From NCBI GenBank assembly GCA_039566865.1, contig CM076947.1, forward strand, positions 21,887,501 through 21,951,500: a DNA stretch of 64,000 nucleotides. The letters are read 5' to 3'. Made by a program: the position numbers and the translations under genes. Below the pieces are notes generated by a model that was not told the DNA's origin, did no database searches, and saw only the letters and a program-made list of their open reading frames with translations. The first letter of the stretch is position 1. Every line of letters starts with the position of its first letter. Below, in pieces: positions 1 through 64,000 of the stretch. This DNA comes from Aurelia coerulea (lineage: Eukaryota; Cnidaria; Scyphozoa; Semaeostomeae; Ulmaridae).

Positions 1-2
1 AA

Positions 3-1130
3 GCTCAACATCTCTGTTCTTAAAATACTTACAGAGTTCTGATTGACTTTTTTGAACTCAGCGTTTAATGATGCATCGGAACATTGCTATTAAAAATCAA
101 TTGATGAGTTTCTCTGCCTTAATGGAATAGATGCTTTTCGGTGGTAGTGATTCTGTACCAAATTCTCGCGTCTATTGCAATCTGTTTAAAGCTCAATATC
201 TCTGCTCTTAAAATACTTAGAGAGTTCTCAATGACTTTTTTGAACTCACCATTCAATTTTGCATCGGAGCATTGCTATTAGAAATCAATTGATGAGTTTT
301 TCTGCCTTCATGGAATAGATGCTTTTCGGTGGTAGTGATTCTGTAACAAATTCTCGCATCTATTGCAATCTGTTTAAAGCTCAATATCTCTGTTCTTAAA
401 ATACTTACAGAGTTCTGATTGACTTTTTTGAACTCAACGTTTAATTTTGCATCGGAACGTTGCTATTAAAAATCAATTGATGAGTTTCTCTGCCTTAATG
501 GAATATATGCTTTTCGGTGGTAGTGATTCTGTATCAAATTCTCGCATCTATTGCAATCTGATTAAAGCTCAATATCTCTGCTCTTAAAATACTTACAGAC
601 TTCTGATTGATTTTTTTGAACTCAGCGTTTAATTTTGCATCGGAACGTTGCTATTAAAAGTCAATTGATGAGTTTCTCTGCCTTAATGGAATAGATGCTT
701 TTCGGTGGTAGTGATTCTGTACCAAATTCTCGCATCTATTGCAATCTGTTTAAAGCTCAATAGCTCTGCTCTTAAAATACGTACAGAGTTCTCGATGACT
801 TTTTTGAACTCACCGTTCAATTTTGCATCGGAGCATTGCTAATAGAAATCAATTGATGAGTTTCTCTGCCTTCATGGAATAGATGCATTTCGGTGGTAGT
901 GATTCTGTACCAAATTCTCGCATCTATTGCAATCTTTTTAAAGCTCAATATCTCTGTTCTTAAAATACTTAGAGAGTTCTGATTGACTTTTTTGAACTCA
1001 GCGTTTAATTTTGCATCGGAACATTGCTATTAGAAATCAATTGATGAGTTTCTCTGCCTTAATGGAATAGATGCTTTTCGGTAGTAGTGATTCTGTACCA
1101 AATTCTCGCATCTATTGTAATCTGTTTAAA
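3..1130. repeat. Left-end block of six strongly diverged monomers
   Basis: Monomers start at 3, 191, 379, 567, 755 and 943. They carry many substitutions that are rare or absent elsewhere: CTCGCGTCT near 165, CTGTAACAAA near 340, GAATATATGC near 500, CTGATTAAAG near 560, ACAGACTTC near 595, GCTAATAG near 837, ATGCATTTCGG near 883 and CTTTTTAAAG near 935. Several fall in the half of the monomer that is almost invariant in the rest of the window. This is the pattern expected near an array edge or in an old layer that has escaped homogenisation. Confidence 0.8.
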
Positions 1131-2070
1131 GCTCAATATCTCTGCTCTTAAAGTACTTAGAGAGTTCTGATTGACTTTTTTGAACTCAGCGTTTAATTTT
1201 GCATCGGAACGTTGCTATTAGAAATCAATTGATGAGTTTCTCTGCCTTAATGGAATAGATGCTTTTCGGTGGTACTGATTCTGTACCAAATTCTCGCATC
1301 TATTGCAATCTGTTTAAAGCTCAATGTCTCTGTTCTTAAAATACTTACAGAGTTCTGATTGACATTTTTGAACTCAGCGTTTAATTTTGCATCGGAACAT
1401 TGCTTTAAAAAATCAATTGATGAGTTTCTCTGCCTTAATGGAATAGATGCTTTTCGGTGGTAGTGATTCTGTACCAAATTCTTGCATCTATTGCAATCTG
1501 TTTAAAGCTCAATATCTCTGCTCTTAAAATACTTACAGAGTTCTCAATGACTTTTTTGAACTCAGCGTTTAATTTTGCATCGGAACATTGCTATTAGAAA
1601 TCAATTGATGAGTTTCTCTGCCTTAATGGAATAGATGCTTTTCGGTGGTAGTGATTCTGTACCAAATTCTCGCATCTATTGCAATCTGTTTAAAGCTCAA
1701 TATCTCTGCTCTTAAAGTACTTAGAGAGTTCTGATTGACTTTTTTGAACTCAGCGTTTAATTTTGCATCGGAACGTTGCTATTAAAAATCAATTGATGAG
1801 TTTCTCTGCCTTAATGGAATAGATGCTTTTCGGTAATAGTGATTCTGTACCAAATTCTCGCATCTATTGCAATCTGTTTAAAGCTCAATATCTCTACTCT
1901 TATGATACTTACAGAGTTTTGATTGACTTTTTTGAACTCAGCGTTTAATTTTGCATCGGAACGTTGCTATTAAAAATCAATTGATGAGTTTCTCTGCCTT
2001 AATGGAATAGATGCTTTTCGGTGGTAGTGATTCTGTATAAAATTCTAGCATCTATTGCAATCTGTTTAAA
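1131..2070. repeat. Five-monomer segment, first copy of a 14-monomer-spaced duplication
   Basis: The five monomers share an ordered set of rare markers with 3762-4701: AAAGTACTTAGAG, then GACATTTTTG with TGCTTTAAAAAATC, then a CTCAATGAC type, then CGGTAATAGTG, then CTCTTATGATAC with GTATAAAATTCTAGC. Corresponding markers (for example CGGTAATAG at 1831 and 4462) are 2631 bp apart. That is 14 monomers minus the 1 bp lost in the aberrant monomer at 2447. This copy differs at GGTACTGATT, where the second has GGTAGTGATT. Confidence 0.85.
1247..1477 (-). other. 76-codon open frame, judged non-coding (also 2562-2792, 3126-3356, 3878-4108)
   Basis: This minus-strand frame begins at TTG (complement of CAA at 1475-1477), ends at TAA and spans 1.2 monomers. 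It is open only because GCTTTAAAAAATC replaces GCTATTAAAAATC, turning an antisense TAA-TAG pair into TTA-AAG. Three sister frames lie where that monomer recurs and are near-identical. There is no ATG start, no ribosome-site context to judge in a eukaryote and no recognisable domain. It is a by-product of a satellite variant. Confidence 0.85.
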
Positions 2071-3761
2071 GCTCAATATCTCTGTTCTTAAAATACTTAC
2101 AGAGTTCTGATTGACTTTTTTGAACTCAGCGTTTAATTTTGCATCGGAACATTGCTATTAAAAATCAATTGATGAGTTTCTCTGCCTTAATGGAATAGAT
2201 GCTTTTCGGTGGTAGTGATTCTGTACCAAAATCTTGCATCTATTGCAATCTGTTTAAAGCTCAATCTCTCTGCTCTTAAAATACTTACAGAGTTCTCAAT
2301 GACTTTTTTGAACTCAGCGTTTAATTTTGCATCGGAACATTGCTATTAGAAATCAATTGATGAGTTTCTCTGCCTTAATGGAATAGATGCTTTTCGGTGG
2401 TAGTGATTCTGTACCAAATTCTCGCATCTATTGCAATCTGTTTAAAGCTCAATATCTCTGTTCTTAAAAAAATGGAAAGTTCTGATCGACTTTTTTGAAC
2501 TCAGCGTTTAATTTTGCATCGGAACGTTGCTATTAAAAATCAATTGATGAGTTTCTCTGCCTTAATGGAATAGATGCTTTTCGGTGGTAGTGATTCTGTA
2601 CCAAATTCTCGCATCTATTGCAATCTGTTTAAAGCTCAATGTCTCTGTTCTTAAAATACTTACAGAGTTCTGATTGACATTTTTGAACTCAGCGTTTAAT
2701 TTTGCATCGGAACATTGCTTTAAAAAATCAATTGATGAGTTTCTCTGCCTTAATGGAATAGATGCTTTTCGGTGGTAGTGATTCTGTACCAATTTCTTGC
2801 ATCTATTGCAATCTGTTTAAAGCTCAATATCTCTGCTCTTAAAATACTTACAGAGTTCTCAATGACTTTTTTGAACTCAGCGTTTAATTTTGCATCGGAA
2901 CATTGCTATTAGAAATCAATTGATGAGTTTCTCTGCCTTAATGGAATAGATGCTTTTCGGTGGTAGTGATTCTGTACCAAATTCTCGCATCTATTGCAAT
3001 CTGTTTAAAGCTCAATATCTCTGCTCTTAAAGTACTTAGAGAGTTCTGATTGACTTTTTTGAACTCAGCGTTTAATTTTGCATCGGAACGTTGCTATTAG
3101 AAATCAATTGATGAGTTTCTCTGCCTTAATGGAATAGATGCTTTTCGGTGGTAGTGATTCTGTACCAAATTCTCGCATCTATTGCAATCTGTTTAAAGCT
3201 CAATGTCTCTGTTCTTAAAATACTTACAGAGTTCTGATTGACATTTTTGAACTCAGCGTTTAATTTTGCATCGGAACATTGCTTTAAAAAATCAATTGAT
3301 GAGTTTCTCTGCCTTAATGGAATAGATGCTTTTCGGTGGTAGTGATTCTGTACCAAATTCTTGCATCTATTGCAATCTGTTTAAAGCTCAATATCTCTGC
3401 TCTTAAAATACTTACAGAGTTCTCAATGACTTTTTTGAACTCAGCGTTTAATTTTGCATCGGAACATTGCTATTAGAAATCAATTGATGAGTTTCTCTGC
3501 CTTAATGGAATAGATGCTTTTCGGTGGTAGTGATTCTGTACCAATTTCTTGCATCTATTGCAATCTGTTTAAAGCTCAATATCTCTGCTCTTAAAATACT
3601 TACAGAGTTCTCAATGACTTTTTTGAACTCAGCGTTTAATTTTGCATCGGAACATTGCTATTAGAAATCAATTGATGAGTTTCTCTGCCTTAATGGAATA
3701 GATGCTTTTCGGTGGTAGTGATTCTGTACCAAATTCTCGCATCTATTGCAATCTGTTTAAA
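2071..3761. repeat. Short 3- and 4-monomer units between the duplicated segments
   Basis: The marker monomer with GACATTTTTG and TGCTTTAAAAAATC recurs here at 2634 and 3198 (564 bp, three monomers), and again at 3950 (752 bp, four monomers). CTCAATGAC-type monomers accompany it. ACCAATTTCTTGC, a rare spelling, occurs near 2788 and 3540. The arrangement looks like repeated unequal exchange of a small unit. The aberrant monomer at 2447 lies inside. Confidence 0.8.
2447..2633. repeat. Aberrant 187-bp monomer with a scrambled 20-bp tract
   Basis: Positions 2465-2488 read TTAAAAAAATGGAAAG then TTCTGATCGAC, where other monomers have TTAAAATACTTACAGAG then TTCTGATTGAC. The net change is minus 1 bp, with several clustered substitutions over about ten bases and none nearby. 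A complex local mutation or a microconversion from another sequence would explain it better than independent point changes. The form was not amplified and is seen once. Confidence 0.85.
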
Positions 3762-4701
3762 GCTCAATATCTCTGCTCTTAAAGTACTTAGAGAGTTCTG
3801 ATTGACTTTTTTGAACTCAGCGTTTAATTTTGCATCGGAACGTTGCTATTAGAAATCAATTGATGAGTTTCTCTGCCTTAATGGAATAGATGCTTTTCGG
3901 TGGTAGTGATTCTGTACCAAATTCTCGCATCTATTGCAATCTGTTTAAAGCTCAATGTCTCTGTTCTTAAAATACTTACAGAGTTCTGATTGACATTTTT
4001 GAACTCAGCGTTTAATTTTGCATCGGAACATTGCTTTAAAAAATCAATTGATGAGTTTCTCTGCCTTAATGGAATAGATGCTTTTCGGTGGTAGTGATTC
4101 TGTACCAAATTCTTGCATCTATTGCAATCTGTTTAAAGCTCAATATCTCTGCTCTTAAAATACTTACAGAGTTCTCAATGACTTTTTTGAACTCAGCGTT
4201 TAATTTTGCATCGGAACATTGCTATTAGAAATCAATTGATGAGTTTCTCTGCCTTAATGGAATAGATGCTTTTCGGTGGTAGTGATTCTGTACCAAATTC
4301 TCGCATCTATTGCAATCTGTTTAAAGCTCAATATCTCTGCTCTTAAAGTACTTAGAGAGTTCTGATTGACTTTTTTGAACTCAGCGTTTAATTTTGCATC
4401 GGAACGTTGCTATTAAAAATCAATTGATGAGTTTCTCTGCCTTAATGGAATAGATGCTTTTCGGTAATAGTGATTCTGTACCAAATTCTCGCATCTATTG
4501 CAATCTGTTTAAAGCTCAATATCTCTGCTCTTATGATACTTACAGAGTTTTGATTGACTTTTTTGAACTCAGCGTTTAATTTTGCATCGGAACGTTGCTA
4601 TTAAAAATCAATTGATGAGTTTCTCTGCCTTAATGGAATAGATGCTTTTCGGTGGTAGTGATTCTGTATAAAATTCTAGCATCTATTGCAATCTGTTTAA
4701 A
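3762..4701. repeat. Five-monomer segment, second copy of the 14-monomer-spaced duplication
   Basis: This repeats the marker order of 1131-2070: AAAGTACTTAGAG, the TGCTTTAAAAAATC monomer, a CTCAATGAC monomer, CGGTAATAG (4462) and CTCTTATGATAC, ending in GTATAAAATTCTAGC near 4666. The following monomer at 4702 no longer matches, since it has ACGTTG and AAAAGTC where the first copy's neighbour has ACATTG and AAAAATC. The duplicated segment therefore ends close to 4701. Confidence 0.85.
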
Positions 4702-7700
4702 GCTCAATATCTCTGTTCTTAAAATACTTACAGAGTTCTGATTGACTTTTTTGAACTCAGCGTTTAATTTTGCATCGGAACGTTGCTATTAAAAGTCAAT
4801 TGATGAGTTTCTCTGCCTTAATGGAATAGATGCTTTTCGGTGGTAGTGATTCTCTACCAAATTCTCGCATCTATTGCAATCTGTTTAAAGCTCAATATCT
4901 CTGCTCTTAAAATACGTACAGAGTTCTCAATGACTTTTTTGAACTCAGCGTTCAATTTTGCATCGGAGCATTGCTATTAGAAATCAATTGATGAGTTTCT
5001 CTGCCTTAATGGAATAGATGCTTTTCGGTGGTAGTGACTCTGTACCAAATTCTCGCATCAATTGCAATCTGTTTAAAGCTCAATATCTCTGCTCTTAAAA
5101 TACTTACAGAGTTCTGATTGACTTTTTTGAACTCAGCATTTAATTTTGCATCGAAACATTGCTATTAAAAATCAATTGATGAGTTTCTCTGCCTTAATGG
5201 AATAGATGCTTTTCGGTGGTAGTGATTCTGTACCAAATTCTCGCATCTATTGCAATCTGTTTAAAGCTCAATATCTCTGTTCTTAAAATACTTACAGAGT
5301 TCTGATTGACTTTTTTGAACTCAGCGTTTAATTTTGCATCGGAACATTGCTATTAAAAGTCAGTTGATGAGTTTCTCTGCCTTAATGGAATAGATGCTTT
5401 TCGGTGGTAGTGATTCTGTACCAAATTCTCGCATCTATTGCAATCTGTTTAAAGCTCAATATCTCTGCTCTTAAAATACTTACAGAGTTCTCAATGACTT
5501 TTTTGAACTCACCGTTCAATTTTGCATCGGAGCATTGCTATTAGAAATCAATTGATGAGTTTCTCTGCCTTAATGGAATAGATGCTTTTCGGTGGTAGTG
5601 ATTCTGTACCAAATTCTCGCATCTATTGCAATCTGTTTAAAGCTCAATATCTCTGTTCTTAAAATACGTACAGAGTTCTGATTGACTTTTTTGAACTCAG
5701 CGTTTAATTTTGCATCGGAACGTTGCTATTAAAAGTCAATTGATGAGTTTTTCTGCCTTAATGGAATAGATGCTTTTCGGTGGTAGTGATTCTGTACCAA
5801 ATTCTCGCATCAATTGCAATCTGTTTAAAGCTCAATATCTCTGCTCTTAAAATACTTACAGAGTTCTGATTGACGTTTTTGAACTCAGCGTTTAATTTCG
5901 CATCGAAACATTGCTATTAAAAATCAATTGATGAGTTTCTCTGCCTTAATGGAATAGATGCTTTTCGGTGGTAGTGATTCTGTACCAAATTCTCGCATCT
6001 ATTGCAATCTGTTTAAAGCTCAATATCTCTGTTCTTAAAATACTTACAGAGTTCTGATTGACTTTTTTGAACTCAGCGTTTAATTTTGCATCGGAACATT
6101 GCTATTAAAAGTCAGTTGATGAGTTTCTCTGCCTTAATGGAATAGATGCTTTTCGGTGGTAGTGATTCTGTACCAAATTCTCGCATCTATTGCAATCTGT
6201 TTAAAGCTCAATATCTCTGCTCTTAAAATACGTACAGAGTTCTCAATGACTTTTTTGAACTCACCGTTCAATTTTGCATCGGAGCATTGCTATTAGAAAT
6301 CAATTGATGAGTTTCTCTGCCTTAATGGAATAGATGCTTTTCGGTGGTAGTGATTCTGTACCAAATTCTCGCATCAATTGCAATCTGTTTAAAGCTCAAT
6401 ATCTCTGCTCTTAAAATACTTACAGAGTTCTGATTGACTTTTTTGAACTCAGCGTTTAATTTTGCATCGAAACATTGCTATTAAAAATCAATTGATGAGT
6501 TTCTCTGCCTTAATGGAATAGATGCTTTTCGGTGGTAGTGATTCTGTACCAAATTATCGCATCTATTGCAATCTGTTTAAAGCTCAATATCTCTGTTCTT
6601 AAAATACTTACAGAGTTCTGATTGACTTTTTTGAACTCAGCGTTTAATTTTGCATCGGAACGTTGCTATTAAAAGTCAATTGATGAGTTTCTCTGCCTTA
6701 ATGGAATAGATGCTTTTCGGTGGTAGTGATTCTGTACCAAATTCTCGCATCTATTGCAATCTGTTTAAAGCTCAATATCTCTGCTCTTAAAATACTTACA
6801 GAGTTCTCAATGACTTTTTTGAACTCACCGTTCAATTTTGCATCGGAGCATTGCTATTAGAAATCAATTGATGAGTTTCTCTGCCTTAATGGAATAGATG
6901 CTTTTCGGTGGTAGTGATTCTGTACCAAATTCTCGCATCTATTGCAATCTGTTTAAAGCTCAATATCTCTGTTCTTAAAATACGTACAGAGTTCTGATTG
7001 ACTTTTTTGAACTCAGCGTTTAATTTTGCATCGGAACGTTGCTATTAAAAGTCAATTGATGAGTTTCTCTGCCTTAATGGAATAGATGCTTTTCGGTGGT
7101 AGTGATTCTGTACCAAATTCTCGCATCTATTGCAATCTGTTTAAAGCTCAATATCTCTGTTCTTAAAATACGTACAGAGTTCTGATTGACTTTTTTGAAC
7201 TCAGCGTTTAATTTTGCATCGGAACGTTGCTATTAAAAGTCAATTGATGAGTTTCTCTGCCTTAATGGAATAGATGCTTTTCGGTGGTAGTGATTCTGTA
7301 CCAAATTCTCGCATCTATTGCAATCTGTTTAAAGCTCAATATCTCTGCTCTTAAAATACGTACAGAGTTCTCAATGACTTTTTTGAACTCAGCGTTCAAT
7401 TGTGCATCGGAGCATTGCTATTAGAAATCAATTGATGAGTTTCTCTGCCTTAATGGAATAGATGCTTTTCGGTGGTAGTGATTCTGTACCAAATTCTCGC
7501 ATCTATTGCAATCTGTTTAAAGCTCAATATCTCTGCTCTTAAAATACTTACAGAGTTCTCAATGACTTTTTTGAACTCACCGTTCAATTTTGCATCGGAG
7601 CATTGCTATTAGAAATCAATTGATGAGTTTCTCTGCCTTAATGGAATAGATGCTTTTCGGTGGTAGTGATTCTGTACCAAATTCTCGCATCTATTGCAAT

Positions 7701-7709
7701 CTGTTTAAA
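4702..7709. repeat. Sixteen monomers in short 3- to 4-mer units of A, B and D types
   Basis: D-type monomers (CATCGAAACATT) at 5078, 5830 and 6394 are spaced four and three monomers apart. Each is preceded by a monomer ending in CATCAATTGC instead of CATCTATTGC. They are followed by a TGTTC type (twice with AAAAGTCAGTTG), then B types (CTCAATGAC, CCGTTCAA, GAGCATT, AGAAATC) and A types (TGTTC, ACGTTG, AAAAGTC). The ATACGTAC variant first becomes common here. These are the same building blocks used in the 20-monomer unit that follows. Confidence 0.8.
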
Positions 7710-10700
7710 GCTCAATATCTCTGTTCTTAAAATACGTACAGAGTTCTGATTGACTTTTTTGAACTCAGCGTTTAATTTTGCATCGGAACGTTGCTATTAA
7801 AAGTCAATTGATGAGTTTCTCTGCCTTAATGGAATAGATGCTTTTCGGTGGTAGTGATTCTGTACCAAATTCTCGCATCTATTGCAATCTGTTTAAAGCT
7901 CAATATCTCTGCTCTTAAAATACGTACAGAGTTCTCAATGACTTTTTTGAACTCAGCGTTCAATTGTGCATCGGAGCATTGCTATTAGAAATCAATTGAT
8001 GAGTTTCTCTGCCTTAATGGAATAGATGCTTTTCGGTGGTAGTGATTCTGTACCAAATTCTCGCATCTATTGCAATCTGTTTAAAGCTCAATATCTCTGC
8101 TCTTAAAATACTTACAGAGTTCTGATTGACGTTTTTGAACTCAGCGTTTAATTTTGCATCGAAACATTGCTATTAAAAATCAATTGATGAGTTTCTCTGC
8201 CTTAATGGAATAGATGCTTTTCGGTGGTAGTGATTCTGTACCAAATTCTCGCATCTATTGCAATCTGTTTAAAGCTCAATATCTCTGTTCTTAAAATACT
8301 TACAGAGTTCTGATTGACTTTTTTGAACTCAGCGTTTAATTTTGCATCGGAACATTGCTATTAAAAGTCAGTTGATGAGTTTCTCTGCCTTAATGGAATA
8401 GATGCTTTTCGGTGGTAGTGATTCTGTACCAAATTCTCGCATCTATTGCAATCTGTTTAAAGCTCAATATCTCTGCTCTTAAAATACGTACAGAGTTCTC
8501 AATGACTTTTTTGAACTCACCGTTCAATTTTGCATCGGAGCATTGCTATTAGAAATCAATTGATGAGTTTCTCTGCCTTAATGGAATAGATGCTTTTCGG
8601 TGGTAGTGATTCTGTACGAAATTCTCGCATCTATTGCAATCTGTTTAAAGCTCAATATCTCTGTTCTTAAAATACGTACAGAGTTCTGATTGACTTTTTT
8701 GAACTCAGCGTTTAATTTTGCATCGGAACGTTGCTATTAAAAGTCAATTGATGAGTTTCTCTGCCTTAATGGAATAGATGCTTTTCGGTGGTAGTGATTC
8801 TGTACCAAATTCTCGCATCTATTGCAATCTGTTTAAAGCTCAATATCTCTGCTCTTAAAATACTTACAGAGTTCTCAATGACTTTTTTGAACTCAGCGTT
8901 CAATTTTGCATCGGAGCATTGCTATTAGAAATCAATTGATGAGTTTCTCTGCCTTAATGGAATAGATGCTTTTCGGTGGTAGTGATTCTGTACCAAATTC
9001 TCGCATCAATTGCAATCTGTTTAAAGCTCAATATCTCAGCTCTTAAAATACTTACAGAGTTCTGAATGACGTTTTTGAACTCAGCGTTTAATGATGCATC
9101 GGAACATTGCTATTAGAAATCAATTGATGAGTTTCTCTGCCTTAATGGAATAGATGCTTTTCGGTGGTAGTGATTCTGTACCAAATTCTCGCATCTATTG
9201 CAATCTGTTTAAAGCTCAATATCTCTGCTCTTAAAATACTTACAGAGTTCTCAATGACTTTTTTGAAATCACCGTTCAATTTTGCATCGGAGCATTGCTA
9301 TTAGAAATCAATTGATGAGTTTCTCTGCCTTAATGGAATAGATGCTTTTCGGTGGTAGTGATTCTGTACCAAATTCTCGCATCTATTGCAATCTGTTTAA
9401 AGCTCAATATCTCTGCTCTTAAAATACTTACAGAGTTCTCAATGACGTTTTTGGAACTCAGCGTTCAATTTTGCATGGGAACATTGCTATAAGAAATCAA
9501 TTGATGAGTTTCTCTGCCTTAATGGAATAGATGCTTTTCAGTGGTAGTGATTCTGTACCAAATTCTCGCATCTATTGCAATCTGTTTAAAGCTCAATATC
9601 TCTGCTCTTAAAATACTTACAGAGTTCTCAATGACTTTTTTGAACTCAACGTTTAATTTTGCATCGGAACATTGCTATTAAAAATCAATTGATGAGTTTC
9701 TCTGCCTTAATGGAATAGATGCTTTTCGGTGGTAGTGATTCTGTACCAAATTCTCGCATCTATTGCAATCTGTTTAAAGCTGAATATCTCTGTTCTTAAA
9801 ATACTTACAGAGTTCTGATTGACGTTTTTGAACTCAGCGTTTAATTTTGCATCGAAACATTGCTATTAAAAATCAATTGATGAGTTTCTCTGCCTTAATG
9901 GAATAGATGCTTTTCGGTGGTAGTGATTCTGTACCAAATTCTCGCATCTATTGCAATCTGCTTAAAGCTCAATATCTCTGTTCTTAAAATACTTACAGAG
10001 TTCTGATTGACTTTTTTGAACTCAGCGTTCAATTTTGCATCGGAGCATTGCTATTAGAAATCAATTGATGAGTTTCTCTGCCTTAATGGAATAGATGCTT
10101 TTCGGTGGTAGTGATCCTGTACCAAATTCTTGCATCAATTGCAATCTGTTTAAAGCTCAATATCTCTGCTCTTAAAATACTTACAGAGTTCTGATTGACG
10201 TTTTTGAACTCGGCGTTTAATTTTGCATCGAAACATTGCTATTAAAAATCAATTGATGAGTTTCTCTGCCTTAATGGAATAGATGCTTTTCGGTGGTAGT
10301 GATTCTGTACCAAATTCTCGCATCTATTGCAATCTGTTTAAAGCTCAATATCTCTGTTCTTAAAATACTTACAGAGTTCTGATTGACTTTTTTGAACTCA
10401 GCGTTCAATTTTGCATCGGAGCATTGCTATTAGAAATCAATTGATGAGTTTCTCTGCCTTAATGGAATAGATGCTTTTCGGTGGTAGTGATCCTGTACCA
10501 AATTCTTGCATCAATTGCAATCTGTTTAAAGCTCAATATCTCTGCTCTTAAAATACTTACAGAGTTCTGATTGACTTTTCTGAACTCAGCGTTTAATTTT
10601 GCATCGAAACATTGCTATTAAAAATCAATTGATGAGTTTCTCTGCCTTAATGGAATAGATGCTTTTCGGTGGTAGTGATTCTGTACCAAATTCTCGCATC

Positions 10701-11470
10701 TATTGCAATCTGTTTAAAGCTCAATATCTCTGCTCTTGAAATACTTACATAGTTCTGATTGACTTTTTTGAACTCAGCGTTTAATTTTGCATCGGAACAT
10801 TGCTATTAAAAATCAATTGATGAGTTTCTCTGCCTTAATGGAATAGATGCTTTTCGGTGGTAGTGATTCTGTACCAAATTCTCGCATCTATTGCAATCTA
10901 TTTAAAGCTCAATATCTCTGCTCTTAAAATACTTACAGAGTTCTCAATGACGTTTTTGAACTCACCGTTCAATTTTGCATCGGAACGTTGCTATTAAAAG
11001 TCAATTGATGAGTTTCTCTGCCATAATGGAATAGATGCTTTTCGGTGGTAGTGATGCTGTACCAAAATCTCGCATCTATTGCAATCTGTTTAAAGCAAAC
11101 TATCTCTGCTCTTAAAATACTTACAGAGTTCTCAATGACTTTTTTGAACTCAGCGTTTAATTTTGCATCGGAACATTGCTATTAAAAATCAATTGATGAG
11201 TTTCTCTGCCTTAATGGAATAGATGCTTTTCGGTGGTAGTGATGCTGTACCAAAATCTCGCATCTATTGCAATCTGTTTAAAGCTCACTATCTCTGTTCT
11301 TAAAATACTTACAGAGTTTTGATTGACTTTTTTGAACTCAGCGTTTAATTTTGCATCGGAACGTTGCTATTAAAAGTCAATTGATGAGTTTCTCTGCCTT
11401 AATGGAATAGATGCTTTTCGGTGGTAGTGATTCTGTACCAAATTCTCGCATCTATTGCAATCTGTTTAAA
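7710..11470. repeat. 20-monomer higher-order repeat, copy A (3761 bp)
   Basis: Twenty consecutive monomers correspond in order to those of 11471-15230. Paired markers include CAATTGTGC (7965 region and 11726 region), CTGTACGAAA (8614 and 12375), CTTTTCTGAACTC (near 10577 and 14337) and CTCTTGAAATACTTACATAG (10734 and 14494). Marker spacing is 3761 bp before, and 3760 bp after, the single extra G in TTTTTGGAACTC at 9451-9454. Only the monomer at 10907 clearly disagrees with its partner (CCGTTC, ACGTTG, CCATAATGG and GCAAAC against GCGTTC, CATGGG and AGAAATC). Confidence 0.9.
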
Positions 11471-14400
11471 GCTCAATATCTCTGTTCTTAAAATACGTAC
11501 AGAGTTCTGATTGACTTTTTTGAACTCAGCGTTTAATTTTGCATCGGAACGTTGCTATTAAAAGTCAATTGATGAGTTTCTCTGCCTTAATGGAATAGAT
11601 GCTTTTCGGTGGTAGTGATTCTGTACCAAATTCTCGCATCTATTGCAATCTGTTTAAAGCTCAATATCTCTGCTCTTAAAATACGTACAGAGTTCTCAAT
11701 GACTTTTTTGAACTCAGCGTTCAATTGTGCATCGGAGCATTGCTATTAGAAATCAATTGATGAGTTTCTCTGCCTTAATGGAATAGATGCTTTTCGGTGG
11801 TAGTGATTCTGTACCAAATTCTCGCATCTATTGCAATCTGTTTAAAGCTCAATATCTCTGCTCTTAAAATACTTACAGAGTTCTGATTGACGTTTTTGAA
11901 CTCACCGTTTAATTTTGCATCGAAACATTGCTATTAGAAATCAATTGATGAGTTTCTCTGCCTTAATGGAATAGATGCTTTTCGGTGGTAGTGATTCTGT
12001 ACCAAATTCTCGCATCTATTGCAATCTGTTTAAAGCTCAATATCTCTGTTCTTAAAATACTTACAGAGTTCTGATTGACTTTTTTGAACTCAGCGTTTAA
12101 TTTTGCATCGGAACATTGCTATTAAAAGTCAGTTGATGAGTTTCTCTGCCTTAATGGAATAGATGCTTTTCGGTGGTAGTGATTCTGTACCAAATTCTCG
12201 CATCTATTGCAATCTGTTTAAAGCTCAATATCTCTGCTCTTAAAATACGTACAGAGTTCTCAATGACTTTTTTGAACTCACCGTTCAATTTTGCATCGGA
12301 GCATTGCTATTAGAAATCAATTGATGAGTTTCTCTGCCTTAATGGAATAGATGCTTTTCGGTGGTAGTGATTCTGTACGAAATTCTCGCATCTATTGCAA
12401 TCTGTTTAAAGCTCAATATCTCTGTTCTTAAAATACGTACAGAGTTCTGATTGACTTTTTTGAACTCAGCGTTTAATTTTGCATCGGAACGTTGCTATTA
12501 AAAGTCAATTGATGAGTTTCTCTGCCTTAATGGAATAGATGCTTTTCGGTGGTAGTGATTCTGTACCAAATTCTCACATCTATTGCAATATGTTTAAAGC
12601 TCAATATCTCTGCTCTTAAAATACTTACAGAGTTCTCAATGACTTTTTTGAACTCAGCGTTCAATTTTGCATCGGAGCATTGCTATTAGAAATCAATTGA
12701 TGAGTTTCTCTGCCTTAATGGAATAGATGCTTTTCGGTGGTAGTGATTCTGTACCAAATTCTCGCATCAATTGCAATCTGTTTAAAGCTCAATATCTCTG
12801 TTTTTAAAATACTTACAGAGTTCTGATTGACTTTTTTGAACTCAGCGTTTAATGATGCATCGGAACATTGCTATTAAAAATCAATTGATGAGTTTCTCTG
12901 CCTTAATGGAATAGATGCTTTTCGGTGGTAGTGATTCTGTACCAAATTCTCGCATCTATTGCAATCTGTTTAAAGCTCAATATCTCTGCTCTTAAAATAC
13001 TTACAGAGTTCTCAATGACTTTTTTGAAATCACCGTTCAATTTTGCATCGGAGCATTGCTATTAGAAATCAATTGATGAGTTTCTCTGCCTTAATGGAAT
13101 AGATGCTTTTCGGTGGTAGTGATTCTGTACCAAATTCTCGCATCTATTTCAATCTGTTTAAAGCTCAATATCTCTGCTCTTAAAATACTTACAGAGTTCT
13201 CAATTACGTTTTTGAACTCAGCGTTCAATTTTGCATGGGAAAATTGCTATTAGAAATCAATTGATGAGTTTCTCTGCCTTAATGGAATAGATGCTTTTCG
13301 GTGGTAGTGATTCTGTACCAAAATCTCGCATCTATTGCAATCTGTTTAAAGCTCAATATCTCTGCTCTTAAAATACTTACAGAGTTCTCAATGACTTTTT
13401 TGAACTCAACGTTTAATTTTGCATCGGAACATTGCTATTAAAAATCAATTGATGAGTTTCTCTGCCTTAATGGAATAGATGCTTTTCGGTGGTAGTGATT
13501 CTGTACCAAATTCTCGCATCTATTGCAATCTGTTTAAAGCTCAATATCTCTGTTCTTAAAATACTTACAGAGTTCTGATTGACGTTTTTGAACTCAGCGT
13601 TTAATTTTGCATCGAAACATTGCTATTAAAAATCAATTGATGAGTTTCTCTGCCTTAATGGAATAGATGCTTTTCGGTGGTAGTGATTCTGTACCAAATT
13701 CTCGCATCTATTGCAATCTGCTTAAAGCTCAATATCTCTGTTCTTAAAATACTTACAGAGTTCTGATTGACTTTTTTGAACTCAGCGTTCAATTTTGCAT
13801 CGGAACATTGCTATTAGAAATCAATTGATGAGTTTCTCTGCCTTAATGGAATAGATGCTTTTCGGTGGTAGTGATTCTGTACCAAATTCTTGCATCTATT
13901 GCAATCTGTTTAAAGCTCAATATCTCTGCTCTTAAAATACTTACAGAGTTCTGATTGACGTTTTTGAACTCAGCGTTTAATTTTGCATCGAAACATTGCT
14001 ATTAAAAATCAATTGATGAGTTTCTCTGCCTTAATGGAATAGATGCTTTTCGGTGGTAGTGATTCTGTACCAAATTCTCGCATCTATTGCAATCTGTTTA
14101 AAGCTCAATATCTCTGTTCTTAAAATACTTACAGAGTTCTGATTGACTTTTTTGAACTCAGCGTTCAATTTTGCATCGGAGCATTGCTATTAGAAATCAA
14201 TTGATGAGTTTCTCTGCCTTAATGGAATAGATGCTTTTCGGTGGTAGTGATCCTGTACCAAATTCTTGCATCAATTGCAATCTGTTTAAAGCTCAATATC
14301 TCTGCTCTTAAAATACTTACAGAGTTCTGATTGACTTTTCTGAACTCAGCGTTTAATTTTGCATCGAAACATTGCTATTAAAAATCAATTGATGAGTTTC

Positions 14401-15230
14401 TCTGCCTTAATGGAATAGATGCTTTTCGGTGGTAGTGATTCTGTACCAAATTCTCGCATCTATTGCAATCTGTTTAAAGCTCAATATCTCTGCTCTTGAA
14501 ATACTTACATAGTTCTGATTGACTTTTTTGAACTCAGCGTTTAATTTTGCATCGGAACATTGCTATTAAAAATCAATTGATGAGTTTCTCTGCCTTAATG
14601 GAATAGATGCTTTTCGGTGGTAGTGATTCTGTACCAAATTCTCGCATCTATTGCAATCTATTTAAAGCTCAATATCTCTGCTCTTAAAATACTTACAGAG
14701 TTCTCAATGACGTTTTTGAACTCAGCGTTCAATTTTGCATGGGAACATTGCTATTAGAAATCAATTGATGAGTTTCTCTGCCTTAATGGAATAGATGCTT
14801 TTCGGTGGTAGTGATTCTGTACCAAATTCTCGCATCTATTGCAATCTGTTTAAAGCTCAATATCTCTGCTCTTAAAATACTTACAGAGTTCTCAATGACT
14901 TTTTTGAACTCAGCGTTTAATTTTGCATCGGAACATTGCTATTAAAAATCAATTGATGAGTTTCTCTGCCTTAATGGAATAGATGCTTTTCGGTGGTAGT
15001 GATGCTGTACCAAAATCTCGCATCTATTGCAATCTGTTTAAAGCTCACTATCTCTGTTCTTAAAATACTTACAGAGTTTTGATTGACTTTTTTGAACTCA
15101 GCGTTTAATTTTGCATCGGAACGTTGCTATTAAAAGTCAATTGATGAGTTTCTCTGCCTTAATGGAATAGATGCTTTTCGGTGGTAGTGATTCTGTACCA
15201 AATTCTCGCATCTATTGCAATCTGTTTAAA
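11471..15230. repeat. 20-monomer higher-order repeat, copy B (3760 bp)
   Basis: This is the direct tandem partner of 7710-11470. It keeps nineteen of twenty monomer types in order and breaks from the pattern at about 15231, where the next monomer is TGCTC with CTCAATGAC instead of TGTTC with ATACGTAC. Differences from copy A include TTCTCACATC with AATATGTTTAAAG near 12573-12597, CATGGGAAAATTG near 13235, and CTTGCATCTATT instead of CTTGCATCAATT near 13888. Divergence is higher than between copies of the 24-mer at the right end, so this duplication looks older. Confidence 0.9.
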
Positions 15231-15887
15231 GCTCAATATCTCTGCTCTTAAAATACTTACAGAGTTCTCAATGACTTTTTTGAACTCACCGTTCAATTTT
15301 GCATCGGAACATTGCTATTAAAAATCAATTGATGAGTTTCTCTGCCTTAATGGAATAGATGCTTTTCGGTGGTAGTGATTCTGTACCAAATTCTCGCATC
15401 TATTGCAATCTGTTTAAAGCTCAATATCTCTGCTCTTAAAATACTTACAGAGTTCTGATTGACTTTTTTGAACTCACCGTTTAATGATGCATCGGAACAT
15501 TGCTATTAAAAATCAATTGATGAGTTTCTCTGCCTTAATGGAATAGATGCTTTTCGGTGGTAGTGATTCTGTACCAAATTCTCGCATCTATTGCAATCTG
15601 TTTAAAGCTCAATATCTCTGTTCTTAAAATACTTACAGAGTTTTCAATGACTTTTTTGAACTCAGCGTTTAATTTTGCATCGGAACATTGCTATTAAAAA
15701 TCAATTGATGAGTTTCTCTGCCTTAATGGAATAGATGCTTTTCGGTGGTAGTGATTCTGTACCAAATTCTCGCATCTATTGCAATCTGTTTAAAGCTCAA
15801 TATCTCTGCTCTTAAAATACTTACAGAGTTCTGATTGACTTTTTTGAACTCAGCGTTTAATTTTGCATCGGAACATTGCTATTAAAA

Positions 15888-15897
15888 ATCAATTGAT
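15888..15897. repeat. 10-bp perfect palindrome ATCAATTGAT, reference copy
   Basis: The sequence at monomer positions 94-103 equals its own reverse complement and contains CAATTG. It marks the boundary between the variable left half and the conserved right half of the monomer. The common A94G variant (AAAAGTCAATTG) breaks the outermost pair but leaves TCAATTGA intact. No binding factor is known to me. Confidence 0.8.
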
Positions 15898-15917
15898 GAG
15901 TTTCTCTGCCTTAATGG

Positions 15918-15968
15918 AATAGATGCTTTTCGGTGGTAGTGATTCTGTACCAAATTCTCGCATCTATT
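15918..15968. repeat. 9-bp inverted repeat (stem-loop potential) in every monomer, reference copy
   Basis: AATAGATGC at 15918-15926 is the exact reverse complement of GCATCTATT at 15960-15968, with 33 nt between them. Beyond a G/G mismatch outside the arms, two more pairs (G-C and T-A) are possible. The pair sits at monomer positions 124-132 and 166-174, in the nearly invariant half of the repeat. Known exceptions include CATCAATT and CTTCTATT variants of the right arm. A hairpin or cruciform, or a dyad-binding protein site, is possible but not shown. Confidence 0.75.
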
Positions 15969-17486
15969 GCAATCTGTTTAAAGCTCAATATCTCTGCTCT
16001 TAAAATACTTACAGAGTTCTGATTGACTTTTTTGAACTCAGCGTTTAATTTTGCATCGGAACATTGCTATTAAAAATCAATTGATGAGTTTCTCTGCCTT
16101 AATGGAATAGATGCTTTTCGGTGGTAGTGATTCTGTACCAAATTCTCGCATCTATTGCAATCTGTTTAAAGCTCAATATCTCTGCTCTTAAAATACTTAC
16201 AGAGTTCTCAATGACGTTTTTGAACTCACCGTTCAATTTTGCATCGGAACATTGCTATTAGAAATCAATTGATGAGTTTCTCTGCCTTAATGGAATAGAT
16301 GCTTTTCGGTGGTAGTGATTCTGTACCAAATTCTCGCATCTATTGCAATCTGTTTAAAGCTCAATATCTCTGCTCTTAAAATACTTACAGAGTTCTCAAT
16401 GACGTTTTTGAACTCACCGTTCAATTTTGCATCGGAACATTGCTATTAGAAATCAATTGATGAGTTTCTCTGCCTTAATGGAATAGATGCTTTTCGGTGG
16501 TAGTGATTCTGTACCAAATTCTCGCATCTATTGCAATCTGTTTAAAGCTCAATATCTCTGCTCTTAAAATACTTACAGAGTTCTGATTGACCTTTTTGAA
16601 CTCACTGTTTAATTTTCCATCGGAACATTGCTATTAAAAATCAATTGGTGAGTTTCTCTGCCTTAATGGAATAGATGCTTTTCGGTGGTAGTGATTCTGT
16701 ACCAAATTCTCGCATCTATTGCAATCTGTTTAAAGCTCAATATCTCTGCTCTTAAAATACTTACAGAGTTCTGATTGACTTTTTTGAACTCAGCGTTTAA
16801 TTTTGCATCGGAACATTGCTATTAAAAATCAATTGATGAGTTTCTCTGCCTTAATGGAATAGATGCTTTTCGGTGGTAGTGATTCTGTACCAAATTCTCG
16901 CATCTATTGCAATCTGTTTAAAGCTCAATATCTCTGTTCTTAAAATACTTACAGAGTTCTGATTGACTTTTTGGAACTCAGCGTTTAATGATGCATCGGA
17001 ACGTTCCTATTAAAAATCAATTGATGAGTTTCTCTGCCTTAATGGAATAGATGCTTTTCGGTGGTAGTGATTCTGTACCAAATTCTCGCATCTATTGCAA
17101 TCTGTTTAAAGCTCAATATCTCTGCTCTTAAAATACTTACAGAGTTCTCAATGACTTTTTTGAACTCACCGTTCAATTTTGCATCGGAACATTGCTATTA
17201 GAAATCAATTGATGAGTTTCTCTGCCTTAATGGAATAGATGCTTTTCGGTGGTAGTGATTCTGTACCAAATTCTCGCATCTATTGCAATCTGTTTAAAGC
17301 TCAATATCTCTGCTCTTAAAATACTTACAGAGTTCTGATTGACTTTTTTGAACTCAGCGTTTAATTTTGCATCGGAACATTGCTATTAAAAATCAATTGA
17401 TGAGTTTCTCTGCCTTAATGGAATAGATGCTTTTCGGTGGTAGTGATTCTGTACCAAATTCTCGCATCTATTGCAATCTGTTTAAA

Positions 17487-18795
17487 GCTCAATATCTCTG
17501 CTCTTAAAATACTTACAGAGTTCTGAATGACGTTTTTGAACTCAGCGTTTAATGATGCATCGGAACATTGCTATTAAAAATCAATTGATGAGTTTCTCTG
17601 CCTTAATGGAATAGATGCTTTTCGGTGGTAGTGATTCTGTACCAAATTCTCGCATCTATTGCAATCTGTTTAAAGCTCAATATCTCTGCTCTTAAAATAC
17701 TTACAGAGTTCTCAATGACGTTTTTGAACTCAGCGTTTAATTTTGCATCGGAACATTGCTATTAAAAATCAATTGATGAGTTTCTCTGCCTTAATGGAAT
17801 AGATGCTTTTCGGTGGTAGTGATTCTGTACCAAATTCTCGCATCTATTGCAATCTGTTTAAAGCTCAATATCTCTGTTCTTAAAATACTTACAGAGTTCT
17901 GATTGACTTTTTTGAACTCAGCGTTTAATTTTGCATCGGAACATTGCTATTAAAAATCAATTGATGAGTTTCTCTGCCTTAATGGAATAGATGCTTTTCG
18001 GTGGTAGTGATTCTGTACCAAATTCTCGCATCTATTGCAATCTGTTTAAAGCTCAATATCTCTGCTCTTAAAATACTTACAGAGTTCTCGATGACGTTTT
18101 TGAACTCACCGTTCAATTTTGCATCGGAACATTGCTATTAGAAATCAATTGATGAGTTTCTCTGCCTTAATGGAATAGATGCTTTTCGGTGGTAGTGATT
18201 CTGTACCAAATTCTCGCATCTATTGCAATCTGTTTAAAGCTCAATATCTCTGCTCTTAAAATACTTACAGAGTTCTCAATGACTTTTTTGAACTCAGCGT
18301 TCAATTTTGCATCGGAACATTGCTATTAGAAATCAATTGATGAGTTTCTCTGCCTTAATGGAATAGATGCTTTTCGGTGGTAGTGATTCTGTACCAAATT
18401 CTCGCATCTATTGCAATCTGTTTAAAGCTCAATATCTCTGCTCTTAAAATACTTACAGAGTTCTGATTGACTTTTTTGAACTCAGCGTTTAATTTTGCAT
18501 CGGAACATTGCTATCAATTGATGAGTTTCTCTGCCTTAATGGAATAGATGCTTTTCGGTGGTAGTGATTCTGTACCAAATTCTCGCATCTATTGCAATCT
18601 GTTTAAAGCTCAATATCTCTGCTCTTAAAATACTTACAGAGTTCTGATTGACTTTTTTGAACTCAGCGTTTAATTTTGCATCGGAACATTGCTATTAAAA
18701 ATCAATTGATGAGTTTCTCTGCCTTAATGGAATAGATGCTTTTCGGTGGTAGTGATTCTGTACCAAATTCTCGCATCTATTGCAATCTGTTTAAA
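17487..18795. repeat. 7-monomer unit, copy 1 (1309 bp)
   Basis: The order is an ATGATGC monomer, a CTCAATGACG monomer with GCGTTTAA, a TGTTC/CTGATT monomer, a GATGACG monomer with CCGTTCAA, a CTCAATGAC monomer with GCGTTCAA, then two CTGATT monomers. The ATGATGC markers at 17552 and 18861 are 1309 bp apart, which is seven monomers minus the 7-bp deletion at 18511-18520. The same order recurs in the next two units. Confidence 0.82.
18511..18520. repeat. 7-bp deletion inside one monomer (181-bp copy)
   Basis: The sequence reads CATTGCTATCAATTGATG, where all neighbours have GCTATTAAAAATCAATTG. The loss removes the A-rich run just before the palindrome and leaves ATCAATTGAT intact. It is the only indel larger than 1 bp outside the 6-bp insertions near the right end. 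It was not copied into the sister 7-mer units, so it postdates their duplication or was lost from them. Confidence 0.95.
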
Positions 18796-20110
18796 GCTCA
18801 ATATCTCTGCTCTTAAAATACTTACAGAGTTCTGATTGACTTTTTTGAACTCAGCGTTTAATGATGCATCGGAACATTGCTATTAGAAATCAATTGATGA
18901 GTTTCTCTGCCTTAATGGAATAGATGCTTTTCGGTGGTAGTGATTCTGTACCAAATTCTCGCATCTATTGCAATCTGTTTAAAGCTCAATATCTCTGTTC
19001 TTAAAATACTTACAGAGTTCTCAATGACGTTTTTGAACTCAGCGTTTAATTTTGCATCGGAACATTGCTATTAAAAATCAATTGATGAGTTTCTCTGCCT
19101 TAATGGAATAGATGCTTTTCGGTGGTAGTGATTCTGTACCAAATTCTCGCATCTATTGCAATCTGTTTAAAGCTCAATATCTCTGTTCTTAAAATACTTA
19201 CAGAGTTCTGATTGACTTTTTTGAACTCAGCGTTTAATTTTGCATCGGAACATTGCTATTAAAAATCAATTGATGAGTTTCTCTGCCTTAATGGAATAGA
19301 TGCTTTTCGGTGGTAGTGATTCTGTACCAAATTCTCGCATCTATTGCAATCTGTTTAAAGCTCAATATCTCTGCTCTTAAAATACTTACAGAGTTCTCAA
19401 TGACGTTTTTGAACTCACCGTTCAATTTTGCATCGGAACATTGCTATTAGAAATCAATTGATGAGTTTCTCTGCCTTAATGGAATAGATGCTTTTCGGTG
19501 GTAGTGATTCTGTACCAAATTCTCGCATCTATTGCAATCTGTTTAAAGCTCAATATCTCTGCTCTTAAAATACTTACAGAGTTCTGAATGACTTTTTTGA
19601 ACTCAGCGTTTAATTTTGCATCGGAACATTGCTATTAAAATCAATTGATGAGTTTCTCTGCCTTAATGGAATAGATGCTTTTCGGTGGTAGTGATTCTGT
19701 ACCAAATTCTCGCATCTATTGCAATCTGTTTAAAGCTCAATATCTCTGCTCTTAAAATACTTACAGAGTTCTCAATGACTTTTTTGAACTCACCGTTCAA
19801 TTTTGCATCTGAACATTGCTATTAGAAATCAATTGATGAGTTTCTCTGCCTTAATGGAATAGATGCTTTTCGGTGGTAGTGATTCTGTACCAAATTCTCG
19901 CATCTATTGCAATCTGTTTAAAGCTCAATATCTCTGCTCTTAAAATACTTACAGAGTTCTGATTGACTTTTTTGAACTCAGCGTTTAATTTTGCATCGGA
20001 ACATTGCTATTAAAAATCAATTGATGAGTTTCTCTGCCTTAATGGAATAGATGCTTTTCGGTGGTAGTGATTCTGTACCAAATTCTCGCATCTATTGCAA
20101 TCTGTTTAAA
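18796..20110. repeat. 7-monomer unit, copy 2 (1315 bp)
   Basis: It follows the monomer order of 17487-18795 for the first four monomers and the last one. Members five and six differ: the fifth is a CTGAATGAC copy with a 1-bp deletion (GCTATTAAAATC, 19631-19642), and the sixth has CCGTTCAA with CATCTGAAC. The ATGATGC marker spacing to the next unit (18861 to 20176) is 1315 bp, seven monomers minus that base. Confidence 0.8.
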
Positions 20111-21238
20111 GCTCAATATCTCTGATCTTAAAATACTTACAGAGTTCTGATTGACTTTTTTGAACTCAGCGTTTAATGATGCATCGGAACATTGCTATTA
20201 AAAATCAATTGATGAGTTTCTCTGCCTTAATGGAATAGATGCTTTTCGGTGGTAGTGATTCTGTACCAAATTCTCGCATCTATTGCAATCTGTTTAAAGC
20301 TCAATATCTCTGTTCTTAAAATACTTACAGAGTTCTCAATGACGTTTTTGAACTCAGCGTTTAATTTTGCATCGGAACATTGCTATTAAAAATCAATTGA
20401 TGAGTTTCTCTGCCTTAATGGAATAGATGCTTTTCGGTGGTAGTGATTCTGTACCAAATTCTCGCATCTATTGCAATCTGTTTAAAGCTCAATATCTCTG
20501 TTCTTAAAATACTTACAGAGTTCTGATTGACTTTTTTGAACTCAGCGTTTAATTTTGCATCGGAACATTGCTATTAAAAATCAATTGATGAGTTTCTCTG
20601 CCTTAATGGAATAGATGCTTTTCGGTGGTAGTGATTCTGTACCAAATTCTCGCATCTATTGCAATCTGTTTAAAGCTCAATATCTCTGCTCTTAAAATAC
20701 TTACAGAGTTCTCAATGACGTTTTTGAACTCACCGTTCAATTTTGCATCGGAACATTGCTATTAGAAATCAATTGATGAGTTTCTCTGCCTTAATGGAAT
20801 AGATGCTTTTCGGTGGTAGTGATTCTGTACCAAATTCTCGCATCTATTGCAATCTGTTTAAAGCTCAATATCTCTGCTCTTAAAATACTTACAGAGTTCT
20901 CAATGACTTTTTTGAACTCAGCGTTCAATTTTGCATCGGAACATTGCTATTAGAAATCAATTGATGAGTTTCTCTGCCTTAATGGAATAGATGCTTTTCG
21001 GTGGTAGTGATTCTGTACCAAATTCTCGCATCTATTGCAATCTGTTTAAAGCTCAATATCTCTGCTCTTAAAATACTTACAGAGTTCTGATTGACTTTTT
21101 TGAACTCAGCGTTTAATTTTGCATCGGAACATTGCTATTAAAAATCAATTGATGAGTTTCTCTGCCTTAATGGAATAGATGCTTTTCGGTGGTAGTGATT
21201 CTGTACCAAATTCTCGCATCTATTGCAATCTGTTTAAA
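20111..21238. repeat. 7-monomer unit, shortened to six monomers (1128 bp)
   Basis: This repeats members one to six of the 17487 unit, and the next ATGATGC monomer starts at 21239 instead of a second CTGATT copy. Marker spacing from 20176 to 21304 is exactly 1128 bp. The fourth and fifth members (CTCAATGACG with CCGTTCAA, CTCAATGAC with GCGTTCAA) match copy 1 better than copy 2. Loss of one of two adjacent identical monomers by unequal exchange explains the short unit. Confidence 0.8.
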
Positions 21239-24200
21239 GCTCAATATCTCTGCTCTTAAAATACTTACAGAGTTCTGATTGACTTTTTTGAACTCAGCGT
21301 TTAATGATGCATCGGAACATTGCTATTAAAAATCAATTGATGAGTTTCTCTGCCTTAATGGAATAGATGCTTTTCGGTGGTAGTGATTCTGTACCAAATT
21401 CTCGCATCTATTGCAATCTGTTTAAAGCTCAATATCTCTGTTCTTAAAATACTTACAGAGTTCTGATTGACTTTTTTGAACTCAGCGTTTAATTTTGCAT
21501 CGGAACGTTGCTATTAAAATCAATTGATGAGTTTCTCTGCCTTAATGGAATAGATGCTTTTCGGTGGTAGTGATTCTGTACCAAATTCTCGCATCTATTG
21601 CAATCTGTTTAAAGCTCAATATCTCTGCTCTTAAAATACTTACAGAGTTCTCAATGACTTTTTTGAACTCACCGTTCAATTTTGCATCGGAACATTGCTA
21701 TTAGAAATCAATTGATGAGTTTCTCTGCCTTAATGGAATAGATGCTTTTCGGTGGTAGTGATTCTGTACCAAATTCTCGCATCTATTGCAATCTGTTTAA
21801 AGCTCAATATCTCTGTTCTTAAAATACTTACAGAGTTCTGATTGACTTTTTTGAACTCAGCGTTTAATTTTGCATCGGAACATTGCTATTAAAAATCAAT
21901 TGATGAGTTTCTCTGCCTTAATGGAATAGATGCTTTTCGGTGGTAGTGATTCTGTACCAAATTCTCGCATCTATTGCAATCTGTTTAAAGCTCAATATCT
22001 CTGCTCTTAAAATACTTACAGAGTTCTGATTGACTTTTTTGAACTCAGCGTTTAATTTTGCATCGGAACATTGCTATTAAAAATCAATTGATGAGTTTCT
22101 CTGCCTTAATGGAATAGATGCTTTTCGGTGGTAGTGATTCTGTACCAAATTCTCGCATCTATTGCAATCTGTTTAAAGCTCAATATCTCTGCTCTTAAAA
22201 TACTTACAGAGTTCTCAATGACTTTTTTGAACTCACCGTTCAATTTTGCATCCGAACATTGCTATTAGAAATCAATTGATGAGTTTCTCTGCCTTAATGG
22301 AATAGATGCTTTTCGGTGGTAGTGATTCTGTACCAAATTCTCGCATCTATTGCAATCTGTTTAAAGCTCAATATCTCTGTTCTTAAAATACTTACAGAGT
22401 TCTGATTGACTTTTTTGAACTCAGCGTTTAATTTTGCATCGGAACGTTGCTATTAAAAATCAATTGATGAGTTTCTCTGCCTTAATGGAATAGATGCTTT
22501 TCGGTGGTAGTGATTCTGTACCAAATTCTCGCATCTATTGCAATCTGTTTAAAGCTCAATATCTCTGCTCTTAAAATACTTACAGAGTTCTCAATGACTT
22601 TTTTGAACTCACCGTTCAATTTTGCATCGGAACATTGCTATTAGAAATCAATTGATGAGTTTCTCTGCCTTAATGGAATAGATGCTTTTCGGTGGTAGTG
22701 ATTCTGTACCAAATTCTCGCATCTATTGCAATCTGTTTAAAGCTCAATATCTCTGTTCTTAAAATACTTACAGAGTTCTGATTGACTTTTTTGAACTCAG
22801 CGTTTAATTTTGCATCGGAACATTGCTATTAAAATCAATTGATGAGTTTCTCTGCCTTAATGGAATAGATGCTTTTCGGTGGTAGTGATTCTGTACCAAA
22901 TTCTCGCATCTATTGCAATCTGTTTAAAGCTCAATATCTCTGTTCTTAAAATACTTACAGAGTTCTGATTGACTTTTTTGAACTCAGCGTTTAATTTTGC
23001 ATCGGAACATTGCTATTAAAAATCAATTGATGAGTTTCTCTGCCTTAATGGAATAGATGCTTTTCGGTGGTAGTGATTCTGTACCAAATTCTCGCATCTA
23101 TTGCAATCTGTTTAAAGCTCAATATCTCTGCTCTTAAAATACTTACAGAGTTCTCAATGACTTTTTTGAACTCAGCGTTCAATTTTGCATCGGAACATTG
23201 CTATTAGAAATCAATTGATGAGTTTCTCTGCCTTAATGGAATAGATGCTTTTCGGTGGTAGTGATTCTGTACCAAATTCTCGCATCTATTGCAATCTGTT
23301 TAAAGCTCAATATCTCTGCTCTTAAAATACTTACAGAGTTCTGATTGACTTTTTTGAACTCAGCGTTTAATTTTGCATCGGAACGTTGCTATTAAAAATC
23401 AATTGATGAGTTTCTCTGCCTTAATGGAATAGATGCTTTTCGGTGGTAGTGATTCTGTACCAAATTCTCGCATCTATTGCAATCTGTTTAAAGCTCAATA
23501 TCTCTGCTCTTAAAATACTTACAGAGTTCTCAATGACTTTTTTGAACTCAGCGTTCAATTTTGCATCGGAACATTGCTATTAGAAATCAATTGATGAGTT
23601 TCTCTGCCTTAATGGAATAGATGCTTTTCGGTGGTAGTGATTCTGTACCAAATTCTCGCATCTATTGCAATCTGTTTAAAGCTCAATATCTCTGCTCTTA
23701 AAATACTTACAGAGTTCTGATTGACTTTTTTGAACTCAGCGTTTAATTTTGCATCGGAACATTGCTATTAAAAATCAATTGATGAGTTTCTCTGCCTTAA
23801 TGGAATAGATGCTTTTCGGTGGTAGTGATTCTGTACCAAATTCTCGCATCTATTGCAATCTGTTTAAAGCTCAATATCTCTGTTCTTAAAATACTTACAG
23901 AGTTCTGATTGACTTTTTTGAACTCAGCGTTTAATTTTGCATCGGAACATTGCTATTAAAAATCAATTGATGAGTTTCTCTGCCTTAATGGAATAGATGC
24001 TTTTCGGTGGTAGTGATTCTGTACCAAATTCTCGCATCTATTGCAATCTGTTTAAAGCTCAATATCTCTGTTCTTAAAATACTTACAGAGTTCTGATTGA
24101 CTTTTTTGAACTCAGCGTTTAATTTTGCATCGGAACATTGCTATTAAAAATCAATTGATGAGTTTCTCTGCCTTAATGGAATAGATGCTTTTCGGTGGTA

Positions 24201-24621
24201 GTGATTCTGTACCAAATTCTCGCATCTATTGCAATCTGTTTAAAGCTCAATATCTCTGCTCTTAAAATACTTACAGAGTTCTGAATGACTTTTTTGAACT
24301 CAGCGTTTAATGATGCATCGGAACATTGCTATTAAAAATCAATTGATGAGTTTCTCTGCCTTAATGGAATAGATGCTTTTCGGTGGTAGTGATTCTGTAC
24401 CAAATTCTCGCATCTATTGCAATCTGTGATAAAGCTCAATATCTCTGTTCTTAAAATACTTACAGAGTTCTGATTGACTTTTTTGAACTCAGCGTTTAAT
24501 TTTGCATCGGAACATTGCTATTAAAAATCAATTGATGAGTTTCTCTGCCTTAATGGAATAGATGCTTTTCGGTGGTAGTGATTCTGTACCAAATTCTCGC
24601 ATCTATTGCAATCTGTTTAAA
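21239..24621. repeat. Eighteen monomers, mainly alternating CTGATT and CTCAATGAC types
   Basis: B-like copies (CTCAATGAC, C64, AGAAATC) start at 21614, 22178, 22554, 23117 and 23493. CTGATT copies, with TGTTC or TGCTC, fill the places between. One-base deletions in the A-run (GCTATTAAAATC) occur near 21511-21520 and 22826-22836. At 24425-24434 the end of one monomer reads CTGTGATAAAG, which adds 1 bp. No ATACGTAC copies are seen, so this block belongs with the domain on its left. Confidence 0.8.
24425..24436. repeat. GATAAAG variant at a monomer end, 1-bp longer form
   Basis: CTGTGATAAAGC replaces CTGTTTAAAGC, adding one base and destroying TTTAAA. Two 188-bp relatives exist: CTGGATAAAG at 26869, 31945 and 36081, and CTTGATAAAG at 29313. 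Each equals this sequence minus one base (the T, or the first G). In every case the next monomer is a TGTTC/CTGATT copy. Confidence 0.85.
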
Positions 24622-26689
24622 GCTCAATATCTCTGTTCTCAAAATACGTACAGAGTTCTGATTGACTTTTTTGAACTCAGCGTTTAATTTTGCATCGGAA
24701 CGTTGCTATTAAAAGTCAATTGATGAGTTTCTCTGCCTTAATGGAATAGATCCTTTTCGGTGGTAGTGATTCTGTACGAAATTCTCGCATCTATTGCAAT
24801 CTGTTTAAAGCTCAATATCTCTGCTCTTAAAATACGTACAGAGTTCTCAATGACTTTTTTGAACTCAGCGTTCAATTTTGCATCGGAGCATTGCTATTAG
24901 AAATCAATTGATGAGTTTCTCTGCCTTAATGGAATAGATGCTTTTCGGTGGTAGTGATTCTGTACCAAATTCTCGCATCTATTGCAATCTGTTTAAAGCT
25001 CAATATCTCTGTTCTTAAAATACTTACAGAGTTCTGATTGACTTTTTTGAACTCAGCGTTCAATTTTGCATCGGAACATTGCTATTAGAAATCAATTGAT
25101 GAGTTTCTCTGCCTTAATGGAATAGATGCTTTTCGGTGGTAGTGATTCTGTACCAAATTCTCGCATCTATTGCAATCTGTTTAAAGCTCAATATCTCTGC
25201 TCTTAAAATACGTACAGAGTTCTCAATGACTTTTTTGAACTCAGCGTTTAATTTTGCATCGGAACATTGCTATTAAAAATCAATTGATTAGTTTCTCTGC
25301 CTTAATGGAATAGATGCTTTTCGGTGGTAGTGATTCTGTACCAAATTCTCGCATCTATTGCAATCTGTTTAAAGCTCAATATCTCTGTTCTTAAAATACG
25401 TACAGAGTTCTGATTGACTTTTTTGAACTCAGCGTTTAATTTTGCATCGGAACGTTGCTATTAAAAATCAATTGATGAGTTTCTCTGCCTTAATGGAATA
25501 GATGCTTTTCGGTGGTAGTGATTCTGTACCAAATTCTCGCATCTATTGCAATCTGTTTAAAGCTCAATATCTCTGCTCTTAAAATACTTACAGAGTTCTC
25601 AATGACTTTTTTGAACTCAGCGTTCAATTTTGCATCGGAACATTGCTATTAGAAATCAATTGATGAGTTTCTCTGCCTTAATGGAATAGATGCTTTTCGG
25701 TGGTAGTGATTCTGTACCAAATTCTCGCATCTATTGCAATCTGTTTAAAGCTCAATATCTCTGTTCTTAAAATACGTACAGAGTTCTGATTGACTTTTTT
25801 GAACTCAGCGTTTAATTTTGCATCGGAACATTGCTATTAAAAATCAATTGATGAGTTTCTCTGCCTTAATGGAATAGATGCTTTTCGGTGGTAGTGATTC
25901 TGTACCAAATTCTCGCATCTATTGCAATCTGTTTAAAGCTCAATATCTCTGTTCTTAAAATACTTACAGAGTTCTGATTGACTTTTTTGAACTCAGCGTT
26001 TAATTTTGCATCGGAACATTGCTATTAAAAATCAATTGATGAGTTTCTCTGCCTTAATGGAATAGATGCTTTTCGGTGGTAGTGATTCTGTACCAAATTC
26101 TCGCATCTATTGCAATCTGTTTAAAGCTCAATATCTCTGCTCTTAAAATACTTACAGAGTTCTCAATGACTTTTTTGAACTCACCGTTCAATTTTGCATC
26201 GGAACATTGCTATTAGAAATCAATTGATGAGTTTCTCTGCCTTAATGGAATAGATGCTTTTCGGTGGTAGTGATTCTGTACCAAATTCTCGCATCTATTG
26301 CAATCTGTTTAAAGCTCAATATCTCTGTTCTTAAAATACGTACAGAGTTCTGATTGACTTTTTTGAACTCAGCGTTTAATTTTGCATCGGAACGTTGCTA
26401 TTAAAAGTCAATTGATGAGTTTCTCTGCCTTAATGGAATAGATGCTTTTCGGTGGTAGTGATTCTGTACCAAATTCTCGCATCTATTGCAATCTGTTTAA
26501 AGCTCAATATCTCTGCTCTTAAAATACTTACAGAGTTCTCAATGACTTTTTTGAACTCAGCGTTCAATTTTGCATCGGAACATTGCTATTAGAAATCAAT
26601 TGATGAGTTTCTCTGCCTTAATGGAATAGATGCTTTTCGGTGGTAGTGATTCTGTACCAAATTCTCGCATCAATTGCAATCTGTTTAAA
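24622..26689. repeat. Eleven monomers where the ATACGTAC variant returns
   Basis: After about 12 kb without it, T27G (making TACGTA) reappears at 24648 and then in about half of the monomers. A-type (TGTTC, ATACGTAC, ACGTTG, AAAAGTC) and B-type copies alternate again, and CTGTACGAAA returns. Oddities are TGTTCTCAAAATACG at 24637-24651, AGATCCTTTTCGG near 24750 and GATTAGTTTC near 25287. The block resembles 4702-7709 more than its immediate left neighbour. Confidence 0.8.
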
Positions 26690-28569
26690 GCTCAATATCT
26701 CTGCTCTTGAAATACTTACAGAGTTCTGATTGACTTTTTTGAACTCAGCGTTTAATGATGCATCTGAACATTGCTATTAAAAATCAATTGATGAGTTTCT
26801 CTGCCTTAATGGAATAGATGCTTTTCGGTGGTAGTGATTCTGTACCAAATTCTCGCATCTATTGCAATCTGGATAAAGCTCAATATCTCTGTTCTTAAAA
26901 TACTTACAGAGTTCTGATTGACTTTTTTGAAATCAGCGTTTAATTTTGCATCGGAACGTTGCTATTAAAAATCAATTGATGAGTTTCTCTGCCTTAATGG
27001 AATAGATGCTTTTCTGTGGTAGTGATTCTGTACCAAATTCTCGCATCTATTGCAATCTGTTTAAAGCTCAATATCTCTGCTCTTAAAATACTTACAGAGT
27101 TCTCAATGACGTTTTTAAACTCACCGTTCAATTTTGCATCGGAACATTGCTATTAGAAATCAATTGATGAGTTTCTCAGCCTTAATGGAATAGATGCTTT
27201 TCGGTGGTAGTGATTCTGTACCAAATTCTCGCATCTATTTCAATCTGTTTAAAGCTCAATATCTCTGCTCTTAAAATACTTACAGAGTTCTCAATGACGT
27301 TTTTGAACTCACCGTTCAATTTTGCATCGGAACATTGCTCTTAGAAATCAATTGATGAGTTTCTCTGCCTTAATGGAATAGATGCTTTTCGGTGGTAGTG
27401 ATGCTGTACCAAAATCTCGCATCTATTGCAATCTGTTTAAAGCTCACTATCTCTGCTCTTAAAATACTTACAGAGTTCTCAATTACCTTTTTGAACTCAG
27501 CGTTCAATTTTGCATGGGAACATTGCTATTAGAAATCAATTGATGAGTTTCTCTGCCTTAATGGAATAGATGCTTTTCGGTGGTAGTGATTCTGTACCAA
27601 ATTCTCGCATCTATTGCAATCTGTTTAAAGCTCAATATCTCTGCTCTTAAAATACTTACAGAGTTCTCAATGACTTTTTTGAACTCAGCGTTTAATTTTG
27701 CATCGGAACATTGCTATTAAAAATCAATTGATGAGTTTCTCTGCCTTAATGGAATAGATGCTTTTCGGTGGTAGTGATGCTGTACCAAAATCTCGCATCT
27801 ATTGCAATCTGTTTAAAGCTCACTATCTCTGCTCTTAAAATACTTACAGAGTTCTCAATTACCTTTTTGAACTCAGCGTTCAATTTTGCATGGGAACATT
27901 GCTATTAGAAATCAATTGATGAGTTTCTCTGCCTTAATGGAATAGATGCTTTTCGGTGGTAGTGATTCTGTACCAAATTCTCGCATCTATTGCAATCTGT
28001 TTAAAGCTCAATATCTCTGCTCTTAAAATACTTACAGAGTTCTCAATGACTTTTTTGAACTCAGCGTTTAATTTTGCATCGGAACATTGCTATTAAAAAT
28101 CAATTGATGAGTTTCTCTGCCTTAATGGAATAGATGCTTTTCGGTGGTAGTGATTCTGTACCAAATTCTCGCATCTATTGCAATCTGTTTAAAGCTCAAT
28201 ATCTCTGTTCTTAAAATACTTACAGAGTTCTGATTGACTTTTTTGAACTCAGCGTTCAATTTTGCATCGGAGCATTGCTATTAGAAATCAATTGATGAGT
28301 TTCTCTGCCTTAATGGAATAGATGCTTTTCGGTGGTAGTGATTCTGTACGAAATTCTCGCATCTATTGCAATCTGTTTAAAGCTCAATATCTCTGTTCTT
28401 AAAATACGTACAGAGTTCTCAATGACTTTTTTGAACTCAGCGTTTAATTTTGCATCGGAACAATGCTATTAAAAATCAATTGATGAGTTTCTCTGCCTTA
28501 ATGGAATAGATGCTTTTCGGTGGTAGTGATTCTGTACCAAATTCTCGCATCTATTGCAATCTGTTTAAA
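26690..28569. repeat. Ten-monomer cassette, copy X
   Basis: The marker order is CTCTTGAAATAC, ATGATGCATCTGAAC and CTGGATAAAG in the first monomer, GAAATCAGCG in the second, GTTTTTAAACTC with CTATTTCAATC, TGCTCTTAGAAATC with GATGCTGTACC, and CACTATC with TCAATTACC and CATGGG. Then come a CTCAATGAC/GATGCTG copy, a repeat of that CACTATC copy, and a tail with CTGTACGAAA and GGAACAATGC. The same order recurs exactly 5076 bp (27 monomers) later. The TCAATTACC pair (27479 and 27855) is an internal dimer duplication. Confidence 0.87.
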
Positions 28570-31500
28570 GCTCAATATCTCTGTTCTTAAAATACGTACA
28601 GAGTTCTGATTGACTTTTTTGAACTCACCGTTCAATTTTGCATCGGAGCATTGCTATTAGAAATCAATTGATGAGTTTCTCTGCCTTAATGGAATAGATG
28701 CTTTTCGGTGGTAGTGATTCTGTACGAAATTCTCGCATCTATTGCAATCTGTTTAAAGCTCAATATCTCTGTTCTTAAAATACGTACAGAGTTCTCAATG
28801 ACTTTTTTGAACTCAGCGTTTAATTTTGCATCGGAACAATGCTATTAAAAATCAATTGATGAGTTTCTCTGCCTTAATGGAATAGATGCTTTTCGGTGGT
28901 AGTGATTCTGTACCAAATTCTCGCATCTATTGCAATCTGTTTAAAGCTCAATATCTCTGTTCTTAAAATACGTACAGAGTTCTGATTGACTGTTTTGAAC
29001 TCAGCGTTTAATTTTGCATCGGAACGTTGCTATTAAAAGTCAATTGATGAGTTTCTCTGCCTTAATGGAATAGATGCTTTTCGGTGGTAGTGATTCTGTA
29101 CCAAATTCTCGCATCTATTGCAATCTGTTTAAAGCTCAATATCTCTGCTCTTAAAATACGTACAGAGTTCTCAATGACTTTTTTGAACTCAGCGTTCAAT
29201 TTTGCATCGGAGCATTGCTATTAAAAATCAATTGATGAGTTTCTCTGCCTTAATGGAATAGATGCTTTTCGGTGGTAGTGATTCTGTACCAAATTCTCGC
29301 ATCTATTGCAATCTTGATAAAGCTCAATATCTCTGTTCTTAAAATACTTACAGAGTTCTGATTGACTTTTTTGAACTCAGCGTTTAATTTTGCATCGGAA
29401 CGTTGCTATTAAAAATCAATTGATGAGTTTCTCTGCCTTAATGGAATAGATGCTTTTCGGTGGTAGTGATTCTGTACCAAATTCTCGCATCTATTGCAAT
29501 CTGTTTAAAGCTCAATATCTCTGTTCTTAAAATACGTACAGAGTTCTGATTGACTTTTTTGAACTCAGCGTTTAATTTTGCATCGGAACGTTGCTATTAA
29601 AAGTCAATTGATGAGTTTCTCTGCCTTAATGGAATAGATGCTTTTCGGTGGTAGTGATTCTGTACAAAATTCTCGCATCTATTGCAATCTGTTTAAAGCT
29701 CAATATCTCTGCTCTTAAAATACGTACAGAGTTCTCAATGACTTTTTTGAACTCAGCGTTTAATTTTGCATCGGAGCATTGCTATTAGAAATCAATTGAT
29801 GAGTTTCTCTGCCTTAATGGAATAGATGCTTTTCGGTGGTAGTGATTCTGTACCAAATTCTCGCATCTATTGCAATCTGTTTAAAGCTCAATATCTCTGT
29901 TCTTAAAATACTTACAGAGTTCTGATTGACTTTTTTGAACTCAGCGTTCAATTTTGCATCGGAGCATTGCTATTAGAAATCAATTGATGAGTTTCTCTGC
30001 CTTAATGGAATAGATGCTTTTCGGTGGTAGTGATTCTGTACGAAATTCTCGCATCTATTGCAATCTGTTTAAAGCTCAATATCTCTGTTCTTAAAATACG
30101 TACAGAGTTCTCATTGACTTTTTTGAACTCAGCGTTTAATTTTGCATCGGAACATTGCTATTAAAAATCAATTGATTAGTTTCTCTGCCTTAATGGAATA
30201 GATGCTTTTCGGTGGTAGTGATTCTGTACCAAATTCTCGCATCTATTGCAATCTGTTTAAAGCTCAATATCTCTGTTCTTAAAATACGTACAGAGTTCTG
30301 ATTGACTTTTTTGAACTCAGCGTTTAATTTTGCATCGGAACGTTGCTATTAAAAGTCAATTGATGAGTTTCTCTGCCTTAATGGAATAGATGCTTTTCGG
30401 TGGTAGTGATTCTGTACCAAATTCTCGCATCTATTGCAATCTGTTTAAAGCTCAATATCTCTGCTCTTAAAATACGTACAGAGTTCTCAATGACGTTTTT
30501 GAACTCAGCGTTTAATTTTGCATCGGAGCATTGCTATTAGAAATCAATTGATGAGTTTCTCTGCCTTAATGGAATAGATGCTTTTCGGTGGTAGTGATTC
30601 TGTACCAAATTCTCGCATCTATTGCAATCTGTTTAAAGCTCAATATCTCTGTTCTTAAAATACGTACAGAGTTCTGATTGACTTTTTTGAACTCAGCGTT
30701 TAATTTTGCATCGAAACATTGCTATTAAAAATCAATTGATGAGTTTCTCTGCCTTAATGGAATAGATGCTTTTCGGTGGTAGTGATTCTGTACCAAATTC
30801 TCGCATCTATTGCAATCTGTTTAAAGCTCAATATCTCTGTTCTTAAAATACTTACAGAGTTCTGATTGACTTTTTTGAACTCAGCGTTTAATTTTGCATC
30901 GGAACGTTGCTATTAAAAGTCAATTGATGAGTTTCTCTGCCTTAATGGAATAGATGCTTTTCGGTGGTAGTGATTCTGTACCAAATTCTCGCATCTATTG
31001 CAATCTGTTTAAAGCTCAATATCTCTGCTCTTAAAATACTTACAGAGTTCTCAATGACTTTTTTGAACTCACCGTTCAATTTTGCATCGGAGCATTGCTA
31101 TTAGAAATCAATTGATGAGTTTCTCTGCCTTAATGGAATAGATGCTTTTCGGTGGTAGTGATTCTGTACCAAATTCTCGCATCTATTGCAATCTGTTTAA
31201 AGCTCAATATCTCTGTTCTTAAAATACGTACAGAGTTCTGATTGACTTTTTTGAACTCAGCGTTTAATTTTGCATCGGAACGTTGCTATTAAAAGTCAAT
31301 TGATGAGTTTCTCTGCCTTAATGGAATAGATGCTTTTCGGTGGTAGTGATTCTGTACCAAATTCTCGCATCTATTGCAATCTGTTTAAAGCTCAATATCT
31401 CTGCTCTTAAAATACGTACAGAGTTCTCAATGACTTTTTTGAACTCAGCGTTCAATTTTGCATCGGAACGTTGCTATTAAAAGTCAATTGATGAGTTTCT

Positions 31501-31765
31501 CTGCCTTAATGGAATAGATGCTTTTCGGTGGTAGTGATTCTGTACCAAAATCTCGCATCTATTGCAATCTGTTTAAAGCTCACTATCTCTGCTCTTAAAA
31601 TACTTACAGAGTTCTCAATGACTTTTTTGAACTCAGCGTTCAATTTTGCATCGGAGCATTGCTATTAGAAATCAATTGATGAGTTTCTCTGCCTTAATGG
31701 AATAGATGCTTTTCGGTGGTAGTGATTCTGTACCAAATTCTCGCATCAATTGCAATCTGTTTAAA
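28570..31765. repeat. Seventeen monomers of A/B type between cassettes X and Y
   Basis: Most copies carry ATACGTAC. A types (TGTTC, ACGTTG, AAAAGTC) alternate with B types (GAGCATT, AGAAATC). The copies at 28570 and 28758 echo the end of cassette X (CTGTACGAAA, then GGAACAATGC). One monomer ends in CTTGATAAAG at 29313-29322. The variants GACTGTTTTG near 28988 and GATTAGTTTC near 30174 are rare or private. No longer unit is obvious by eye. Confidence 0.75.
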
Positions 31766-33645
31766 GCTCAATATCTCTGCTCTTGAAATACTTACAGAGT
31801 TCTGATTGACTTTTTTGAACTCAGCGTTTAATGATGCATCTGAACATTGCTATTAAAAATCAATTGATGAGTTTCTCTGCCTTAATGGAATAGATGCTTT
31901 TCGGTGGTAGTGATTCTGTACCAAATTCTCGCATCTATTGCAATCTGGATAAAGCTCAATATCTCTGTTCTTAAAATACTTACAGAGTTCTGATTGACTT
32001 TTTTGAAATCAGCGTTTAATTTTGCATCGGAACGTTGCTATTAAAAATCAATTGATGAGTTTCTCTGCCTTAATGGAATAGATGCTTTTCGGTGGTAGTG
32101 ATTCTGTACCAAATTCTCGCATCTATTGCAATCTGTTTAAAGCTCAATATCTCTGCTCTTAAAATACTTACAGAGTTCTCGATGACGTTTTTAAACTCAC
32201 TGTTCAATTTTGCATCGGAACATTGCTATTAAAAATCAATTGATGAGTTTCTCTGCCTTAATGGAATAGATGCTTTTCGGTGGTAGTGATTCTGTACCAA
32301 ATTCTCGCATCTATTTCAATCTGTTTAAAGCTCAATATCTCTGCTCTTAAAATACTTACAGAGTTCTCAATGACGTTTTTGAACTCACCGTTCAATTTTG
32401 CATCGGAACATTGCTCTTAGAAATCAATTGATGAGTTTCTCTGCCTTAATGGAATAGATGCTTTTCGGTGGTAGTGATGCTGTACCAAAATCTCGCATCT
32501 ATTGCAATCTGTTTAAAGCTCACTATCTCTGCTCTTAAAATACTTACAGAGTTCTCAATTACCTTTTTGAACTCAGCGTTCAATTTTGCATGGGAACATT
32601 GCTATTAGAAATCAATTGATGAGTTTCTCTGCCTTAATGGAATAGATGCTTTTCGGTGGTAGTGATTCTGTACCAAATTCTCGCATCTATTGCAATCTGT
32701 TTAAAGCTCAATATCTCTGCTCTTAAAATACTTACAGAGTTCTCAATGACTTTTTTGAACTCAGCGTTTAATTTTGCATCGGAACATTGCTATTAAAAAT
32801 CAATTGATGAGTTTCTCTGCCTTAATGGAATAGATGCTTTTCGGTGGTAGTGATGCTGTACCAAAATCTCGCATCTATTGCAATCTGTTTAAAGCTCACT
32901 ATCTCTGCTCTTAAAATACTTACAGAGTTCTCAATTACCTTTTTGAACTCAGCGTTCAATTTTGCATGGGAACATTGCTATTAGAAATCAATTGATGAGT
33001 TTCTCTGCCTTAATGGAATAGATGCTTTTCGGTGGTAGTGATTCTGTACCAAATTCTCGCATCTATTGCAATCTGTTTAAAGCTCAATATCTCTGCTCTT
33101 AAAATACTTACAGAGTTCTCAATGACTTTTTTGAACTCAGCGTTTAATTTTGCATCGGAACATTGCTATTAAAAATCAATTGATGAGTTTCTCTGCCTTA
33201 ATGGAATAGATGCTTTTCGGTGGTAGTGATTCTGTACCAAATTCTCGCATCTATTGCAATCTGTTTAAAGCTCAATATCTCTGTTCTTAAAATACTTACA
33301 GAGTTCTGATTGACTTTTTTGAACTCAGCGTTCAATTTTGCATCGGAGCATTGCTATTAGAAATCAATTGATGAGTTTCTCTGCCTTAATGGAATAGATG
33401 CTTTTCGGTGGTAGTGATTCTGTACGAAATTCTCGCATCTATTGCAATCTGTTTAAAGCTCAATATCTCTGTTCTTAAAATACGTACAGAGTTCTGAATG
33501 ACTTTTTTGAACTCAGCGTTTAGTTTTGCATCGGAACAATGCTATTAAAAATCAATTGATGAGTTTCTCTGCCTTAATGGAATAGATGCTTTTCGGTGGT
33601 AGTGATTCTGTACCAAATTCTCGCATCTATTGCAATCTGTTTAAA
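31766..33645. repeat. Ten-monomer cassette, copy Y
   Basis: It matches 26690-28569 monomer for monomer, including the internal dimer duplication (TCAATTACC at 32555 and 32931) and CTGGATAAAG at 31945. Changes from X include CTCGATGACG with CTCACTGTTC and AAAAATC in the fourth monomer, and CTGAATGAC with GTTTAGTTTTGC in the last. After 33646 the following monomers differ from those after X (ACGTTG/AAAAGTC instead of CCGTTCAA/GAGCATT), which sets the right limit. Confidence 0.87.
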
Positions 33646-35901
33646 GCTCAATATCTCTGTTCTTAAAATACGTACAGAGTTCTGATTGACTTTTTTGAAC
33701 TCAGCGTTTAATTTTGCATCGGAACGTTGCTATTAAAAGTCAATTGATGAGTTTCTCTGCCTTAATGGAATAGATGCTTTTCGGTGGTAGTGATTCTGTA
33801 CCAAATTCTCGCATCTATTGCAATCTGTTTAAAGCTCAATATCTCTGTTCTTAAAATACGTACAGAGTTCTGATTGACTTTTTTGAACTCAGCGTTTAAT
33901 TTTGCATCGGAACGTTGCTATTAAAAGTCAATTGATGAGTTTCTCTGCCTTAATGGAATAGATGCTTTTCGGTGGTAGTGATTCTGTACCAAATTCTCGC
34001 ATCTATTGCAATCTGTTTAAAGCTCAATATCTCTGCTCTTAAAATACGTACAGAGTTCTCAATGACTTTTTTGAACTCACCGTTCAATTTTGCATCGGAG
34101 CATTGCTATTAGAAATCAATTGATGAGTTTCTCTGCCTTAATGGAATAGATGCTTTTCGGTGGTAGTGATTCTGTACGAAATTCTCGCATCTATTGCAAT
34201 CTGTTTAAAGCTCAATATCTCTGTTCTTAAAATACGTACAGAGTTCTCAATGACTTTTTTGAACTCAGCGTTTAATTTTGCATCGGAACAATGCTATTAA
34301 AAATCAATTGATGAGTTTCTCTGCCTTAATGGAATAGATGCTTTTCGGTGGTAGTGATTCTGTACCAAATTCTCGCATCTATTGCAATCTGTTTAAAGCT
34401 CAATATCTCTGTTCTTAAAATACGTACAGAGTTCTGATTGACTTTTTTGAACTCAGCGTTTAATTTTGCATCGGAACGTTGCTATTAAAAGTCAATTGAT
34501 GAGTTTCTCTGCCTTAATGGAATAGATGCTTTTCGGTGGTAGTGATTCTGTACCAAATTCTCGCATCTATTGCAATCTGTTTAAAGCTCAATATCTCTGT
34601 TCTTAAAATATGTACAGAGTTCTCAATGACTTTTTTGAACTCAGCGTTCAATTTTGCATCGGAGCATTGCTATTAGAAATCAATTGATGAGTTTCTCTGC
34701 CTTAATGGAATAGATGCTTTTCGGTGGTAGTGATGCTGTACCAAATTCTCGCATCTATTGCAATCTGTTTAAAGCTCAATATCTCTGTTCTTAAAATACT
34801 TACAGAGTTCTGATTGACTTTTTTGAACTCAGCGTTCAATTTTGCATCGGAGCATTGCTATTAGAAATCAATTGATGAGTTTCTCTGCCTTAATGGAATA
34901 GATGCTTTTCGGTGGTAGTGATTCTGTACGAAATTCTCGCATCTATTGCAATCTGTTTAAAGCTCAATATCTCTGTTCTTAAAATACGTACAGAGTTCTC
35001 AATGACTTTTTTGAACTCAGCGTTTAATTTTGCATCGGAACATTGCTATTAAAAATCAATTGATGAGTTTCTCTGCCTTAATGGAATAGATGCTTTTCGG
35101 TGGTAGTGATTCTGTACCAAATTCTCGCATCTATTGCAATCTGTTTAAAGCTCAATATCTCTGTTCTTAAAATACGTACAGAGTTCTGATTGACTTTTTT
35201 GAACTCAGCGTTTAATTTTGCATCGGAACGTTGCTATTAAAAGTCAATTGATGAGTTTCTCTGCCTTAATGGAATAGATGCTTTTCGGTGGTAGTGATTC
35301 TGTACCAAATTCTCGCATCTATTGCAATCTGTTTAAAGCTCAATATCTCTGCTCTTAAAATACTTACAGAGTTCTCAATGACTTTTTTGAACTCACCGTT
35401 CAATTTTGCATCGGAGCATTGCTATTAGAAATCAATTGATGAGTTTCTCTGCCTTAATGGAATAGATGCTTTTCGGTGGTAGTGATTCTGTACCAAATTC
35501 TCGCATCTATTGCAATCTGTTTAAAGCTCAATATCTCTGTTCTTAAAATACGTACAGAGTTCTGATTGACTTTTTTGAACTAAGCGTTTAATTTTGCATC
35601 GGAACGTTGCTATTAAAAGTCAATTGATGAGTTTCTCTGCCTTAATGGAATAGATGCTTTTCGGTGGTAGTGATTCTGTACCAAATTCTCGCATCTATTG
35701 CAATCTGTTTAAAGCTCAATATCTCTGCTCTTAAAATACTTACAGAGTTCTCAATGACTTTTTTGAACTCAGCGTTCAATTTTGCATCGGAGCATCGCTA
35801 TTAGAAATCAATTGATGAGTTTCTCTGCCTTAATGGAATAGATGCTTTTCGGTGGTAGTGATTCTGTACCAAATTCTCGCATCAATTGCAATCTGTTTAA
35901 A
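33646..35901. repeat. Twelve monomers of A/B type between cassettes Y and Z
   Basis: A and B types with ATACGTAC dominate, as between X and Y but with five fewer monomers, so the Y-to-Z spacing is 4136 bp (22 monomers) against 5076 bp for X to Y. Private changes are AAAATATGTACAG near 34605, GATGCTG with an otherwise ordinary ACCAAATTC near 34733, GAACTAAGCG near 35578 and GAGCATCGCTATT near 35793. Confidence 0.75.
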
Positions 35902-37405
35902 GCTCAATATCTCTGCTCTTAAAATACTTACAGAGTTCTGATTGACTTTTTTGAACTCAGCGTTTAATGATGCATCTGAACATTGCTATTAAAAATCAAT
36001 TGATGAGTTTCTCTGCCTTAATGGAATAGATGCTTTTCGGTGGTAGTGATTCTGTACCAAATTCTCGCATCTATTGCAATCTGGATAAAGCTCAATATCT
36101 CTGTTCTTAAAATACTTACAGAGTTCTGATTGACCTTTTTGAACTCAGCGTTCAATTGTGCATCGGAACGTTGCTATTAAAAATCAATTGATGAGTTTCT
36201 CTGGCTTAATGGAATAGATGCTTTTCGGTGGTAGTGATTCTGTACCAAATTCTCGCATCTATTGCAATCTGTTTAAAGCTCAATATCTCTGCTCTTGAAA
36301 TACTTACAGAGTTCTCAACGACGTTTTTGAACTCACCGTTTAATTTTGCATCGAAACATTGCTATTAGAAATCAATTGATGAGTTTCTCTGCCTTAATGG
36401 AATAGATGCTTTTCGGTGGTAGTGATTCTGTACCAAATTCTCGCATCTATTTCAATCTGTTTAAAGCTCAATATCTCTGCTCTTAAAATACTTACAGAGT
36501 TCTCAATGACGTTTTTGAACTCACCGTTCAATTTTGCATCGGAACATTGCTCTTAGAAATCAATTGATGAGTTTCTCTGCCTTAATGGAATAGATGCTTT
36601 TCGGTGGTAGTGATGCTGTACCAAAATCTCGCATCTATTGCAATCTGTTTAAAGCTCACTATCTCTGCTCTTAAAATACTTACAGAGTTCTCAATTACCT
36701 TTTTGAACTCAGCGTTCAATTTTGCATGGGAACATTGCTATTAGAAATCAATTGATGAGTTTCTCTGCCTTAATGGAATAGATGCTTTTCGGTGGTAGTG
36801 ATTCTGTACCAAATTCTCGCATCTATTGCAATCTGTTAAAAGCTCAATATCTCTGCTCTTAAAATACTTACAGAGTTCTCAATGACTTTTTTGAACTCAG
36901 CGTTTAATTTTGCATCGGAACATTGCTATTAAAAATCAATTGATGAGTTTCTCTGCCTTAATGGAATAGATGCTTTTCGGTGGTAGTGATTCTGTACCAA
37001 ATTCTCGCATCTATTGCAATCTGTTTAAAGCTCAATATCTCTGTTCTTAAAATACTTACAGAGTTCTGATTGACTTTTTTGAACTCAGCGTTCAATTTTG
37101 CATCGGAGCATTGCTATTAGAAATCAATTGATGAGTTTCTCTGCCTTAATGGAATAGATGCTTTTCGGTGGTAGTGATTCTGTACGAAATTCTCGCATCT
37201 ATTGCAATCTGTTTAAAGCTCAATATCTCTGTTCTTAAAATACGTACAGAGTTCTCAATTACTTTTTTGAACTCAGCGTTTAATTTTGCATCGGAACAAT
37301 GCTATTAAAAATCAATTGATGAGTTTCTCTGCCTTAATGGAATAGATGCTTTTCGGTGGTAGTGATTCTGTACCAAATTCTCGCATCTATTGCAATCTGT
37401 TTAAA
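35902..37405. repeat. Cassette copy Z, eight monomers, lacking the internal dimer duplication
   Basis: It opens with ATGATGCATCTGAAC and CTGGATAAAG (36081) like X and Y, and keeps CTATTTCAATC, TGCTCTTAGAAATC with GATGCTG, CACTATC with TCAATTACC, and the GGAACAATGC tail. It has one TCAATTACC monomer (36691), not two, so it represents the state before the dimer duplication or a deletion of it. The second and third monomers differ (GACCTTTTTG with CAATTGTGC; CTCAACGACG with CATCGAAACATT). Confidence 0.82.
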
Positions 37406-38345
37406 GCTCAATATCTCTGTTCTTAAAATACGTACAGAGTTCTGATTGACTTTTTTGAACTCAGCGTTTAATTTTGCATCGGAACGTTGCTATTAAAAGT
37501 CAATTGATGAGTTTCTCTGCCTTAATGGAATAGATGCTTTTCGGTGGTAGTGATTCTGTACCAAATTCTCGCATCTATTGCAATCTGTTTAAAGCTCAAT
37601 ATCTCTGCTCTTAAAATACGTACAGAGTTCTGATTGACTTTTTTGAACTCAGCGTTCAATTTTGCATCGGAGCATTGCTATTAGAAATCAATTGATGAGT
37701 TTCTCTGCCTTAATGGAATAGATGCTTTTCGGTGGTAGTGATTCTGTACGAAATTCTCGCATCTATTGCAATCTGTTTAAAGCTCAATATCTCTGTTCTT
37801 AAAATACGTACAGAGTTCTCAATGACTTTTTTGAACTCAGCGTTTAATTTTGCATCGGAACATTGCTATTAAAAATCAATTGATGAGTTTCTCTGCCTTA
37901 ATGGAATAGATGCTTTTCGGTGGTAGTGATTCTGTACCAAATTCTCGCATCTATTGCAATCTGTTTAAAGCTCAATATCTCTGTTCTTAAAATACGTACA
38001 GAGTTCTGATTGACTTTTTTGAACTCAGCGTTTAATTTTGCATCGGAACGTTGCTATTAAAAGTCAATTGATGAGTTTCTCTGCCTTAATGGAATAGATG
38101 CTTTTCGGTGGTAGTGATTCTGTACCAAATTCTCGCATCTATTGCAATCTGTTTAAAGCTCAATATCTCTGCTCTTAAAATACGTACAGAGTTCTCAATG
38201 ACTTTTTTGAACTCAGCGTTTAATTTTGCATCGGAACGTTGCTATTAAAAGTCAATTGATGAGTTTCTCTGCCTTAATGGAATAGATGCTTTTCGGTGGT
38301 AGTGATGCTGTACCAAAATCTCGCATCTATTGCAATCTGTTTAAA
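36654..38345. repeat. 9-monomer higher-order repeat, copy 1 (1692 bp)
   Basis: Markers in the next 1692 bp repeat at the same spacing: TCAATTACC at 36691 and 38383, CTGTTAAAAGC at 36833 and 38525, and TCAATTACTTTTTTG at 37255 and 38947. The unit starts inside cassette Z, so the tail of the cassette plus several A/B monomers was amplified as a new unit. CACTATC after GCT marks its first monomer in both copies. Confidence 0.9.
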
Positions 38346-40037
38346 GCTCACTATCTCTGCTCTTAAAATACTTACAGAGTTCTCAATTACCTTTTTGAAC
38401 TCAGCGTTCAATTTTGCATGGGAACATTGCTATTAGAAATCAATTGATGAGTTTCTCTGCCTTAATGGAATAGATGCTTTTCGGTGGTAGTGATTCTGTA
38501 CCAAATTCTCGCATCTATTGCAATCTGTTAAAAGCTCAATATCTCTGCTCTTAAAATACTTACAGAGTTCTCAATGACTTTTTTGAACTCAGCGTTTAAT
38601 TTTGCATCGGAACATTGCTATTAAAAATCAATTGATGAGTTTCTCTGCCTTAATGGAATAGATGCTTTTCGGTGGTAGTGATTCTGTACCAAATTCTCGC
38701 ATCTATTGCAATCTGTTTAAAGCTCAATATCTCTGTTCTTAAAATACTTACAGAGTTCTGATTGACTTTTTTGAACTCAGCGTTCAATTTTGCATCGGAG
38801 CATTGCTATTAGAAATCAATTGATGAGTTTCTCTGCCTTAATGGAATAGATGCTTTTCGGTGGTAGTGATTCTGTACGAAATTCTCGCATCTATTGCAAT
38901 CTGTTTAAAGCTCAATATCTCTGTTCTTAAAATACGTACAGAGTTCTCAATTACTTTTTTGAACTCAGCGTTTAATTTTGCATCGGAACAATGCTATTAA
39001 AAATCAATTGATGAGTTTCTCTGCCTTAATGGAATAGATGCTTTTCGGTGGTAGTGATTCTGTACCAAATTCTCGCATCTATTGCAATCTGTTTAAAGCT
39101 CAATATCTCTGTTCTTAAAATACGTACAGAGTTCTGATTGACTTTTTTGAACTCAGCGTTTAATTTTGCATCGGAACGTTGCTATTAAAAGTCAATTGAT
39201 GAGTTTCTCTGCCTTAATGGAATAGATGCTTTTCGGTGGTAGTGATTCTGTACCAAATTCTCGCATCTATTGCAATCTGTTTAAAGCTCAATATCTCTGC
39301 TCTTAAAATACGTACAGAGTTCTGATTGACTTTTTTGAACTCAGCGTTCAATTTTGCATCGGAGCATTGCTATTAGAAATCAATTGATGAGTTTCTCTGC
39401 CTTAATGGAATAGATGCTTTTCGGTGGTAGTGATTCTGTACGAAATTCTCGCATCTATTGCAATCTGTTTAAAGCTCAATATCTCTGTTCTTAAAATACG
39501 TACAGAGTTCTCAATGACTTTTTTGAACTCAGCGTTTAATTTTGCATCGGAACATTGCTATTAAAAATCAATTGATGAGTTTCTCTGCCTTAATGGAATA
39601 GATGCTTTTCGGTGGTAGTGATTCTGTACCAAATTCTCGCATCTATTGCAATCTGTTTAAAGCTCAATATCTCTGTTCTTAAAATACGTACAGAGTTCTG
39701 ATTGACTTTTTTGAACTCAGCGTTTAATTTTGCATCGGAACGTTGCTATTAAAAGTCAATTGATGAGTTTCTCTGCCTTAATGGAATAGATGCTTTTCGG
39801 TGGTAGTGATTCTGTACCAAATTCTCGCATCTATTGCAATCTGTTTAAAGCTCAATATCTCTGCTCTTAAAATACGTACAGAGTTCTCAATGACTTTTTT
39901 GAACTCAGCGTTTAATTTTGCATCGGAACGTTGCTATTAAAAGTCAATTGATGAGTTTCTCTGCCTTAATGGAATAGATGCTTTTCGGTGGTAGTGATTC
40001 TGTACCAAAATCTCGCATCTATTGCAATCTGTTTAAA
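38346..40037. repeat. 9-monomer higher-order repeat, copy 2 (1692 bp)
   Basis: This is a near-identical tandem copy of 36654-38345. The last monomer has GATTCTGTACCAAAATC where copy 1 has GATGCTGTACCAAAATC, and the following monomer begins GCTGAATATC rather than GCTCACTATC. The very low divergence suggests recent duplication compared with the 20-mer at 7.7-15.2 kb. Confidence 0.9.
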
Positions 40038-43000
40038 GCTGAATATCTCTGCTCTTAAAATACTTACAGAGTTCTCAATTACCTTTTTGAACTCAGCGTT
40101 CAATTTTGCATGGGAACATTGCTATTAGAAATCAATTGATGAGTTTCTCTGCCTTAATGGAATAGATGCTTTTCGGTGGTACTGATTCTGTACCAAATTC
40201 TAGCATCTTGTGCAATCTGTTTAAAGCTCAATATCTCTGCTCTTAAAATACTTACAGAGTTCTCAATGACTTTTTTGAACTCAGCGTTTAATGATGCATT
40301 GGAACATTGCTATTAGAAATCAATTGATGAGTTTCTCTGCCTTAATGGAATAGATGCTTTTCGGTGGTAGTGATTCTGTACCAAATTCTCGCATCTATTG
40401 CAATCTGTTTAAAGCTCAATATCTCTGTTCTTAAAATACTTACAGAGTTCTGATTGACTTTTTTGAACTCAGCGTTCAATTTTGCATCGGAGCATTGCTA
40501 TTAGAAATCAATTGATGAGTTTCTCTGCCTTAATGGAATAGATGCTTTTCGGTGGTAGTGATTCTGTACGAAATTCTCGCATCTATTGCAATCTGTTTAA
40601 AGCTCAATATCTCTGTTCTTAAAATACGTACAGAGTTCTCAATGACTTTTTTGAACTCAGCGTTTAATTTTGCATCGGAACATTGCTATTAAAAATCAAT
40701 TGATGAGTTTCTCTGCCTTAATGGAATAGATGCTTTTCGGTGGTAGTGATTCTGTACCAAATTCTCGCATCTATTGCAATCTGTTTAAAGCTCAATATCT
40801 CTGTTCTTAAAATACGTACAGAGTTCTGATTGACTTTTTTGAACTCAGCGTTTAATTTTGCATCGGAACGTTGCTATTAAAAGTCAATTGATGAGTTTCT
40901 CTGCCTTAATGGAATAGATGCTTTTCGGTGGTAGTGATTCTGTACCAAATTCTCGCATCTATTGCAATCTGTTTAAAGCTCAATATCTCTGCTCTTAAAA
41001 TACGTACAGAGTTCTCAATGACGTTTTTGAACTCAGCGTTCAATTTTGCATCGGAGCATTGCTATTAGAAATCAATTGATGAGTTTCTCTGCCTTAATGG
41101 AATAGATGCTTTTCGGTGGTAGTGATTCTGTACCAAATTCTCGCATCAATTGCAATCTGTTTAAAGCTCAATATCTCTGCTCTTAAAATACTTACAGAGT
41201 TCTGATTGACGTTTTTGAACTCAGCGTTTAATTTTGCATCGAAACATTGCTATTAAAAATCAATTGATGAGTTTCTCTGCCTTATTGGAATAGATGCTTT
41301 TCGGTGGTAGTGATTCTGTACCAAATTCTCGCATCTATTGCAATCTGTTTAAAGCTCAATATCTCTGTTCTTAAAATACTTACTGAGTTCTGATTGACTT
41401 TTTTGAACTCAGCGTTTAATTTTGCATCGGAACATTGCTATTAAAAGTAAATTGATGAGTTTCTCTGCCTTAATGGAATAGATGCTTTTCGGTGGTAGTG
41501 ATTCTGTACCAAATTCTCGCATCTATTGCAATCTGTTTAAAGCTCAATATCTCTGCTCTTAAAATACGTACAGAGTTCTCAATGACTTTTTTGAACTCAC
41601 CGTTCAATTTTGCATCGGAGCATTGCTATTAGAAATCAATTGATGAGTTTCTCTGCCTTAATGGAATAGATGCTTTTCGGTGGTAGTGATTCTGTACGAA
41701 ATTCTCGCATCTATTGCAATCTGTTTAAAGCTCAATATCTCTGTTCTTAAAATACGTACAGAGTTCTGATTGACTTTTTTGAACTCAGCGTTTAATTTTG
41801 CATCGGAACGTTGCTATTAAAAGTCAATTGATGAGTTTCTCTGCCTTAATGGAATAGATGCTTTTCGGTGGTAGTGATTCTGTACCAAAATCTCGCATCT
41901 ATTGCAATCTGTTTAAAGCTCACTATCTCTGCTCTTAAAATACTTACAGAGTTCTCAATTACCTTTTTGAACTCAGCGTTCAATTTTGCATGGGAACATT
42001 GCTATTAGAAATCAATTGATGAGTTTCTCTGCCTTAATGGAATAGATGCTTTTCGGTGGTACTGATTCTGTACCAAATTCTCGCATCTATTGCAATCTGT
42101 TTAAAGCTCAATATCTCTGCTCTTAAAATACTTACAGAGTTCTCAATGACTTTTTTGAACTCAGCGTTTAATTTTGCATCGGAACATTGCTATTAAAAAT
42201 CAATTGATGAGTTTCTCTGCCTTAATGGAATAGATGCTTTTCGGTGGTAGTGATTCTGTACCAAATTCTCGCATCTATTGCAATCTGTTTAAAGCTCAAT
42301 ATCTCTGTTCTTAAAATACGTACAGAGTTCTGATTGACTTTTTTGAACTCAGCGTTTAATTTTGCATCGGAACGTTGCTATTAAAAGTCAATTGATGAGT
42401 TTCTCTGCCTTAATGGAATAGATGCTTTTCGGTGGTAGTGATTCTGTACCAAATTCTCGCATCTATTGCAATCTGTTTAAAGCTCAATATCTCTGCTCTT
42501 AAAATACGTACAGAGTTCTCAATGACTTTTTTGAACTCAACGTTCAATTTTGCATCGGAGCATTGCTATTAGAAATCAATTGATGAGTTTCTCTGCCTTA
42601 ATGGAATAGATGCTTTTCGGTGGTAGTGATTCTGTACCAAATTCTCGCATCTATTGCAATCTGTTTAAAGCTCAATATCTCTGTTCTTAAAATACTTACA
42701 GAGTTCTGATTGACTTTTTTGAACTCAGCGTTCAATTTTGCATCGGAGCATTGCTATTAGAAATCAATTGATGAGTTTCTCTGCCTTAATGGAATAGATG
42801 CTTTTCGGTGGTAGTGATTCTGTACGAAATTCTCGCATCTATTGCAATCTGTTTAAAGCTCAATATCTCTGTTCTTAAAATGCGTACAGAGTTTTCAATG
42901 ACTTTTTTGAACTCAGCGTTTAATTTTGCATCGGAACATTGCTATTAAAAATCAATTGATGTGTTTCTCTGCCTTAATGGAATAGATGCTTTTCGGTGGT

Positions 43001-43797
43001 AGTGATTCTGTACCAAATTCTCGCATCTATTGCAATCTGTTTAAAGCTCAATATCTCTGTTCTTAAAATACTTACAGAGTTCTGATTGACTTTTTTGAAC
43101 TCAGCGTTCAATTTTGCATCGGAACGTTGCTATTAAAAGTCAATTGATGAGTTTCTCTGCCTTAATGGAATAGATGCTTTTCGGTGGTAGTGATTCTGTA
43201 CGAAATTCTCGCATCTATTGCAATCTGTTTAAAGCTCAATATCTCTGTTCTTAAAATACTTACAGAGTTCTGATTGACTTTTTTGAACTCAGCGTTTAAT
43301 TTTGCATCGGAACGTTGCTATTAAAAGTCAATTGATGAGTTTCTCTGCCTTAATGGAATAGATGCTTTTCGGTGGTAGTGATTCTGTACCAAATTCTCGC
43401 ATCTATTGTAATCTGTTTAAAGCTCAACATCTCTGCTCTTAAAATACTTACAGAGTTCTCAATGACTTTTTTGAACTCACCGTTCAATTTTGCATCGGAG
43501 CATTGCTATTAGAAATCAATTGATGAGTTTCTCTGCCTTAATGGAATAGATGCTTTTCGGTGGTAGTGATTCTGTACCAAATTCTCGCATCTATTGCAAT
43601 CTGTTTAAAGCTCAATATCTCTGCTCTTAAAATACGTACAGAGTTCTGATTGACTTTTTTGAACTCAGCGTTTAATGATGCATCGGAACATTGCTATTAA
43701 AGATCAATTGATGAGTTTCTCTGCCTTAATGGAATAGATGCTTTTCGGTGGTAGTGATTCTGTACCAAATTCTCGCATCTATTGCAATCTGTTTAAA
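40038..43797. repeat. Twenty monomers, diverged continuation of the 9-mer with A/B copies
   Basis: The TCAATTACC/CATGGG monomer recurs at 40075 and then 41955 (1880 bp, ten monomers), so the 9-mer register is kept once and then broken. The first monomer ends with TTCTAGCATCTTGTGC (40198-40213), which alters the right arm of the inverted repeat. Others are ATGATGCATTGG near 40292, CTTATTGG near 41281, TTACTGAG near 41382, AAAAGTAAATTG near 41444, ATGCGTACAG near 42879 and GATGTGTTTC near 42957. ATACGTAC becomes rare toward the right end. Confidence 0.78.
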
Positions 43798-44549
43798 GCT
43801 CAATATCTCTGTTCTTAAAATACTTACAGAGTTCTGATTGACTTTTTGGAACTCAACGTTTAATTTTGCATCGGAACGTTGCTATTAAAAGTCAATTGAT
43901 GAGTTTCTCTGCCTTAATGGAATAGATGCTTTTCGGTGGTAGTGATTCTGTACCAAATTCTCGCATCTATTGCAATCTGTTTAAAGCTCAATATCTCTGC
44001 TGTTAAAATACTTACAGAGTTTTGATTGACTTTTTTGAACTCAGCGTTCAATTTTGCATCGGAGCATTGCTATTAGAAATCAATTGATGAGTTTCTCTGC
44101 CTTAATGGAATAGATGCTTTTCGGTGGTAGTGATTCTGTACCAAATTCTCGCATCTATTGCAATCTGTTTAAAGCTCAATATCTCTGTTCTTAAAATACT
44201 TACAGAGTTCTGATTGACTTTTTGGAACTCAACGTTTAATTTTGCATCGGAACGTTGCTATTAAAAGTCAATTGATGAGTTTCTCTGCCTTAATGGAATA
44301 GATGCTTTTCGGTGGTAGTGATTCTGTACCAAATTCTCGCATCTATTGCAATCTGTTTAAAGCTCAATATCTCTGCTGTTAAAATACTTACAGAGTTTTG
44401 ATTGACTTTTTTGAACTCAGCGTTCAATTTTGCATCGGAGCATTGCTATTAGAAATCAATTGATGAGTTTCTCTGCCTTAATGGAATAGATGCTTTTCGG
44501 TGGTAGTGATTCTGTACCAAATTCTCGCATCTATTGCAATCTGTTTAAA
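43798..44549. repeat. Two tandem copies of a 376-bp dimer
   Basis: The first member has TGTTC, CTTTTTGGAACTCAACG, ACGTTG and AAAAGTC. The second has TGCTGTTAAAATAC, GAGTTTTGATTGAC, GCGTTCAA, GAGCATT and AGAAATC. The pair at 43798-44173 is repeated at 44174-44549 with no difference that I can see. Nearly the same pair is tandem again at 47369-48120 with CAGCG instead of CAACG. Confidence 0.9.
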
Positions 44550-47368
44550 GCTCAATATCTCTGTTCTTAAAATACTTACAGAGTTCTGATTGACTTTTTT
44601 GAACTCAGCGTTTAACTTTGCATGGGAACATTGCTATTAGAAATCAATTGATGAGTTTCTCTGCCTTAATGGAATAGATGCTTTTCGGTGGTAGTGATTC
44701 TGTACCAAATTCTCGCTTCTATTGCAATCTGTTTAAAGCTCAATATCTCTGCTCTTAAAATACTTACAGAGTTCTGATTGACTTTTTTGAACTCAGCGTT
44801 TAATGATGCATCGGAACATTGCTATTAAAAATCAATTGATGAGATTCTCTGCCTTAATGGAATAGATGCTTTTCGGTGGTAGTGATTCTGTACCAAATTC
44901 TCGCATCTATTGCAATCTGTTTAAAGCTCAATATCTCTGCTCTTAAAATACGTACAGAGTTCTGATTGACTTTTTTGAACTCAGCGTTTAATTTTGCATC
45001 GGAACGTTGCTATTAAAAGTCAATTGATGAGTTTCTCTGCCTTAATGGAATAGATGCTTTTCGGTGGTAGTGATTCTGTACGAAATTCTCGCATCTCTTG
45101 CAATCTGTTTAAAGCTCAATATCTCTGCTCTTAAAATACTTACAGAGTTCTGATTGACTTTTTTGAAGTCAGCGTTTAATTTTGCATCGGAACATTGCTA
45201 TTAAAAATCAATTGATGAGTTTCTCTGCCTTAATGGAATAGATGCTTTTCGGTGGTAGTGATTCTGCACCAAATTCTCGCTTCTTTTGCAATCTGTTTAA
45301 AGCTCAATATCTCTGCTCTTAAAATACTTACAGAGTTCTGATTGACTTTTTTGAACTCAGCGTTTAATTTTGCATCGGAACATTGCTATTAAAAGTCAAT
45401 TGATGAGTTTCTCTGCCTTAATGGAATAGATGCTTTTCGGTGGTAGTGATTCTGTAGGAAATTCTCGCATCTATTGCAATCTGTTTAAAGCTCAATATCT
45501 CTGTTCTTAAAATACTTACAGAGTTCTGATTGACTTTTTTGAACTCAGCGTTTAATTTTGCATCGGAACGTTGCTATTAAAAGTCAATTGATGAGTTTCT
45601 CTGCCTTAATGGAATAGATGCTTTTCGGTGGTAGTGATTCTGTACCAAATTCTCGCATCTATTGTAATCTGTTTAAAGCTCAACATCTCTTCTCTTAAAA
45701 TACTTACAGAGTTCTCAATGACTTTTTTGAACTCACCGTTCAATTTTGCATCGGAACATTGCTATTAGAAATCAATTGATGAGTTTCTCTGCCTTAATGG
45801 AATAGATGCTTTTCGGTGGTAGTGATTCTGTACCAAATTCTCGCATCTATTGCAATCTGTTTAAAGCTCAATATCTGTGCTCTTAAAATACTTACAGAGT
45901 TCTCAATGACTTTTTTGAACTCAGCGTTCAATCTTGCATCGGAACATTGCTATTAGAAATCAATTGATGAGTTTCTCTGCCTTAATGGAATAGATGCTTT
46001 TCGGTGGTAGTGATTCTGTACCAAATTCTCGCATCTATTGCAATCTGTTTAAAGCTCAATATCTCTGCTCTTAAAATACTTACAGAGTTCTGATTGACTT
46101 TTTTGAACTCAGCGTTTAATTTTGCATCGGAACATTGCTATTAGAAATCAATTGATGAGTTTCTCTGCCTTAATGGAATAGATGCTTTTCGGTGGTAGTG
46201 ATTCTGTACCAAATTCTCGCATCTATTGCAATCTGTTTAAAGCTCAATATCTCTGTTCTTAAAATACTTACAGAGTTCTGATTGACTTTTTTGAACTCAG
46301 CGTTTAACTTTGCATGGGAACATTGCTATTAGAAATCAATTGATGAGTTTCTCTGCCTTAATGGAATAGATGCTTTTCGGTGGTAGTGATTCTGTACCAA
46401 ATTCTCGCATCTATTGCAATCTGTTTAAAGCTCAATATCTCTGCTGTTAAAATACTTACAGAGTTTTGATTGACTTTTTTGAACTCAGCGTTCAATTTTG
46501 CATCGGAGCATTGCTATTAGAAATCAATTGATGAGTTTCTCTGCCTTAATGGAATAGATGCTTTTCGGTGGTAGTGATTCTGTACCAAATTCTCGCATCT
46601 ATTGCAATCTGTTTAAAGCTCAATATCTCTGTTCTTAAAATACTTACAGAGTTCTGATTGACTTTTTTGAACTCAGCGTTTAACTTTGCATGGGAATATT
46701 GCTATTAGAAATAAATTGATGAGTTTCTCTGCCTTAATGGAATAGATGCTTTTCGGTGGTAGTGATTCTGTACCAAATTCTCGCTTCTATTGCAATCTGT
46801 TTAAAGCTCAATATCTCTGCTCTTAAAGCACTTACAGAGTTCTGATTGACTTTTTTGAACTCAGCGTTTAATTTTGCATCGGAACATTGCTATTAAAAGT
46901 CAATTGATGAGTTTCTCTGCCTTAATGGAATAGATGCTTTTCGGTGGTAGTGATTCTGTACGAAATTCTCGCATCTATTGCAATCTGTTTAAAGCTCAAT
47001 ATCTCTGCTCTTAAAATACTTACAGAGTTCTGATTGACTTTTTTGAACTCAGCGTTTAATGATGCATCGGAACATTGCTATTAAAAATCAATTGATGAGA
47101 TTCTCTGCCTTAATGGAATAGATGCTTTTCGGTGGTAGTGATTCTGTACCAAATTCTCGCATCTATTGCAATCTGTTTAAGCTCAATATCTCTGCTCTTA
47201 AAATACTTACAGAGTTTTGATTGACTTTTTTGAACTCAGCGTTTAATTTTGCATCGGAACGTTGCTATTAATAATCAATTGATGAGATTCTCTGCCTTAA
47301 TGGAATAGATGCTTTTCGGTGGTAGTGATTCTGTACCAAATTCTCGCATCTATTGCAATCTGTTTAAA
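44550..47368. repeat. Fifteen monomers carrying precursors of the right-end repeat
   Basis: Monomer types that later make up the 12-, 13- and 11-mers appear here in a different order: GTTTAACTTTGCATGGG (near 44609, 46309 and 46680), CTCGCTTCTATT, GATGAGATTCTC (near 44841) and ATTGTAATC with AACATC (near 45664-45684). One-off changes are GAAGTCAGCG near 45166, CTGCACC near 45266, CTGTAGG near 45452 and AAAGCACTTAC near 46826. CTGTTTAAGCTC at 47173-47184 lacks one A. Confidence 0.78.
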
Positions 47369-48120
47369 GCTCAATATCTCTGTTCTTAAAATACTTACAG
47401 AGTTCTGATTGACTTTTTGGAACTCAGCGTTTAATTTTGCATCGGAACGTTGCTATTAAAAGTCAATTGATGAGTTTCTCTGCCTTAATGGAATAGATGC
47501 TTTTCGGTGGTAGTGATTCTGTACCAAATTCTCGCATCTATTGCAATCTGTTTAAAGCTCAATATCTCTGCTGTTAAAATACTTACAGAGTTTTGATTGA
47601 CTTTTTTGAACTCAGCGTTCAATTTTGCATCGGAGCATTGCTATTAGAAATCAATTGATGAGTTTCTCTGCCTTAATGGAATAGATGCTTTTCGGTGGTA
47701 GTGATTCTGTACCAAATTCTCGCATCTATTGCAATCTGTTTAAAGCTCAATATCTCTGCTCTTAAAATACTTACAGAGTTTTGATTGACTTTTTGGAACT
47801 CAGCGTTTAATTTTGCATCGGAACGTTGCTATTAAAAGTCAATTGATGAGTTTCTCTGCCTTACTGGAATAGATGCTTTTCGGTGGTAGTGATTCTGTAC
47901 CAAATTCTCGCATCTATTGCAATCTGTTTAAAGCTCAATATCTCTGCTGTTAAAATACTTACAGAGTTTTGATTGACTTTTTTGAACTCAGCGTTCAATT
48001 TTGCATCGGAGCATTGCTATTAGAAATCAATTGATGAGTTTCTCTGCCTTAATGGAATAGATGCTTTTCGGTGGTAGTGATTCTGTACCAAATTCTCGCA
48101 TCTATTGCAATCTGTTTAAA
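47369..48120. repeat. Second tandem pair of the 376-bp dimer
   Basis: Copies at 47369-47744 and 47745-48120 have the CTTTTTGGAACTC/AAAAGTC monomer followed by the TGCTGTTAAAA/GAGTTTTGATTGAC monomer, as in 43798-44549. The first members differ slightly between the two copies (TGTTC with GTTCTGATT against TGCTC with GTTTTGATT, and TTAATGG against TTACTGG). The two dimer loci are 3571 bp apart, 19 monomers minus one base. Confidence 0.85.
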
Positions 48121-50240
48121 GCTCAATATCTCTGCTCTTAAAATACTTACAGAGTTTTGATTGACTTTTTTGAACTCAGCGTTTAATGATGCATCGGAAC
48201 ATTGCTATTAAAATCAATTGATGAGATTCTCTGCCTTAATGGAATAGATGCTTTTCGGTGGTAGTGATTCTGTACCAAATTCTCGCATCTATTGCAATCT
48301 GTTTAAAGCTCAATATCTCTGCTCTTAAAATACTTACAGAGTTCTTAATGACTTTTTTGAACTCACCGTTCAATTTTGCATCGGAGCATTGCCATTAGAA
48401 ATCAATTGATGAGTTTCTCTGCCTTAATGGAATAGATGCTTTTCGGTGGTAGTGATTCTGTACCAAATTCTCGCATCTATTGCAATCTGTTTAAAGCTCA
48501 ATATCTCTGTTCTTAAAATACTTACAGAGTTCTGATTGACTTTTTTGAACTCAGCGTTTAATGATGCATCGGAACATTGCTATTAAAGATCAATTGATGA
48601 GTTTCTCTGCCTTAATGGAATAGATGCTTTTCGGTGGTAGTGATTCTGTACCAAATTCTCGCATCTATTGCAATCTATTTAAAGCTCAATATCTCTGTTC
48701 TTAAAATACTTACAGAGTTCTGATTGACTTTTTGGAACTCAGCGTTTAATTTGCATCGGAACGTTGCTATTAAAAGTCAATTGATGAGTTTCTCTGCCTT
48801 AATGGAATAGATGCTTTTCGGTGGTAGTGATTCTGTACCAAATTCTCGCATCTATTGCAATCTGTTTAAAGCTCAATATCTCTGCTGTTAAAATACTTAC
48901 AGAGTTCTCAATGACTTTTTTGAACTCACCGTTCAATTTTGCATCGGAGCATTGCTATTAGAAATCAATTGATGAGTTTCTCTGCCTTAATGGAATAGAT
49001 GCTTTTCGGTGGTAGTGATTCTGTACCAAATTCTCGCATCTATTGCAATCTGTTTAAAGCTCAATATCTCTGCTCTTAAAATACTTACAGAGTTCTGATT
49101 GACTTTTTTGAACTCAGCGTTTAACTTTGCATGGGAACATTGCTATTAGAAATCAATTGATGAGTTTCTCTGCCTTAATGGAATAGATGCTTTTCGGTGG
49201 TAGTGATTCTGTACCAAATTCTCGCTTCTATTGCAATCTGTTTAAAGCTCAATATCTCTGCTCTTAAAATACTTACAGAGTTCTGATTGACTTTATTGAA
49301 CTCAGCGTTTAATTTTGCATCGGAACATTGCTATTAAAAGTCAATTGATGAGTTTCTCTGCCTTAATGGAATAGATGCTTTTCGGTGGTAGTGATTCTGT
49401 ACGAAATTCTCGCATCTATTGCAATCTGTTTAAAGCTCAATATCTCTGCTCTTAAAATACTTACAGAGTTCTCATTGACTTTTTTGAACTCAGCGTTTAA
49501 TGATGCATCGGAACATTGCTATTAATAATCAATTGATGAGATTCTCTGCCTTAATGGAATAGATGCTTTTCGGTGGTAGTGATTCTGTACCAAATTCTCG
49601 CATCTATTGCAATCTATTTAAAGCTCAATATCTCTGCTCTTAAAATACTTACAGAGTTCTGATTGACTTTTTTGAACTCAGCGTTTAATTTTGCATCGGA
49701 ACATTGCTATTAAAAATCAATTGATGGGTCTCTCTGCCTTAATGGAATAGATGCTTTTCGGTGGTAGTGATTCTGTACGAAATTCTCGCATCTATTGCAA
49801 TCTGTTTAAAGCTTAATATCTCTGCTCTTAAAATACTTACAGAGTTCTGATTGACTTTTTTGAACTCAGCGTTTAACTTTGCATGGGAACATTGCTATTA
49901 GAAATCAATTGATGAGTTTCTCTGCCTTAATGGAATAGATGCTTTTCGGTGGTAGTGATTCTGTACCAAATTCTCGCTTCTATTGCAATCTCTTTAAAGC
50001 TCAATATCTCTGCTCTTAAAATACTTACAGAGTTCTGATTGACTTTTTTGAACTCAGCGTTTAATTTTGCATCGGAACATTGCTATTAAAAGTCAATTGA
50101 TGAGTTTCTCTGCCTTAATGGAATAGATGCTTTTCGGTGGTAGTGATTCTGTACGAAATTCTCGCATCTATTGCAATCTGTTTAAAGCTCAATATCTCTG
50201 CTCTTAAAATACTTAAAGAGTTCTGATTGACTTTTTTGAA
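48121..50240. repeat. Monomers leading into the right-end higher-order repeat
   Basis: The part from 49449 to 50240 matches 51711-52502 marker for marker at 2262-bp spacing: CTCATTGAC at 49471 and 51733, and TTGATGGGTC at 49721 and 51983. The end of a 12-monomer unit therefore already lies here before the first complete unit. One-base losses occur near 48201-48214 (GCTATTAAAATC) and 48748-48753 (TTTAATTTGC). GACTTTATTGAAC near 49289 and CTCTTTAAAG near 49990 are private. Confidence 0.8.
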
Positions 50241-52502
50241 CTCAGCGTCAGCGTTTAATGATGCATCGGAACATTGCTATTAAAAATCAATTGATGAGAT
50301 TCTCTGCCTTAATGGAATAGATGCTTTTCGGTGGTAGTGATTCTGTACCAAATTCTCGCATCTATTGCAATCTATTTAAAGCTCAATATCTCTGCTCTTA
50401 AAATACTTACAGAGTTCTGATTGACTTTTTTGAACTCAGCGTTTAATTTTGCATCGGAACATTGCTATTAGAAATCAATTGATGAGTGTCTCTGCCTTAA
50501 TGGAATAGATGCTTTTCGGTGGTAGTGATTCTGTACGAAATTCTCGCATCTATTGCAATCTGTTTAAAGCTCAATATCTCTGCTCTTAAAATACTTACAG
50601 AGTTCTGATTGACTTTTTTGAACTCAGCGTTTAATGATGCATCGGAACATTGCTATTAAAAATCAATTGATGAGTTTCTCTGCCTTAATGGAATAGATGC
50701 TTTTCGGTGGTAGTGATTCTGTACGAAATTCTCGCATCTATTGCAATCTGTTTAAAGCTCAATAACTCTGTTCTTAAAATACTTACAGAGTTCTGATTGA
50801 CTTTTTTGAACTCAGCGTTTAATTTTGCATCGGAACGTTGCTATTAAAAGTCAATTGATGAGTTTCTCTGCCTTAATGGAATAGATGCTTTTCGGTGGTA
50901 GTGATTCTGTACCAAATTCTCGCATCTATTGTAATCTGTTTAAAGCTCAACATCTCTGCTCTTAAAATACTTACAGAGTTCTGATTGACTTTTTTGAACT
51001 CACCGTTCAATTTTGCATCGGAGCATTGCTATTAGAAATCAATTGATGAGTTTCTCTGCCTTAATGGAATAGATGCTTTTCGGTGGTAGTGATTCTGTAC
51101 CAAATTCTCGCATCTATTGCAATCTGTTTAAAGCTCAATATCTCTGCTCTTAAAATACTTACAGAGTTCTGATTGACTTTTTTGAACTCAGCGTTTAATG
51201 ATGCATCGGAACATTGCTATTAAAGATCAATTGATGAGTTTCTCTGCCTTAATGGAATAGATGCTTTTCGGTGGTAGTGATTCTGTACCAAATTCTCGCA
51301 TCTATTGCAATCTGTTTAAAGCTCAATATCTCTGTTCTTAAAATACTTACAGAGTTCTGATTGACTTTTTGGAACTCAGCGTTTAATTTTGCATCGGAAC
51401 GTTGCTATTAAAAGTCAATTGATGAGTTTCTCTGCCTTAATGGAATAGATGCTTTTCGGTGGTAGTGATTCTGTACCAAATTCTCGCATCTATTGCAATC
51501 TGTTTAAAGCTCAATATCTCTGCTCTTAAAATACTTACAGAGTTCTGATTGACTTTTTTGAACTCAGCGTTTAACTTTGCATGGGAACATTGCTATTAGA
51601 AATCAATTGATGAGTTTCTCTGCCTTAATGGAATAGATGCTTTTCGGTGGTAGTGATTCTGTACGAAATTCTCGCATCTATTGCAATCTGTTTAAAGCTC
51701 AATATCTCTGCTCTTAAAATACTTACAGAGTTCTCATTGACTTTTTTGAACTCAGCGTTTAATGATGCATCGGAACATTGCTATTAATAATCAATTGATG
51801 AGATTCTCTGCCTTAATGGAATAGATGCTTTTCGGTGGTAGTGATTCTGTACCAAATTCTCGCATCTATTGCAATCTATTTAAAGCTCAATATCTCTGCT
51901 CTTAAAATACTTACAGAGTTCTGATTGACTTTTTGGAACTCAGCGTTTAATTTTGCATCGGAACATTGCTATTAAAAATCAATTGATGGGTCTCTCTGCC
52001 TTAATGGAATAGATGCTTTTCGGTGGTAGTGATTCTGTACGAAATTCTCGCATCTATTGCAATCTGTTTAAAGCTTAATATCTCTGCTCTTAAAATACTT
52101 ACAGAGTTCTGATTGACTTTTTTGAACTCAGCGTTTAACTTTGCATGGGAACATTGCTATTAGAAATCAATTGATGAGTTTCTCTGCCTTAATGGAATAG
52201 ATGCTTTTCGGTGGTAGTGATTCTGTACCAAATTCTCGCTTCTATTGCAATCTGTTTAAAGCTCAATATCTCTGCTCTTAAAATACTTACAGAGTTCTGA
52301 TTGACTTTTTTGAACTCAGCGTTTAATTTTGCATCGGAACATTGCTATTAAAAGTCAATTGATGAGTTTCTCTGCCTTAATGGAATAGATGCTTTTCGGT
52401 GGTAGTGATTCTGTACGAAATTCTCGCATCTATTGCAATCTGTTTAAAGCTCAATATCTCTGCTCTTAAAATACTTAAAGAGTTCTGATTGACTTTTTTG
52501 AA
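50241..52502. repeat. 12-monomer higher-order repeat (2262 bp)
   Basis: Bounded by the duplicated CAGCGT hexamers at 50243 and 52505: 12 x 188 plus 6. Monomers one to eight match those of the following 13-mer (ATGATGC/GAGATTCTC; CTGTACGAAA; AATAACTCTG; ATTGTAATC/AACATC; CCGTTCAA; AAAGATC; CTTTTTGG; AACTTTGCATGGG). Monomers nine to eleven differ (CTCATTGAC with TAATAATC; GATGGGTCTC with AAAGCTTAATATC; a second AACTTTGCATGGG copy with CGCTTCT). It looks like an earlier form of the unit. Confidence 0.9.
50243..50254. repeat. CAGCGT hexamer duplication, unit marker 1 of 6
   Basis: The tract reads CTCAGCGTCAGCGTTTAATG, where other monomers have CTCAGCGTTTAATG: a 6-bp tandem duplication of CAGCGT, giving a 194-bp monomer. 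It is always linked upstream to CTTAAAGAG (C30A) and downstream to ATGATGC and GAGATTCTC. The other five are at 52505, 54955, 57029, 59479 and 61553. It occurs nowhere left of 50 kb, so it arose once and spread with the unit. Confidence 0.95.
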
Positions 52503-54952
52503 CTCAGCGTCAGCGTTTAATGATGCATCGGAACATTGCTATTAAAAATCAATTGATGAGATTCTCTGCCTTAATGGAATAGATGCTTTTCGGTGGTAGT
52601 GATTCTGTACCAAATTCTCGCATCTATTGCAATCTATTTAAAGCTCAATATCTCTGCTCTTAAAATACTTACAGAGTTCTGATTGACTTTTTTGAACTCA
52701 GCGTTTAATTTTGCATCGGAACATTGCTATTAAAAATCAATTGATGAGTCTCTCTGCCTTAATGGAATAGATGCTTTTCGGTGGTAGTGATTCTGTACGA
52801 AATTCTCGCATCTATTGCAATCTGTTTAAAGCTCAATATCTCTGCTCTTAAAATACTTACAGAGTTCTGATTGACTTTTTTGAACTCAGCGTTTAATGAT
52901 GCATCGGAACATTGCTATTAAAAATCAATTGATGAGTTTCTCTGCCTTAATGGAATAGATGCTTTTCGGTGGTAGTGATTCTGTACGAAATTCTCGCATC
53001 TATTGCAATCTGTTTAAAGCTCAATAACTCTGTTCTTAAAATACTTACAGAGTTCTGATTGACTTTTTTGAACTCAGCGTTTAATTTTGCATCGGAACGT
53101 TGCTATTAAAAGTCAATTGATGAGTTTCTCTGCCTTAATGGAATAGATGCTTTTCGGTGGTAGTGATTCTGTACCAAATTCTCGCATCTATTGTAATCTG
53201 TTTAAAGCTCAACATCTCTGCTCTTAAAATACTTACAGAGTTCTGATTGACTTTTTTGAACTCACCGTTCAATTTTGCATCGGAGCATTGCTATTAGAAA
53301 TCAATTGATGAGTTTCTCTGCCTTAATGGAATAGATGCTTTTCGGTGGTAGTGATTCTGTACCAAATTCTCGCATCTATTGCAATCTGTTTAAAGCTCAA
53401 TATCTCTGCTCTTAAAATACTTACAGAGTTCTGATTGACTTTTTTGAACTCAGCGTTTAATGATGCATCGGAACATTGCTATTAAAGATCAATTGATGAG
53501 TTTCTCTGCCTTAATGGAATAGATGCTTTTCGGTGGTAGTGATTCTGTACCAAATTCTCGCATCTATTGCAATCTGTTTAAAGCTCAATATCTCTGTTCT
53601 TAAAATACTTACAGAGTTCTGATTGACTTTTTGGAACTCAGCGTTTAATTTTGCATCGGAACGTTGCTATTAAAAGTCAATTGATGAGTTTCTCTGCCTT
53701 AATGGAATAGATGCTTTTCGGTGGTAGTGATTCTGTACCAAATTCTCGCATCTATTGCAATCTGTTTAAAGCTCAATATCTCTGCTCTTAAAATACTTAC
53801 AGAGTTCTGATTGACTTTTTTGAACTCAGCGTTTAACTTTGCATGGGAACATTGCTATTAGAAATCAATTGATGAGTTTCTCTGCCTTAATGGAATAGAT
53901 GCTTTTCGGTGGTAGTGATTCTGTACCAAATTCTCGCTTCTATTGCAATCTGTTTAAAGCTCAATATCTCTGCTCTTAAAATACTTACAGAATTCTCAAT
54001 GACTTTTTTGAACTCAGCGTTTAATTTTGCATCGGAACATTGCTATTAAAAATCAATTGATGAGTTTCTCTGCCTTAATGGAATAGATGCTTTTCGGTGG
54101 TAGTGATTCTGTACGAAATTCTCGCATCTATTGCAATCTGTTTAAAGCTCAATATATCTGCTCTTAAAATACTTACAGAGTTCTGATTGACTTTTTTGAA
54201 CTCAGCGTTTAATGATACATCGGAACATTGCTATTAAAAATCAATTGATGAGATTCTCTGCCTTAATGGAATAGATGCTTTTCGGTGGTAGTGATTCTGT
54301 ACCAAATTCTCGCATCTATTGCAATCTGTTTAAAGCTCAATATCTCTGTTCTTAAAATACTTACAGAGTTCTGATTGACTTTTTTGAACTCAGCGTTTAA
54401 TTTTGCATCGGAACGTTGCTATTAAAAGTCAATTGATGAGTTTCTCTGCCTTAATGGAATAGATGCTTTTCGGTGGTAGTGATTCTGTACCAAATTCTCG
54501 CATCCATTGCAATCTGTTTAAAGCTCAATATCTCTGCTCTTAAAATACTTACAGAGTTCTCAATGACTTTTTTGAACTCACCGTTCAATTTTGCATCGGA
54601 GCATTGCTATTAAAAATCAATTGATGAGTTTCTCTGCCTTAATGGAATAGATGCTTTTCGGTGGTAGTGATTCTGTACCAAATTCTCGCATCTATTGCAA
54701 TCTATTTAAAGCTCAATATCTCTGCTCTTAAAATACTTACAGAGTTCTGATTGACTTTTTTGAACTCAGCGTTTAATTTTGCATCGGAACATTGCTATTA
54801 AAAGTCAATTGATGAGTTTCTCTGCCTTAATGGAATAGATGCTTTTCGGTGGTAGTGATTCTGTACGAAATTCTCGCATCTATTGCAATCTGTTTAAAGC
54901 TCAATATCTCTGCTCTTAAAATACTTAAAGAGTTCTGATTGACTTTTTTGAA
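52503..54952. repeat. 13-monomer unit, first copy (2450 bp)
   Basis: Runs between hexamer insertions at 52505 and 54955: 13 x 188 plus 6. It lacks three substitutions found in all later units (C at 53155, A at 53519, C at 53363; later copies have A, G and A). It has C at 54364, where the two later 13-mers have G. Monomers nine and ten (53959-54334) carry CAGAATTCTC, AATATATCTG and ATGATACATC and are absent from the 11-mers. Confidence 0.92.
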
Positions 54953-57026
54953 CTCAGCGTCAGCGTTTAATGATGCATCGGAACATTGCTATTAAAAATC
55001 AATTGATGAGATTCTCTGCCTTAATGGAATAGATGCTTTTCGGTGGTAGTGATTCTGTACCAAATTCTCGCATCTATTGCAATCTATTTAAAGCTCAATA
55101 TCTCTGCTCTTAAAATACTTACAGAGTTCTGATTGACTTTTTTGAACTCAGCGTTTAATTTTGCATCGGAACATTGCTATTAAAAATCAATTGATGAGTC
55201 TCTCTGCCTTAATGGAATAGATGCTTTTCGGTGGTAGTGATTCTGTACGAAATTCTCGCATCTATTGCAATCTGTTTAAAGCTCAATATCTCTGCTCTTA
55301 AAATACTTACAGAGTTCTGATTGACTTTTTTGAACTCAGCGTTTAATGATGCATCGGAACATTGCTATTAAAAATCAATTGATGAGTTTCTCTGCCTTAA
55401 TGGAATAGATGCTTTTCGGTGGTAGTGATTCTGTACGAAATTCTCGCATCTATTGCAATCTGTTTAAAGCTCAATAACTCTGTTCTTAAAATACTTACAG
55501 AGTTCTGATTGACTTTTTTGAACTCAGCGTTTAATTTTGCATCGGAACGTTGCTATTAAAAGTCAATTGATGAGTTTCTCTGCCTTAATGGAATAGATGC
55601 TTTTAGGTGGTAGTGATTCTGTACCAAATTCTCGCATCTATTGTAATCTGTTTAAAGCTCAACATCTCTGCTCTTAAAATACTTACAGAGTTCTGATTGA
55701 CTTTTTTGAACTCACCGTTCAATTTTGCATCGGAGCATTGCTATTAGAAATCAATTGATGAGTTTCTCTGCCTTAATGGAATAGATGCTTTTCGGTGGTA
55801 GTGATTCTGTACAAAATTCTCGCATCTATTGCAATCTGTTTAAAGCTCAATATCTCTGCTCTTAAAATACTTACAGAGTTCTGATTGACTTTTTTGAACT
55901 CAGCGTTTAATGATGCATCGGAACATTGCTATTAAAGATCAATTGATGAGTTTCTCTGCCTTAATGGAGTAGATGCTTTTCGGTGGTAGTGATTCTGTAC
56001 CAAATTCTCGCATCTATTGCAATCTGTTTAAAGCTCAATATCTCTGTTCTTAAAATACTTACAGAGTTCTGATTGACTTTTTGGAACTCAGCGTTTAATT
56101 TTGCATCGGAACGTTGCTATTAAAAGTCAATTGATGAGTTTCTCTGCCTTAATGGAATAGATGCTTTTCGGTGGTAGTGATTCTGTACCAAATTCTCGCA
56201 TCTATTGCAATCTGTTTAAAGCTCAATATCTCTGCTCTTAAAATACTTACAGAGTTCTGATTGACTTTTTTGAACTCAGCGTTTAACTTTGCATGGGAAC
56301 ATTGCTATTAGAAATCAATTGATGAGTTTCTCTGCCTTAATGGAATAGATGCTTTTCGGTGGTAGTGATTCTGTACCAAATTCTCGCTTCTATTGCAATC
56401 TGTTTAAAGCTCAATATCTCTGTTCTTAAAATACTTACAGAGTTCTGATTGACTTTTTTGAACTCAGCGTTTAATTTTGCATCGGAACGTTGCTATTAAA
56501 AGTCAATTGATGAGTTTCTCTGCCTTAATGGAATAGATGCTTTTCGGTGGTAGTGATTCTGTACCAAATTCTCGCATCCATTGCAATCTGTTTAAAGCTC
56601 AATATCTCTGCTCTTAAAATACTTACAGAGTTCTCAATGACTTTTTTGAACTCACCGTTCAATTTTGCATCGGAGCATTGCTATTAAAAATCAATTGATG
56701 AGTTTCTCTGCCTTAATGGAATAGATGCTTTTCGGTGGTAGTGATTCTGTACCAAATTCTCGCATCTATTGCAATCTATTTAAAGCTCAATATCTCTGCT
56801 CTTAAAATACTTACAGAGTTCTGATTGACTTTTTTGAACTCAGCGTTTAATTTTGCATCGGAACATTGCTATTAAAAGTCAATTGATGAGTTTCTCTGCC
56901 TTAATGGAATAGATGCTTTTCGGTGGTAGTGATTCTGTACGAAATTCTCGCATCTATTGCAATCTGTTTAAAGCTCAATATCTCTGCTCTTAAAATACTT
57001 AAAGAGTTCTGATTGACTTTTTTGAA
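54953..57026. repeat. 11-monomer unit, first copy (2074 bp)
   Basis: 11 x 188 plus 6, bounded by hexamers at 54955 and 57029. It equals the 13-mer with monomers nine and ten removed: CTCGCTTCTATT is followed directly by the TGTTC/CTGATT/ACGTTG monomer. It carries the derived bases at TTTTAGGTGG (55605), ACAAAATTC (near 55811) and GGAGTAGATG (near 55968). With the preceding 13-mer it forms a 24-mer. Confidence 0.93.
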
Positions 57027-59476
57027 CTCAGCGTCAGCGTTTAATGATGCATCGGAACATTGCTATTAAAAATCAATTGATGAGATTCTCTGCCTTAATG
57101 GAATAGATGCTTTTCGGTGGTAGTGATTCTGTACCAAATTCTCGCATCTATTGCAATCTATTTAAAGCTCAATATCTCTGCTCTTAAAATACTTACAGAG
57201 TTCTGATTGACTTTTTTGAACTCAGCGTTTAATTTTGCATCGGAACATTGCTATTAAAAATCAATTGATGAGTCTCTCTGCCTTAATGGAATAGATGCTT
57301 TTCGGTGGTAGTGATTCTGTACGAAATTCTCGCATCTATTGCAATCTGTTTAAAGCTCAATATCTCTGCTCTTAAAATACTTACAGAGTTCTGATTGACT
57401 TTTTTGAACTCAGCGTTTAATGATGCATCGGAACATTGCTATTAAAAATCAATTGATGAGTTTCTCTGCCTTAATGGAATAGATGCTTTTCGGTGGTAGT
57501 GATTCTGTACGAAATTCTCGCATCTATTGCAATCTGTTTAAAGCTCAATAACTCTGTTCTTAAAATACTTACAGAGTTCTGATTGACTTTTTTGAACTCA
57601 GCGTTTAATTTTGCATCGGAACGTTGCTATTAAAAGTCAATTGATGAGTTTCTCTGCCTTAATGGAATAGATGCTTTTAGGTGGTAGTGATTCTGTACCA
57701 AATTCTCGCATCTATTGTAATCTGTTTAAAGCTCAACATCTCTGCTCTTAAAATACTTACAGAGTTCTGATTGACTTTTTTGAACTCACCGTTCAATTTT
57801 GCATCGGAGCATTGCTATTAGAAATCAATTGATGAGTTTCTCTGCCTTAATGGAATAGATGCTTTTCGGTGGTAGTGATTCTGTACAAAATTCTCGCATC
57901 TATTGCAATCTGTTTAAAGCTCAATATCTCTGCTCTTAAAATACTTACAGAGTTCTGATTGACTTTTTTGAACTCAGCGTTTAATGATGCATCGGAACAT
58001 TGCTATTAAAGATCAATTGATGAGTTTCTCTGCCTTAATGGAGTAGATGCTTTTCGGTGGTAGTGATTCTGTACCAAATTCTCGCATCTATTGCAATCTG
58101 TTTAAAGCTCAATATCTCTGTTCTTAAAATACTTACAGAGTTCTGATTGACTTTTTGGAACTCAGCGTTTAATTTTGCATCGGAACGTTGCTATTAAAAG
58201 TCAATTGATGAGTTTCTCTGCCTTAATGGAATAGATGCTTTTCGGTGGTAGTGATTCTGTACCAAATTCTCGCATCTATTGCAATCTGTTTAAAGCTCAA
58301 TATCTCTGCTCTTAAAATACTTACAGAGTTCTGATTGACTTTTTTGAACTCAGCGTTTAACTTTGCATGGGAACATTGCTATTAGAAATCAATTGATGAG
58401 TTTCTCTGCCTTAATGGAATAGATGCTTTTCGGTGGTAGTGATTCTGTACCAAATTCTCGCTTCTATTGCAATCTGTTTAAAGCTCAATATCTCTGCTCT
58501 TAAAATACTTACAGAGTTCTCAATGACTTTTTTGAACTCAGCGTTTAATTTTGCATCGGAACATTGCTATTAAAAATCAATTGATGAGTTTCTCTGCCTT
58601 AATGGAATAGATGCTTTTCGGTGGTAGTGATTCTGTACGAAATTCTCGCATCTATTGCAATCTGTTTAAAGCTCAATATATCTGCTCTTAAAATACTTAC
58701 AGAGTTCTGATTGACTTTTTTGAACTCAGCGTTTAATGATACATCGGAACATTGCTATTAAAAATCAATTGATGAGATTCTCTGCCTTAATGGAATAGAT
58801 GCTTTTCGGTGGTAGTGATTCTGTACCAAATTCTCGCATCTATTGCAATCTGTTTAAAGCTCAATATCTCTGTTCTTAAAATACTTAGAGAGTTCTGATT
58901 GACTTTTTTGAACTCAGCGTTTAATTTTGCATCGGAACGTTGCTATTAAAAGTCAATTGATGAGTTTCTCTGCCTTAATGGAATAGATGCTTTTCGGTGG
59001 TAGTGATTCTGTACCAAATTCTCGCATCCATTGCAATCTGTTTAAAGCTCAATATCTCTGCTCTTAAAATACTTACAGAGTTCTCAATGACTTTTTTGAA
59101 CTCACCGTTCAATTTTGCATCGGAGCATTGCTATTAAAAATCAATTGATGAGTTTCTCTGCCTTAATGGAATAGATGCTTTTCGGTGGTAGTGATTCTGT
59201 ACCAAATTCTCGCATCTATTGCAATCTATTTAAAGCTCAATATCTCTGCTCTTAAAATACTTACAGAGTTCTGATTGACTTTTTTGAACTCAGCGTTTAA
59301 TTTTGCATCGGAACATTGCTATTAAAAGTCAATTGATGAGTTTCTCTGCCTTAATGGAATAGATGCTTTTCGGTGGTAGTGATTCTGTACGAAATTCTCG
59401 CATCTATTGCAATCTGTTTAAAGCTCAATATCTCTGCTCTTAAAATACTTAAAGAGTTCTGATTGACTTTTTTGAA
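57027..59476. repeat. 13-monomer unit, second copy (2450 bp)
   Basis: This starts the second 24-mer, 4524 bp after 52503. It differs from the first 13-mer at 57679, 57887 and 58043, where it has the derived base, and has G at 58888 (CTTAGAGAG). Its extra monomer pair lies at 58483-58858. It lacks the CAGAATTCTC change of the first copy and reads CAGAGTTCTC. Confidence 0.93.
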
Positions 59477-61550
59477 CTCAGCGTCAGCGTTTAATGATGC
59501 ATCGGAACATTGCTATTAAAAATCAATTGATGAGATTCTCTGCCTTAATGGAATAGATGCTTTTCGGTGGTAGTGATTCTGTACCAAATTCTCGCATCTA
59601 TTGCAATCTATTTAAAGCTCAATATCTCTGCTCTTAAAATACTTACAGAGTTCTGATTGACTTTTTTGAACTCAGCGTTTAATTTTGCATCGGAACATTG
59701 CTATTAAAAATCAATTGATGAGTCTCTCTGCCTTAATGGAATAGATGCTTTTCGGTGGTAGTGATTCTGTACGAAATTCTCGCATCTATTGCAATCTGTT
59801 TAAAGCTCAATATCTCTGCTCTTAAAATACTTACAGAGTTCTGATTGACTTTTTTGAACTCAGCGTTTAATGATGCATCGGAACATTGCTATTAAAAATC
59901 AATTGATGAGTTTCTCTGCCTTAATGGAATAGATGCTTTTCGGTGGTAGTGATTCTGTACGAAATTCTCGCATCTATTGCAATCTGTTTAAAGCTCAATA
60001 ACTCTGTTCTTAAAATACTTACAGAGTTCTGATTGACTTTTTTGAACTCAGCGTTTAATTTTGCATCGGAACGTTGCTATTAAAAGTCAATTGATGAGTT
60101 TCTCTGCCTTAATGGAATAGATGCTTTTAGGTGGTAGTGATTCTGTACCAAATTCTCGCATCTATTGTAATCTGTTTAAAGCTCAACATCTCTGCTCTTA
60201 AAATACTTACAGAGTTCTGATTGACTTTTTTGAACTCACCGTTCAATTTTGCATCGGAGCATTGCTATTAGAAATCAATTGATGAGTTTCTCTGCCTTAA
60301 TGGAATAGATGCTTTTCGGTGGTAGTGATTCTGTACAAAATTCTCGCATCTATTGCAATCTGTTTAAAGCTCAATATCTCTGCTCTTAAAATACTTACAG
60401 AGTTCTGATTGACTTTTTTGAACTCAGCGTTTAATGATGCATCGGAACATTGCTATTAAAGATCAATTGATGAGTTTCTCTGCCTTAATGGAGTAGATGC
60501 TTTTCGGTGGTAGTGATTCTGTACCAAATTCTCGCATCTATTGCAATCTGTTTAAAGCTCAATATCTCTGTTCTTAAAATACTTACAGAGTTCTGATTGA
60601 CTTTTTGGAACTCAGCGTTTAATTTTGCATCGGAACGTTGCTATTAAAAGTCAATTGATGAGTTTCTCTGCCTTAATGGAATAGATGCTTTTCGGTGGTA
60701 GTGATTCTGTACCAAATTCTCGCATCTATTGCAATCTGTTTAAAGCTCAATATCTCTGCTCTTAAAATACTTACAGAGTTCTGATTGACTTTTTTGAACT
60801 CAGCGTTTAACTTTGCATGGGAACATTGCTATTAGAAATCAATTGATGAGTTTCTCTGCCTTAATGGAATAGATGCTTTTCGGTGGTAGTGATTCTGTAC
60901 CAAATTCTCGCTTCTATTGCAATCTGTTTAAAGCTCAATATCTCTGTTCTTAAAATACTTACAGAGTTCTGATTGACTTTTTTGAACTCAGCGTTTAATT
61001 TTGCATCGGAACGTTGCTATTAAAAGTCAATTGATGAGTTTCTCTGCCTTAATGGAATAGATGCTTTTCGGTGGTAGTGATTCTGTACCAAATTCTCGCA
61101 TCCATTGCAATCTGTTTAAAGCTCAATATCTCTGCTCTTAAAATACTTACAGAGTTCTCAATGACTTTTTTGAACTCACCGTTCAATTTTGCATCGGAGC
61201 ATTGCTATTAAAAATCAATTGATGAGTTTCTCTGCCTTAATGGAATAGATGCTTTTCGGTGGTAGTGATTCTGTACCAAATTCTCGCATCTATTGCAATC
61301 TATTTAAAGCTCAATATCTCTGCTCTTAAAATACTTACAGAGTTCTGATTGACTTTTTTGAACTCAGCGTTTAATTTTGCATCGGAACATTGCTATTAAA
61401 AGTCAATTGATGAGTTTCTCTGCCTTAATGGAATAGATGCTTTTCGGTGGTAGTGATTCTGTACGAAATTCTCGCATCTATTGCAATCTGTTTAAAGCTC
61501 AATATCTCTGCTCTTAAAATACTTAAAGAGTTCTGATTGACTTTTTTGAA
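59477..61550. repeat. 11-monomer unit, second copy (2074 bp)
   Basis: Repeats 54953-57026 at exactly 4524 bp with no difference found by eye. It includes the derived TTTTAGGTGG, ACAAAATTC and GGAGTAGATG sites and CTTACAGAG in the monomer after the missing pair. Confidence 0.93.
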
Positions 61551-64000
61551 CTCAGCGTCAGCGTTTAATGATGCATCGGAACATTGCTATTAAAAATCAA
61601 TTGATGAGATTCTCTGCCTTAATGGAATAGATGCTTTTCGGTGGTAGTGATTCTGTACCAAATTCTCGCATCTATTGCAATCTATTTAAAGCTCAATATC
61701 TCTGCTCTTAAAATACTTACAGAGTTCTGATTGACTTTTTTGAACTCAGCGTTTAATTTTGCATCGGAACATTGCTATTAAAAATCAATTGATGAGTCTC
61801 TCTGCCTTAATGGAATAGATGCTTTTCGGTGGTAGTGATTCTGTACGAAATTCTCGCATCTATTGCAATCTGTTTAAAGCTCAATATCTCTGCTCTTAAA
61901 ATACTTACAGAGTTCTGATTGACTTTTTTGAACTCAGCGTTTAATGATGCATCGGAACATTGCTATTAAAAATCAATTGATGAGTTTCTCTGCCTTAATG
62001 GAATAGATGCTTTTCGGTGGTAGTGATTCTGTACGAAATTCTCGCATCTATTGCAATCTGTTTAAAGCTCAATAACTCTGTTCTTAAAATACTTACAGAG
62101 TTCTGATTGACTTTTTTGAACTCAGCGTTTAATTTTGCATCGGAACGTTGCTATTAAAAGTCAATTGATGAGTTTCTCTGCCTTAATGGAATAGATGCTT
62201 TTAGGTGGTAGTGATTCTGTACCAAATTCTCGCATCTATTGTAATCTGTTTAAAGCTCAACATCTCTGCTCTTAAAATACTTACAGAGTTCTGATTGACT
62301 TTTTTGAACTCACCGTTCAATTTTGCATCGGAGCATTGCTATTAGAAATCAATTGATGAGTTTCTCTGCCTTAATGGAATAGATGCTTTTCGGTGGTAGT
62401 GATTCTGTACAAAATTCTCGCATCTATTGCAATCTGTTTAAAGCTCAATATCTCTGCTCTTAAAATACTTACAGAGTTCTGATTGACTTTTTTGAACTCA
62501 GCGTTTAATGATGCATCGGAACATTGCTATTAAAGATCAATTGATGAGTTTCTCTGCCTTAATGGAGTAGATGCTTTTCGGTGGTAGTGATTCTGTACCA
62601 AATTCTCGCATCTATTGCAATCTGTTTAAAGCTCAATATCTCTGTTCTTAAAATACTTACAGAGTTCTGATTGACTTTTTGGAACTCAGCGTTTAATTTT
62701 GCATCGGAAAGTTGCTATTAAAAGTCAATTGATGAGTTTCTCTGCCTTAATGGAATAGATGCTTTTCGGTGGTAGTGATTCTGTACCAAATTCTCGCATC
62801 TATTGCAATCTGTTTAAAGCTCAATATCTCTGCTCTTAAAATACTTACAGAGTTCTGATTGACTTTTTTGAACTCAGCGTTTAACTTTGCATGGGAACAT
62901 TGCTATTAGAAATCAATTGATGAGTTTCTCTGCCTTAATGGAATAGATGCTTTTCGGTGGTAGTGATTCTGTACCAAATTCTCGCTTCTATTGCAATCTG
63001 TTTAAAGCTCAATATCTCTGCTCTTAAAATACTTACAGAGTTCTCAATGACTTTTTTGAACTCAGCGTTTAATTTTGCATCGGAACATTGCTATTAAAAA
63101 TCAATTGATGAGTTTCTCTGCCTTAATGGAATAGATGCTTTTCGGTGGTAGTGATTCTGTACGAAATTCTCGCATCTATTGCAATCTGTTTAAAGCTCAA
63201 TATATCTGCTCTTAAAATACTTACAGAGTTCTGATTGACTTTTTTGAACTCAGCGTTTAATGATACATCGGAACATTGCTATTAAAAATCAATTGATGAG
63301 ATTCTCTGCCTTAATGGAATAGATGCTTTTCGGTGGTAGTGATTCTGTACCAAATTCTCGCATCTATTGCAATCTGTTTAAAGCTCAATATCTCTGTTCT
63401 TAAAATACTTAGAGAGTTCTGATTGACTTTTTTGAACTCAGCGTTTAATTTTGCATCGGAACGTTGCTATTAAAAGTCAATTGATGAGTTTCTCTGCCTT
63501 AATGGAATAGATGCTTTTCGGTGGTAGTGATTCTGTACCAAATTCTCGCATCCATTGCAATCTGTTTAAAGCTCAATATCTCTGCTCTTAAAATACTTAC
63601 AGAGTTCTCAATGACTTTTTTGAACTCACCGTTCAATTTTGCATCGGAGCATTGCTATTAAAAATCAATTGATGAGTTTCTCTGCCTTAATGGAATAGAT
63701 GCTTTTCGGTGGTAGTGATTCTGTACCAAATTCTCGCATCTATTGCAATCTATTTAAAGCTCAATATCTCTGCTCTTAAAATACTTACAGAGTTCTGATT
63801 GACTTTTTTGAACTCAGCGTTTAATTTTGCATCGGAACATTGCTATTAAAAGTCAATTGATGAGTTTCTCTGCCTTAATGGAATAGATGCTTTTCGGTGG
63901 TAGTGATTCTGTACGAAATTCTCGCATCTATTGCAATCTGTTTAAAGCTCAATATCTCTGCTCTTAAAATACTTAAAGAGTTCTGATTGACTTTTTTGAA
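61551..64000. repeat. 13-monomer unit, third copy (2450 bp), reaches the window end
   Basis: It matches 57027-59476 base for base by eye except A at 62710 (CGGAAAGTTG), where 58186 has C. Its extra monomer pair lies at 63007-63382. The window stops exactly where the next hexamer-bearing CTCAGCGTCA would begin (64001), so the array must continue and an 11-mer is predicted next. Confidence 0.92.

What the first reader, a model, noticed from the sequence alone, without database searches (positions are those of the whole stretch)
52503..64000. Alternating 13-mer/11-mer forming a 24-monomer, 4524-bp super-repeat
The CAGCGT hexamer marker recurs at spacings of 2450, 2074, 2450 and 2074 bp, and then 2450 bp to the window edge. 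The 11-mer is the 13-mer minus monomers nine and ten. Copies 4524 bp apart differ at only a few bases, so the amplified unit is the 24-mer, not the 11- or 13-mer separately. Such a strictly kept composite unit points to recent, large-step amplification.
Basis: seen in the sequence. Interest (0 to 1): 0.8.

Follow-up and report, generated by a model that had tools for sequence, protein, structure and literature searches.

The report
Duplicated block in satellite DNA
In a 188-bp satellite DNA array, alternating 13-copy and 11-copy blocks are best explained by one recent tandem duplication of a 4.5-kb pair of blocks, a real but ordinary step in how such arrays grow, and the pattern stops just past the window.

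Summary
The whole window is one 188-bp satellite. The marker is the doubled hexamer CAGCGTCAGCGT, spacings 2262, 2450, 2074, 2450, 2074 bp. The 11-mer equals the 13-mer without monomers 9 and 10. Copies 4524 bp apart differ at 6 of 7222 positions.

The window's own contig was then read on both sides. The predicted 11-mer after 64000 is not there: the next unit has monomers 9 and 10 and then leaves the pattern. Lag-4524 identity ends at 65471. In about 209 kb of array this is the only lag-24 segment listed. So the 24-mer is a pair of units present twice, not a strictly kept super-repeat. Identity at 4524 bp does not itself single out the 24-mer, since lag 2074 is exact too; interleaving of a junction and one base does.

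Best reading: three out-of-register exchanges, of about 13, 11 and 24 monomers, near the end of an older block that also exists about 65-73 kb to the left. A known kind of event. Raw reads, organism and centromere function were not tested.

The parts
1..64000 (+). 188-bp satellite array filling the whole window (340.3 copies, 95% matches); the array runs on both sides, about -110752 to 97967 in window coordinates
   Evidence: Tandem Repeats Finder, longest period 500, one row; anchors from -110752 to 97779
49051..50178 (+). six monomers left of the first marker, nearest types 8-13-x-2-8-13
50179..52440 (+). 12-mer unit (2262 bp): types 1-8, then x-2-8-13
   Evidence: lag 12 run 49427-51688 against 51689-53950, mean 0.5 differences per monomer
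52441..54890 (+). first 13-mer (13-1), 2450 bp; 5 differences from the second
54891..56964 (+). first 11-mer (11-1), 2074 bp, identical to the second
56965..59414 (+). second 13-mer (13-2), 2450 bp; 1 difference from the third
59415..61488 (+). second 11-mer (11-2), 2074 bp
61489..63938 (+). third 13-mer (13-3), 2450 bp, complete
63939..64000 (+). first 62 bases of the terminal unit (B), which continues past the edge with monomers 1-10 and then leaves the pattern
52255..64000 (+). stretch repeating at lag 4524 (24 monomers), 6 mismatches in 7222 compared positions; past the edge the identity ends at 65471
54365..64000 (+). part of it with one mismatch in 5112 positions, explained by one 4524-bp tandem duplication
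56389..56422 (+). 34-bp zone in 11-1 within which the monomer 8|11 junction lies
   Evidence: prefix 210 and suffix 200 of 376 bases match the first 13-mer; coordinates worked out by hand
50243..50254 (+). doubled hexamer marker, first in the window
52505..52516 (+). doubled hexamer marker
54955..54966 (+). doubled hexamer marker
57029..57040 (+). doubled hexamer marker
59479..59490 (+). doubled hexamer marker
61553..61564 (+). doubled hexamer marker, last in the window (one more at 64003, outside)

Best explanation
This is a local, low-copy higher-order duplication inside a 188-bp satellite array of about 209 kb. Shown: an older block ended in a 13-mer (like 13-1) followed by a terminal unit B; the same arrangement exists in a related block 64-73 kb to the left. 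Inferred: out-of-register exchange between sister chromatids (or replication-based copying of the same reach) joined B-like monomers 1-10 to the end of 13-1, making a new 13-mer (step of 13 monomers); another joined B-like monomers 1-8 to monomers 11-13, making the 11-mer (step of 11, or a step of 13 followed by loss of two); a third copied the 11-mer with its neighbouring 13-mer (step of 24). Result: 13-11-13-11-13-B. Nothing here shows a function of the alternation.
For: Lag 4524 is exact over 54365-58185 and has 1 mismatch in 5112 positions to the edge, with one more mismatch (64485) before it breaks at 65471. The 8|11 junction (units 2, 4) and the private G at monomer 11 column 38 (units 3, 5; C in 13-1, the 11-mers and B) are interleaved, as one 11+13 duplication predicts. 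13-2 is a mosaic: monomers 1-10 equal B but for one base, while monomer 11 carries C at column 179 as 13-1 does, against T in B and in the three left units compared there. The last left unit carries three of the four B-like bases that separate 13-2 from 13-1 in monomers 4, 5, 6 and 9, so these bases are older than the duplication. Lag 2074 is exact over 11 monomers across the 8|11 junction. Another recent large step, 59 monomers, lies elsewhere in the array.
Against: The interleaving rests on two characters. Order of the five in-window 13/11 units alone is 1 of 10. Divergences of the steps are not distinguishable (1/5112 against 1/2074, Fisher p = 0.49), so their order is inferred. Gene conversion between units could give similar mosaics. 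The 11-mer may instead be a two-monomer loss. No raw reads were available.
Confidence: 0.82

Rival explanations
1. An ordinary mix of two length variants, copied one by one and kept alike by gene conversion; the regular order over five units is partly luck.
For: Alternation is 1 of 10 orders. Unit lengths around it are irregular: 12-mer before, a terminal 1-10 unit after, and 5, 14 and 13 monomers in the left block.
Against: Two characters are interleaved alike, and the two 11-mers are identical over 2074 bp; single-unit copying would need repeated identical events or conversion.
Confidence: 0.1
2. Assembly artefact: one 11+13 pair laid down twice, or haplotypes joined in tandem.
For: Copies differ at 1 of 5112 positions. 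No reads are held here.
Against: Copies are not wholly identical (58186). The pair is bounded on both sides by distinguishable units, 13-1 on the left and B on the right. 50179-66000 is about 16 kb, within reach of modern long reads (general knowledge).
Confidence: 0.08

Closest known systems
Human alpha-satellite higher-order repeats with structural variants, e.g. chromosome 8 with 4-, 7-, 8- and 11-monomer forms
   Same: [quoted passage not shown] on chromosome 8 the shorter forms derive from the 11-mer (PMC8099727, passages).
   Different: Monomer 188 bp; no CENP-B-like core within two substitutions in the window; monomers within the unit differ by 2-12 of 188 bases, against the 20-40% quoted for alpha satellite (PMC11050224, passages); no long array of the unit.
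Cascading and super higher-order repeats of human chromosome 15 and orangutan Y
   Same: Large units in which monomer types recur, and interspersed 25mer/26mer forms (PMC11050224, PMC12428378, passages).
   Different: Those arrays hold 12 to 429 copies in the passages seen; here the 24-mer is there twice plus a partial third.
Higher-order structure in centromere repeats of plants and animals
   Same: Clear cases in 76 of 171 species with Sanger data (PMC4053949, passages).
   Different: Its Sanger reads rarely showed units of three or more monomers, though PacBio reads of switchgrass showed six; '188 bp' is not in its main text; supplements not seen.

Membership tests
Satellite DNA array | head-to-tail monomers of near-constant length | tested here: met
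   TRF period 188; 322 of 339 spacings in the window are 188
Higher-order repeat (HOR) array | multi-monomer unit whose copies are more alike than monomers within it | tested here: met
   0.17 differences per monomer at lag 24 over 46 monomers against 2-12 between monomers of the 13-mer
Higher-order repeat (HOR) array | extended run of many copies of the unit | tested here: not met
   one lag-24 segment listed in the array of about 209 kb; identity ends at 65471. Filed therefore as a local higher-order duplication, not as a 24-mer HOR array
HOR structural variants | variants look like whole-monomer in/dels of a main unit | tested here: met
   11-mer = 13-mer minus 9 and 10; whether by loss or by duplication is open
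Cascading HOR | many canonical copies of a unit that repeats monomer types | tested here: not met
   11 of 13 types occur twice in a 13+11 pair, but the pair is there only twice
Primate alpha satellite | 171-bp monomer | tested here: not met
   188 bp
Primate alpha satellite | CENP-B box in some monomers | tested here: not met
   recalled core pattern: 0 matches in the window on either strand, also with up to two substitutions
Centromeric satellite | binds the centromeric histone / kinetochore | not testable with these tools
   needs CENP-A or CENH3 chromatin data

The most novel reading that the evidence does not exclude
The marker block is a local rearrangement hot spot. In two related blocks 64-73 kb apart the flanking monomers stay recognisable while the unit lengths differ (5, 14, 13, terminal against 12, 13, 11, 13, 11, 13, terminal), and in the window block monomer 8 has four different right neighbours. 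Some feature of this stretch may invite repeated exchange at the same spot.
Probability: 0.1. Interest if true: 0.4.

Novelty: new member of a known kind. Interest (0 to 1): 0.2.

Why it matters
A small, readable example of satellite growth: a handful of base differences, one junction and a related block elsewhere in the same array let the copying steps be traced. It also shows that exact identity at a long period does not by itself name the copied unit, and that a regular-looking alternation at a window edge can stop within 1.5 kb.

Tried and rejected
Long alternating 24-mer array, with its core right of the edge: my own first thought too; rejected by the flanking sequence. Simple +1/-1 exchange of the 12-mer into 13 + 11: rejected, the 12-mer has x-2-8-13 in place of 9-13. 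The plain hexamer as marker: 285 hits. A fixed step size: the array also has a 59-monomer (11092-bp) step. Coding origin: no closed ORF of 80 aa or more in the window under table 11. Rfam: none at gathering score in 52000-58000. CENP-B box: none in the window. An old 7-monomer period inside the 13-mer: weak; lag 7 has the lowest mean (5.92, others 6.75-8.90), but pairs at other lags are closer (2-13, 3-6, 7-11). Organism: not found. A 38-base pattern in viral contigs and a 25-base pattern in genome contigs gave 0; 2001 bases against phages and plasmids gave none; these collections are prokaryotic or viral. Papers: six 15- or 16-base strings, 0 papers; searches gave 0; one unrelated paper; one paper, whose 188-bp mention concerns a 77-bp repeat (PMC10587573, passages); one search listed 15, three of which I read in passages; one search listed 20 of 184 papers, none of the 20 with '188 bp', two of which I read in passages; listings only, none opened. 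Order-and-clade argument: my reasoning from recalled theory.

Full report
What is there. The whole 64-kb window is a single 188-bp satellite: one Tandem Repeats Finder row, 340.3 copies, 95% matches. A fuzzy anchor gave 340 sites; 322 of 339 spacings are 188 bp. Of 340 pieces, the last cut by the edge, 185 are distinct. Two monomers differ by 7.7 bases on average.

The finding. The plain hexamer has 285 + strand hits. The marker is its doubling, at 50243, 52505, 54955, 57029, 59479 and 61553, spacings 2262, 2450, 2074, 2450, 2074. The units hold 12, 13, 11, 13, 11 and 13 monomers. Monomer types, named after the first 13-mer, read from 49051: [8 13 x 2 8 13] [1-8 x 2 8 13] [1-13] [1-8 11-13] [1-13] [1-8 11-13] [1-13] (x is 4 differences from type 3). 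The 11-mer is the 13-mer without 9 and 10: 1 mismatch to the second 13-mer, 3 to the first, over 2074 bp; the next best pair costs 7 and 11. The 8|11 junction lies in a 34-bp zone, in register.

Identity at 4524 bp. From 52255 to the edge 6 of 7222 positions differ: five in the first 13-mer and 58186. Five of six within 1.2 kb is uneven (simulated p = 0.014). From 54365 on, 1 of 5112 differs. In 2000 shuffles of the last 81 monomers the longest lag-24 run was 4, against 38.

What identity does not prove. Lag 2074 has 0 mismatches over 54327-56400 and lag 2450 has 1 over 56401-58474. 1/5112 and 1/2074 do not differ (Fisher p = 0.49). Perfect alternation is 1 of 10 orders. So low divergence at 4524 bp does not single out the 24-mer.

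Beyond the edge. After four unanswered tries the genome search worked: the window is C5:21887501-21951500 of an unnamed assembly of 574161440 bases in 294 contigs. I took 120 kb to the left and up to 193500 (window coordinates) to the right. Satellite anchors run from -110752 to 97779, about 209 kb; monomers too diverged for the anchor would be missed, and one 755-bp gap lies at -100197. The reverse-strand anchor search, up to 93500, found none. The next doubled hexamer is at 64003 and none follows up to 193500. The unit that starts at 63939 (B) reads 1-8, 9, 10, then a monomer nearest type 7 (1 difference, also 1 from type 11), then other types at 2 to 5 differences. It is not the predicted 11-mer. 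Identity at lag 4524 has one more mismatch (64485) and breaks at 65471. Among the 36 segments listed over the array, one has lag 24: 46 monomers from 52253 (1045 of 1106 monomers usable).

A related block to the left. Doubled hexamers also lie at -15379, -14433, -11795 and -9345, spacings 946, 2638 and 2450. Its 13-mer differs from 13-1, 13-2 and 13-3 at 4, 9 and 10 of 2450 bases. No 11-mer was seen there. Its flanks match those of the window block, with lags from 349 monomers on the left side to 393 and 402 on the right, so a larger stretch was duplicated earlier.

Origin of the units. In 13-2, monomers 1-10 equal those of B but for one base, while monomer 11 has C at column 179 as in 13-1, against T in B and in the three left units compared. 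So 13-2 is a mosaic of B-like and 13-1-like parts, as a 13-monomer tandem duplication by exchange would give. Of the four bases that separate 13-2 from 13-1 in monomers 4, 5, 6 and 9, the last left unit has three (not the one in monomer 4), so these were there before the duplication. My earlier thought that they arose in the copies is thereby dropped. The 11-mer joins B-like 1-8 to 13-1-like 11-13; lag 11 is exact over 11 monomers across it. An 11-monomer duplication gives this in one step; loss of two monomers from a copied 13-mer is the alternative. The G at monomer 11 column 38 is in 13-2 and 13-3 and in none of 13-1, the 11-mers, B or the three left units compared. The junction in units 2 and 4 and this G in units 3 and 5 are interleaved, which fits one duplication of the pair (11-1, 13-2). 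This reasoning is mine and rests on two characters; no ages are given because the intervals overlap.

Setting. In the window, the mean distance to the nearest other monomer is 0.00-0.05 from 52823 on and 0.40-2.07 elsewhere. In the wider array another recent large step exists: 41 monomers at lag 59 (11092 bp), mean 0.20 differences, -65801 to -47002. So steps vary in size.

Comparison. Structural variants of HORs as whole-monomer in/dels (PMC9549924), mixed 4/7/8/11-mers (PMC8099727), cascading and interspersed units (PMC11050224, PMC12428378) and HOR structure in 76 of 171 species (PMC4053949) are in print (all seen as passages). This is a new instance of a known kind of event. It is not alpha satellite and not an extended 24-mer HOR array.

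With the flanks read, I raised the best explanation from 0.75 to 0.82, lowered the random-mix rival from 0.17 to 0.10, and replaced the bold reading of a long alternating array (0.15), now excluded, by a hot-spot reading at 0.10.

Limits.

Noticed in passing
window coordinates -65801 to -47002 (left of the window, in L016-L018): A recent 59-monomer step: 41 monomers match at lag 11092 bp with a mean of 0.20 differences.
   Followed up: partly
window coordinates -17135 to 1498 against 48488 to 77102: A large older duplication within the array: related monomer runs at lags of 349 to 402 monomers, including both marker blocks.
   Followed up: partly
7702-14658: A 20-monomer duplication: 7702-10898 matches 11463-14658 at lag 3761, mean 1.35 differences per monomer over 17 monomers.
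   Followed up: partly
36646-40969 and 26494-33637: Other local segments: lag 9 monomers (1692 bp, mean 1.0 over 14) and lag 27 monomers (5076 bp, mean 0.82 over 11).
   Followed up: partly
monomer columns 105-164 (anchor TGTTTAAAG), whole window: Variation is uneven: 75 of 1503 minor letters fall in this 60-column stretch, 480 expected if even; counting kinds of change, the most conserved 60-column stretch has permutation p = 0.007. 322 of 339 monomers used (those of 188 bp); related monomers count many times.
   Followed up: partly
whole window, 17 common variant columns of the monomer: 107 of 136 pairs of sites show all four combinations, so variants have been shuffled between monomers, yet columns 47 and 49 are nearly fully linked (G-T 204, C-A 111 of 322).
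   Followed up: partly
whole window: CpG is only mildly depleted (observed/expected 0.80).
   Followed up: no
49051-63938: Monomer 8 is followed by types 13, x, 9 or 11 at nine places in the block; two further type-8-like monomers lie outside it, at 44542 and 46234.
   Followed up: partly
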